Shown here piece after piece: positions 1-64,000 of a DNA stretch of 64,000 bases. Made by a program: the position numbers and the translations under genes. This DNA comes from Cymodocea nodosa (taxonomy: Eukaryota; Streptophyta; Magnoliopsida; Alismatales; Cymodoceaceae), in assembly GCA_036874045.1 (NCBI GenBank), contig CM072344.1, positions 12,620,501 to 12,684,500 of the forward strand, read 5' to 3'. The number at the start of each line of letters is the position of its first letter. Within the stretch, counting starts at the first letter, position 1. The notes beneath the pieces were generated by a model. The model saw only the letters and a list, made by a program, of their open reading frames with translations. It ran no database searches and was not told the DNA's origin.

Positions 1-960
1 ATAAGTTGGAGGGAGTGTTGTAGTTGACAAACAAATTTTGAATATTTTGTGTGAAAAACTGAATGAAGGCAATGGTAAAACTATTAATGTAAAGATAAGA
101 GTTGATACATTGGATAAAGTTATTCAAGAATATAATAAGAAGACAAAAAGTAGTATTATAAGAAAAAATGTAAATAGTCGCATAAAGGCTTAGTGACTAA
201 TGTACAAAAACTACAAAAAAATTTCAAGTCAAAGTGGATGAATTTGAGTCTACATAAACGGGTATGCTAATATATTTGAAAAAATCTAGAAAGAATTTGT
301 TAAGGTAAGAAATTTTACTCATTTCTATTTGTTGACTCTAATTTGATAAATTCATCTTTTCAATTATAGAAACTTCTTGATAGTAAGCAATGTAAAGAGA
401 GACCTTGCCCTATCTACAAACAACTTCAAACTATTTTTGAAGATAGCCCATCTGGTTCTCGAGCAAAGTAGCCTAAGGAATATATACAACTTCAAGAAGA
501 TGATACACATGTTAGTTTAAATAATGATATAGATACATTTACTCCAATATTTTATGAAGTTCCAATTTAAGTCACTCCTTACATGCAAAAAAATTTATCA
601 TTAACAAATGCCTCCACAACAAATGTGTCTAAGAAGAAGAGACCTTGACCACATGCAAAGTCACAAGAGATTATGTCTAACATAGTTCAAGATATGATAT
701 GTGCTTTTAGAGAATATTTTGAAAGAGATGATCACAGGGACACACATAGGTTAGAAATTATGAATGGATTATATGAAGTGGAAAAAGAAAGGTTGTATCT
801 ATAGCATGTATCATCAAGGAAAATAAAAGATGTGATGAATATATTATTCTCACTATTTGAGCTTATTGATGATGAACAATTTCAAGTAACCAAATTATTA
901 CAATGTACTAAAATGCAAGAACAATTTTTAGTTATACCAAATGAAAAGAAAGTAGCATGA
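1..960 (+). pseudogene. Myb/SANT-like ORF1 of Harbinger element A
   Basis: This is the accessory DNA-binding gene of PIF/Harbinger transposons; in this family it helps the transposase bind element ends. Translation of the first ~300 bases gives a Myb/SANT-like segment with the family pattern (LNEGNGK, then NVNSRIK). A splice donor lies after base 304 (AAG|GTAAGA) and an acceptor before base 370 (TTATAG). The second exon contains the characteristic CPIYKQLQTIF segment and a charged C-terminal part that ends at a TGA at 958-960. Several internal stops (for example near 470, 570, 648 and 804) make it a pseudogene. The intron position matches the homologous gene in element B. The start is outside the window. 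Confidence 0.72.
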
Positions 961-1009
961 TTGAGGTTTTATCTACATTGATGTAGTTAACTCTTATTTT
1001 GTTGATATT

Positions 1010-1245
1010 GGAAATTATGTGATAAACTCTTATGTTGTTATGTGATAATCTTTTATATTGTTGGTTGTTATGATATTATGATAAACTTTTATATTATTGG
1101 TTGTTATGATAAACTTTTATGTGATAGGCTTTATGATAAACTCTTATGTTATTGGTTGATATGATACACTCTTATGTTGTTAATGTGGTGTGATAATGTT
1201 ATTTTTATAGGTCATGATAAACTCTTACTAATCAAGTAATGTACA
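1010..1245. repeat. degenerate short tandem repeats
   Basis: The stretch between the two Harbinger genes repeats variants of TGATAAACTCTTATGTTGTT about eight times with indels. No coding potential is seen. It behaves like a decayed minisatellite in the inter-gene spacer. Confidence 0.6.
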
Positions 1246-1277
1246 TGATGATGTTTTTATAGGTGATATTCTTTGCA

Positions 1278-2680
1278 AATGAATTTAGAGGAAAGGACCC
1301 ATAGGTTGAGACTACTATTAAAATAAGAGGATGAAAGAGCAAGGAAAAAGCAAAAGATAATGATGTTATCATGAAATTTTTTTAGTGCAATTGCATGTCA
1401 TTCTAGTATTAATTCAATGATTATTGATCGCATCTATAGTAAAGAAGGGAAATATTATGTTAGAAGATTATTAGATCCAAATTTACCAATTTAGGCATAT
1501 AATTATAGGAAAATATATCTTATGAGTCAGTTTATACTCCTATAATTTTGTGATCTATTAAGAAAAAAGGAAGTAGTATGTGATGGTAATAAGTAATAAC
1601 ATTACTGTGGAGGAGAAATTGACATTATTTTTGGTAACAATTGGTCAAATCAAAGATATGGAGTAATACGATAAAGATTTCATTGTTCAAGTTACATTGT
1701 TAGTCATGTATTCAATGAGATGTTAAATGCTATACTACATTTTAGTATAATTCTTCTACTTAAACATTCATCATCAACACATAGATGAATTGGTAATGAT
1801 GTGTCTTCCTATACTTCAAGGTAAATTACTATTACCATTTGTTTTGTTTCTTACAATATTGATATTATTTTATATAATGCTTCTCTTGTATTTGTTAATA
1901 GGATTGTATTGGTGTAATAGATGGTACACATATAAAAATAACTATTTATGGTGAAGAAACAATACCCTTTAGGAATAGAAAGGGTAAATTGTTATGAAAT
2001 GTATTGATAGCTTGTAATTTTAATATGGAGTTTGTTTATATTCTTGTTAGATGAGAATGGTCTACTATTGATACTAGAGTACTTTAAGATGTAATATCTC
2101 AACCTAATGGACTTCAAGTTCTACTTGGTAAGTATTTTCATATTAGTTAAAATATAATTTCAATTATTTTTAGACAAATAGTTGTTTTAATATAGGTAAA
2201 TTTTACTTAATAGATGTTGGTTTTCCAAATCAATCAAAATTTATCTACCCATTTAGAGGTGTTAGATCTCATTTACCAGATTGTGATATGTCTTGAGTTC
2301 TAACAATACCATAAAAAATTTCAATTATAGGCATTCACAGTTAAGAACAATGATCAAGTATACATTTAGTGTTGTAAAACATCATTTTGCAATTCTACAT
2401 AGTTATATGTCATTTCCACATGAAAATCTGGTAAAGATTGTGTATGCATGTTTTCTACTTCATAATTTTATTTATTAAGTAGATAGAAAAGATTTACTTG
2501 AAGATCTTTAAGATGAGTTGGAAGAATTTGAAGTCTTAGTTATGAACAAACATATGAAAATATTGATAGAGAAGTTGAAAGAGCAACTACATATGGATTA
2601 AGTCAACAACAAAAAAAACAAATAGTTGATAATATGCATAATCAAATGATGTTATTTATGTAGGAAGAATGTAATGTATA
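1278..2680 (+). pseudogene. Harbinger (HARBI1-like) DDE transposase, decayed
   Basis: This is the remnant of a DDE_Tnp_4 family transposase, the enzyme that cuts and pastes PIF/Harbinger elements. Recognisable blocks are DCIGVIDGTHIKI around 1902-1940 (first catalytic Asp in DGTH), FRNRKGKLL, the second Asp region near 2065, a GKFYLIDVGFPN-like block at 2196-2230 followed by PFRGVRSHL, and a C-terminal RHSQLRTMI...LLHNFIY block at 2330-2475. Two introns are plausible: 1821-1901 (GTAAAT...AATAG) and 2128-2195 (GTAAGT...ATAG). In-frame stops and frameshifts throughout rule out function. The only long open stretch left is 2293-2478. Confidence 0.78.
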
Positions 2681-3081
2681 ATGTATTATCATAAACATGT
2701 AAACATTTTGTTACTAATTTATGAACTCTTTTTATGTAGAATGTAGACCTTTTTATTTATGTTACTTTAAGATAATGTAAATGATGAATTTTAGATTGAC
2801 GTGATTTCAGATCCTGATGTTGTTTCAAATTGATCTTATGATTGTGGTTAAGATATCCTTCACCTGATATATAAATTAAAAATTAATTAATTAAAATTTT
2901 CTTTCAAAAAAGTGAATTTAAATTGATTAATATTAAAAAAATTTCATGAAATTGTTTACTCTACAAGAATCAAAATTATACTGACAAACATTCTACAATA
3001 TGGATTCTACTGGCCAACATTATTTAAAGATGCTTACAAATACTGCTTAAGTTATTTGAGATGTCAATAAATTGATATCAA

Positions 3082-4079
3082 GGGGGGGTTTGTGCACTCG
3101 GAATCTGACGGAATTGAAAATTTTTTCCGTCAGATTCCGAGTCATGAGGTGTTTGTGCATTTTGGAATTCAAATTCCCAAGGAATTTGAATTCCAATCAT
3201 GTGTAAAGGTTGGGAAAATGAATTCCCAACCTAAAAGGTCGGAATTCATTTTCCAAAAGATCGCTCGACGCTTACCCTCCCTTGTTGAAGTATATATTGT
3301 TAATATTTTTTATTTAATTAATTATTTTAATATTTGTTTATTAAAAATAAAAATATTAATTATTTTATTATTATTAATATATTTAATTTTATAATATTAA
3401 AATCATAAATATTATTTAATTCAATTATTATTATTATTTTATTTATTATATTATATTATTTAATATATAATATCAAATTTTCAAAAACCATATAATTTTC
3501 CTAACTTTTTGTGGCTAACACAAACGAAGTCTTAAAAGTCATTTATGGCTAATAAAATGTTTAGAATTATATTTTTTTATAATCAAAGTATTTCAATAAT
3601 TATTTATTATTTACTTTCATTTATTCACTTCATAATAATTATATTTTTATAAAAGTTATTTATTATTACATTACAAGGAATATAAAATTTATAATTAACC
3701 TTTTGTTGTTTTAAACATGTATTATAACTAAAAAGTTATCAAATTTTGTAATTTTTGATTTATTTTATATAATGATAAATGATATATAAACATTTATTTT
3801 AATAATATATTCATTTATTAATGTCAACAATTCATTAATAAATTAATTACATTTTCACTAATTATTTTAAGTCAATACTTAATTTTATTAAAAATCAATT
3901 TTATTCAATTCCCTCCAATTCTGTCATGTGCACAAACACCTGGAATTCAATTTCCGTCAAATTCCTGAACGTGCACAAACACCTAGATTTTGAATTCTTT
4001 CCGTCAAATTCTATAGAATTCAAATTCCGTTAGAATTCAAATTCTGCGGAATTCAAATTCCAGGTGCACAAACCCCCCC
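3082..4079. mobile_element. 998-bp PIF/Harbinger-type MITE
   Basis: The ends are perfect 16-base inverted repeats (GGGGGGGTTTGTGCAC). The flanks carry a 3-base duplication CAA (3079-3081 and 4080-4082). Removing the insert and one CAA restores the exact bases seen at the uninterrupted site of the related element near 56500, which proves the edges. There is no transposase. Internally it has a perfect 17-base hairpin near the left end (arms 3097-3113 and 3125-3141), AT-rich filler, and GAATTCAAATTCC repeats near the right end. The termini resemble those of element B (35970-40630), its likely source of transposase. Confidence 0.9.
3097..3141. repeat. subterminal hairpin in the MITE
   Basis: Two perfect 17-base inverted arms (CTCGGAATCTGACGGAA and its complement) flank an 11-base A/T-rich loop, starting only 15 bases inside the MITE's left end. 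Confidence 0.85.
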
Positions 4080-4725
4080 CAAAGAGGAATATGATGCATC
4101 TGAATCCTATTGTTGAGATGAAAATCTTTGATGTGTGGGGAATAGATTTTATGGGTCTATTTATTATGTCTAATCAGTTTAATTATATATTATTGGGTGT
4201 AAATTATGTATCTAAGTAGATAAAAACTATTCATACAAAAACTAATGACAAGAAAGTAGTAATACATTTTATAAGAACTCATATAATTGCTAGATTTGGA
4301 ATACCTAAAACTATTATTAGTAATAAAGGAACTCATTTTTATAATAGAAGTTTTGAAGCCTTAATAAAGAAATATAGAGTAAATCATAAAATTGTAACAT
4401 CATATCATTCGCAAATAAGTGAATAAGTAAAAAGTGCAAATAAATAAATTAAGTTAATCTTAAAAAAAGTAGTAAATCCTATTATAAAAGATTAGACTAA
4501 TAAATTAATAGATGTACTTTGAACTTATAGAACAACTTATAAAACAAGCCTAAATATGTCAACTTTTAGGATAATATATATAAAAAGTTATCATTTACTA
4601 GTTGAAATAAAACATAAAACTTATTAGGCATTAAAAATGTTAAACACTAATTTAAATCAAGTTACTAAAAATAAAAAGATAAAATTAATTAAGTTGCAAG
4701 AATTTAGGAATGAAATATGTTGAAG

Positions 4726-5100
4726 AATCGAATTTCAAATTCGATTCAAAAAGTTCTTATATAAAAATATAATATATAAAAGTTTTGTATTAAAATAAAT
4801 AAATAAAATGAAATAAAATAAAAGATTCAATAAAAAATTGTTTCCGGTTTTACCGACGTTGGCAAGTAATAAAAACACAAGTCGGTTTATTTTTGTATTC
4901 GATTATACCGATTGAATTTTTTTTTTAAAAATTCATCTTAACCAAATGGGGGCCCGGTTATATAGAAAATTTCCTTCAGTGGTTCGGCTCAACCAAAAAT
5001 TCACCGAAAGTAAATCTTCGGTGGTTCGGCTCCACCATAAATTCACTGGGTCAACAGAACATTAAGGGAAAATATAGTATCTGTGGTTCGGTCTAACCGG
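4726..5100 (+). repeat. degenerate Gypsy 3' non-coding region with CGGTT/GGTTCGG repeats
   Basis: Downstream of the old integrase fragment, the sequence repeats short modules such as GGTTCGGCTC followed by AAATTCAC, about 50 bases apart around 4978-5052. Equivalent CGGTTTAACCGAA modules follow pol in the other Athila copies (10735-10890 and 57250-57620). This supports continuity with the same element. No 3' LTR could be recognised. Confidence 0.5.
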
Positions 5101-6289
5101 ATTTATATAATTTCTTTAAAAAAATATTATTATTATAAATAATATAATAATAACAGTAAAATAAATATAGATATAAAATAAGAAAATAGAAAATTAATAA
5201 TAATAATAATAAATAAGAGTAATGACAATAATAATAATAACCTAAAAATAATTAATAAGATTACTGGAATAATAATAATAACCAATACCTTACAAAAATA
5301 TTACTGTTACACACACACACACACACATATATATATGTTTGTTTGGGAAAAATGACTAAGCATTATAAATTCCTAGAAACAAATTATATAAATCATCAAA
5401 ATAAGTTATGTATGTGATCTGTATGAAGTCTTATATTGCAACACCTAGAGATACCTACTATTAAAATGAGTTGTCTATAATATAAGATGGAATAAGGGAA
5501 AAAATTATCATTACAATACTACGTCACATGCACCACAATTTAGTGAAGTTAACGTAAAAGCAACATTAGATTTCGTTAATGTTCTCTAGTCTCATCATTG
5601 GCTTGCTCGTTTCTCTTGCAAAGTTGATGAGACATCATTGGATGGAACCCAAGCCTGGAGTGTGATAATTCCATTTCTTTGTCATCCTTGGGACACATAT
5701 AGTAGTAGAAAGTGAATCTCTATGTAATGTCTCAATGGTCACAATCGATTTTTCAATCTTCTCCTCAAGTATTTTATCTTCTTTCACTTTTGCAAATGCA
5801 ATTATTGGTTCTTTATTTTTATTCACTCTTAGGTACTCCCATTTTCCATTATGGGTTGAACTAAAGGTGTATTACTTTTTATTGCCCACATTAATGTTAA
5901 TGTTTGTTGCTTATATTTCTTTGTATTCTACATCTTTCAAGGTTTTGAGATTGATGGTGATGATGTCTTTATTATCTGCTTACCTTTGTTCATTTCTTGT
6001 AACTTATACTTACATGCCAAAAGCACATATATTGTAAAACATTAACTAAATAAGACACTCATATGTAAGAAGAAGAATAGTAAGGGCATGCAAGAGATAA
6101 TTATTTAAGCATGCATGTAAAACCTAACAAGTATAAATGTTATCAAAGCAAAAACTAATGTTCTAATACTAAATAATAAAAGGTAAAGAAACTTATTTTT
6201 GTGTTTATGTGAAACTTAGACTTCTATGTCTTTGATGACTTACAAGCAAGTTAGCTTTTATTCTAAAACCCACTAAATTATAAAAATAT
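5101..6289. other. AT-rich DNA without recognised gene
   Basis: The first half is low-complexity AT-rich sequence with an (AC)n(AT)n microsatellite. The rest (5340-6289) has short open frames on both strands (5635-5826 minus, 5735-6037 plus), but no domain or family resemblance was seen. It could be a decayed 3' part of Copia-1 or a host spacer. Confidence 0.5.
5308..5336. repeat. (AC)n(AT)n microsatellite
   Basis: A run of CA dinucleotides passes directly into TA dinucleotides. Confidence 0.9.
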
Positions 6290-6974
6290 TTTAATTTATC
6301 AAAGAAATTTTATTATATACTCTATAAGCTTTACTTCTAGAAGAATATCTCAAAAATATTCCTTCAAATTTATCTTTATTATCCTTTATATTCAAAATAA
6401 AACATTTAGATCCAAAAGCTTTGAAATAATGAACTTTAGGAATTCTTCCCATCCATACTTAAAAAGGAGTCTTGTCTAAACCTCCTCTTAGGCTTATTCT
6501 ATTCAAAATATAGCATGTAGTATTAATTACCTCAGCCCAAAAATAATAAACAACCTTATTTTCATTCAGTATGGTTTGAGCCATTTCTTGAAGAGATCTA
6601 TTCTTTCTTTCTACAAGTCTATTTTGAGAAGGAGCTCTATGAAAGGAAAATCTATGATCTATTTCTAGATCTTGACAAAGTTTTTCCATATTTTCATTTT
6701 CAAATTCCCCTCCATGATCACTTTTAATTTTCTGAACTTTTAATTGCTTTTCATTTTGAACTAGATTTAGAAAAATCTTAAATTCTTCAAACACATCACT
6801 CTTATATCTTAGAAAGATCACCTAAGTATATCTTGAAAAGTCATCAACTAAAATAAATACATATCTCTTACCACTTAAACTTTTAGTTTTGGTAGAGTCA
6901 AATAAATTCATGTGAATTAATTCCAAAATTCTTTTAGATATAATTTACTTACCAAATTCAAAAGAAGTCTTCTT
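6290..6974 (-). pseudogene. Copia-1 integrase core, truncated
   Basis: The open stretch 6821-6459 encodes part of a Ty1/Copia integrase catalytic core: VQKIKSDHGGEFEN (second catalytic Asp), then the region with APSQNRLVERKNRSLQEMAQ containing the catalytic Glu, then WAEVINTTCYILNR and GLDKTPF. Translation continues past a stop to about 6290 with FKAFGSKCFIL and YSSRSKAYRVYN, the usual integrase C-terminal motif before the linker to reverse transcriptase. The first catalytic Asp lies in decayed sequence at 6830-6970. Reverse transcriptase does not follow. Confidence 0.8.
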
Positions 6975-7515
6975 CTATTTTTCTAACTCACATGCATCAT
7001 AGATTTTATCCTTCTTGAATCTTAGATTGGGTAAACCGTCTACAAGATTCTTCTTAGCTAACTTATCAAGTTGCTTCATATGAATATGACCTAATCTACA
7101 ATGTGATAACCATGCATTATATAAATTGTTTACAATTAAGCATGAATTAGTAGAAAATACATCATTAGATAAATTCAGAAAACAAACATCATTCTTTCTA
7201 TGAGCAGAAAATTTACCTTCATTATATTTTTCATCAATAACTAAACATTTCTTAGATTTAAATAGAACCATATAACCTTTATCTTCTAACTGAGTAATAC
7301 TAATTAAGTTATATTCTAAATTTTCAACTAACAAAACATTTTCTATAATCATTTTATTATTTACATATACAAATTCAATTCCAATGATTTTACCTTTTTG
7401 ATCATTACCAAATCTAACATTTCCTCCATTAATTTTGTTCAAGTCTTTTAGGATAGATTTATCTCTAATTAGATACTTTGAAGCACCACTGTCCATCACC
7501 CAACTTGACCTTTTA
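6975..7515 (-). pseudogene. Copia-1 protease C-part and GAG-pre-integrase
   Basis: The segment begins with the retropepsin active-site motif MDSGASKYLI (catalytic Asp in DSGA), followed by NVLLVENLEYNLISITQL, typical of Copia proteases, and a GAG-pre-integrase domain ending WLSHCRLGHIHMKQLDKLAKK. The zinc-binding HHCC is damaged: the expected C-x-x-C before the integrase core reads YDACELEK. Confidence 0.82.
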
Positions 7516-7636
7516 GTTTTGACCTGTAAGAATAGTCATGATCACATTCTTTGGTACCTATATTTTCTTGGATCTATTTATGTTAGTGGAAAAAATTTGA
7601 AATCTATTTTGTTTAGAGATCCATGTATTATTTTGA

Positions 7637-9330
7637 TTAACAATATTCCTTTTTAACATAGATAACTTTTTCTTTATTTATAGTTTTCAAATAGACATTT
7701 CCATAATCCATTTTATAGCTATTTGAAAAATTAACAAAAGCATATGTTTTTGGTGGTTCATAATTAAAACCTATACTAGTTCTATCACTAAACACTTTAT
7801 AGCTATTTATGATATTTGTCAGTTTCTTATCTCCCTTAGTAAAAGCTCCTAATTTAAATTTTAATCTACCAATTTCTTGTTCCATTTTTTCTATATCAGA
7901 ATTTGAACTAGAATTTTCTACATAATAATTTTTAAGTTTATCACTCAATTTAACAGTTTCATCTTGTAACTTTTTATTTTCTAAAGAATTTTCTTTCAGT
8001 TCTTTAACAAGTTCTGAGTTATATTTTTCAAGTTCAGAAATTTTATCATGCATATCAAAACTATCAACAATAGATTTATTTTTCTTTAAGGTAAAATTTT
8101 TAGCTTTTAGAACTACAATTTCCTTTTCTAACTTAGCAGCAATTTTATTAGTATTTAATAATTTTCTTTTCAAAGCTGAATTTTCTAAACTAACATTTTT
8201 CAGTTCATCTAGTAATTCATTATAATCATCTTGATTAACATTAGACACATCAAAATCATTATTAGAAATAATTGAATCAACTATGTTAGACTTAGATAGT
8301 ACCTCATTAGTTTTAGCCATAAAATAAACATTGGCCAATTCCTCAGTCTCAAAATTCATTTGTATACCATCAGTACTGGTACATTCAAATGCTTTAGATT
8401 TAGTAATATCATCCCAAGTGACTTGGAATGCCTTCTTTCTTTGATTGAATTTCCTTTGGTGATACTTCTATTTTCCATGAATTTTCTTATTGTCAAAATT
8501 CTTTCTCTCATCTTTCTTCTGATAAGGGCATTGACTCTGAAAATATCCATACTTGTTGCAGTTAAAACACTTAGAAGCAGATTACTTCCCTTTATCATGT
8601 TCCTTTCCTTTCTTTCAGAATTTCTTGTACTTTCTAATGACACAAGCTAACTCTTTTGGAAATTCGTTGACAAATTCTTTAGTTGGTTGTTGAGCTTTTA
8701 AAGCAAGCTTCTTCTTCTTTTCAGATTTCTTAGAGGTTTCTCCTTCCTCTTCTTTCCAATCATTTAATTATGTCTCATAGGCTAACAGATTGCTTTCCAA
8801 TCTTTATTAGGCTTCTCAAGACTTTGATAACCTATTTTTTCATGGGAAATTCTTTCTCAAGATTTTTCAGTTCATTTATGATTTCAATGAACTTAGATAT
8901 AAGATTAGTAATACTTTCATTTTCCTTCATTTTAAACATCTCATATTTCCTTAGTAGGATACTTATTTTTGTATCCTTAACCTCATTTGTGCCTTCATAG
9001 GTGATTTCCAAGGCACGCTAGGCTTCATAAGTTGTAGTAAAGTAGATATCTTGTTGTAGATGTCAACAGTGAGTGCACAAGTTAGTGCATTCATTCCTTT
9101 AGCATCTATTTATATCTTTTTCTCATCCTCGTCAGTTCACATATCCTTTGGTATAGTTGGAAGTTGAATTCCACGTACAACAACTCTCCAAACCTTGACA
9201 TCCATAGATTTTAGAAAGTTAGTCATTTTGTTTTTCCAAAATCTATAATTGTTACCATCAAAGAGAGGAGGTCTATAAACATGCTGTCATTCTACCATTT
9301 ATCTCAAATTAGTTAAATCTATCACAAAGA
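7637..9330 (-). pseudogene. Copia-1 gag, broken
   Basis: The open stretch 8359-7637 encodes about 240 residues of charged coiled coil (LLDELKNVSLENSALKRKLL and similar heptads), as in Sirevirus gag C-termini. Upstream, the frame at about 8600-8500 holds a zinc knuckle reading CFNCNKYGYFQSQC, in which the metal-binding His of CX2CX4HX4C is Tyr. Further upstream (8650-9240) decayed UBN2-type gag sequence can be followed. Multiple stops interrupt it. It sits directly inside the initiator-Met primer-binding site at 9338-9349. Confidence 0.75.
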
Positions 9331-9337
9331 TAACAAA

Positions 9338-9349
9338 GCTCTGATACCA
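9338..9349 (-). other. Copia-1 primer-binding site (tRNA-iMet)
   Basis: On the minus strand this reads TGGTATCAGAGC, complementary to the 3' end of initiator tRNA-Met, two bases inside the LTR edge at 9352. Confidence 0.92.
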
Positions 9350-9351
9350 CT

Positions 9352-10030
9352 TGATGGAATCGAATGACATACTAGAGGGGGGGTGAATAGTGTCTTGGTA
9401 AATTTATTTTGCTTTTAAAATATTCGGAAGCTATTAACACTAATGAATCCTGATTGATTGATTTATATCAGAAATGCAATGTAGAAAGTAAATAACACAA
9501 AGGATTTTATAGTAGTTCCTCAAAATGGATAGTCTACTCCTCAATGTCACAATCTTGAGAATTCCACTAAGTGCTTTTAAGGCTAAGCATAAACCTTAAA
9601 TAAGTTACTTTTGTAGGCTAAGCAACAACCTTATAGATGTTTTTCATGAGCTTAACAACAACCCTATAGATGTTTTTATAGGTTGAACAACAACCTTATA
9701 CAAAGTACTAACTTTGTGTACTCAAGATCCTAATCTTGAGCAAAGTGAAGTCTCACACTTTACTCTCTTCACTAAGGCCTCGACCTTATAAAGATACACT
9801 CACAACACCCTTGTAAGTTAGAGTTTTTCAGAATAAAAGTAGAAATAGTTTAAGAGCGGGAGTCTTTAACTCAAAATGATTAAAAACACACAAAACAAAA
9901 TAACTTCTGTGAAGAGTCGATTGTTGAAGTCTTGGGAGAAATCCTAATTGATCTACAGTCTTTGATCTTTAGTGATTGTTATAGACAAATCTTCAAAATG
10001 TTTACAAGATTGCTAAAAACAGTTTCTCCT
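9352..10030 (-). repeat. Copia-1 5' LTR, main part
   Basis: The LTR is read on the minus strand; its 3' end lies at 9352. It contains the AGAGGGGGGGTGAATAG block found at the equivalent place in Copia-2 LTRs (27785 region). It is cut at 10030 by the Athila element; the remaining 142 bases are 17728-17869. Confidence 0.8.
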
Positions 10031-10737
10031 TGTTTGGTTACCTAGCACGACACCAAAAAATTTGTTTAAATCTCTAGCAACGCATCAGAAAAACTTGGAT
10101 TTGTTAACTTTTGTTTTTACTTAGTTAATTTATCTTTATGCCTATTCTTTTTTTTATATAGAAGTAAACAAACAACCTTTAATACAAGTTAGATATTAAT
10201 TCCAATTTGTATTTTAATTGCAAGTGCATAGTGTCTATTGTATTAGTGTGCAAGTATAGGTCGATCCCACAGAGAATTACATAAGAATTGAGAACTGTTC
10301 TGTTTGTTAACAATCAAATTAATATCTTCAATAAGCCCTCCGTTGAATTACAATTAACTCAATAGACAAAGTTCGTTGAGTTATGGCTAACTCAACGGAC
10401 TAACCTCATGGACTTACGTTAACTCCACAAGCCCGTTTTTTCTTTTTAATACTACTATTTACAAAGGAATTCGGCCAACCATTGGGTGGTTCCACAGATT
10501 GTAAATAACATCAATTAAGCTCTTTAATGTTAGTAAACACTGGATTTATCATTAATCAATACTAACATTCAGATAATTCAAATAGTAACCATTAAAATCT
10601 TTAAGTCTTTTGAACGAACCAATTTCAGTAAACTGTAAAACTAAAACAAACATAAAACAATCACAACACTGATAAAGATAACATTAATCACGATACAACA
10701 CAAACAATACAACACTCAAATGACAAATACAAACACA
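10031..10737 (-). repeat. Athila element 1 3' LTR, U5-side remnant
   Basis: The sequence is alignable with 15631-16345 (the 5' LTR) and then stops abruptly. Only the downstream third of the LTR remains. It starts with two tandem primer-site-like units (TGTTTGG... and TGTTTAA...). Confidence 0.88.
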
Positions 10738-10950
10738 GATACTATGTTTCGGTTAGACCTAATTTTTTTTTTTCAGTTGAATCGATACTATGTTTCGGTA
10801 AAACCAACATTTTTTTTTCTGAAAATTAATATAGATATTTTTATGTTCCGGTTATACTGATGGATCTAGTCGGTTGAACCGCAATGATTTTTATATTTTA
10901 TAATTTTTTTTAATTTTTTTTTTTATATCAACATAAAAATTGATTTCTTA
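10738..10950 (-). other. Athila 1 non-coding region after pol
   Basis: The region holds poly-T tracts and ACTATGTTTCGGTTAGACC-type modules. These match, in reverse complement, the CGGTT repeats after pol in the plus-strand Athila element (57250-57620). Confidence 0.65.
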
Positions 10951-12295
10951 CTAAGTAAAGCTCGAGTAGTCCTCTACTCTGACTTCTTCTATAATTCCAA
11001 AGGAGCTTTCTGGTATTTTCAGAATAGGTCTAAGTCTTTGTCCATTTACTTTAAATATATTCTGATTTTTAGGATTTTCAATTTCAATAGCTCTATAAGG
11101 ATAAATATTTCGAACTATGTAAGGTCCTACCTATTTAGATCTTAATTTTCCTGGATGGTTATGGAGTCTAGCCATATAAAGATATACTTCTTGTCTTATT
11201 TCAAAGGTTTTTGGAATAATTTTTCTATCATGCCAGAATTTCATTTTCTCTTTCTCTTACGGTCTTCGAATAAGCTTCATTTCTAAATTCTTCTAATTCA
11301 ATTAATTACATTTTTCTATTTTATGTAGCTTGATTTAAATTAGTGTTTAGAGTTTTTAATACCTAATAAGCTTTATGTTCTATTTCAGTTGGTAAATGAC
11401 AACTTTTTCCATATACTAGCCTAAAAGGTGACATACCTAAGCCTTTTTTATAAGCAGTTCTATAAGCCCAAAGTACATCTATCAATCTATTAGCCCAATC
11501 TGTTCTAGTAGGATTTACTACTTTTTTTAAGATTAATTTAATTTGTTTGTTTGCACTTTTTACCTGTCCACTTGTTTGCAGATGATATGATGTTGCAATT
11601 TTATGGTTTACTCCATATTTCTTCATTAAGGCTTCAAAACTTCTATTACAGAAATGAGTTCCTCTATCACTGATAATAGCTTTAGGTATTTCAAATTTGG
11701 CAAATATATTGGTTCTTATAAATTGTATTACCACTTTGTTGTCATTAGTTTTTGTAGGAATAGCTTCTATCCATTTAGATACATAATCCACCCCCAATAA
11801 TATGTAATTAAATTAATTAGACATAGGAAATAGACCCATAAAATCTATTCCCCACACATCAAAAATTTCAACCTCAACAATAGGATCAAGAGGCATCATA
11901 TTCCTCTTTGATATTCTTCCTATTTATTGACATCTTAAACAACTTAAGCAATATTTATGAGCATCTTTGAATAGTGTTGGCCAATAAAATACACATTGTA
12001 GAATTTTTGTAGTAGTTTTCCCAGAACCAAAATGCCCTCTACAAGCTTGGTCATGATAGAAAGACAATATGCTCGAATATTCAGTTTCTAGAACACACCT
12101 CCTTAAAACCAGATTAGGACATTTCTTAAATAAGTATGGGTCTTCCCAATAGTAATATTTTACTCTTGAAAAAAACAATTTCTTATCTTGTATATTCCAA
12201 TCCTTAGGTGTTAGACTAGTAACTAAGTAATTAACTATGTCTGCATACCAAGGTATTGTTTTGATGGTCATTAGGAAAATTATCCTTAATTTCAA
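10951..12295 (-). pseudogene. Athila 1 integrase
   Basis: Open stretches 12295-11924 and 11797-11363, continuing with stops to 10951, encode a Ty3-type integrase: zinc finger (HDQACRGHF...CLSCLRCQ), catalytic core (first Asp region near 11830, second Asp in [16 protein letters not shown]), and a C-terminal domain (ARLHNHPGKLRS, FKVNGQRLRP) ending at the stop 10951-10953. The third catalytic position, normally Glu in GQVE, is Lys ([12 protein letters not shown]), 36 residues after the second Asp. The frame is broken by stops between the open pieces. Confidence 0.85.
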
Positions 12296-13435
12296 TATTT
12301 GATTTTTCTATTTGTAATCTTGATAAATGATCTGCTACTACATTCTCACAACCTTTTTTATCTTTAATTTCTAGATCAAATTCTTGTAATAATAATATCC
12401 ATCGGATCAATCTAGGCTTAGTCTCTTTTTTCTTTATTAGATGCTTTAGAGCTGAATGATACGTGTATACTATTACTTTAGCTCCAATCAGATATGATCT
12501 AAACTTTTCTAAAGCAAACACAACAGCTAATAATTCTTTTTCAGTAGTTGTGTAATTAACTTGAGCATCATTTAAGGTTTTGCTTGCATAATGAATCACT
12601 CTAAGAGATTTTTCTATCTTCTGTCCCAACATTGCTCCTACAACAAAATCAGATGCATCACACATTAATTCAAATGGATGGCTCCAATCAGGTGCTTGAA
12701 TTATAGGAGTTGAAATTAAAGTAGTTTTAAGTCTGAAAAATGCTTCCTTGCAATTTTTATCAAAGTAAAATGGAACATCTTTTAATAGATTAGTTAAAGG
12801 TCTAGCTATTTTGCTAAACTCTTTAATAAATCTTCTATAAAAACCAGCATGTCTTAGAAATGATCTAATATATTTTACTGATTTAGGTTTTGGTAGATTA
12901 GAAATTACTTCTATTTTAGCTTTATCTACTTCCAACCCTTTCTTAGAAACAACATGCCCTAAGATTATTCCTTATTTAACCATGAAGTGACATTTTTCCT
13001 AATTCAAAACCAGATTTTTTTTCACACAGTGTTTTAATATAGGTCTAAATTTTTTAAACAGACTTCATATGAGTTGCCATATACAATAAAATCATCCATA
13101 AATATTTCTAAAAAATCTTCAGTCATTCCAGTAAATATGCCTTGCATATACCTTTCAAAGGTAGTTGGTGCATTGCATAATTCGAATGACATTCTCTTAA
13201 AAGCATAAGTTTCATTAGGGCAGGTGAAAGTTATTTTCTCTTGATTCTCTAATGCTACTGGAATTTGATTATAACCTGAATACCCGTCTAGGAAACAAAA
13301 ATATTCTTGCCCTGCTAATCTTTCCAACATTTGATCTATAAAAGGTAAGGGAAAATGATCTTTCCTAGTCACAACATTTAGCTTTCTATAGTCTATACAT
13401 ACTCTCCACCCTGATTGAATTCTAGTAGGTATCAA
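12231..13435 (-). pseudogene. Athila 1 reverse transcriptase and RNase H
   Basis: The open stretch 13435-13034 encodes the RT palm: CIDYRKLNVVTRKDHFPLPF, FCFLDGYSGYNQIPVAL (first Asp), and the catalytic box FMDDF. The stretch 12935-12231 encodes the RT thumb ([19 protein letters not shown]) and RNase H ([40 protein letters not shown]). A frameshift and stop lie between them (12936-13033). FMDD together with these spacer motifs is characteristic of the Athila branch of Ty3/Gypsy. Confidence 0.9.
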
Positions 13436-13482
13436 GTCTTGATTTTCATTCCTAATAACTGTTAATCCTGATTTCTTGGGAA

Positions 13483-14640
13483 CTACATGGATTGGACTAA
13501 CCCACGAGCTATCAGAAATCGGATAATTATGTCATTATCTAACCATTTCACTATTTCCTTCCTGACTACTTCTTTAAGATTTGGATTTAATCTTCTCTTA
13601 GGAATTCTAACAGGTTTAGCATTCTCTTCTAAATATTTGTGGTGACAGCATAAAGTTGAACTTAACCCTTTTATATCAATCATAGTCCATCCTACTGCTT
13701 CTTTATAACTTTTCACTATATCTATTAATTTATCTATTTGATCCTCTTTTAAATCTGAAGTAATAATGATTGGACAGGTTCGTTTCTCTTCTAGAAATAT
13801 ATAGGTTAATTCAGGAGGTAAAGGTTTTAATTCTAAATGTTGCCCATCAGAAGCTAGAGCTCCTAATTGAACATCATTTTCTAAATTAATTTCTTCTTGA
13901 TCTCCTTCTATATTTATGCTTTTACTTTCCTCTAAAGTTTCAGAATTGATTTGCTTATTTAATTCTTCTTGTATCACATCATCTAACATATCTCCTTCAT
14001 CCTCTAAAATGTCTATGGTATGTAAGGACATTTTTAACTCCTCAAACCTTTTTGGTTTGAAAATATTTAATTGAGTATCCTCATTACCATATGATAACTT
14101 CATTACTTTAGTTTTACAATTTATAACAGCCCCTGATGTTGCTAAAAATGGCATTCCCAAAATTAAAGATGTATCACTATTTTTATGCTTAATTTGTTGG
14201 GAATCCAAAATTACAATATCAATAGGATATATAAAGTTTTTGATTTTAATTAAAACATCCTCTATTTTTCCTTTAGGATATCTTATACTTCTATCAGCTA
14301 ATTGAATAACCATACTAGTAGGAGTTAAGCCTTCTAATCCTAAGGATGCAAATATATCACTTGACATAACATTTATACCTGCACCTAAGTCTATTAAGGT
14401 TCTTTCTAGAATGATATTTCCTATGGTGCATGATATAACAGGGATTCCAGGATCAGATAAATTTTTAGGAATTTGTGGTAGAAATAGGGAACTACTTTGC
14501 TCAGCTAAAAAGTCATTTCTAAGAACTTTTCGCTCTCTTTTCTTAGTACACTAATCCTTCAAAAATTTAGCACAAGGTGGCATTTTCTACAATAGATCTA
14601 ACAAAGGAATGTTAACTTGTACTTTTTCAAAAATTTCTCT
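13483..14640 (-). pseudogene. Athila 1 aspartic protease and RT N-terminus
   Basis: The open stretch 14367-13483 follows the retropepsin active site (translation just upstream, near 14385, reads LIDLGAGINVM) with the flap and body (MVIQLADRSIRYPKGKIEDVLI, SLILGMPFLATSGAVINC), an acidic linker, and the RT entry region (KPVRIPKRRLNPNLKEVVRKEI). Homologous to 53900-54900 in the plus-strand copy. Confidence 0.82.
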
Positions 14641-15548
14641 GCTTTTTCTTGTTTTTTAGGTATTATTTGTTGTAATCTTTCAGGATAGGGTGCTAAAGAT
14701 TGTGATTTAAAAGATTCTTTTTCTTTCGTTTGATCATTTTTAGCTTCATTAGCAGATTCAAATTGTTCTTCAGTGATTTCTAGATTTTCAGCTATTACAT
14801 TTTCATTTTGAGTTCTTGGTGGTATATCAGTTCCAGATCTTAATGTTACACATACATCTTCCAGATTTTCATTACTCTCATAATGTTTTTGTATATCATT
14901 TTCGTGATTATGATCTTCAATTGTTTTTAGTTTTAAAGTGCATTCTTTAAATTCTCTTGCATTAATATTTTCTTTTTGTTGTATATTTTACAATTTATGT
15001 AGATTTATAACATTATAATTATCATTGTCCTGTTGCATAACTTGTTTTTTCATTGTATATTCATCCAATGCTTTTAGTTTTCTTTCCAGATCATCTAATT
15101 TCATTGCATTCAATTTTTGATCAATTTTCATTATGATTTTTTCAGTTTCGTAAATTATATCCATTTTAGGTTCTAAATATGCTTCCTTATAGTTTAATTG
15201 GTTTACTTCTTGTTGCTGACACATAAAGTATTCTAGTTTGTCTAGGTTTTATGCTATACTATGCTCCAGTCTATCATACCTATCACAAACTTCAGTGTCT
15301 CTCAACATATTACACATTTTATATTGATCATCAGTTGGGTAAACTATAGGATTCTCATACTTAGCTCTATTACATGGAGGATAATTTATTTGTTGTTCAT
15401 GAGATCTAGCCATCTGCAAACGTCTCAGTTTTAAATAGTCAGAAATGTTGTGACCTTCAGAATTGCAGAATTCACATATGCTAACTACAGGTTTTAGAAA
15501 TCTTTGAGCATAAGCATATGCCATATTCTCAATCATAGAAAAAAACAC
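14641..15548 (-). pseudogene. Athila 1 gag, short form without capsid domain
   Basis: The ATG at 15548 begins a frame with an N-terminal AYAYAQRF segment, followed directly by a CX2CX4HX4C zinc knuckle (CEFCNSEGHNISDC), then a coiled-coil-like charged region (15224-14988). The distance from the primer-binding site to the knuckle is only about 150 bases, so the Retrotrans_gag capsid domain of several hundred residues that usually precedes it is missing. The plus-strand copy at 52743 has the same short form. Stops occur near 15247 and downstream. Confidence 0.78.
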
Positions 15549-15606
15549 ACAACACTCTGGCTATTAAAACGAAGCAGCTCTAACAGTTGCTTATATTAAT
15601 TCAATT

Positions 15607-15622
15607 CCTTGGCAACGGCACC
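15607..15622 (-). other. Athila 1 primer-binding site (tRNA-Asp)
   Basis: The minus strand reads TGGTGCCGTTGCCAAGG, a decayed complement of the tRNA-Asp 3' end (canonical TGGCGCCGTTGCCGGGG), 8 bases inside the LTR edge at 15631. Confidence 0.85.
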
Positions 15623-15630
15623 AAAAAACT

Positions 15631-17722
15631 TGTTTGGTTACCCAACACGACACCAGAAAACTTGTTTGGATCTCCAGTAACACACTAGAAAAACTTGGAT
15701 TTGTTAACTTCTGTTTTTACTTAGTTAATTTATCTTTATGCCTATTCTTTTTTTATATAGAATCAAACAAACAACCTTTAATACAAGTTAGATATTAATT
15801 CCAATTTGTATTTTAACTGCAAGTGCATAGTGTCTATTGTATTAGTGTGCAATTACATGTCGATCTCATAGAGAATTGCTTAAGAATTGAGAACTGTTCT
15901 GTTTGTTAACAATCAAATTAATATCTTTAATAAGCCCTCCATTGAATTACAATTAACTCAACGGACAAAGTTCGTTGAGTTATGGTTAACTCAACGGACT
16001 AACCTCATGGACTTACGTTAACTCCACGAGCCCGTCTTTTCTTTTTAATACTGCTATTTACAGAGGAATTCGGCCAACCATTGGGCAGTTTCACAAATTG
16101 TAAATAACATCGATTAAGTTCTTTAATGTTAGTAAACACTGGATTTATCATTAAGAAATACTATTAAAATTCACATAATTCAAACAGTAATCATTAAAAT
16201 CTTTAAGCCTTTTGAATGAATCAATTTCAGTAAACTGTAAAACTAAAACAAACATAAAACAATCACAATACTAACAAAGATAACATTAATCATGATACAA
16301 CACAAACAATACAACACTCAAATGCAAAATATAAACACAAATAAATTGTTTTTGGTATTTTTGTTTTAATATGAACATGGAAATGGGCAAAAGGTGAAAT
16401 GTAAAGTAATCTCAATCGATAGTAAATACTTCTGTCACTACATACGACGCGATTACACCATTGAAAATTAAACCACTTACAATTCTGACTCCTCTCCCTA
16501 TAGAATCGTGAGTCTAGAATTGCAAGATGATCTCCTCTTCAGCATACAGGCATCAACCCGAAGCCAAGGGTAGAAGCTTTACAATCTCCTGAAATATGAG
16601 TCGGCGCTTGGTGAAAATGGCTCCCCTTCCCGCGACGCGATCACTCCTCACAGTAGTTGTCAAGCACTATGTTTGGCTTGAAATCGACCCGACATCAGGA
16701 AAGTATCCTCACAGACCTCCGATGGTTGGTGATTATGGTGGTGGTAATGATGGTTGGTGTGGTACTTCAAAGAATTAATGATACCATCTACAGAAAGCTC
16801 GGTGTTCCTCCTCTGTACACACTGGCCATACCTATCGATCACACACACTTTACTTGTTTTTCTTCTTTTCTTTTATATTTTTTTAGTGGTAACTGCTTCT
16901 GCTTGAATGGTCGGTTGGATTTCCTTCATTCATATCAACAACGATGATTTCTTCTCCCTTCGACGAGTGAATTCCTGCATGATACATGCAATCGTGGTTT
17001 TTCTTCCAACTGTCATGTTTCTACAACCACTATAGTGGCATATTAGAAAATAAATAGTCTGTGGAGTTACAGATAACTCAACGAACTTTCTTCGTTGATT
17101 TAACTATAAAACACGTGCATAACTTTAACTATCTGATGCTCAGGTGCATTTTGGATACTTATAAACTTAACTATCCGATGCCTAGATGCATTTCAGATAC
17201 TTATAGATAACTTACCGATATATAACTTAAGTAAATCTACCAGATCTCGACACGTGTCAGCAGTAGTTTAATAATAAAAGAAACATTTCAGAGAGTTATA
17301 GGTGTAACTATCCGATGCTCAACTGCAATTTCGGATAGTTATGGATAACTCACCGAAAGTTCACTTAAGTCATGCGTTATGGTTTCGACATGTGTACTTC
17401 AGGAAATAATAAACTATTCTTTTAAAACATAACTGTTTGGCAGTTTAAAACATAACTATCTGAAATATGTTCGGTATGTTAAACATAACTGTTCGAAATA
17501 TCAGAAAATTTAGATACTTAAGAATTTCACAGCCTGCAACTTACCGATAGTTCAGAAATGTACTAAACTAACATTAATTCCCCCAAATTAAGTAGATTCT
17601 TCAATTAAAGTATATAACAGTGCAATTATAACATAATGACTTAATTCTCATATAATAAGCTAAATATTATGCAATTAACCATCATTTAACCGTTAATAAT
17701 ATGCACTTTTTCATTCTAAACA
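15631..17722 (-). repeat. Athila 1 5' LTR
   Basis: The 2092-bp LTR ends TGTTTAG...CAAACA. It includes a TATA box (TATAAAAG on the minus strand at 16877-16870), a GC-rich core at about 16540-16760, G-boxes at 17112-17117 and 17251-17256, and a U3 expanded by repeated TAACTATCCGA/CGGATAGTTA modules. This U3 is about 300 bases longer than in the plus-strand copy. Confidence 0.92.
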
Positions 17723-17727
17723 CTCCT

Positions 17728-17869
17728 TCTATGTGTTGAAAGAAATTTTGTATGTTATATCTTTTTTGTTTTCTATAATTCTTTTCTATTCTTCCTTCGA
17801 GACTTTGTATATTTGGAAAGGATTTTGAATTAGTTAGATTCCTTGTGTAGTAATCTATTTTCAGTAACA
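17728..17869 (-). repeat. Copia-1 5' LTR, distal part
   Basis: This is the 142-base remainder of the Copia-1 LTR beyond the Athila insertion. On the minus strand it begins TGTTACTGAAAATAG. It lies six bases from the Copia-2 LTR edge at 17876. Confidence 0.65.
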
Positions 17870-17875
17870 TTTAAT

Positions 17876-20397
17876 TGTTAGGATCAATAGCCTCACCAAA
17901 AGGGGGGTGAATGGTGAAGTTGTGTAAGTTTTCTAATTCTTTTAAGTTAGAATTGATTGATTCTACAAAACAGTGAGATGAGATGAATTAAATGTAAGCA
18001 AAGTAGTAAGAAGAAATTAACACATCAATTTTTAGGTGGTTCACCAACTTGGCTAGTCCACTGTTTGGTGTTTTCCCAACACTACACTAGAAAAACTTGG
18101 ATTTGTTACTTCTATTTTTACTTAGTTAATTTATCTTTATGCCAATTCTTTCTTTTAGAAGTAAACAAACAACCTTTAATACAATTTAGATATTAATTCC
18201 AATTTGTACTTTAACTATAAGTGCACAGTGTCTATTGTATCAATGTGCAAGTACAAGTCGATCCCACAAGGAATTGCTAACGAATTTTAGAACTATTTGT
18301 TTGTTAATAATCAAATTTATATATTCAATAAGCTCTCTATTGAATTACAGTTAACTCAATGAACTAACCTCGTGGACTTAAGTTAACTCCACAAGCCTGT
18401 CTTTTCTTTTTAATACTGCTATTTACAAAGGAATTCGGCCAACCATTGGGCGATTCCATAGATTGTAAATAACATCAATTAGGCTCTTTAACGTTAGTTA
18501 ACATTGGATTTATCATTAAACAATACTAACATTCAGATAATTCAAACAGTAACCATTAAAATCTTTAAGTCTTTTGAACGAACCAATTTCAGTAAACTGT
18601 AAAACTAAAATAAACATAAAACAATCACAACACTAACACAGATAACATTAATCACGATACAACACAAACAATAAAACACTCAAATACAACATACAAACAT
18701 AGATAAATTGTTTTTGGTATTTTTGTTTTAATATGAACATGGAAATGGGCGAAAGGTGAAATGTAAAGTAATCTCACTTGACAGTAAATACTTCTGACAC
18801 TACTTGCAACGCGATTACACCATTGAAAATTAAACCACTTACAATTCTGTCTCCTCTCCCTATAGAATCGCGAGTCCAAAATTGCAAGATGATCTCCTCT
18901 TCAGCATACAAGCATCAACCCGAAGCCAAGGCTAAAAGCTTTACAATCTCCTGAAATATGAGTCGGCGCTTGGTGAAAATGGCTTCTCTTCCCGCGACGC
19001 GATCACTCCTCACAGTGGTTGTCAGGCACTGTGTTTGGCTCGAAATCGACCCGACATCAAGCAAGTATCCTCACAGACCTCCGATGGTTGGTGATTATGG
19101 TGGTGATGATGATGGTTGGTGTGGAACTTCAGAGAATTGTGACGCTCATCCTCATTTGCACACACTGTCCGCCCATTGATCACACCTTTCTTTTTTTTCT
19201 TCTTTTCTTTTATATTTCTTCAATAGTAACTGCTTCTACTTGAATGGTCAGTTGAATTTCCTTCATTCGTATCAATGGCGATGATTTCTTTCCCTACGCG
19301 ATATGTGCAAACGTGGTTTTTCAGGTTGAAACTCACAAACCAACAACTTTGAATTTTTCTATCAGAGTTTTGGCACACGGAGCTTTTCTGTAGTGAATCT
19401 TCAAGAGTATATTTGACTGTTTGTAGACTTGAGAGTGTATTTGAAATTATGTGTAGCTCACTGTATATTGTATGATCGTTATCTCTATATCTTCTTCTCT
19501 TAAACTTCTCATATTTATACCAAAAGGTATAACGATTATATTTTTTTTTCAACGGATGTATTCTATAGTATTTGCTAAATAATCAGACCTAAATATGATA
19601 AGTTACCATTCTGTCTGATGTTTAGTAAATAACCTTTCGATTTCCTTTGATTTTCGGATGGTTATATGAATAACTCACCGAAGAGCTTCTATAACTTGCC
19701 GAACCTTCACTTACATCCTGTTGTTTGTGTCACGTGAGGATTTTAAGTTGCTCACATGAGGTGTCAAGTGATCGAAGACTTGTAGTTTTAACTTAACGAA
19801 AAACTCTTGACTTCTAGATAGTTAACTACAGTAACTCTCCAATTTTTCTTTTAAGCTTCTGATTGCTGTCTCTTTAATTTTGCATGTGCGAAATAGGATA
19901 ACTTAAGTTTCAGATGGTTATACCTATAACTCACCGAAATCCTTCAAATTTCGAATAGTTATCTTTCTAACTCTCCGAAAAGTCTTTTAAGCTTCTGTTC
20001 TGGATTTCTGCACGTGGTTAATTGAATGACTTAAGCTTCAGATAGTTAACTCCTTAACCTTCCGATCATTCAACCAACTACCTTTCACAACTCTCCAAAG
20101 GCTTTATAATTTCGAATAGTTATTCTTCTAACTGTTCGACAGTGTTGATGCTGCTTTAAATTAACTCTTCGGATACTTAAGTCTGTAACTCACCGAAGAT
20201 TAACTTTCTTTTGGATACATAAGCCTGGAGCTATCTAATTTTCTGTAGCTTTATAGCAGCACATTCTGGAATTAACTGTAACTTGTTTGTCTATCTTCTG
20301 ATCTTTTGCTGCATTGACTTATCTGTGAAATACAATATGTTTCCTCACATAAGTTTTTGTATTATCAAAATACTTAGGTCCTAACAATCTCCCCATT
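17876..20397 (-). repeat. Copia-2 3' LTR, carrying a truncated Athila LTR
   Basis: The pieces 17876-18061 and about 19317-20397 match the 5' LTR (27767-29177). About 145 bases of Copia LTR are missing where the Athila LTR sits. It contains CACGTG at 19731 and many CGGATAGTTA/TAACTCACCGAA modules. Confidence 0.85.
18062..19316 (-). repeat. truncated Athila LTR
   Basis: It begins TGTTTGGTG at the same LTR edge as the other copies and runs through the GC-rich core (18958 region) and the TATA region. It is cut off at GTGGTTTTTC, where Copia sequence resumes; a TTTTC microhomology at the join suggests a deletion after insertion. Confidence 0.85.
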
Positions 20398-21120
20398 TTT
20401 GATAATGACAAAATCTTTCACATTTATTTACATGTATTTCACTCCCTAGATTATTTCTATACATTCAGTCCCATAGAAACTAAGTAAAACAAGGATTTAC
20501 AATGAATATACTATAGTGGTGAGATTCCTCCCCCTGATTGTGTGTTGTCTTCTCCCCCTATCTGTGTGCTGAGTATTTCTTCCCCCTTTTAATACTTCTC
20601 CTTCTGTTTGTGTTGGAAATACTGTAAGTTTCTATATTCTTCTCCAATTTCTATATTCTTAACCGAAGATTAACTTTCTTTTGGATACATAAGCCTGGAG
20701 TTGTTCGATTTTCTATAACTTTATAGCAGCACATTCTGGAATTAACTGTAACTTGTTTGTCTACCTTCTAATCTTTTACTACACTGACTTATCTGTGAAA
20801 TACAATATATTTCCTTACATAGGTTTTTTCATTATCAAAATACTCAGGTCCTAACAATCTCCCCCTTTTTGATAATGACAAAATCTTTCACTTTTATTTA
20901 CATGTATTTCACTTCCTAGATTAATTCTATACATTCAGTCACACAAAAACTAAGTAAAACAAGGATTTACAATGAATATATTGTAGTGGTGAGATTCTTC
21001 CCCCTAACTGTGTGCTATCTTCTCCCCCTATTTGTGTGCTGAGTATTTCTTCCTCCTTTTAATACTTCTCCTTCTGTTTGTGTTGGAAATACCATATTCT
21101 TCTCCAATTTCCATATTCTT
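20193..21120 (-). repeat. 470-bp tandem duplication across the LTR/polypurine junction
   Basis: 20193-20662 and 20663-about 21120 are near-identical direct repeats starting CCGAAGATTAACTTTC. Each contains the U3 end of the LTR, the adjacent polypurine tracts (CTCCCC runs on the plus strand) and about 230 bases of 3' non-coding sequence. Confidence 0.88.
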
Positions 21121-21245
21121 CTCCCCCTTTTTGTCATTATATAAAAAGGTGACTGATATCTGTAAAACTGATATGTCCTACATGAGTACATGTTAGTAGA
21201 AAGCAAGCTCTCATATGGTGAGCTTGAGGAATAATGTAAAAGCAT
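20398..21245 (-). other. Copia-2 3' non-coding region with multiple polypurine tracts
   Basis: On the minus strand several AAGGGGGAGA-like tracts precede the LTR (complements at 20396, 20530, 20553, 20580, 20860, 21000, 21023 and 21120). Multiple polypurine tracts are a known feature of the Sirevirus branch of Copia. Confidence 0.75.
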
Positions 21246-22760
21246 TTAAAGATCTTGTAAAGAACATATGCTTAGATTTCTTCTAATATGATTAAAAGTT
21301 GATTTATTTAAAGGTTTGGTGAAAATATCTACAAGTTGATTTTCTATTGGTACAAACTTAAGTGAGATGTTCTCTTTTTCCACATGATCTCTCAGAAAAT
21401 GATGTCTGATCTCGATATGCTTGGCTCTAGAATAAAGTACTGTATTCTTAGATAAACTGATTGCACTGCTATTATCACAAAATATGATTGTATTCTGAAT
21501 TTTCAGTCTGTAGTATGCTAAGGTTTGCTGCATCCAAAGAATTTAAGCACAACACAGATCTGCTGCAATATATTCAGCTTCAGTAGTAGATAATGCAATA
21601 CAGTTTTGTTTCCTACTGAACTAGGAGATTAATGAATTTCCAAGTAGTTGGCATGTGCCACTAGTGCTCTTTTTGTGAGATCTGCTGCCTACATAATCTG
21701 CATCACTATAGCCTATTAATGTTATGCTGCTGTCAGCTGAGTAGTATAATCCGAAATCTTTAGTACATTGTAGATATTTGAAAATTCTTTTTACTGATTT
21801 CAAATGAGATTCCTTTGGTGATGCTTGAAATCTAGCACACAAGTATACACTGAACATAATATTTGGCCTACTTGTTGAAAGATACAATAGAGATCCAATC
21901 ATGCCTCTATATTTCTTTTGATCTACTACAACACTTGAGTCATCGATTTCTAGTTTTGTACTTGAACTCATTGGAGTATTTGCAGATTTAATGTTTTCAT
22001 AGCCAAATTTCTTTAACATCTCTTTACAGTATTTCTCTTGGTTGATAAAGATGCCATTTCGTACTTGATGGATTTGTAAACCTAAGAAAAACTTCAATTC
22101 TCCCATCATGCTCATTTCAAATTTATTTTTCATCAAATTTTGAAATCCATGACATAGTTTTTCTAATGTAGCTCCAAAAATTATATCATCAACATATATT
22201 TGTACGATCAAAATGTGTAAATCAACAGTTTTGATAAACAAAGTGTTGTCCACTTTACCTATAGAGAAGTCATTATCAGTTAAGAATTTTTTCAATTTCT
22301 CATACCATGCCCTAGGTGCCTGTTTCAAACCATATAAAGCTTTGTTTAATTTGAAGACATGATCTAGCTTGACCTCATCTTCAAATCCGGAAGGTTGTTT
22401 AACAAAAACTTCTTCTTTAATTTCTCCATTCAAAAAGGCACTTTTCACATCCATCTGAAACAATTTTATTCTCATACTACTTGTAAAGGCAAGCAATATT
22501 CTAATAGTTTCTATTCTAGCTACAGGTGCAAAAGTTTCTTCATAGTCAATACCTTCTTGCTGATTATAGTCTTGTGCAACAAGTCGAGCTTTATTTCTAA
22601 GTATATTTCCTTCTTCATCTAATTTGTTTCTGAAAATCCATTTAGTTCCAATGATGGATTTTCCTACAGGTTTTTCCACTAAATTCCAAACATTGTTTTT
22701 CTAGAATTGATTTAATTCTTCCTGCATAGCCATTGTTTAGTAAATATCCTTACAGGCTTC
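21246..22760 (-). pseudogene. Copia-2 reverse transcriptase and RNase H
   Basis: The 352-residue open stretch 22679-21621 contains the Copia RT signatures [52 protein letters not shown] (catalytic Asp) and YVDDIIFGA (catalytic pair), then LGLQIHQ and the start of RNase H ([11 protein letters not shown]). After a stop at 21618, where Trp is expected, translation continues with STTEAEYIAA, a second stop, and 21533-21246 (IIFCDNSSAISLSKN, RAKHIEIRHHFLRDHV, DIFTKPLN), which completes RNase H. Only a few lesions separate it from an intact domain. Confidence 0.92.
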
Positions 22761-23418
22761 ATTTACTGATTTTGGCTCTATTTTTGACATAAATGCACAA
22801 AAATTGCAAATATCTTGTGCTTTGCTTCTCGTTTGTACCCCTTTGGTTAAATTTCCAATTATTTGTTCCATTAGGTGATCAGATTTAAACTTCCAACTGT
22901 GTTGATTCTGATCTAAAGCTTGGGATTTGAGTTTATGCTTGCAATTTCCTTTCTCCAAATATTCATTTTCACTATCATTGTTAATCTTCAGATTTTTGAA
23001 ATTCTGTATCAAATCTTCATCAAATTAAACATTTATGCTTTCTTCTACTCTTCTGTCTTTAGCAACATATACTCTGTAAGCTTTACTTCTAGATGAGTAT
23101 CCAACAAGTATGGCAGATTCAGATTTTGCATCAAACTTGTCTTTAGCATTTTCAGTGTTTAATACAAAGCATTTGCAACCAAATGTCTTAAAGTAACCAA
23201 CATTTGGAGTCTTATCAAACCAGATTTCAAAAGGTGTCTTATTCATTATAGGTCTGATGTGAGTTCTGTTGGAAATATGACAAGCTATACCTACAGCTTC
23301 AACCTAGAGAAATTTTGGCAGATTAGTGGCATTTAACATAGTTCTAGCTATTTCTTGCAATGTCATATTCTTCCTTTCCACTACTCCATTTTGAGCTGGA
23401 ATTCTAGGGTAAGAGAAT
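22737..23418 (-). pseudogene. Copia-2 integrase C-terminal part and linker
   Basis: The open stretch 23246-23025 carries MNKTPFEIWFDKTPNVGYF and VGYSSRSKAYRVY, the standard Copia integrase C-terminal motifs. 23012-22737 is the variable linker before reverse transcriptase. Upstream to 23418 lies the core segment with NGVVERKN containing the catalytic Glu. A solo Athila LTR interrupts it at 23419. Confidence 0.85.
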
Positions 23419-25272
23419 TGTTCGTGTCTTCCCAGCACTACACTAGAAAAACTTGGATTTGTTACTTCTATTTTTACTTAGTTAATTTATCTTTATGACT
23501 ATTCTTTCTTTTAGAAGTAAACAAACAACCTTTAATACAATTTAGATATTAATTCTAATTTGTACTTTAACTGCAAGTGCACAGTGTCTATTGTATCAAT
23601 ATGCAAGTACAGGTCGATCCCACAGGGAATTGCTGACGAATTTAAGAAATGTTTGATTGTGAACAATTCAAATTTATATTCAATAAGCACTCTGTTGAGT
23701 TACAGTTAACTCAACGGACTAAGTTCGTTGAGTTATTGATAACTCAACGGACTATCCTCGTGGACTTAAGTTAACTCCACGAGCCTATCTATTCTTTATA
23801 ATACTACTAATTACAGAGGAATTCGGCCAACCATTGGGCGATTCCACAGATTATAAATAACATCAATTAAGCTTTTTAATACTAGTTAACATTGGATTTA
23901 TCATTATGCAATACTAACATTCAGATGATTCAAACAGTAACCATTAAAATCTTTAAGTTGTTTTGTACGAACCAATTTCAGTAAACTGTAAAATTAAAAC
24001 TAACATAAAACAATCATAAAATTGATATAGATAACATTAATCATGATACAACACAAATAATACAATACTCAAATACAACATACAAACAAAGATAAATTGT
24101 TTTTGGTATTTTTGTTTTTATGTGATGGGCGAAAGGTGAAATGTAAAGTAATTTCACTTGACAGTAAATACTTCCGACACTACTTGCAACGCGATTACAC
24201 CATTGAAAATTGAACCACTTACAATTTTGTCTCCTCTCCCTATAGAATCGCGAGTCCAGAATTGCAAGATGATCTCCTCTTCAGCATACAGGCATCAACC
24301 CAAAGCCAAGGCTAAAAGCTTTACGATCTCCTAAAATATGAGTCGGTGCTTGGTGAAAATGTCTTCTCTTCCCGCAACGCGATCACTCCTCATAGTGGTT
24401 GTCAGGCACTGTGTTTGGCTCGGAATCGACCCGACATCAGGCAAGTATCCTCACAGACCTCCGATGATTGGTGATTATGGTGGTGATACGATGGTTGGTG
24501 TGATACTTTGGAGAATCGCCGATACTGTCTGTAAAAAGCTTGGTGCTCCTCCTCTGTATACATTGGTCGTCCATCGATCACACTCGTTCTTTTTTTTCTT
24601 CTTTTCTTTTATATTTCTTCAGTGGTAACTGCTTCTGCTTGAATGGTCGGTTGGATTTCCTTCCTTCAGATCAACAACAATGATTTCTTTCTTCCTGCGC
24701 GATTGAATTCCTGCGTGATACGTGCAAACGTGGTTTTTCCTTTCAACTGACTGTTCCTGCAACCGCTATAGTGGCATATTAGAAAATATATAGTCCGTGG
24801 AGTTACAGATAACTCAACGGACTTCCTTCGTTGATTTAACTATAAAACACGTGCAAAAATAACAACTTAAGTTTATAACGCTAACCTAACGCGTTGCCTT
24901 AGTGTATTTTCATGTAACTCAATGTGTGCAGTTATACTAACTTAACGAGTTACAACGTAAGTAAATCTACCAGCTCTCAACACGTGTCAGCAGCAGTTTA
25001 AACATAAAATAACATTCCGGAGAGTTACAAGTATAACTATCCGATGCTCAGATGCATTTTCGGATACTTAAGAATTTCATAGCCTGTAATTTAACAACAG
25101 TTCATAAATGTGCTAAATTAACATTAATTCCCCAAAATTAAGCAGATTCTTCAATTAAAGCATATAGCAGTGCAATTATAATATAATAGCTTAATTCTCA
25201 TATGATAAGCTAAATATTATGCAATTAACCATCATTTAACCGTTAATAATATGCACTTTTTCATTCTAAACA
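23419..25272 (-). mobile_element. solo Athila LTR in the Copia-2 integrase
   Basis: The LTR is 1854 bp with edges TGTTCG...TAAACA and a perfect 5-base duplication AGAAT (23414-23418 and 25273-25277). Copia integrase sequence continues on both sides. No internal Athila sequence remains, as expected after recombination between the two LTRs. It contains the conserved antisense ORF (24338 region) and, at 24854-24903, the 50-base block shared with the Copia LTR at 46944-46993. Confidence 0.95.
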
Positions 25273-26175
25273 AGAATTCATGTAAAATTCCAAATGAATT
25301 GCACAAATTTTCGAACTCATGATTTTCAAATTCTCCTCTATGATCACTTCTGATTTTCTTTACTGTTAGTTCCTTCTGGTTTTGAATTCTGATGCAAAGA
25401 TTTTGGAACTCAATGCATGTCTCATTTTTATGAGTTAAAAATATTACCCAGGTTAATCTAGAAAAATCATCTACAATAATAAGAGTATATTTTCGACCTC
25501 CAATGCTTGAAACTTGAGTTGGGCCAAACAGATCTAGATGTAAAAGTTCTAATGGCCTTTTGGTTGAAATTTCATGTTTGCTATGGAGTGAGGTTCTCTT
25601 TTGCTTTCCTAGCATACAGTCACTACACACCTTGTCTTTCTTGAATGTAAGATTAGGCAATCCCCTGACAAGATCATCCTTGGATAACTTTCTGAGAGTC
25701 TTCATATTAATGTGACCAAGTCTTTTACGCCACAACCAATCATCTTCACTAGATGCTACCAAATAGGAATTGCTTGCAGTATTTTCACATGGAAAGTTTA
25801 ATGTATAAATAGAACAATTTCTAATACTAGTAAATTTTATTTCATTTGTTGCCGGATCAATAATGTAACAATTTTTAGTAGTAAAAGAAACTGTATAACC
25901 TTTATCACATAATTGTCCTACACTTAATAAGTTTTGTTTTAATCCATTGACATGCAAGACATTCTCAATTATGTCATTTTCTGATGTGATATTTCCTATA
26001 GCAGTTATTTTACACTTTTCATTATTTCCAAATTTAATAGATCCTGAATTTAGACTTTGAATCGAATCAAGAAATCTTTTCTTACCTGTCATGTGCTTTG
26101 AACATCCACTGTCCACAATCCATTTTGTTGTACGTGCTTGGAGCTCCTTATCATCTTGCAATTTATACTGAAATT
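25273..26175 (-). pseudogene. Copia-2 protease, GAG-pre-integrase and integrase N-terminal half
   Basis: Read from 26161 down: TTKWIVDSGCSKHMTG (retropepsin DSG; Cys replaces the usual Ala/Thr), LHVNGLKQNLLSVGQLCDKG, a GAG-pre-integrase domain (WLWRKRLGHINMKTLRKLSK), HHCC zinc binding completed by CSDCMLGKQ, then the integrase core with LLHLDLFGP (first Asp), TLIIVDDFSRLTWV, and KKIRSDHRGEFEN (second Asp). The frame runs into the solo LTR after LHEF. Residues encoded below 25273 in this open frame come from the LTR, not Copia. Confidence 0.9.
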
Positions 26176-26420
26176 AAGGCTTTTGGTACCCAAATCTTCT
26201 TAGGTCTAGTAGTGTTAGTCCTTAAAACATTAAATCTATTGTCTTTTGGCAGTCACAAATGACCTGATCTTTTTTTAATGGCAAACACAATGGTGCCATC
26301 TCTGTATGATCAAATCATTCCACCACAATAAGGTACTTCCTGTGGTGTAGCATACCCTAGGCCATATTTACTTCCATTAGGTCATTGAGATCCTATAATT
26401 TTATTTAGTCCTTTTTGACC

Positions 26421-27720
26421 TTAAGTAAATTTACATATGGTATTTTTCAGATCAGATATTGTAGTTAATAAGTTTTTATTTTCTTCTTTCAATTTACAGT
26501 TATCACAACTATATTTATCCAAGTTAGTCTTCAGATTTTTATTATCAACTACAGCTGTTTCTAATTCAACAAAAGAATCTTCTAAGCAATTATTCAACCT
26601 TTTAATTTCTTTCTTAAATTCTCTACATTTAACATAAAGATTATCTACAGTAGACAAAAGACTATTAATATCTATTTCATCATGCTCATCTTCTGAACTA
26701 GAAGAAGAAGTGGAACATACCTCTTGAGCTGCAAAGCACACATTTGGTGCAGCTTCATCTTCAGAATCAGATGAACTACTTCATGAGCTACTATCATCCC
26801 ACGTAGCTTTGAGTGCCATCTTCTTTTTGTCCTTCCATCTCTTCTTCTTATCTACATGATCCTCTTCTATCTGAAATGGACAGAAGGTCGATATGTGTCC
26901 TTGCCTTTTGCATTTAAAACAAGTAGGGACAGTTCTTTTGGAGGAGCTAGTCTTATTCTTTTTCTTCATGAATTTTCTAAAGTTCCTTGCCAGCAACATG
27001 ATCTCATCATCATCTAAGCTTGGAGCTTTTTCTATTGATGGAAATGCTATTTCCTTTTTCGTCTCAACTTTCTTTTCAACAGCTCCCTCTTGCTCTTTCC
27101 AGTCATTCATTTGAACTTCATGGGTTAGAAGATTTCCCAACAGTTCTTCAACCGTATAATTGTTGAGATCCTTAGAATCTTGGATAGATGTGGATTTCTG
27201 TTTCCACTCAACAGTTAAGCTTTTCAGGATCTTCTATACTTGTTCACGAGAAGAAAATTCCTTTCCCAGGCCTTTCAGACTGTTAATAATTTTAGTAAAT
27301 CTTGAAAACATTTCAGTTATGTTTTCATTATCATTCATTTTAAACAGTTCTAGTTTTCTCAACAAAATGCTGATTTTAGTATCCTTTATTTGGCTTGTGC
27401 TTTCATAAGTAACTTGAAGGATTTTCCAAGCTTCATGTGCAGACTTACATGCAGATACTTTGTTATATTGTTCAGTAGTTAGTGCACAATATATGGCATT
27501 CAGCCCTCTAGCATCCAATTGAAAGATTCTCTCATCCTTCTCAGACTAGTTCATAACATCACTGGTTGGAAGTGTAGTTCCAAGAACAACAATCTTCTAG
27601 AGTTTTACATTAGAACTCCTAAGGAAACACTACATTTTATTTTTCCAATAATTTTAGTTGGAACCATCGAATAGAGGAGGTCTGTGGATGTTTTGTCCCT
27701 CAGCAAATTGAGCCATAAGT
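26421..27720 (-). pseudogene. Copia-2 gag
   Basis: 27518-27234 encodes the UBN2-type gag domain (MDARGLNAIYCALTTEQYNK, HEAWKILQVTYES, LRKLELFKMNDNENITEMF). 27140-26781 continues with a basic region and the zinc knuckle CFKCKRQGHISTFC, a complete CX2CX4HX4C. 26741-26421 is an acidic Ser-rich stretch then coiled coil (EFKKEIKRLNNCLEDSFVEL). Each break is a single stop or frameshift. The DUF4219-like start lies in decayed sequence at 27519-27720. Confidence 0.88.
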
Positions 27721-27752
27721 CAGATGGTTAAATCTTATAACAGATTAACCAA

Positions 27753-27764
27753 GCTCTGATACCA
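27753..27764 (-). other. Copia-2 primer-binding site (tRNA-iMet)
   Basis: The minus strand reads TGGTATCAGAGC, two bases inside the LTR edge at 27767. Confidence 0.93.
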
Positions 27765-27766
27765 AA

Positions 27767-29177
27767 TGTTAGGATCGATAGGCTCACTAGAGGGGGGGTG
27801 AATGGTGAAGGTGTGTAAGTTTTTAATTCTTTTAAGTTAGAATTGATTGATTCTACAAAACAGTGAGATGAGATGAATTAAATGTAAGTAAAGTAGTAAG
27901 AAGAAATTAACACAGCAATTGTTAGGTGGTTCACCAACTTGGCTAGTCCACCCCCAAGATACACTTGGGTTTCACTAAGTAATCAATTACTTACAACACT
28001 TGCTTTCAGGTTGAAGCAAGAACCAACACTTAGAGCTTTTAGGTATAAGCTCAATAACCAACCTTTCTTTCTCAAGCTTTCAAGTTGAAGCTCTCAACCA
28101 ACAATGAGTTTTCAGGTTGAAACTCACAAACCAACAGCTTTGAATTTTTCTATCAGAGTTTTGGCACATAGAGCTTTTCTGTAGTGAATCTTCAAGAGTA
28201 TACTTGACTATTTGCAGACTTGAGAGTGTATCTGTAATTATGTATAGCTCACTGTATATTGTATGATCGTTATCTCTATATATTCTTCTCTTAAACTTCT
28301 CATATTTATACCAAAAGGTATAATAATTATATTTTTCTTTCAATGGATGTATTCTGTAGTACTTGCTAAATAATCAGACCTAAATATGGTAAGTTACCGT
28401 TCTGTCTGATGTTTAGTAAGTAACCTTTCGATTTCCTTTGATTTTTAGATGGTTATATGAATAACTTACCAAAGAGCTTCTATAACTTACCGAACCTTCA
28501 CTTACATCCTGTTGTCTGTGTCACGTGAGGATTTTAACTTGCTCATGTGAGGTGTTAAGTGATCGAAGACTTATAGTTTTAACTTACCGAAAAACTCTTG
28601 ACTTTTGGATAGTTAACTACGGTAACTCTACGATTTTTCTTTTAAGCTTCCGACTGTTGTCTCTTTAATTTTGCACGTGCAAAATAGGATAACTTAAGTT
28701 TCAGATGGTTATACCTGTAACTCACCGAAATCCTTCAAATTTCAGATAGTTATCTTTCTAACTCTCTGAAAAGTTTTTTAAGCTTTTGTTTTAGATTTCT
28801 GCACGTGGTTAATTGAATGACTTAAGCTTCGGATAGTTAACTCCTTAACCTTCCTATCATTCAACCAACTGCCTTTCACAACTCTCCGAAGGCTTTATGA
28901 TTTTGGATAGTTATTTTTCTAACTATCCAACAGTGTTACTGTTGATTTAAATTATCTCTTTGGATACTTAAGTCTATAACTCATCGAAGATTAACTTTCT
29001 TTTGGATACATAAGCCTAGAGCTATCCGATTTTCTGTAGCTTTATAGCAGCACATTCTAGAATTAACTGTAACTTGTTTGTCTGCCTTTTGATCTTTTGC
29101 TGCACTAACTTAACAATGAAATACAATATGTTTCCTCACATAGGTTTTTGCATTATCAAAATACTCAGGTCCTAATA
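27767..29177 (-). repeat. Copia-2 5' LTR
   Basis: The 1411-bp LTR has its 3' end at TGTTAGGATC (27767) and its U3 start at CCTAATA (29177, decayed from CCTAACA). It is rich in CGGATAGTTA and TAACTCACCGAA modules and contains CACGTG sites. Confidence 0.9.
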
Positions 29178-30792
29178 ATTATAATTAATTAAGATTTGCA
29201 ATCAAAAGATATCTTGCTAAAATAGTTAATCATTAAATAGTAGTAGTAGATTCTATAAAAATAAAATCTTCAAAGACTTTCAAAAAATAAAAAACTTAGA
29301 AAGCTAACTTTCCGAAACTTAGAAATATTTAAGATAGTTAGACCAAACCTACTGAAGATCCACTTAAGTTATGTGTTAAGATTAAGACACATGCCCTTTG
29401 ATAAAAAGTAGCATAAAAACTTTAAACTCAACTATTTGATGGAGAAATACAATTTTAGATACTTACACATGGTAACTCACCAATGCATAAGGCATTTCGG
29501 ATAGTTACATTCGTGACTTTCCGAAAAGTCACTTAAGTTAGGCTTTAAAATAAAATTAACTAATCGAAGAAGAAAATAGATTTCAGATACTTACTAAAGG
29601 TAACTCTTCAATTCTCAAGTCATTTTGAATAGTTACATTCGTAACTTTTCGAAAGTCACTTAAGTTATGCATTAAGGGCATGACACGTGTCCTTTAGAAA
29701 GTATTAACCGAAAATACATTTAAAACATAAAATGCTAACAGTTCGAAATATAAAAACTTAACTATCTGAAAATAGAGATATTTTGAATACTTAGAAATAA
29801 AACCATTGGAATAGAAGAAAAGCTTAACTCATCGAAGAATAAATATTTTTAGATAGTTACAGAGTTAACTCTCCAACCATTCAAGTAGACAAGCTAACTA
29901 TTTGATTTACCTAGGATTTCGGTGACTTGCATGTTAACTCTTTGATCTGTCACTTAGAGAAAAATAGGACATTTCAAAACCTATTTTCAAAAGATTACTA
30001 AATATATAGTAATTAGACATTTTCAAAATAAGATAGTAACTAATAAAACATTTCATTAAATATCAAACACATGTTTTGCATCATTGTGTTATATTACTTT
30101 CAATGTTAAAAATAAGCTGTGTTTGAATATATTTTTTTTAAGATTTTTAAATGAACAACTAACTATATGTCTAAATAAATAACTTGTACCACTTAAAACT
30201 TTGCATAAAAAGTTTACATTACAAATGTTACAGTAAACCATTTCCACTATAGTATTATTTCTGAAGTCTTTCATTTGTATTGTAAACTTTAATAATCAAT
30301 TTGACATTCTTATTGATTTAGCAATAGTACTTAAAGTTGATGTTCTACCTAGTACTTAAATTTAACTTGAAAATTGAAGAAAGTGACTGCATAAGACATC
30401 GACTTAGGCTAACTCGTATAAGTTAGACCAACTTGTGCTTGACCTATAATTTAACCTATAATTGGTAAAATAATTTTCTAATATATTATAATCGGACTAA
30501 CTCATTTAAAAAATCAGGATTGACCAGCAATGGACTATGCTTTTTATTTTCTTTTAAGTGTAATATTTGTTTGATTTATAATCATATTTCTTTTCAAACG
30601 AGGACCACTCCAATTATTCGTTTTTTTAGATTTATAATAGAAAATTGTACCGTGCAGGGCAACACCTGCTGGAGCTATCGCTATTGCGTAAGAATGAAAA
30701 AGAAAGATAGAAACGGGGAGAAAATTTAGAGAAAAGCTGAAAAAAATAAGAGGTCTGTATTAAAGAACAAAATGATAAAATACTTCGCAAAG
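29178..30792. other. spacer between Copia-2 and the MATE gene
   Basis: 29280-29960 is a dense array of the same CCGAAA/TAACT/CACTTAAG modules found in the LTRs, perhaps a decayed LTR remnant without recognised ends. 29960-30792 is AT-rich with no recognised gene; it presumably includes the distal MATE promoter. Confidence 0.5.
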
Positions 30793-30799
30793 TATAAAT
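30793..30799 (+). promoter_or_regulatory. candidate TATA box of the MATE gene
   Basis: TATAAAT lies 56 bases upstream of the proposed ATG, which would give a short 5' untranslated leader. No other core-promoter element was assigned. Confidence 0.5.
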
Positions 30800-30854
30800 G
30801 AGTTCTTCCACGGCCACGAACGGTGGACTTCCCACAGGATCGTGACTCGTGAGG

Positions 30855-33160
30855 ATGCCAGCGGCGGAGGCGAACGAGCCGCTGCTGGCGAGAAGATCAG
30901 AGGATGGGGAGAAGCGGAGACGATGGTGGTTGATTGATGGAGCTGAAGTGAAGGTCCAGGTGCAGTTTGCGGTCCCCATGATTTTGACCAACGTTTCCTA
31001 CTACGCGATACCACTCATCTCCGTTATGTTCGCTGGGCACCTCGGCGACGTCGAGCTCGCTGGATCCACGCTCGCCAACTCCTGGTCCGCCGTTACCGGC
31101 TTCGCCTTCACCGTAAGTTTTTATGAAGTAATGATATTACTTTTTTACTTGTGATAAATCGCATTCCCTCACCGCAACTCTAGCTGTAGCGTTTTTCGGA
31201 TGGACACCTTCTTTTTGATTAGAAGTTACCAATCGTTGCAACTTATGGGAGAACACATCTTCTCCCTTGCTTTTATTTAGTCCAAAATACTTGACGTGTT
31301 CTGTACATCCAAATCAAATCACCTTCGTCTTCGTTAAAAGTTTCCTCCCTAGTATTATTAATTTAAAAGAAACATACTAACATCGTTTCCACGATTTCCA
31401 GATCGGTCTTAGTGGAGCCCTTGAGACTTATTGTGGTCAAAACTACGGGGCAAGGTTGTACAAAATGCTCGGAATACATCTGCAAGCATCCATGATCATA
31501 TCTCTTTTATTCTCCGTCCTAATATCCCTGCTTTGGTACTTCACCGAACCTGTGCTAATTCTGCTCCGCCAAGACCCTGAGACATCGAAAATGGCCGCCA
31601 TCTATCTCAAACATCTGATCCCAGGGATCTTCGCCTACGCATTCCTGCAATGCTTGTTGAGATTCCTTCAGTCGCAGAGCGTGGTCATGCCACTGGTTGT
31701 GTGCTCCCTGGTTCCCCTGGTCCTCCATGTTGGTCTGGCCTATTTGCTGGTCCACGTTTGCGGCTTGGGCTTCGTGGGATCGCCACTGTCCGCCGCGGTT
31801 TCTCTGTGGATATCCTGCTTGATATTGGCCTGCTATGTGAACTTCTCTGGTAGGTTCAAGTGCACATGGGAAGGCCCTTCAATGGAGTGCTTCCGCTATG
31901 TGCTTCCATACCTTAAGTTGGCCATCCCATCTGCGGTGATGGTTTGGTAAGTAAACCACAGCACACCACTTGGGTGTATTCTGCGTATATACTTTCATCG
32001 GAAGGTGCGTGGATTCTGATGTCTCCATAACCCATGCAGCTTAGAATTTTGGGCATTCGAAATTCTGGTGTTGTTGGCTGGACTAATGCCGAATTCGATG
32101 ACAAGTACTTCGCTGATAGCAATGTGGTATGTATTGATCACCATTACTTCCCATTTCATATCATTTGCACCAGTTGATTAAATGCAAAATGTTTATCCCA
32201 TACTGAACCCACAATTCTAATTTACCTCTGCAGTGTGAACACAGAAGCTATTATCTACAACTTCATATTTGGTTTCAGTGCAGCTGTTAGGTATGATCTT
32301 CTTCTTCTTCCCTCTCGTTTACATTTTGGTATATATATATATATATATGTATTTTTGCAGCACACGTGTATCCAACGAGCTGGGGGCTGGGAACACCGAC
32401 AGATCATGGAACGCCATAGCAACGACGCTGAAGCTGGCCGTTCTTGTGACCTCTGTTCTTGTGCTATCACTCTTGTTCGGTCACAACGTCTGGGCAAGTC
32501 TGTTTAGCGACAGCGCTGTAATCATTGAAGAGTTTGCGTACATGACGCCTCTACTTGCAGTGTCTCTTCTACTGGATGCAGCGCAGGGAGTTCTGTCAGG
32601 TGGGCGTCGGAAACGTGCAAGCTTACGATGTGATTTTATCTATGGTCTTGGGATAATACTATTTAGTGATGAGTGAAACATCGAGTGGTGTGTTTCAGGT
32701 GTTGCTAGAGGATGTGGTTGGCAGCACTTGGCGGCATGGACTAACTTGGCAGGCTTCTATGTAGTTGGCATGACCTTGTCTGTTGTTTTTGGGTTCGTCT
32801 TGAGCTTGCATAATAAGGTAATGATGCTCTTGCTTTTCTGTATCAAATCGATCTGTACTATTAAGTTAAGAAGAGAGTTGTGGACTAAATCTAACAAATT
32901 TGGAAAAGTACGTACTATGATATGTAAGAATTCTCACGTAAAGAAAGAAGCAAGAGCATGTTCATCAAGTTTTATATTTTTTTTCAGTAAATATGGTATC
33001 AATTTCTTGTTCTTCTTCTGTTCAGGGACTATGGATGGGATTGATATGTGGGCTCTTGTGCCAGAGCTCCATTCTCCTTTTCATCACTCTTCGGACCAAC
33101 TTGTCGAACTTAGAGCTTTTCGTGTGCCACGACGGGCAGGGCGACGATGCGCTTGTATGA
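30855..33160 (+). CDS. MATE-family (DTX-type) efflux transporter, 7 exons
   Basis: MATE proteins are 12-helix membrane antiporters that export organic cations, flavonoids, organic acids or hormones from the cytosol, usually driven by protons. Exons: 30855-31112, 31402-31946, 32040-32126, 32234-32290, 32361-32599, 32699-32817, 33026-33160. All introns are GT-AG, phases agree, and the total is 1440 bases (479 residues), the usual family length. Diagnostic segments are [16 protein letters not shown] (helix 2 entry), [17 protein letters not shown] (start of exon 2), [18 protein letters not shown] (exon 3), [10 protein letters not shown] (exon 5) and [16 protein letters not shown] (exon 6). The N-terminus is short and charged; the C-terminus ends GQGDDALV. 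The ATG at 30855 is the first in frame. Exon 1 is GC-rich, unlike the surroundings. No lesion was seen. The substrate cannot be predicted. Confidence 0.93.
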
Positions 33161-33975
33161 CCACGATGAGAAGTTGCAGCTCCTAATCACTAATCAATCA
33201 AATTGACAGCCTATATTGACCTTCTACGCATGCAATTCAATGGAGGTAGCGCCTTTTAGGGAAGGAGACTCCTCTTTTGCTTGCCATCCCTTTTTTCGTA
33301 GGCTTCGTTATGTTTTTTTTGTTGTATTGTTTCCTGCGTCCGTGGAATACTAACTCAAGATAGGTGCTCTGTCTTCTTCTGAAGTTAGATTCTTCGTGGT
33401 AGAATTCAGCTCTTTTTTAATTTTCAAATTTTCTTTGAGGTGAAGTTTTCTAAGGTGTATAAATTACTTTAACTTTAATATATATAATTAGTAGTATTAA
33501 TTAATCTATATATATTTATTAATAAATTTATATATTAATATTAATACATAAAATTAATTATAGTCAACATATATATATTAATATATATACATATATATTA
33601 AAGATATATAATAATACATATATTTATATATATATATATATTACTATTAATATATATACATTTTTATAGATATTATACTTAATATATATATAATATATTA
33701 ATACATATAGTCTTATATTAACAATATAGATCATATTTATTTATTGTTAATTGTTGATACCTCACATTTATCTCATCATTGAACTACTAGTGCCTAAGTC
33801 TAGTTATCAGATGTCGTCACACGAACCTAACCTTTAACACTTTTGTTAGGTTCAAGGACCTAACACTTAACGTAACTCGTCAGGTCCAAAAAGCCCACTT
33901 ACTCCTCGATCCCAATCAGACCAATGCATGCATCGGTTGAGCTGACTCCCATCAGAGAACCATTTAACAAACTTC
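33161..33975. other. MATE 3' flank and AT-rich spacer
   Basis: The first ~250 bases are the presumed 3' untranslated region. 33470-33730 is a nearly pure A/T tract of TATATA and TTAATA repeats. 33730-33975 shows no recognised feature. Confidence 0.6.
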
Positions 33976-34945
33976 TATTAAGACCAATAGGCTTACCGAA
34001 GGGATGAATGATGAAGTGAGTTATTTTTATTAATTATTTCGAATTTAATTAATTAATTATATAAAATTAATTTTATAATAAATTCAATGATGATATGTAT
34101 AAAGATAAAATAAAATAAAATAAGAACATATAAGAAGATTTTAAATGATTCACCGCTAACGATTATTCTACCTTCAAGTTTAACTAGAATTTCATTATTC
34201 ATTTTACTTATAACATTTATTTTGAGATTGAAGTAAGAATCAACTACATATATGGGACTTTTAGGTTAAAGTTTTAACCTATAACAATTGAAAGTTTCAA
34301 GTTTGTGAGATTGAAAGACTACATAAGAGAAATGTGAATTGCGTTTTTCAATATTTTTATATATAATCAAAATTTTAAAACTAAAATAATTTAAAATACT
34401 ATTTTATTCAATTCTTTTTATTCAAAGTTTCAATTATAATATATAATTCAACTCTCTTCAGAAATTATAAATGTGATGATATAAAGCTACAATATTTCAT
34501 CTAATCAATTTTATAATTACAAATAGAGAAAATTAATTTATAAAATTAAAAGTATTTCTCCTTATTTGAGATTTTCCTTTTCTTCTTCTTTTTTCTCAAA
34601 TCTTTAATGATAAATATCTAACATTCTCCTCTTCATTGAAGTTACTTTCTTCTAAGAGTTTTTCTCCTAAGAGGTGTGTCCCTATAAGTATATTTTTTTA
34701 AGTGTGTAAAGATCCTTTCGTTAACGAGAATTTTATACCTTTTATAATCAATTTTTATTTCATGCATATCTTCCATGTTTATCCATGATTAGTTTCTACT
34801 TTTTACGTCTTCTATTCTACTTTTAAATTCAAATTTTGAAATACACACATTCTAGTCTACGTTTTCTTCTCGAATTTTCTTGAATCACTAATCTTAGATC
34901 TTAAATCTTAGAAGCTCTCCACACATTAAACTCTAATTTCTTCAA
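33976..34945 (-). repeat. Copia LTR fragment (minus)
   Basis: It starts with a decayed LTR 3' edge (TATTAAGACCAATAGGCTTAC). From about 34430 it follows the same order of blocks as the LTR at 45941-47526 (TTTCAATTATAATATATAATTC, TCTCCTTATTTGAGAT, then TTTCATGCATATC). The upper edge is inferred from the switch to Copia-3 LTR sequence. Confidence 0.6.
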
Positions 34946-35276
34946 GCAAGTGGTTTATTGAAGTGCACCAACTAAAACTTCAGTGATAGGTTGGTTGGAG
35001 CTATGACCATAAAGCTCAATCTGATTGGTTGGTTCTTAGTTTGACCTTAAAGCAAATGTTTGTAAGTTGTTGAAAGCTTAGTGAAGCCCAAGTATCTCTT
35101 GGGGGTGGACTAGTCGTTAGTGGTGAACCACCTAAAATCCTTGTGTGCATTATTTATTATTGTATGCATTATTTATTATTGTGTGCTTGTTAATTTTCGT
35201 TATCAATTAGTCATTTACTGTTAAGAAACAAAATATTACCATTCACCCCCCTTTAGTAAGCCATCAAGTCCTAACA
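34946..35276 (+). repeat. Copia-3 5' LTR, last ~330 bases
   Basis: The sequence matches the reverse complement of 27767-28060 in Copia-2 and ends CCTAACA immediately before the primer-binding site. Confidence 0.75.
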
Positions 35277-35278
35277 AT

Positions 35279-35290
35279 TGGTATCAGAGC
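35279..35290 (+). other. Copia-3 primer-binding site (tRNA-iMet)
   Basis: TGGTATCAGAGC lies two bases after the LTR end at 35276. Confidence 0.93.
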
Positions 35291-35328
35291 AAAGTTGATC
35301 TCGTTAATAGATTTAACCATCTGAGATC

Positions 35329-35969
35329 ATGACTTTCCACACTATAGAGGGTCAGAATATCCATCGACTTCCCCTCTTTGATGGTAGCAATTATAACTAC
35401 TGGAAAAATAGGATGGAGTGTTTTCTCAAGAGTACAGATGTGAAACTTTGGAGAATGGTTGTACATGGTACACCAATTCCAATCAATCATGAAAGTGATT
35501 GGATTGAGGAGGATGAAAGAATCATCCAGATGGATGCTCGTGGGTTTAATTCCATTTACTATGTACTAACTAGGGAATAATATAATAAAATATCTACTTG
35601 TAAATCCTCTCATGAAGCTTAGAAGACCCTTCAAATTACATATGAAGGAACCAGCCAAGTTAAAGATACTAAAATCAGCATTTTGTTAAGGAAATATGAA
35701 TTATTCAAAATACTTGAAAAAGAAAGTATTACTGAAATGTTTTCTAGATTCACTTAAATTGTGAATGAGCTAAGAGGCCTTGGAAGAGATTTCTCTAATC
35801 GTAAATAGGTACATAAGATCTTAAGAAGCCTAACAGTTGAATGGAAGTAGAAGTCTACTTTCATACAAGATTCAAAGGATCTAAACAACTATTCAGTCGA
35901 AGATTTGTTGGGAAATCTTCTGGCTCATGAAGTTCAAATGAAGGAATGGAAAGAAGAAGGAGCCACTAA
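35329..35969 (+). pseudogene. Copia-3 gag, N-terminal part
   Basis: The ATG at 35329 starts MTFHTIEGQNIHRLPLFDGS and SNYNYWKNRMECFLK, the DUF4219/UBN2 gag opening. It continues through stops near 35578, 35620, 35757 and 35807 with the same gag blocks as Copia-2 (ISILLRKYELFK, EMFSRFT, DLLGNLLAHEVQM). The stops fall where homologues have Gln or Trp codons. It is cut at 35970 by Harbinger element B. Confidence 0.85.
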
Positions 35970-36459
35970 GGGGGTGTTCATGCATGTCGAAAAGTTTAGA
36001 AATGAAGGAAATTAAAAGTTCAGATTCTTGTGAATTAGAAAGTCCAGATTCTTGAGAAAATCAAGGCTGTTTGTACATGTCTCAGAAAGTTAGGAAAGTT
36101 AAGATTTCCACAAGGGGATTTGTGCTAGATGGAATGTTCAAAATTGAAATATACTTTTTTAATCAAAGTATTCTAATAATTAATTTTAATTTACTCTATT
36201 TCTTCACTTCATAATACTTATATTTTAAGAAAAAATATCAACTCTTCTTATTTTTATTTATTAATAATATCATAAACAAATTGAACAAAAGTTGTGTTGT
36301 GTATTACCGTGTTGAACATAACATATCACAAACAATTACTTTTCAAAATTGTTTCGAGCATCCAATATATGAATAAAATTCAAAACATAAATATAAATTG
36401 TCAACATACAAATGTTCAAATAGTCCAGATAACAATTTGACAAAGTTACGTATGAAATG

Positions 36460-37860
36460 ATCTAAAAGTCATGTCCATCCCACATAGCAGTCTTCATATT
36501 GTCACACATTTCATCTACTTTTAGTTTTCTTTCTTCTTGTGTCATTTCTAATGTACTATCTATTTGTGAAAGTTCATATTAAGTAATTCCAATTTCTTCA
36601 TTTTCCAAATCAAATTCAACTAACTCATTTTCTAGATCTTCTAATAAATCTGCTCTATCAATTCTACGTATAAAATTATATAGTAGGAAGCAAGTCATCA
36701 CAATCTTCGTTTGTGTATCATAAGAATACAACATATGTCCTCATAATATTGCAAAATGATGTTTAACAACTCCAAAAGATCACTCAATCATTGATCTTAA
36801 TTGTGAATGTCTATAATTGAAGTTTTCAACTGCATTTTCTAGAAGTCTATTATTTTCATATTCAGATAGATGGCATCTCACTCCTTGATATGGACAAATA
36901 AATTCAAGTCAATTAGGATAACCAACATCAACCAAGTAAAACTTTCCTGTATATAATTAAAAATTAGTGTAAATAAAAAATATATATTCAATAATGTCAT
37001 TTCATACTTGGTGGAACCTTCAATGGATGATGTCTTGTAATGGCATCTTGAAGGATTCTTACATCAGAAGTTGATCCTTCCCAACCACTAAGAATATATG
37101 TAAATTCCATATCAAAATTACATGCGGCCATAACATTTTGACTTAACTCTCCTTTTCTATTTCTAAATCTTGTTGTTTGTCATCCATAAATAGTTGCCTT
37201 AATATGTGTTCCATCAATAACACCAATGCAATTCTGTTAACATATGAAGAATAAAATGAGAAAAAATAATGTACAAATCAATTCCATATGAAAGTACATA
37301 TTTACCTTAAAATAGAGATACACATTTGAATCATTCAGTATTCTACTTGGAGTTGATGCTGGAGGCATTGCAAGAAGTTGTTTATGTAAGTTCAAAATTG
37401 CATTAAGTACTTTATTGAAGTACGTACTAACAGTCCATGTAGATCGAGAGAAATGCTCCCTTATTACTCCATATCATTGATTTTAACCAATAGTGACAAG
37501 AAAGATTGCAAACTTCTCTTCGACACTAACATTGCTTGTATTTCCCATGCCACATTCTCTTCGTAACAAATTACATATATCAAGGAATACATGTTGACTT
37601 ATTCTTTATATCTTCCGACAATTATATGCTTGATGTGGCAGTGATGGATTTAATAATCTTCTAATGTAATCATGCCCTTCTCTACTATAAATGTGATGCG
37701 TAGTACTAGTCAATGTACTTGACATACATGCAACACCTGTAAGGAAGTTCCACAGTGAAAGAAGTAACGTTCATCGTCTTTCTACTTCTTCCTCAAGCAT
37801 ATTCTTTAACAATTCCAAACCATCCATACCATTCATGATAATTATTACCTACAAGAAGTA
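36460..37860 (-). pseudogene. Harbinger B transposase (HARBI1-like)
   Basis: Reverse-strand translation shows NCIGVIDGTHIKATIYG around 37190-37235 (first catalytic Asp), FRNRKGELSQNVMAACNFDM, WEGSTSDVRILQDAI (second Asp), GKFYLVDVGYPN, a PYQGVRCHL block, NFNYRHSQLRSMIE and a C-terminal FLLYNFI followed by an acidic tail that contains the likely third catalytic residue. At least two introns interrupt it (around 36945-37012 and 37235-37310). In-frame stops occur within the YG-QTT, SFGVVK and HFAIL regions, mostly explicable as C-to-T changes. Better preserved than element A. Confidence 0.85.
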
Positions 37861-38323
37861 ATGAGATTAGTACATCTTTCTGTAAAAATCTATAAGAATC
37901 TTCAATAATAATAAAAACATTTATTTTACATAACAAGATTTATATAAAATAACAAGCAATAAAGCATTCACATATCAACTGCAATAGTCATCATCATTGT
38001 CTAAAATTCGACATTACACATTATTCACCACAATAGTCAAGTTCATGACATCCATCAACATTACTCAACAACAGAAAAGTACATTTATATGTTGTGATAC
38101 TTTATCCATTCTACCCTTATATCTGTTGGGATGCTAATAAATTGTCTACTAATTCTTTTCTTTCTAACAAAGTCATTGCTTTGAATTTCTCACTATTAGT
38201 AAGACTTTCAATTTGCAATAATGCTTCTATAGCTTGTGCTATAAGACTTCCTTGTTTCACTTTCAAATGCAGCATTTGCTCTTACACTTTAACTTGTTGT
38301 TTCTGGATCTGAAGTTGTTCTTT

Positions 38324-39169
38324 CTATATGTTTGTCACATTATCATAATATTCTTGTCGAGCTTTAACTTTATCCTCTTCTTTTTCATGTAATGACATAA
38401 TAGCAGATGTAGCTTCTTTAAATGAAGATGTCATTAGTTGTGCTGACTCTGCATGTGGTCTTGGACGTTTTCCCTTTTGCATTTCATTGGACCTTCTTAA
38501 TGAAGACATTGGAGATTGAAGTTGGGGACCATCTATATCCATTGGACTATCACTTGGTGGTGTGAAGTATTGAAAATGATTTGGTGGGGGTGTCATTTCA
38601 TTTGGTTCATCCATAGGTACAACTCCTTCATTCTGACTAATTATTTCAGGGTCTCTATTGACATTCCCTATAGCCATATTAATTTCAAATAGCAATTGCA
38701 GTTGATCATAAATAGGACATGATTTACCTTTGAGGGGAGCACAATCTAGGTGTTTCTGCAACATTAAAAATATGTTAGTATATATAAAACGTACAAATTA
38801 TATTAACACATTCAAAAATATTACCTTAATAAATTCATTTCAAACTTCATCTGAAATATCAGTATGACCTTGTATGTAATTTCATCCCCAACCATTTTGA
38901 GACATAATTTTTGTGTAGTTACGATACATCTGTCGACATGTTTTAATTCGACTGTCAACATTTTTCTTTGTGATACCTGCATTTGTATCATTATTGTACT
39001 TCTCTATTACCTTGTTCTATGTTTCAACTTTAACTTTTCCATCATGTGTCTTTCCATTCCCTTTATTTAAAACATCTTCTAATATACCTAAAAATGTGTC
39101 ATCTGCTTTTGCATTCCAACTAGTATAAAATCTTTGTCTACTTGGTACTGTAGTATCTATACTAGCCAT
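38324..39169 (-). pseudogene. Harbinger B Myb/SANT-like ORF1
   Basis: The ATG at 39169 begins MASIDTTVPSRQRFYTSWNA, followed by the Myb/SANT-like domain (DDTFLGILEDVLNKGNGK, KNVDSRIKTCRQMYRNYTKI, MSQNGWG). After one or two stops a donor (AAG|GTAATA near 38824) and the exon 38764-38324 follow, with APLKGKSCPIYDQLQLLFE, a Ser/Pro-rich linker, and a basic KGKRPRPH segment before a charged helix. This is the accessory DNA-binding protein gene of PIF/Harbinger elements. Domain order and intron position match 1-960. Confidence 0.8.
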
Positions 39170-40005
39170 ATCTAATTTGTAAAACATATATATAAATGAA
39201 AAACACATCATTGAAATATGGATGACAATGACAACATCAATCATTAATTTAAAAAATAAATAAGTTAATATTCATTCAATGACAACATGCATTAAAAATG
39301 GATAAGAATGAATAACTTAAATAAGTTACTAGTCATTCATAACACATATGAAATGGCACACTTAAGAATTTCATACTTTTTTTCGTTGGATTTGTAATCA
39401 AAATATAACTAAAGAAATAAGTTGGACATCATGATATGTTAGGATATTTTTCTCATCCAATCCTAAAATTATTTTTAAAAGTCAGACTATACACTTAAAC
39501 CTTTCCCTTGCATATGCTTAGCACATGCATTTGTGCTAGTAGATATATATAAAAGCATATCTAAAAATAAAGCATATATAAGCATATCTAAAGCAGGTCA
39601 TATATATATATATATTATATATAGAACATCAATTCTCATAAGGGTTTTTTTCTAGCATGCCATTTTAAAATTTTGCATGATCACACATATGTCAAAACAT
39701 CTTTGGAAATTTCAGAGAAATGGTTGGTTGTGACTTCTTCAAAACATCTTTGGAACATAATACATGCTGATAGGAGAAAATGATAATTTTATTGGTAGAG
39801 AGACAACAGTTTGTAAAATATTGAAATAGATTCTCTTTAAATTGCATTTTTCACATTTGTGAAGCTACTATATTTTCTGTTGCAGATAAGAGAAATGCCA
39901 AATGTATTGATACTTCCTAGGAGTGCAGATTATAGTGAAGAAGTATGGATGGAAATAAGAGATAAAACTATTACTTTGTTGCAGTAGTTCTTAGTAGACG
40001 GTGTT

Positions 40006-40460
40006 GTTCAAGCGCAAGGAAGGCTTCGAGTGGTTAGCGGCCTTCGAGCAGTTAGTGGGCTTCAAGCGGTCGGTGAGCTTTGAGCGGTCGGCAGGCTTCG
40101 AGTGGTCGACGGCCTTTGAGCGGTCAGTGAGCTTTAAGCGATTGGTGGCCTTCGAGTGGTCGATGGCGAGCTTCGAGCGCAAGGCAGCCTTCGAGCATAA
40201 GGTGGCCTTCGAGCGGTCGGCGAGCTTCAAGTGGTTGGCGAGCTTTGAGCGGTCGGCGGGCTTTGAGCGATCAGTGGACTTTGAGTAGTCGACGGGCTTC
40301 GAGCGGTTGGCAAGCTTCGAGCAGTCGACTAGCTTCGAGCACAAGGCATGCTTTGAGTGGTCGGTGGGCTTCGAGCGATCGGTGGGCTTCGAGTAATCGG
40401 TGAGCTTTGAGTGGTCGACAAGCTTTGAGCAGTTAGTGAGCTTCAAGCAGTCCATGTGTT
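40006..40460. repeat. 18-bp GC-rich minisatellite inside Harbinger B
   Basis: About 25 imperfect copies of an 18-base unit close to GGCTTCGAGCGGTCGGTG occur in a row. Since 18 is a multiple of three, both strands stay open as six-residue repeats (minus strand: variants of DRSKPA; plus strand: variants of FERSVG). This explains the long ORFs at 39991-40473 and 40001-40288 without implying a protein. Confidence 0.92.
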
Positions 40461-40633
40461 CGAGCGTATGCAATTCCTTGATTTCGGAGGGGAGAGTCTT
40501 CGAAATTAGGGAAAATTTTTCCTTTTATATTTGGGAAAGTTAAAAAACTTTCCCAAGTTTCCAAATCTACACAAACTAGTTATATACTTTCTTTCCTTTC
40601 TTTAAAATCTTAGTATGCACAAACCCCCCTTAA

Positions 40634-41360
40634 AAGAAAGGTTGAGAAAAAGAAAGAACTAGCTTTTCCTTCAATAGAAGACCAACCAAGCTTAGATGAA
40701 GATGAAGTTTTATTGTTGGCTAGAAATTTTAGAAACATGATGAGACAAGGAGGCAAAGCCAACTCCTCAAGATCAAAAGTCCCTACATGCTACAAGTGCA
40801 AAAAATTGGGACACATTCAACTTTACTGTCCTTTCCAACAAGAGGATAAACAAAAATGGAAGAAGAAGAATAAGAAGAAAATGGCCTTGAAAGCCATATG
40901 GGATGACTGCAGCTCATCCAGTAGCTCATCAGACTCAAAGGAAGAGACCTCTGCAAATGTGTGCTTTGCTGCACAAGAGGTATGTTGTACATCCCCTTAT
41001 TATTCAGAAAAAGAAAATGATGATCTAGATGTAAATAGTCTTCTCTATATAGTAAATAATTTATATATAAAATGTAAGAATTATAAGAAAGAATTGAAGA
41101 GTTTAAATTCCTATCTAGAAGATGTCTTTGTTGAATTAGAAAAAGCCCTAGCTGATAATAGAGAATTAAAAACTAAAATAGATAACTATAGTTGTAAAAA
41201 TTTTGATCTGAAAGAAGAAAATAAAAATCTATTATCTGAAATTACTAATTTGAAGGACAATGTATGTAAATTTACTAAAGGTGAAAATAGCCTAAATAAA
41301 ATCATAGGATCTCAAAGAATAGGAATAAGTAAATTTGGCCTAAGGTATGTTGTACCATAG
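40634..41360 (+). pseudogene. Copia-3 gag, C-terminal part
   Basis: The gag frame resumes after Harbinger B with LAFPSIEDQPSLDEDEVLLL, then the zinc knuckle CYKCKKLGHIQLYC (complete CX2CX4HX4C), an acidic Ser-rich segment, and a coiled coil rich in Glu/Lys/Asn. 40713-41360 is uninterrupted. It ends with a TAG at 41358-41360 inside a region that in related elements continues toward protease. Confidence 0.88.
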
Positions 41361-41572
41361 GAAACTCTCTATTGTGGTCGAAAAATTAGATCTTACAGAG
41401 ATGACACAACTATTTTTGTCATTAAAAGAAGATCTACTCATATATGGCTACCAAAAGGCAACATGTTTAATATGCAAAGGACTAATACTAATAGACCCAA
41501 GAAAATATGGGTTCCAAAAGTCTTAATTTTAACATGATTTGCAGGACTGCAAGGACAAGAAAGCTCAAACGT

Positions 41573-42818
41573 TGTTAGGAATTTTGTTTTGATGATGAAT
41601 GTTTTATTAAAGTTTTTAAATAAGTCTAAATAATATTTTCTAAGTATAATAGTCACGTAATTAAATATTGACAAGTTATTGGAAAGTTTCATTTAATATT
41701 TCGGATAGTTAACTTTTAGATAGTTACAATTTTTGAATAGTTAAAGTTTTCGGATAGTTAGCATTTCACAGTTAAACTTTCGGATAGTTAACATTTCAAT
41801 TTAGTCAAAGAGTTATGTTAAAAACTCATATAGTTAAGTTATCTGCACGTGTGTTTTTAATGTTTTAAGTTGTCACATGTTTTCCATGTGCGTTCGATAA
41901 TAAAAAATCGAAGAGTTAGATAACTGTTCAAGTTTTTATACACATGGATAGATAACTGTTCGAGTTTTATAAAATAACTAATGAACATATAAGTTTTCTA
42001 TGTTCAGTCACGTGTTTTGCAGGTGCAAAAACTCGAAGAGTTACAAAATAAGTGTCCGAGTTTTTACAAGACTAAAGGATAAGTGTTCGATTAAAACGAA
42101 GGCTTAGAAGATATTTCACAAAACTCTAGGAAGATAAAGTTTCAGTGAATCTACGAGTGGAGATTGTGGAAATTCAAAATGATAGTGGAGAAAGTGGAAA
42201 TTTAAAAAGGTAGTAATTTGGATTAAAGAAAAAAATTAGTACGTGGATTATGGATTGTGGATTTAGTGGATGAACATACTGAATGTGAAGACAGAGTTCA
42301 ATTACTAATAGAGAGTACGAGCTACATTAAAAGAAAGAATCCTAATCTCAAAAACTAAGTCTGAATATTCAATCCAAATCCCTAACTAAAAAGCTAAGTT
42401 TGAATATTCATATTCAGAAAAATTCTCCAACATCAGAAGAAGTTCGAAATTCCAAGCAATTTCAGAAAAAGAGCTACAAACGTAAGAAGTCTGGAAATTC
42501 GACAATTAGAGAAGAAGAGATACAAAAGCTGAGCAAAAAGAAGGAAATGAGCTATGAGCATAAAGATCAGGTTTTATACAATTCGAAATTAGTTTTGAAT
42601 AAGGACTTCATTTTCTATTTGAATTGTATATCAGACATTACTGTATCAAAACCGTTAAGAAGGGAATTGAGTTGAAAAGATATTGTAAATTCTTTCTTTA
42701 AAGTTTATAAAGAACAGAATTTTATTTACAAGTGTTTTGTGCTCTTGTTTTATCTGTTGGTAATTTTAATTACTAAAGACATAATTCACCCTCCCTCTTG
42801 TGATACAACGATCCTACA
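41573..42818 (+). mobile_element. solo Sirevirus LTR in Copia-3
   Basis: This 1246-bp LTR (TGTTAGGAATTTTG...GATCCTACA) is flanked by a near-perfect 5-base duplication (AACGT 41568-41572, AACAT 42819-42823). It matches, in opposite orientation, the LTR of the Sirevirus at 47650-48860. Copia-3 protease sequence resumes straight after it. G-box CACGTG at 41846-41851; repeated CGGATAGTTA modules at 41700-41800. Confidence 0.93.
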
Positions 42819-43749
42819 AACATCAAAGTGGATCATTGATAGTGGATGCTTAAAGCATATGATAGGTAAGAAAAGATTTCTGAAATTTGTTAAGTCTATA
42901 AATTCAGAATCTGTTAAGTTTGGTAATAATGAGAAATGTAAAATTACTGTTGTAGGAAATCTTGCATCTAAAAATGAGAAAATAGAAAATGTTTTGCATG
43001 TAAATGGTTTAAAACAAAATCTGCTAAGTGTAGGTCAATTATGTGACAAAGGCTACAATTTACTTTTTACTATTGAGAACTATTTTATATTACAACAAGA
43101 TACTCATGAAATTAGATTTATTGGATATAGGGATAATTCAATTTATGCATTATAATTTTCATTTGATAATATGTCTAGTGATGCATGTTTAGTTGCTCCT
43201 AATGAAGATGAATGGTTATGGCATAAGAGACTAAATCATGTGAATATGAGAATCTTAAGAAAGTTGACCAAACATGATCTCATTAGAGGTGTGCCTAAAC
43301 TCAAATTCAAAAGGGATAAACTCTGTAGTGACTGTACGATTGGAAAACAAAAGAAATCAGTACACAAGAGTATTAAAGACATTGCCATAAGTCAACCACT
43401 AGAACTACTACATATGGACCTATTTGGTCCTACTCAAACAGCTAGTTTAGGAGGAAGAAAATATACCTTAGTGGTAGTTGATGATTACACAAGATTCACT
43501 TGGGTTATTTTCTTAGCACACAAGAATGAAGCCTGTTATGAATTCAAACATCTCTGCATTAGAATTCAAAATGAAAAAGAATCAACTGTGAAGAAGATTA
43601 GAAGTGATCATGGAAGTGAATTTGAAAATTTTGAGTTTGAAGACTTATGTAATTCCTTTGGTATATTACATGAGTTTTCATGTCCAAGAACTCCTACACA
43701 GAATGAAGTTGTAGAAAGGAAAAATAGATTAGTACAAGAAATGGCAAGA
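42819..43749 (+). pseudogene. Copia-3 protease, GAG-pre-integrase and integrase core
   Basis: After the solo LTR: SKWIIDSGCLKHMIGKKRF (retropepsin DSG), NVLHVNGLKQNLLSVGQL, one TAA stop at 43153-43155, then 43171 onward GAG-pre-integrase (WLWHKRLNHVNMRILRKL), CSDCTIGKQ, and the integrase core with LLHMDLFGPTQ (first Asp), TLVVVDDYTRFTWV, KKIRSDHGSEFENF (second Asp) and NEVVERKNRLVQEM (catalytic Glu). The Athila LTR begins at 43750, right after the MAR triplet; later residues of the open frame belong to that LTR. Confidence 0.92.
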
Positions 43750-45940
43750 TGTTTGGTTGCTTTAGGCGACACTAGAGAACTTGTTTGGTTCCTAGGCAAC
43801 AACACCAAATAACTTGTATTTGTTAACTTCTATTTTTAACTTGGTTAATTTGTCTTTATGCTTATATCAATAATTTCTTTTTAGAAGTAAACAAACAACC
43901 TTTCACACAAATTAGATATTAATTCCAATTTGTATTTTAACTACAAGTGCACAATATATATTATGTTTGTGTGCAAGTACAGGTTGATCCCATAGAGAAT
44001 TGAGTAAGAATTGTGTACTATTCTATTTTTTATATTATACTTAATGTGTTTAGTAATCACTCTGTTGAGTTACAGTTAACGCAACAGACTAAGTTCGTGG
44101 AGTTATGGCTAACTTAATGGACTAATCTCGTGGACTTAAGTTAACTCCACGAGCCTATCTTTCCAGTTTAATACTGCTATTTACAGAGGAATTCAGCCAA
44201 CTATTGGGCAGTTCCACAGATTGTAAATAACATCAATTAAGCTCTTTAATGCTAGTTAATATTAGATTTATCATTAAGCAACACTAACATTCAAATATTT
44301 CAAACAATAACCATTAGACTCTTTAAGTATCTGGAACAAATCGATTTCAGTAAATTGTAATACCATTTTCTATTTTCTGAATCAAACAAACATAAAACAT
44401 TCACAATACTGACAATGATAACTTTAATCACGATACAAAACAAACAATACAACACTTAAATATTAAATATAAACACAGATAAGTTGTTATTTTTGGTATT
44501 TTTGTTTTGAGATGTTCATGAAAATGGGTAAAAGGTGAAATGTAAAAATCTCTATCGACAGTAAATACTTCCGTCACTACATGCTACACGATTACACCAC
44601 TGAAAACTTAATCACTTACAATTCTGCCTCCTCTCCCTATAGAATCGCGAGTCCAGAATTGCAAGATGATCTCCTCTTCAACATACTGGCATCAGCCCGA
44701 AACCAAGGCTAGAAGCTTTACGATCTCTTGAGATATGAGTCGGTGCTTGGTGAAAATGACTTCCCTTCCTGCGACGCTATCACTCCTCATAGTGGTTGTC
44801 AGGCACCGTGTTTGGCTCGAAATCGACCCGACATCAGGAAAGTATCCTCACAGACCTCCGATGGTTGGTGATTATGGTAATGTTGGTGAATTGTTGGTGA
44901 TGGTGTGGATGATTCAGTGAACTTCCAACGCTACCTGTAGTTAGCGCGGTCCTCCACCTTTACACACATTGCCACACACCACCAACCACCCCTTCTTCAT
45001 TTTTTCTCCTCTTCTTTTATATTTCTTTAGTAGTAGCTACTTCTGCTTTAGATGATCAATTGGATTTCCTTCATTCAGATCAACAATGGTGATTTCTTCT
45101 CCCTTCCATGAATGAATTCCTACGTGATACATGCAATTGTCATTTTCCTTCGAATGTCTTGTTTCTATAACCACTATAGTGGCATGCTAGAAATTAAATG
45201 GTCCGTGGAGTTACAGATAATTCAACGAACTTACTTCGTTGATTTAACTATAAAACACGTGCAATAAAGAAATAAGCTGCTAACATAACACGTTACCTTA
45301 GTGTGTATTCATGTAACTCAACGCGTACAATTATGCTAACTTAACGAGTTAAACATGTGCATCTCATGTGATATACTAAAGCATTTAAATTCAACATGTG
45401 CATAATTCTAACTTAACAAGTTCAAATATTTTAGACACTTACAAACTTAACTATCTGATGCCCAGATGCATTTCAGATAGTTAACAGATAACTTACTAAA
45501 AATCCACTTAAGTCATGTATTATGGTTTCAACACGTGTACTTCAGGAAATAATAAAATATTCTTTAAAACATAACTGTCTAGTACATTAAACATAACTCT
45601 CCGAAATAATAGAAAATTCGGATACTTAAGAATTTCATAGCCTGCAATTTACTGACAGTTTAGAAATGTACTAAATTAACATTAATTCCCTGAAATTATG
45701 TAGATTCTTTCATTAAAGCATATAATAATGCAATTATAACATAATGGCTTAATTCTCATATGATAAGCTAAATATTATGCAGTTAACCATCATTTAACCG
45801 TTAATATTATACACTTTTTCATTCTAAACACTTCCCCCATACTTAAATTTTACTAGTCCCTTAGCAAACTAAGATCTAATTAGTTGGTCTTTCTAAAGTG
45901 CTAGAATTAATTCTTCACCTAGTTCTTATTCAAAATAATG
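43750..45940 (-). mobile_element. Athila element 2 (minus), 3' LTR and 3' end only
   Basis: The 3' LTR occupies 43750-45830, followed by 110 bases of internal 3' sequence with the polypurine tract (CTTCCCCCAT on the plus strand, 45831-45840), homologous to 61570-61680. The rest was displaced by the Copia inserted at 45941. Left flank CAAGA (43745-43749) is the expected duplication copy; its partner is not in the window. The LTR terminus holds two tandem primer-site-like units (from 43750 and 43782). Confidence 0.88.
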
Positions 45941-47649
45941 TGTAGGATCGTATGGCTACACAAGAGGGGGTGAATTGTGTTTTTCAACTTTTTCAGATTA
46001 TAATTGAAACTTCAATACTTAAAAACAAGTAGAGACACTACTCTCATAAAATCATTTTTATTCAAGGTTTCAATTACAATATACAATTCAATTCTCTTCA
46101 AAAATTGTAGATGCAATTATATATCGATACCATGTATCATCTAAACAATTTCATAACTACAAACAGAGAAAACTAATTTGCGGAATTTAAAACATTTCTC
46201 CTTATTTGAGATCTTTCTTCTTCTTCTTCTTCTTTCTTCTTCAGTAATTCTTCAGTGACGAATATCTTGTCTTTTTATGCTTCACTGAATTTGCTTTTTT
46301 TTGATACTTCAAATCTTCAGTGATGTAAATCTTACCTTTTTATGCTTCACTGAACTTTCTTCCACCTGAGAGCTTTTCCCCGAAGAGGTGTTTTTGATCC
46401 CTGAAAAGATATTTCGTTTGACGTGAAGGGATAGTTTGATACTTTAAAAGATTTTTCGTTTTGTATGCAAGGATAGTTTGATCAACGAGAACTCTACACC
46501 TTTTATACTGTATCTTCATTTCATGCATATCCTCCACGTTTAATCGCTACTACTTTTCCACTTCTCCACGTCTTTTCTTTTTCCTTCATCGAAACACACA
46601 CGTTCTGACCCACTTTTACATTTTAAATTTTCTTTAATCATCAGTCTTGGATCTCTAAAAAATTTCCTACAAAATAAACTTTCTCGTCCAAAATTTTTCA
46701 TCAGTGTAATAAGTAGTTGTTACTTTAATGTTAACTAAACAAGTAACACAAGTATATATATAACTTAATGTTTCTAACTTAACGAGTTCCTCATGTGCCA
46801 TTTCACGTGATAAGTACTGTAGATAACTCAATGAACTAAGTCCGTGGTGTTACGCTAACTCAACGAACCATCTCCGTTGTGTTACAATAACTCAACGAAC
46901 CAGTAATATACAAATGTTTTTATAATAAGAATTTTACCACGTTCAAAAATAACAACTTAAGTTTATAACGCTAACCTAACACGTTGCCTTAGTACTCAAT
47001 ATAGCAACTCAACGCGTTTAGTTATGCTAACTTAACAAGTTAAACATGTGCACCTCACGTGATACAATATAACATTCACAACTTATAATTTCACCACGTG
47101 TATAACACTAACTTAATGAGTTCATCTCTTCTTTTACTCACTAACTTAACGAGTTCTCATGTGACATATTTTAACCTTTAAGCCTCTAACTTAACGAGTT
47201 CTCACGTGACCTCTATACAAATAACACTCTAACTTAACGAGTTGTCTAAACGTGCACTGTTCATGATATAGAAGATATAACTTTAAAACATATCATGTTT
47301 TTCAATAAAAACACACGTTAACTTAACGTTTAGTTAAATGAGAAATTAATGCAATGAAACGACTAGTTATTAACTTAGTATAATTTTAGATCCAATACAG
47401 ACAAGTATTTATGTCAGTAAGCTTTTTCTGTATTAATTGATGATTTTCATTTCTTTTCACAAGCAATAGTAATTGAGCAAATATGATTATTTTCATTCAG
47501 CACACATCAAAACAAAATACTCAACAATCTCCCCCTTTTTGATGATGACAAAACCATATTAAATCAATTATGAAATATGTTTAACTCAACAAAACACCTT
47601 CGTTGGGTTAACTTTTAATTCAACAAACAAGTTTGTTGACTTAAGTTCA
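45941..47649 (-). mobile_element. Copia 3' LTR plus polypurine tract (minus), body displaced
   Basis: LTR 45941-47526 (1586 bp) has its 3' end at TGTAGGATCG and starts at TCAACA; it abuts a polypurine tract (complement of AAAAAGGGGGAGAT, 47527-47541). The sequence to 47649 is 3' non-coding. The Sirevirus beginning at 47650 interrupts it. The LTR carries many TAACTTAACGAGTT modules, CACGTG at 47056 and 47095, and the 50-base block shared with Athila LTRs (46944-46993). Confidence 0.82.
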
Positions 47650-48860
47650 TGTAGGATCGTCTGTATCACAAGAGGGAGGGTGAATTGTGTCTTTAGTAAT
47701 TAAACTAGCAGATAAAACAAGAGCACAAAACACTCGTAAATGAAATTCTATTCTTTTATTTCAAGACAAAATTTACAATATCTTTTCACCTCAATTCCCT
47801 TGTTGATGGTTTTGATACAGTAATTTTTGATATATAATTCAAATAGGAAAACAAAGCTCTTTTTTAAAACTAATTTTGAATTGTATAAAACTTGATCTTT
47901 ATGCACACAGCTCTTTTCTTTCTCTTTGCTCAACTTCTGTATCTCTTCTTCTCCAGTTGTCGAATTTCCAGACTTCTTGCGTTTGCAACTCCTTTTCTAA
48001 AATTGCTTGGAATTTTGAACTTCTTCTGATGTTGGAGAACTTTTCAGAATATGAATATTCAAACTTAACTTTTCAGTTAGGGATCTGGATTGAATATTCA
48101 GACTTGGTTTTTGAGATTGGGATCCTTTATTGTAATGTAGCTCATACTCTCTATTTGTAGTCGAACTATGTTGTCTTTCACATTCAGCATGTTCATCCAC
48201 TTGATCCACAATCCATAATCCACGTACTAATTTTCTCTTTAATCCAAATTACTTTCTATTTAAATTTCCACTTTCTTCACTGACAATCTGAGTTTCCACG
48301 ATCTCCACTCGTAGATTCACTGAAATTTTATCTTCCTGGAGTCTTGTAGAATATCTTCTAAGTCTTCGATTTAGTAGAACATTTATCCTTTAACTCCTGT
48401 CAAAACTCGAACACTTATTCTTTAACTCTTTGAGTTCTTGCACCTGCAAAATACATGACTAAAAAAGGAAACTTATCTGTTCGTTAGTCTTTTTATAAAA
48501 CTCGAACAATTATCTATCCATGCGTATAAAAACTCGAATAGTTATCTAACTATTCGATTTTTCATTACCGAATGCACATGGAAAACACGTGACAACTTAA
48601 AACATTAAAACATACATGCGGATAACTTAACTATACGAGTTTTTAACATAAAGTATTCGACAAAAACGAAACGTTAACTATCCGAAAGTTTAACTATTGC
48701 AAATCTAGCTCTTCGGAAATCTTTAATTTATCCGACATAAAAATGAAACTTTCCGATATTCTGTTAACTATTATACTTAGAGAAATATACTTAGAGAATA
48801 TTATGTAGACTATTTAAATACGTTAATAAAGCATACATCATCAAAATTAAATACCTAACA
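47650..48860 (-). repeat. Sirevirus 3' LTR
   Basis: The 1211-bp LTR has edges TGTAGGATCG (47650) and ACCTAACA (48860), and matches 41573-42818 in opposite orientation. Confidence 0.92.
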
Positions 48861-49186
48861 ATCTCTCCCTTTTTGATGATGTCAAAACCTAATAAGTCAC
48901 ATAATTTATATCTCCCCCTTTTTGGCATTATAAAAAAGTAAACATACTATTTTCTCCCCCTTTAGGAAGTTAAGTTTTATAATTGTAAGGAAGGATATCT
49001 TACTAAGTATATATTAATCAAAACGATAGTGTCAACCATACATAGGATTTATGGATTAAGCAAAAACTGTTTAATATCATAAACTATGAAAAATAATCAC
49101 GTAACATTAAAATCAGTAAACATTTTACATAATGGTTTTGGTTACAAATTACAAAAAATAAATCATGTAATACATAATTTGTAAAA
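48861..49186 (-). other. Sirevirus 3' non-coding region with three polypurine tracts
   Basis: Minus-strand AAAGGGAGAGAT (at the LTR edge), AAAGGGGGAGATA (about 48912-48924) and AAAGGGGGAGAA (about 48953-48964) lie within 110 bases. The remainder is AT-rich without a gene. Confidence 0.8.
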
Positions 49187-50884
49187 TCATAAGCCTCTTT
49201 GTCTTCGAAAAATAGCAAACAGGGTATCTGAAATTTTCTTTGCAATATCTATACTAACTCTATTTATTTGATCAAGTAATGCCTGATCTAAATCATTTTG
49301 AGAAACTTGTGATGGTTGTTGTAAAAATTCAGTATGTGTGTCTGTATCTATACCTGTATGTATTTCTCTGTGTATACCTTGTTGTATATCTGTATGTTGC
49401 TGTGTTTCTGTAAATTCTGCAGATTGTTGTTGTGTTTGTCGAACTTGTTGTTGTTGTTGTCTGAGGATAGGTGTATCTACCGCTTGGTATTTTTGGAGTT
49501 CCTTTGCAGAGAAAGATCGTGACTTTAATCTTTTCTGTGGCCAAGGTGTAATATCTGTTTGACTTGCCACAATTCTCAAAATTGTATCACCATAAAATAA
49601 TTTACTCTGCAAATGTAAGATATGAGAAACAAAAATATCATATCAGTTCACCTGTATATGGTTGATTAATGCGTATGTAGCATAAAGACAACATCTACCA
49701 ACTTCTGCCCCATGACCAAACCTCTGAAACAATGTAGCATGCAATATTTTTGCAATAAAACGTGCTTGGCCATTTAAGTGATTTAGTAATGTCAATGGTT
49801 TGTTGGCAGTTGGATCTTTAGCTAAACTTGTAATGTCCCATCCCAATCGATAAACCTGTTTTCTTTCTGATAATTTAACTCCATTTTTCAGACCAAGTAC
49901 CTGATGAAGTAAATCTGGAGTTAAATATATGTAATTTTCTTGTATATTAGAAATAGGAATACCTTCTTCCACTGTTAAGTTCGAGTAAAAACAACTGAGA
50001 AGTTTGGGTATAGCAAGATGGCCTGGCTGTTGTGGAAGTAGAGTTAACAAGCCTTGAAATTCAAACAGTTCACGTATGTGTGCCATCCCTTAAAACTTAA
50101 CTGGTCTTGAATATAAAACTGTAAAAGTTTTATATGTCTGAAATTTGTCATAATAGGAATTATTTCTGAACCATAATAATGTATTTGCATCTAAACTCTG
50201 TTCAAGATTAGGTATTTTCCTGTCATGATGTTCTGATCTGGGACTTGTTTCAATATTATCAGCAACATCTATATTGTCAGATCTTTCAGAACTGGTGGAA
50301 TTTCTATCAAAACTAGTATAAATGTTTGGAATATTTGTTATTGTCGTATCAATAATCTGCTGAAGTTCTTCTGTTTGTTCTTCTAGAAACATTTCAGTAG
50401 CAACAGTCTTTGTAACAATCTGTATATCAGCAACCTGTATATCTATATGTGATCTATACAACTATCTCTGTATGAAAGAATGTTCTATATCTGTCTATGG
50501 AATAGGATAATCCTGTATTTCTGAAATTTGTATATGTGAGACATTGGTAGTATCATATTCTATTTGTAACTGTGTATGTTGTTGATTATATACATTTATC
50601 AACAAGTATACGATATATTGTAACATACATAACCATACATATAAAGTGTAGTATAAGCAACTGTACCAAAATTCAAAAGTCTCTGTTTGAGATACAGTAA
50701 GAGGAAGAATATCTATACATTCCTCTTCAGATGAAATATCTTCAAAATTCATAGACTCAGTGTCTATGTCATCAATAATATCATCAAATTTGATATCATC
50801 TATATATATATCATCAAAATTTCCTAAATTCTCATTTTCCGTAGGAAAAGAATGTGTGCTTGCAGCATTGTGTGAAAAACTATT
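49187..50884 (-). pseudogene. envelope-like / plant transposon-domain ORF, 3' part
   Basis: Read down from 50884: an acidic low-complexity stretch (FDDIYIDDIKFDDIIDDID), 50752-50495, 50461-50090, then 50086-49643 with a folded domain (LTLLPQQPGHLAIPKLLSCF, LTPDLLHQVLGLKNG, RFIAKILHATLFQRF), then 49612-49187 with a Gln/Thr-rich tail. The folded part resembles the putative plant transposon protein domain often annotated in plant retrotransposons after pol. Single stops, not large gaps, separate the pieces. Position just upstream of the polypurine tracts fits the third ORF of Sireviruses. Function is not established. Confidence 0.6.
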
Positions 50885-52681
50885 TGTTTAGAATGAAAAA
50901 GTGCATATTATTAACGGTTAAATGATGGTTAATTGCATAATATTTAGTTTATCATATGAGAATTAAGCCATTATGTTATAATTGCACTGCTATATGCTTT
51001 AATTGAAGAATCTGCTTAATTTTGGGGAATTAATGTTAATTTAGTACATTTATGAACTGTTGGTAAATTGCAGGTTGTGAAATTCTTAAGTATCCGAAAA
51101 TGCATCTGAGCATCGGATAGTTATACCTGTAACTCTCCGAAATGTTATTTTATGTTTAAACTACTGCTGACATGTGTCGAGATCTGGTAGATTTACTTAA
51201 GTTATAACTCGTTAAGTTAGCATAACTGTACGCATTGAGTTACATGAATATACACTAAGGTAACGCGTTAGGTTAGCGGCTTATTTCTTTATTGCATTTA
51301 TTTTATAGTTATTTTCCAAAATGCCACTGTAGCGGTTGCAGGAACAGATAGTTGGAAGGAAAAACCATGTTTGCACATATCACGCAGGAATTCAATCGCG
51401 CAAGGAGAAAGAAATCATCGTTGTTGATCTGAAGGAAGGAAATCCAACCGACCATTCAAGCAGAAGCAGTTATTACTAAAGAAATATAAAAGAAAAGAAG
51501 AAAAAAAGAAGAAGTGTGTGTGATCGATGGACGGCCAGTGTATACAGAGGAGGAGCACCGAGCTTTCTATAGACAGTATCAGTGATTCTCCGAAGTATCA
51601 CACTAACCATCGTTATCACCACCATAATCACCAATCACCGGAGGTCTATAAGGATACTTGCCTGATGTCGGGTCGATTCCGAGCCAAACACAGTGCTTGA
51701 CAACCACTGTGAGGAGTGATCGCGTCGCGGGAAGGGAAGACATTTTCACCAAGCGCCGATTCATATTTTAGGAGATCGTAAAGCTTTTAGCCTTGGCTTC
51801 GGGTTGATGCCTGTATGCTGAAGAGGAGATCATCTTGCAATTTTGGACTCGCGATTCTATAGGGTGAGGAGACAGAATTGTAAGTGGTTTAATTTTCAGT
51901 GGTGTAATTGCGTTGCAAGTAGTGTCGGAAGTATTTACTGTCAAGTGAGATTACTTTACATTTCACCTTTCGCCCATCACATCAAAACAAAAATACCAAA
52001 AACAATTTATCTTTGTTTGTATGTTGTATTTGAGTGTTGTATTGTTTGTGTTGTATCGTGATTAATGTTATCTGTATCAATTTTATGATTATTTTATGTT
52101 AGTTTTAATTTTACAGTTTACTGCAATTGGTTCGTACAAAAAACTTAAAGATTTTAATGGTGACTGTTTGAATCATTTGAATGTTAGTATTGCTTAATGA
52201 TAAATCCAATGTTAACTAGCATTAAAAGGCTTAATTGATGTTATTTACAATCTGTGGAATCGCCCAATGGTTGGCCGAATTCCTTTGTAAATAGCAGTTT
52301 TATAAAGAAGAGACACGCTTGTGGAGTTAACTTAAGTCCACGAGGATAGTCCGTTGAGTTAGTTATAACTCAATGAATTTAGTCCGTTGAGTTAACTGTA
52401 ACTCAACAGAGTACTTATTGAATATAAATTTGAATTGTTCACAATCAAAGATTTCTTAAATTCGTCAGCAATTCCCTGTGGGATCGACTTGTACTTGCAC
52501 ACTGATATAATAGACACTGTGCACTTGCAGTTAAAGTACAAATTGGAATTAATATCTAAATTTTATTAAAGGTTGTTTGTTTACTTCTAAAAGAAAGAAT
52601 AGGCATAAAGATAAATTAACTAGTAAAAACAGAAGTAACAAATCCAAGTTTTTCTAGTATAGTGCTGGGAAAACCCAAACA
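50885..52681 (+). repeat. Athila 3 5' LTR
   Basis: The 1797-bp LTR (TGTTTAGAATG...CCAAACA) has a U3 with TAACTCTCCGAAA and GTTAGCATAACTG modules, a TATA box at 51485, a GC-rich core (51620-51800) and U5 palindromes (52330-52410). Differences from the 3' LTR are scattered single bases. Confidence 0.95.
51485..51492 (+). promoter_or_regulatory. LTR TATA box
   Basis: TATAAAAG is followed by a purine-rich tract. The same element occurs in the 3' LTR (62281-62288) and in other Athila LTRs. It would place the transcript start near 51515, giving a U3 of roughly 630 bases. Confidence 0.65.
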
Positions 52682-52688
52682 AGTTTTA

Positions 52689-52706
52689 TGGCGCCGTTAC
52701 CGGGGA
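52689..52706 (+). other. Athila 3 primer-binding site (tRNA-Asp)
   Basis: TGGCGCCGTTACCGGGGA differs at one base from the complement of the tRNA-Asp 3' end and lies 7 bases after the LTR end. Confidence 0.93.
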
Positions 52707-52742
52707 ATTGAATTGAATTGAGTCGAAGTGAATTGAATTGAA

Positions 52743-53687
52743 TTGAATAGATATAAGCAATTGTTAGAGCTGTTTCATTTTAATAGTCAGAGTTGTGTGT
52801 TTTCTTCTGTAATTGAGAATATGGCATATGCTTATGCTCAAAGATTTCTGAAACCTTTAATTAGCATACGTGAATTCTGCAATTCTGAAGGACACGACAT
52901 TTCTGATTGTTTGAAATTGAGACATTTACTGATTGTTAGATCCCATGAACAACAAATGAATTATCCTAAATATAATAGAGCCGAGTATGAGAATCCTATA
53001 GTTTACCCAACTGATGGTCAGTATAGAATGTGTAATATGATGAGAGACACTGATGTTTGGGATAGCTATGACAGACTAGAGCATAGTATAGAGTAAAATC
53101 TAGACAAACTGGAATACTTTGTGTGTCAACAACAAGAAGTCAACCGGTTAAACTCTAAGGAGGCATATTCAGAACCTAAACAGGATATAATTTACGAATC
53201 TGAAAAAGCCATAAAGAAAATTGATCAAAAATTCAATGCAATGAAATTAGATGATCTGGAACCAAAATTAAAAGCATTAGACAAAAATGCAATGAAAATA
53301 CAAGTTTTGCAACAGGACAATGAAAATTATAATGTTATAAACCAGCACAACTTGCAAAATATACAACAAACAGAAAACACTAATGTAAGAGAATTTAAAG
53401 AATGCACTTTAAAACTAAAAACAATTGAAGATCATAATCACGAAAATGATATACAAAAACATCATGAAAGTAATGAAAATCTAGAAGATGTATGTGTAAC
53501 ATTAAGATCTGGAACTGATATACCACCAAGAACTCAAAATGAAAATGATATGAAGGTGGACAAGAGTAAAAATCAAAATGATAATGAAAATGTAATAGCT
53601 GAAAATCTAGAAATCACTGAAGAATAATCTGAATCTGCAATTGAACCTAAAAATGATCAAACAAATCAACTGAAAGAAAAAGAGTCT
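52743..53687 (+). pseudogene. Athila 3 gag, short form
   Basis: The first open frame (52743-53096) begins about 40 bases after the primer site and reaches a zinc knuckle (CNSEGHDISDC; the first Cys pair is damaged, REFC for CEFC) within about 60 residues, so no capsid-sized domain precedes it. It continues past a TAA at 53094 (53121-53627) with a long charged helical region, then a TAA at 53625-53627. Both stops are explicable as CAA to TAA. Same organisation as Athila 1 gag (15548-14641). Confidence 0.8.
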
Positions 53688-54710
53688 TTGAAATCAAAAT
53701 CTTTAGCACCCTATCTTGAAAGATTACAACAAACAATTCCTGAAAAACAAGAAAAAATCAGAGAAATTTTTGAAAAAGTACAAGTTAGCATTCCTTTGTT
53801 AGATCTATTACAGAATATGCCACCTTGTGCTAAATTTCTGAAGGATTGGTGTATTAAGAAAAGAGAGCGAAAAGTTCTTAGAAAGGTCTTTTTAGCTGAG
53901 CAAAGTAGTTCCCTATTTCTGCCACAAATTCCTAAAAAGTTATCTGATCCTGGAATCCCTGTTATATCATGCACCATAGGAAATACCATTCTAGAAAGAA
54001 CCTTAATAGACTTAGGTGCAGGTATAAATGTTATGCCAAGTGATATATTTGCATCCATAGGATTAGAAGGCTTAACTCCTACTAGTACGGTTATTCAATT
54101 AGCTGATAGAAGTATAATATACCCTAGAGGAAAAATAAAGGATGTCTTAATTAAAATCAAGAATTTTATATATCCTATTGATATTGTAATTTTGGATTCC
54201 CAACAAATTAAGCATAAAAATAGTGATACATCTTTAATTTTGGGAAGGCAATTTTTAGCAACATCAGGGGCTGTTAAAAATTGTAAAACTGGAGTAATGA
54301 AGTTAACATATGGTAATGAGGATACTCAATTAAATATTTTCAAATCAGAAAGGTTTGAGGAGTTAGAAATGTCCTTACATACCATAGACTTTTTAGAGGA
54401 TGAAGGAGATATGTTAGATGATGTGATTCAAGAAGAATTAAATAAGCAAATCAATTCTGAAACTTTAGAAGAAAGTGAAAGCATAAATATAGAAGGAGAT
54501 CAGGAAGAAATTAATTTAAAAAATGATGATGTTCAATTAGGAGCTCTAGCTTCTGATGGGCAGCATTTAGAATTAAAACCTTTACCTCCTGAATTAACCT
54601 ATATATTTTTGGAAGATAAACGAACTTGTCCAATCACTATTGATTCAGATTTAAAAGAGGATCAAATAGCTAAATTAAAAGATGTAGTAAAAGTTATAAA
54701 GAAGCAATAG
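53688..54710 (+). pseudogene. Athila 3 aspartic protease and acidic linker
   Basis: The open frame holds a basic lead segment, then the retropepsin active site ERTLIDLGAGINVMPSDIFA (catalytic Asp in DLGA), VIQLADRSIIYPRGKIKDV and SLILGRQFLATSGAV, followed by an acidic linker rich in Glu/Asn and LASDGQHLELKPLPPELTY. A one-base insertion near 54690 shifts the frame just before RT. Confidence 0.88.
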
Positions 54711-56224
54711 GATAGACTATGACTGATATAAAAGGGTTAAGTTCAACTTTATGCTGTCACCATATATATTTAGAAGAGAATGCTAAACCTGTTAGAATTC
54801 CTGAGAGGAGATTAAATCCAAACCTTAAAGAATTAGTCAGGAAGGAAATAGTTAAATGGTTAGATAATGATATAATTTATCAGATTTTTGATAGCTCGTG
54901 GGTTAGTCCAATCCATGTAGTTCCTAAGAAATCAGTATTAGTAGTTATTAGGAATGAAAGTCAAGACTTGATACCTATTAGAATTCAATCAGGCTGGAGA
55001 GTATGTATAGACTATAGAAAACTGAATGCTGTGACTAGGAAAGATCATTTTCCCTTACCTTTTATAGATCAAATGCTGGAAAGATTAACAAGGCAAGAAT
55101 ATTTTTGTTTCCTAGACGGGTTTTCAGGGTATAATCAAATTCCAGTAGCATTAGAGGATCAAGAGAAAACAACTTTCACTTGTCCTAATGGAACTTATGC
55201 TTTTAAAAGAATGCCATTCGGATTATGCAATGCACCAGATACCTTTCAAAGGTGTGTGCAGGGCATATTTACTGGAATGACTGAAGAATTTTTAGAAATA
55301 TTTATGGATGATTTTACTGTATATGGCAACTCATATGAAGTGTGTTTAAGCAATTTAGACCAAATATTAAAACGTTGTGTGGAAAAAAATCTAGTTTTAA
55401 ATTGGGAAAAATGTCACTTCATGGTTAAACAAGGAATAGTCTTAGGACATGTTTCTAAAAAAGGGTTGGAAGTAGATAAAGCTAAAATAGAAGTAATTTC
55501 TAATCTACCAGAACCTAAATCAGTAAAAGATATTAGATCATTTCTAGGACATGCTGGTTTTTATAGAAGATTTATTAAAGACTTTAGCAAGATAGCTAGA
55601 CCTTTAACTAATCTATTAAAAGATGTTCCATTTAACTTTGATAAAAATTGCAAGGAAGTATTTTTCAGACTTAAGACTAGCTTAATTTCAACTCCTATAA
55701 TTCAAGCACCTAATTGGAATCATCCATTTGAATTAATGTGCGATGCTTCTAATTTTGCTGTAGGAGCAATGTTAGGACAGAAGATAGAAAAATCTCCTAG
55801 AGTAATTCATTATGCAAGCAAAACCTTAAATGATGCTCAAGTTAATTACACAACTACTGAAAAAGAATTATTAGCTGTTGTGTTTGCTTTAGAAAAGTTT
55901 AGATCATATCTGATTGGAGCTAAAGTAATAGTATACACGTATCATTCAGCTCTAAAACATCTAATAAAGAAAAAAGAAATTAAACCTAGATTGATCTGAT
56001 GGATATTATTATTGCAAGAATTTGATTTAGAAATTAAAGATAAAAAAGGTTGTGAGAATGTAGTAGCAGATCATTTATCAAGATTACAAATAGAAAAATC
56101 AAATATTGAAATTAAAGATAATTTTCTTGATGAACAATTAATGACCATCAACACAATGCCTTGGTATGAAGACATAGTTAATTACTTAGTTACTAGTTTA
56201 ACACCTAAGGATTGGAATAGATAG
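54711..56224 (+). pseudogene. Athila 3 reverse transcriptase and RNase H
   Basis: 54719-55999 is one open frame: CIDYRKLNAVTRKDHFPLPF, FCFLDGFSGYNQIPVAL (catalytic Asp), FGLCNAPDTFQRCVQGIFTG, FMDDF (catalytic pair), [29 protein letters not shown], then RNase H with LMCDASNFAVGAMLGQ and [21 protein letters not shown] at 55997-55999, from an Arg codon in the homologue, separates it from 56012-56224 ([20 protein letters not shown], the RNase H end). The domain is almost full length; lesions are point changes. Confidence 0.94.
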
Positions 56225-57166
56225 GATAAGAAATTGTTTTTCTCAAGAGTAAAATATTACTATTGGGAAGACCCTTACTTATTTAAGAAATGTCCTGATC
56301 TGGTTTTAAGGAGGTGTGTTCCAGAATCTGAATATTCGAGCATATTGTCTTTCTGTCATGACCAAGCTTGTGGAGGATATTTTGATTCAGGGAAAACTAC
56401 TGCAAAAATTCTGCAATGTAGGTTTTATTGGCTAACACTATTCAAAGATGCTCATAAATATTGCTTAAGTTGTTTAAGATGTCAACAAATAGGACGAATA
56501 TCAAAGAGGAATATGATGCCTCTTAATCCTATTGTTGAGGTTGAAATCTTTGATGTGTGGGGAATAGATTTTATGGGTCCATTTCCTATGTCTAATCAAT
56601 TTAATTACATATTGTTGGGGGTGGATTATGTATCTAAATGGATAGAAGCTATTTCTACAAAAACTAATGATAACAAAGTGGTAATACAATTTATAAGAAC
56701 AAATATATTTGCCAGATTTGGAATACCTAAAGCTATTATCAGTGATAGAGGAACTCATTTCTGTAATAGAAGTTTTGAAGCCTTAATGAAGAAATATGGA
56801 GTAAACCAAAAAATTGAATTAGAAGAATTTAGAAATGAAGCTTATTCGAAGACTGTAAGAGAAAAAGAGAAAATTAAATTCTAGCATGATAGAAAAATTA
56901 TTCCTAAAAGCTTTGAAATAGGACAAGAAGTATATCTTTATCTGGCTAGACTCCATAACCATCTAGGAAAATTAAGATCTAGATGGGCAGGACCTTACAT
57001 AGTTCGAAATGTTTATCCTTATGGAGCTATTGAAATTGAAAATCCTAAAAATCAGAATATATTTATAGTAAATGGACAAAGACTTAAACCTATTCTGAAA
57101 ACACCAAAAAGCTCCTTTGGAATTATAGAAGAAGTCAGAGTAGAGGACTACTCGAGCTTTACTTAA
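56225..57166 (+). pseudogene. Athila 3 integrase with internal deletion
   Basis: 56234-56884 encodes the zinc finger (CHDQAC...CLSCLRCQ) and half of the catalytic core: [11 protein letters not shown] (first Asp) and [16 protein letters not shown] (second Asp). Right after YGVNQKI it jumps to LEEFRNEAYSK, the C-terminal domain. Compared with Athila 1 (11596 to 11299) about 297 bases, 99 codons, are missing, with an ATTG microhomology at the join. The deletion removes the third catalytic position. A TAG at 56882 replaces Trp, then translation continues through RLHNHLGKLRSRWAGPYIV to the stop at 57164-57166. Confidence 0.9.
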
Positions 57167-57249
57167 TAAGAAATCAGTTTTTATATTTATATATATATGT
57201 TTATTTTAAATAATAATAAAAACATTAAAAATATATATATATATAAAAC

Positions 57250-57620
57250 ATAAAAATAGTTGCGGTTCAACCGACTGGATCCATCGGTATGACCAGAAAA
57301 TTAAATAAATATTTAGGTCTGATCGAAGCATAGTATCGGTTAAATCGGAAAAAAAAATTGTATATTAATTTTCAGAAAAAATATTGGTTTTACTGAAACA
57401 TAGTATCGGTTCAACCGAAAGAAAAATAAAAAAATAAAAAATATTTAGGTTTGACCGAAGCGTAGTATCGGTTAAACCGAAAAAAAAATTGTATATTAAT
57501 TTTCTAAAAAAATATTGGTTTTACCGAAACATAGTATCGGTTTAAGCGAAAGAAAAATAAAAAAATAAAAAATATTTTGGTCTGACCGAAGCATAGTATT
57601 GGTTAAACCTGTAAAAAAAT
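57250..57620 (+). repeat. ~130-bp tandem repeats with CGGTT/ACCGAA modules
   Basis: About two and a half imperfect copies of a ~130-base unit follow pol, each containing ACCGAAGCATAGTATCGGTT or a close variant and TTGTATATTAATTTTC. Equivalent modules follow pol in the other Athila copies. Confidence 0.75.
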
Positions 57621-57659
57621 AGAAAAACTATTCTCTGTAATATTTTTATTATTATAATT

Positions 57660-58445
57660 GCTTGTACGGGGAGTCCGTTGAGTTACGCTTAACTCAACGA
57701 GCTGACTCCGTTGAGTCTTGAGTTAGTCAACGAGCTTATTCCGTTGAGTTAACTGTAACTCAACGGAGTACTGTAGCTAAAATCTAAAATTAGAAAAACT
57801 CCAGAAGTAAGTAGATGAATTTTGGCATAGAGATTAAATTGTATTGTTCGTCTAATTGTGTAAAATTGTATGAAATTGTATGATGTACTTGTAATGTAAT
57901 TGATTCATATTAATGAATATAATTTTTCGGATGCAATTTTCATACGTATTTGGATGTGAAATGAATGGAATTTATTGAATATTATGTAATTTGTGGAACT
58001 TTATGAATATGTAACAGATTTACAATTTACTGAATGACAGGATAACTGCTTAAAAATTTCTGCATGTTATAAGGTAAAATGTAAATTCTACATAACATAA
58101 AATAACCTGCAAGTTAAATCTTTATATAATGTTCAGATTTAAATATATTTTAATCAAAATGAGGCATTAATGACATAGATTTAACTTTATTACAGTTAGC
58201 AGAATGACAAAGAAAAAAAAAACAGAATAGAAAACTTACGAGAGTGAAACTTAGAAGTTGCCAAGTGTTAACTCAACGAAGTAAGTTTGTTGAGTTAACC
58301 GTAACTCCACGAGGTTAGTAATATAATATAAGGTCACTCCGTTGAGTTATCTGTAACTCAACGAAGTTAGTCCATGGAGTTAGCAACAGTAACCGACTGT
58401 GTTCTATTGAGTAATCTGTAACTCAATGAGGTTAGTTCGTGGATT
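57660..58445 (+). repeat. GTTGAGTTA/TAACTCAAC palindrome clusters in the internal region
   Basis: Palindromes include a perfect one with 12-base arms (TCCGTTGAGTTA) and a 4-base centre at 57740-57767. Further imperfect copies lie at 57671-57720 and 58265-58440. The 57820-58200 interval between them is AT-rich. The same palindrome occurs in the U5 of Athila LTRs. Confidence 0.8.
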
Positions 58446-58576
58446 AAGCAGAATAGTTATTCTTTTAACCACAAATGAAGCTTCGTCGGTTTAGCGGTTA
58501 CCAAAATTTGAAATTAGTAGTGGTACACGTACCCATAAAAAGTGGAACCACGATGCACGTTGCAAGACACGTTCTT

Positions 58577-58617
58577 CCAATGAGATTTATTCACTTTATG
58601 GATGCGTAGTATATATA
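58577..58617 (+). promoter_or_regulatory. candidate promoter of the F-box gene (CCAAT and TATA boxes)
   Basis: CCAAT at 58577-58581 and TATATATA at 58610-58617 lie 150-120 bases upstream of the F-box ATG. A purine-rich presumed leader (58660-58700) follows. It suggests the captured segment includes its own core promoter. Confidence 0.5.
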
Positions 58618-58734
58618 TGAAACAAAATGTTATTTACGAGTTACCAACACTTTTAAAAGAAAGGAGAAAGCATTGGAGGAACTGGAAGGAGAAGCAGCTG
58701 ATTCAACATTCATCCGACAACAAATATTTATAGA

Positions 58735-59902
58735 ATGGAAAGCTTCAGACTGAATCGACAAATGGAATTAATGCAATTACCGTTGGATGCGCTAAGGGAA
58801 ATACTAAGTAACTTGTCAGCTAAAGATCTGTGCAGGCTGTGTTGTGTATCAAAGGAAATTAAAGACTGTATTGAAGAAAAATATTTTCAGCGACTACAAG
58901 CTGCAAAAAATGACTAAGAATAGAGATGGATTCATATGGAGGTCATTTAATCGTAGTTCAAATACCCATGAATATCTGGCTATGGAAGAAACTACTGGAA
59001 TTCCACCCAATGCATTAGAAGGAATGAGTCATATTATGGGGATAGATGAAGGATTAATCATATACAAGACGAGACCAAGGTATGCAAGTTTATCATTACC
59101 TGATATTTTGATAAGAAATCCTATAACAGGAGAAGAATGAAATATAGGAAGACCTAATATATTTGAAGCACCAACTGAAAATTGTGGGTCAGCTTTAATA
59201 TTTTCTGATAAAAATTCTGCAATTCCTAAAAAATTATATTATTGGAGACCTACATGAAATTGTGGTGAAGATTTACGCTTAAGTGTGTATAATTTTCTGA
59301 ACAGATCTTGGAATGAAAACATTATGATATATCTAGGACAGAAATCATTAATTAACCAAACACATGTCATACTTGATGGATATATCTATTTAGTCACGGA
59401 GATATCATTAGCATATGGATCTGATTTATACATAGTGAGCATAAACAGTTATGATGATTATATAGAAATTTTACCTGTACCAAGTGAAATAGCTAAACCA
59501 CCATCTACAAAATTTAATGAAATTCAAATAGGAATGTGGTATAATGAAGAAGATGATCCTACTTTATATCTGATAAGATGGTGGGATGAACTGATAAAAT
59601 TTCAAATATGGATTATGGAAGACATGAATGAATGGAAGTGGGAAGAGGAGTATATTGAAATAGATGTAAAAATAGAAATTGCTACATTACCTTGGAACCA
59701 AAAAGGATCCCTTTCTGCATTACATATCATTAATGGTAATACACTCGTATTTGGAATTTATAATATATTGCATGTTTACAAATTAAAAAGGAACAAGAAC
59801 TACATTAAAACAGAATTAATAGCAAGAAGAACTATGTCAAAAAGGTTTGCTTGGACTGATACATTTATTCCATTTGTTTCTACTTTTAAATCATGTTCTT
59901 AA
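58735..59902 (+). pseudogene. captured F-box / F-box-associated-domain protein gene
   Basis: F-box proteins are substrate receptors of SCF ubiquitin ligases. The ATG at 58735 opens a typical F-box: LPLDALREILSNLSAKDLCR, then LCCVSKEIKDCIEEKYF (residues ~15-50). After a one-base frameshift in an A run near 58906, the protein continues with a diverged F-box-associated region: GFIWRSFN, SLPDILIRNPITGEE, NFLNRSWNENIM, HVILDGYIYLVTEIS, YLIRWWDELIKFQIWIMEDM and SALHIINGNTLVFGIYN, ending at 59900-59902. Two TGA codons (59138-59140, 59256-59258) stand where Trp (TGG) is likely. Restored, it would be near 390 residues, a normal size. It lies between pol and the 3' LTR in the sense direction, where Athila elements usually have an envelope-like ORF. 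No intron is seen. Confidence 0.82.
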
Positions 59903-61680
59903 GTTGTGATTTTGTGTGTTTAATGTTGTGTATTCTGCATTTATTTTTAGAAAGAAAAAAAAGAAGAAGGAATTTTGAAGTTTTTCATGTTCATTTTATA
60001 AAAAAAAAAAACAAATAAAACAAAATATCTATCCAGTTTGTTGGTATCTGTTCTGGGAAACCAACTAGCTTGCTTGTGAGCCACCAAAGGCATAGGAGCC
60101 TAGGTTCCACACAAGACACTAATTTATTAATATCTGTTAAATGTTATTTTGTTTTATATTCTGTGTTTATCTAGGAATGAAAAGTTTTTCAGAATCAAAA
60201 ATCGAAATATGCAGAAAGAGATACAAATGGAACAAGGTATGTAACCAATTACTTATCCTGAATTTTAAATCAAACAAAACTTTATTCATGCCTGCTACAA
60301 TTACTGTACTTATTGTCAAATCTTTTACATTGAGGACAATGCAAAATGTAGGTATGGGGGGGAGGTAATTAAAGTAACAGCCATGTAAGTTTGTTAATTA
60401 AAGGAATTAAAATGGTACTGCAAAGTTTTGAGGAAATTGAAAATTTTTATGAACTTGCTATAACTATCCGATAATTGAGACTATAAAATTTTTATAAACT
60501 GCTTGAATGTTATATTTAGAAGGCTATAGAAGATGCTATAGAATTTATTATTTATGTAAATCTAGATATAGTATCTTATGATTTTTCTGAATTTCATGAG
60601 TTTAACAGTTTCACGATTTTAAAATGAAATCAGAATATTTAATGCTTAATCAGAAAATTATCTGAAGTCCTGTAGGAGCTGAGATGTGAATTCTAGATTA
60701 AATGAAACACATATGATGAAAGATACATTTACTTTGACTGATTGAACTTGTAGAATGATTTATGTGTAGATCTTATTAAACTACAGATAAAGTATGAGCT
60801 TATTGTTATGGATTCATATTTTTAGTAAATGATAGAAGCATGATTATATGAGATTGGTGTTTTACTGCATCTGTATTAATGAAATACATGCATATACAGT
60901 ATGTGATTAATGCTTTGTTTTGTGTGTGCATTTATTTTTAGAAAAAAAAAAGAAAAAAAAAAGAAAAAAAACTTTTAGAGTTTATTGACTTGTTTGATCA
61001 TGAGCCTTTTGTACTTGAGCAGATAGGTATGTAAGGATTGTTGACCTGAAAAAGGACTCTGAAAATCTGGCAACCTAAGATCCTGATCAGATCTGGGATT
61101 GTTGACTGAAAGCTCGTTAGATGGGTACATTAGAAAACTCTTGTATGATTCAAGCTTGTCGAATTAACTTTTAAAGTACACAAAAAAGAAAGAAAAAAAA
61201 AACATATACTGTTCTGAAAAGATACAAGTGTTTTGTGAAATACTGATATCTTATCAATCGAGTATATTTTCTATTATCAAGAATTGTTGAAATATGAATC
61301 TGGAATTGACTTTTGAAGTTGTTTAATGGAAATACAATTCTTTATTCTACTTGTCTTAATCAGATTGAATTGGATTGTACTTTGATTCGTATGTTGTTGA
61401 AATTTCTTCTAGAAAACTTATTGGAAAATTCAGGATAACAGATGATGAAAAGAAGAACAAACGATAATATAATTAACACCTATATGAAGATGATATACTT
61501 TGTATGTAATTTACATATATTCTAAATATCTTTGCAGGTTGATTACTGAAACATATAAGTTTTCTGAACAGAAGAAAAGAAAAAACAAAAGGTGAAGAAT
61601 TAATTCTAGCACTTTTTGAAAGACCAATTAATTAGATCTTAGTTTGCTAAGGGACTAGCAAAATTTAGGTACGGGGGAAG
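59903..61680 (+). other. Athila 3 3' non-coding region
   Basis: No gene was found. At about 60325-60370 is the motif ACATTGAGGACAATG followed by GGTATGGGGGGGAGG, which in Athila elements normally sits at the polypurine tract next to the 3' LTR; here it is 1.3 kb away. Poly-A/AAG tracts lie at 59950-60015 and 60945-60975. The segment 61570-61680 is conserved with Athila 2 and ends in the true polypurine tract GGTACGGGGGAAG at 61668-61680. Confidence 0.75.
61668..61680 (+). other. Athila 3 polypurine tract
   Basis: GGTACGGGGGAAG directly abuts the 3' LTR start and is the likely plus-strand primer. Confidence 0.9.
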
Positions 61681-63478
61681 TGTTTAGAATGAAAAAGTGC
61701 ATATTATTAACAGTTAAATGATGGTTAATTGCATAATATTTAGCTTATCATATGAGAATTAAGCCATTATGTTATAATTGCACTATTATATGCTTTAATT
61801 GAAGAATCTGCTTAATTTTGGGGAATTAATGTTAATTTAGGACATTTATGAACTGTCGGTAAAGTGCAGGCTATGAAATTCTTAAGTATCCGAAAATGCA
61901 TCTGAGCATTAGATAGTTATACCTGTAACTCTCCGAAATGTTATTTTATGTTTAAATTGCTACTGACACGTGTCGAGATCTGGTAGATTTACTTAAGTTA
62001 TAACTCGTTAAGTTAGCATAACTGTATGCGTTGAGTTACATGAATATACACTAAGGTAACGCGTTAGGTTAGCGGCTTCTTTCTTTATTGCATGTATTTT
62101 ATAGTTATTTTCCAAAATGCCACTATAGCGGTTGTAGGAACAGACAGTTGAAAGGAAAAACCACGTTTGCACGTATCACGCAGGAATTCAATCACGCAGG
62201 GAGAAAGAAATCATCGCTGTTGATCTGAAGGAAGGAAATCCAACCGACCATTCAAGAAGAAACAATTACTACTAAAGAAATATAAAAGAAAAGAAGAAAA
62301 AAAGAAGAAGTGTGTGTGATCGATGGACGACCAATGTATACAGAGGAGGAGCACCAAGCTTTTTGCAGACAGTATCGGCGATTCTCCGAAGTATCACACC
62401 AACCATCGTTATCACCACCATAATCACTAATCATCGAAGGTCTGTGAGGATACTTGCCTGATGTCGGGTCGATTCCGAGCCAAACACAGTGCCTGACAAC
62501 CATTGTGAGGAGTGATCGCGTCGTGGGAATGGAAGACATTTTCACCAAGCGCCGACTCATATTTCAGGAGATCGTAAAGCTTTTAGCCTTGGCTTCAGGT
62601 TGATGCCTGTATGCTGAAGAGGAGATCATATTGCAATTTTGGACTCACGATTCTATAGGGAGAGGAGACAGAATTGTAAGTGGTTTAATTTTCAGTAGTG
62701 TAATCCCGTTGCAAGTAGTGTCGGAAGTATTTACTGTCAAGTGAGATTACTTTACATTTCACCTTTCGCCCATCACATCAAAACAAAAATACCAAAAACA
62801 ATTTATCTTTGTTTGTATGTTGTATTTGAGTGTTGTATTGTTTGTGTTGTATCGTGATTAATGTTATCTGTATCAATTTTATGATTGTTTTATGTTAGTT
62901 TTAATTTTACAGTTTACTACAATTTGTTCGTACAAAAAACTTAAAGATTTTAATGGTGACTGTTTGAATCATGTGAATGTTAGTATTGCTTAATGATAAA
63001 TCCAATGTTAACTAGCATTAAAAAGCTTAATTGATGTTATTTACAATCTGTGGAATCGCCCAATGGTTGGCCGAATTCCTCTGTAAATAGTAGTATTATA
63101 AAGAAGAGACAGGCTCGTGGAGTTAACTTAAGTCCACGAGGATAGTCCGTTGAGTTAGCTATAATTCAACGAACTTAGTCCGTTGAGTTAACTATAACTC
63201 AACAGAGTGCTTATTGAATATAAATTTGAATTGTTCACAATCAAACATTTCTTAAATTCGTCAGCAATTCCCTGTGGGATCGACCTGTACTTACACACTG
63301 ATACAATAGACACTGTGCACTCGCAGTTAAAGTACAAATTGGAATTAATATCTAAATTGTATTAAAGGTTGTTTGTTTACTTCTAAAAGAAAGAATAGGC
63401 ATAAAGATAAATTAACTAAGTAAAAACAGAAGTAACAAATCCAAGTTTTTCTAGTGTAGTGCTGGGAAAACCTAAACA
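61681..63478 (+). repeat. Athila 3 3' LTR
   Basis: The 1798-bp LTR (TGTTTAGAATG...CCTAAACA) is near-identical to the 5' LTR. The antisense ORF (62560-62252) is open. Confidence 0.95.
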
Positions 63479-64000
63479 CTATCCATTGTATTAAAAGATA
63501 CATTATGCACTAATGTGACACAATACCTTAGAGTATATGCTTGTAAGCCAATATTTGTCACATCTGCTGGGATTCCTAACAAAAATGTTTGTCCAGCTTC
63601 TGCAATGGAGCATAGTTTTCCATTTTTCACTGATTCTTCTTTTTGCTGCAATATTCCTTGTACACTTGCAGTTAGTCCAAAATATTCAATTGTCTTTTTC
63701 TTTTTTCGACTATATGTCTGCAGTGTTTCAGGTTGTTTAGGAGGTTCTAAAATTGTCTTAATTTCTCCTATTAAAGGCACCTGTTGTCTTGATGGTCCTT
63801 CACCATGATGCCTAGGTGGTAATAATGGAATATAGAGTTTTAAGCTCTCCACCTCTGCCATTTTGAGTTGATAAACTCTTTGTCCTTCACTTTGAAGGCC
63901 CATTTTGCTAATGGCAGTTCTCTGTTCATTGATATACTGTTTAATATCATCTAAAATAGCTGGGGGAAAATAATGTTGGGAATACAAGGATTGTAATTCC
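63479..64000 (-). pseudogene. Sirevirus late ORF, 5' part (split by Athila 3)
   Basis: The frame is open from the window edge down to the Athila insertion at 63479. The protein is unrecognised: SQHYFPPAILDDIKQYINEQ near the start, a Pro/Gln-rich middle (GEGPSRQQVPLIGEI, ILEPPKQPETLQ), a basic RKKKKT stretch, and a hydrophobic C-terminal part. By position it is joined to 50884-49187 on the other side of the insertion. No stops in 170 codons make it the best preserved long ORF of this Sirevirus in the window. Confidence 0.6.

Follow-up and report, generated by a model that had tools for sequence, protein, structure and literature searches.

An Athila-like LTR retrotransposon family of Cymodocea nodosa carries a two-exon F-box gene between its integrase and its 3′ LTR, and this gene occurs in very many copies that belong to several subfamilies and are in part still open. 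The family was encountered in a window of 64,000 nucleotides (contig CM072344.1 of assembly GCA_036874045.1), this window being the whole stretch of DNA that was analyzed, and positions given without a locus name refer to it. The best explanation that we can offer has several parts. The F-box segment of the window would be a decayed copy of an accessory gene of the family, and the gene itself would be maintained, spliced, and would encode an SCF adaptor with a host target of the restriction type. We hold this explanation, the identity of the window segment included, to be rather probable as a whole. Because the gene is found in many copies with the same surroundings and with low dN/dS between subfamilies, it looks like a maintained accessory gene and not a one-off transduction.

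The Athila-like element of the window is 12.6 kb long and spans 50885-63478, with the F-box gene sitting between the integrase and the 3′ LTR (Table 1). The initial annotation was right to place the F-box in sense between pol and the 3′ LTR, as the order is protease, reverse transcriptase-RNase H, integrase, F-box, and 3′ LTR. The borders that it proposed hold as well. The LTRs are 95.3% identical (K80 distance 0.048), the target-site duplications agree at 4/5 bases, and the two flanks, when joined, match one unbroken stretch of locus L049 (88% over 507 bases with 2 gap letters). Since this last match is independent of the LTR ends, we conclude that the element borders are right. At two commonly used rates, the LTR divergence would date the insertion to ~1.9 to 3.4 million years ago. 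The element has the pol order protease-reverse transcriptase-RNase H-integrase between LTRs with TG..CA ends and a 5-bp target-site duplication by which Athila/OTA elements are recognized. By Pfam, no chromodomain follows the integrase (window 56885-57166; 56225-56884 gave only integrase domains and one insignificant match), no second (archaeal-type) RNase H is among the matches of the frames scanned, where broken frames leave gaps, and Athila ORF-1 (PF03078) is absent from the frames scanned. The putative gag part upstream of the protease gave no significant match and no capsid domain in the Pfam scan. The primer-binding-site-like word has what we take to be a resemblance to the 3′ end of tRNA-Asp, and the window integrase falls ~290 bp short of that in L009 and similar copies.

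Related sequences are found around the element, which lies within part of a related opposite-strand element (47650-50883, - strand, and 63474-63599). The surrounding stretch is also present 5′ of the F-box gene in L049 (L049:943-4277, 85-92% alike), with the insertion site uninterrupted. A second related element on the - strand (10087-17722) has, at ~89-95% identity, the C-terminal part of gag, protease, reverse transcriptase, RNase H, and integrase; the F-box had no match in it. More LTR pieces of the same family, possibly solo LTRs, are located at 18062-19322, 23418-25272, and 43778-45830 (- strand). The window further contains inverted repeats of ~850 bp (41855-42702 vs 47759-48610, in pieces, 79-89% complementary, 5 kb apart), a tandem array with an 18-base period (40007-40490), and a 131-base tandem duplication (57343-57604). 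An 85-base stretch with the palindromic words TCCGTTGAGTTA / TAACTCAACG is common to the LTRs and the leader (52331-52415, 57688-57772, and 63127-63211), and similar words are also present close to the end of the intron described below.

Table 1. Features of the F-box-bearing element, in positions of the window
Feature	Position	Strand	Evidence
Target-site duplication, left copy (CTATT)	50880..50884	no strand	
5′ LTR, 1797 bp, TGTTTAG...CCAAACA ends	50885..52681	+	
Primer-binding-site-like word TGGCGCCGTTACCGGGGA	52689..52706	+	sequence
Putative C-terminal gag part (probable)	52737..53627	+	position and motifs
Protease region	53628..54710	+	Asp_protease_2 E 0.0015, under curated cut-off
Reverse transcriptase and RNase H	54716..55999	+	PF00078 E 2.8e-30; PF17919 E 6.3e-30
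Integrase, stop within frame	56225..57166	+	PF17921, PF00665
Leader-like non-coding stretch 5′ of F-box gene	57167..58734	+	
CCAAT (58577-58581) and TATA-like stretch (58610-58618)	58577..58618	+	alignment
F-box gene exon 1 (MESFRL)	58735..58752	+	
Exon-exon junction; elsewhere GT-AG intron of ~1.55 kb with gag	58752..58753	+	
F-box gene exon 2; in the window one frameshift, TGA at 59138-59140 and 59255-59257	58753..59902	+	
F-box domain	58771..58887	+	Pfam
Non-coding 3′ stretch common to copies; purine-rich word inside at ~60350-60365	59903..61680	+	
Polypurine tract (acgggggaag) just 5′ of 3′ LTR	61671..61680	+	
3′ LTR, 1798 bp	61681..63478	+	
Target-site duplication, right copy (CTATC)	63479..63483	no strand	

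The frame that opens at 58735 encodes an F-box at residues 13-51 (PF00646, 45.4 bits against a curated cut-off of 20.5, E 5.8e-12), which also matches PF12937 (E 5.2e-8), and PF00646 is matched by all nine aligned copies of the gene. A chance F-box was considered and rejected on the basis of these E-values, the agreement of the copies, and the copy number. The initial annotation had described 58735..59902 as an ORF opening with an F-box. The F-box is real, but the segment is not one open frame, as a frameshift soon after the F-box and two in-frame TGA codons break it. The same annotation overlooked the exact loss of an intron between 58752 and 58753.

The genome searched comprises 374.6 Mb. 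A DNA search with 58640-59920 returned 40 scored places at 96-100% identity, the best of at least 5712 unscored candidates. When the open frame of L005 served as protein query, 30/107 scored matches had no in-frame stop and 77/107 had stops, these 107 being the best-scoring of at least 7012 candidates and so skewed towards intact copies. From these searches, L002-L008 came from a query carrying the spliced junction (two of them, L002 and L003, are identical with copies L010 and L012), and L009-L028 were picked from the 107 protein matches as stop-free. A further 20 F-box loci (L029-L048) were hand-picked from 150 scored profile matches in the genome, favoring top scores and long frames, and L049 and L050 are longer pieces of copies L044 and L046. 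The initial annotation had suggested looking for other copies with an F-box between pol and the LTR, and such copies exist: of 20 ten-kilobase loci selected because their frames are open, all but L021, L025, and L026 (17 loci) have the F-box, the 3′ stretch, and the 3′ LTR in register. Nineteen of the 20 F-box profile matches are also copies of the element gene, with 58-91% amino-acid identity over the aligned part. Eighteen of these divergent copies have the intron sequence upstream and the nineteenth (L045) has the leader, and the 3′ non-coding stretch lies downstream in 16 (not L031, L034, or L038). The twentieth, L032, turned out to be a normal F-box/kelch gene of the host, and the single match between it and the element protein (E 5.8) is no better than chance.

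These observations support the F-box gene as a regular part of the element that spread with it. The segment is not confined to the window between insertion duplications of its own; it recurs in very many copies with the same surroundings, and the profile search confirms its similarity to F-box proteins. Two other arrangements were considered and rejected. Secondary insertion of an F-box gene into one element does not agree with both flanks being common to the copies, and a scenario of multiple independent LTR families, all with F-boxes of their own, does not agree with the 19 divergent matches being subfamilies of one gene with the same intron or leader upstream.

The gene has a GT-AG intron that holds gag, between an exon 1 of 18 nt and an exon 2 of 1.15 kb. 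In 15 of the 20 ten-kilobase loci, it is split as ATGGAAAGCTTCAGACTG followed by GTATGTAAT... ~1.55 kb ...TTACAG and then AATCGACAAATGG, with small differences among copies. No donor was found in L017 and L018, and some introns are shortened (such as those of L019 and L027). The donor GT is present in 15/15 donors found, in a search whose pattern included GT (two of these 15 are L049 and L050), and the acceptor AG is kept in 28 of the 32 intron-bearing copies in which the acceptor was located, with losses in L015, L029, L037, and L043. In L034, the acceptor was not found. Among the 45 distinct retrieved copies, 33 bear the intron and 12 are spliced, a proportion that is not a fair ratio given that seven loci come from the query with the spliced junction, which over-represents the spliced form among L002-L008. 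The spliced copies are the window, L004-L010, L012, L014, L023, and L045, and the exact junction is present in all 12. A genome search for the spliced junction (26 bases, 3 mismatches allowed at most) gave 208 matches, and the reversed control gave 0. The spliced form is found in copies that bear pol (the window and L009), in a copy that bears a second extra ORF (L014), and in a copy that lacks pol (L010). Since the intron is gone exactly, and in several structural backgrounds, the element RNA was spliced at this junction and then reverse-transcribed. On a tree of 42 copies, the spliced state needs at least nine changes, four of them forced by well-supported branches, and a single clade of spliced copies is rejected (AU p 0.00016); many forks among young copies are weak. 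Because the spliced copies do not form one clade, spliced element RNA was probably reverse-transcribed repeatedly; the alternative is template switching between packaged RNAs, a recombination that could have shuffled the two forms and could also scatter the spliced form on the tree.

The intron stretch carries Retrotrans_gag (PF03732, E 6.6e-9 in L015 and 5e-6 in L013) and runs on to a motif that we take to be typical of Athila gag. Of the 15 introns inspected, two of which are shortened, not one has a gag frame that is open over its whole length. The dN/dS of gag is 0.36 and 0.52 against two old copies (wrong frames, a noisy control, 0.53-1.23), and between close copies the true frame gives 0.41-0.75 and the wrong frames 0.34-0.98, which makes the latter a poor neutral standard. 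The short pol-less copies L015, L019, and L027 consist of LTR, leader, exon 1, intron with gag, F-box, 3′ stretch, and LTR, and L010 is their spliced counterpart. In these four copies, ~40-70 bases separate the 5′ LTR from the beginning of the leader, and in the short pol-less copies the stretch 57167-58734 adjoins the 5′ LTR region from its base 54 onward. This position makes the leader look like the element's own. The CCAAT/TATA pair noted in the initial annotation is present, and its TATA-like stretch is kept in 27/27 alignable rows (the window and 26 loci). The host promoter read from this pair is not supported in that wording, since the TATA-like stretch and exon 1 belong to a leader that is common with the gag gene of the intron.

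Some copies have further sequence. In L050 and L014, the integrase is followed in succession by 2.3 kb containing a second extra ORF, by the leader, and by the F-box gene. This second sense ORF stretch (L050:1643-3972 and L014:1120-3457) is whole or partial in L004, L016, L017, L020, L025, and L028 and absent from the window element, and its ORF in L014 has a weak match to PF20167 (E 0.0015, under the cut-off). In L018, a reversed integrase lies beside the F-box copy (L018:897-2121, F-box strand orientation), pointing to rearranged or nested elements.

Nei-Gojobori dN/dS (omega) was 0.23-0.84 in the 45 pairs of ten open-frame copies, with high values between close copies. In 15 of these pairs, mostly deep, omega was 0.23-0.53, and neutral simulations with the substitution spectrum of the adjoining non-coding DNA (300 per pair) had means of 0.84-0.99. 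None of the 300 simulations was as low in 10 of the 15 pairs, and 1-4 were in each of the remaining five. The dN/dS comparison that the initial annotation had suggested thus gives 0.23-0.53 between subfamilies vs ~0.9 under neutrality. Had the gene been captured once and then merely copied as a passive passenger, its open frames would reflect recent copying and not use, and the 77/107 broken copies, along with the broken copy of the window, fit such a history; by rough arithmetic (simulation stop rate, end branches of median 0.018), the 30/107 stop-free matches are also close to what neutral decay after insertion would leave. However, the frames compared are stop-free across subfamilies that are 7-15% apart (L043 shifts frame close to its end), where neutral simulations average 5.6-11 stops and 0/300 were stop-free in every pair. 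The stop count alone is biased because the open-frame copies were selected for being open, and the low omega of the deep pairs is a separate argument against a passenger. Ten old broken copies with 2-7 in-frame stops each likewise have a median omega of 0.38 (range 0.26-0.57), in 42 pairs with dS >0.15 that are non-independent and have no matching simulation. In old copies, the coding part is also less diverged than its non-coding neighbor (e.g., 85.9% vs 78.5% in L044). We consider passive copying unlikely.

Shifting the codon frame was tried as a control and set aside as a poor neutral standard, with omega of 0.44-0.59 for a shift by one and 0.49-0.97 for a shift by two, and with the +1 frame at or below the true frame in 2/15 pairs. 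Because shifted frames also give low omega, the case for selection is persuasive only through the simulation and in the deepest pairs. Constraint is not confined to the F-box, since the codons after it give omega of 0.28-0.45 on their own (16 pairs with dS >0.24). Taken from these substitution patterns, the evidence supports purifying selection as having kept the F-box gene working in the lineages that spread.

What the protein does is approached through its domains. The F-box is the only recognizable one, and the C-terminal 330 residues have none. The initial annotation had proposed an F-box-associated-like region here; no profile of a substrate-binding C-terminus is significant among the nine copies, with FBA_1 in 2/9 (best E 0.054) and FBA_3 in 2/9 (best E 2.6). 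A protein of the envelope position that retains an F-box fold and has a role in particle assembly or movement, instead of in a ubiquitin ligase, would suit the place of the gene, which is that of the extra or envelope-like ORF of Athila elements, and the splice trace, which resembles that of envelope-like ORFs. Such a structural role seems quite unlikely to us, as the F-box is the sole recognizable domain in 9/9 copies and the intact L005 protein has no membrane-like segment (maximal 19-residue hydropathy 1.10), which argues against an envelope.

The origin of the gene was also pursued by searches. No protein relatives were found among 5.8 billion proteins with either a single sequence or a nine-copy profile, by a method that needs shared five-residue words, and the control L032 gave 559 relatives in the same database. 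The best relatives of L032 are from Colocasia (69%), Zostera (67%), and Aristolochia and Magnolia (67-70%), in line with a plant genome. No relatives with solved structures were found for the element F-box protein. The transduced host gene of the initial annotation finds no backing, as protein and genome searches gave no recognizable parent, the genome listing being of best-scoring places among which element copies would hide a parent. Host exaptation, in which the plant uses some of the copies as normal F-box genes and it is these that are under selection, draws on the quick turnover of F-box genes in plants. It also draws on Thlaspi arvense, where an LTR element is reported to contain a gene of the F-box family (PMC8764390, in part), but it is very unlikely here, because the selection signal runs through the element subfamilies, the copies keep the leader or intron and mostly the 3′ stretch, and no stand-alone copy is among the 20 retrieved F-box matches, a small sample.

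Several known systems can be compared with this element. OTA elements have a 5-bp target duplication, non-chromovirus pol, long non-coding regions, and extra ORFs (PMC6317226, in part), and elements of the Athila lineage have an extra ORF between pol and the 3′ LTR (PMC7264820, in part). The present family is like the Athila lineage (Ty3/gypsy OTA superclade; Athila4, Bagy-2, and Cyclops) in its target-site duplication, pol type, and extra-ORF position. It differs in that an F-box ORF replaces the envelope-like ORF or Athila ORF-1 and in that the capsid part of gag lies downstream of pol, within the intron of the F-box gene. Splicing in plant LTR elements has been described for Bagy-2, with a spliced envelope-like sense ORF between pol and the 3′ LTR (PMC7264820, in part), and for Ogre, with a putative intron between Gag and Pol (PMC9289625, in part). 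Unlike in those elements, gag here lies within the intron and the genome contains integrated copies of the spliced form, and the splicing is known from these genomic traces only, which are exact intron-less copies. Orchid Gypsy elements keep a 2-ODD/AlkB RNA demethylase ORF over several subfamilies (PMC9289625, in part) and so offer another LTR family with an added domain kept across subfamilies, although with a different domain and element size.

In a survey of 121 angiosperm genomes, the main-text section on added domains names PMD, G-patch, AIR1, DUF1409, YgdH, L26, B3, ArgoL2, and 2-ODD, with no F-box among them (PMC9289625). Extra ORFs between pol and the 3′ LTR, spliced envelope-like ORFs, and added domains are all known in plant LTR elements (PMC7264820, PMC6317226, PMC9289625, PMC11963269, PMC13317346, and PMC3726574), and the word F-box is absent from the main texts of these six papers. 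Among the matches listed from the open-licence literature, no title or abstract beginning describes an F-box ORF as a standing component of LTR retrotransposons, and the closest precedent is the single F-box family gene of the Thlaspi arvense element cited above.

Returning to the maintained and spliced adaptor, we can outline how it might work. Splicing would act as a switch, with unspliced RNA giving gag and spliced RNA giving the F-box protein. As its domain predicts, this protein would dock on SKP1 and form an SCF ubiquitin ligase, with the C-terminal 330 residues choosing the target. The target may be a host protein that limits the element, and the RNA-silencing or RNA-directed methylation machinery would be the first candidate; this is the least certain step. 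Lentiviral Vif and Vpx recruit cullin ligases, and retroviruses make env and accessory proteins from one transcript by splicing. VANC proteins are DNA-binding proteins of DNA transposons and not ubiquitin-ligase adaptors, unlike the element protein, which is a predicted adaptor of this kind. They are nevertheless anti-silencing proteins encoded by transposons, the VANDALs (PMC10398659 and PMC5735166, in part), and as such are comparable to the candidate counter-defence role here. Among plant viruses, polerovirus P0 and nanovirus Clink are F-box proteins that interact with the SCF machinery, P0 destabilizing ARGONAUTE1 and Clink acting against retinoblastoma proteins (PMC3588083, in part). The likeness of the element protein to them is that of an F-box protein encoded by a parasite, and is by domain, with no sequence kinship claimed. 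A silencing or restriction factor is placed first among candidates because of these viral F-box proteins, the transposon anti-silencing proteins, and Vif and Vpx; the silencing machinery as the target is a lead drawn from analogy. The more specific claim, that an element adaptor made by splicing over gag destroys a host silencing or restriction factor, has been kept by an arms race, and partly explains the copy number, is a tentative one that we regard as rather doubtful.

The extra ORFs of plant LTR retrotransposons are common and mostly without a known domain, and their use is a live question. The F-box ORF of this family brings together a domain from which a clear biochemical activity can be predicted (SKP1 docking), selection, and a built-in record of splicing in the form of intron-less integrated copies. 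Two questions thereby become testable: do retrotransposons turn the ubiquitin system against host defence, and do plant elements, like retroviruses, use splicing to regulate gag relative to an accessory gene? If the more specific claim above is true, the plant retrotransposon would have in this adaptor its own equivalent of polerovirus P0 or lentiviral Vif, and the element may steer the protein disposal of its host to its own benefit.
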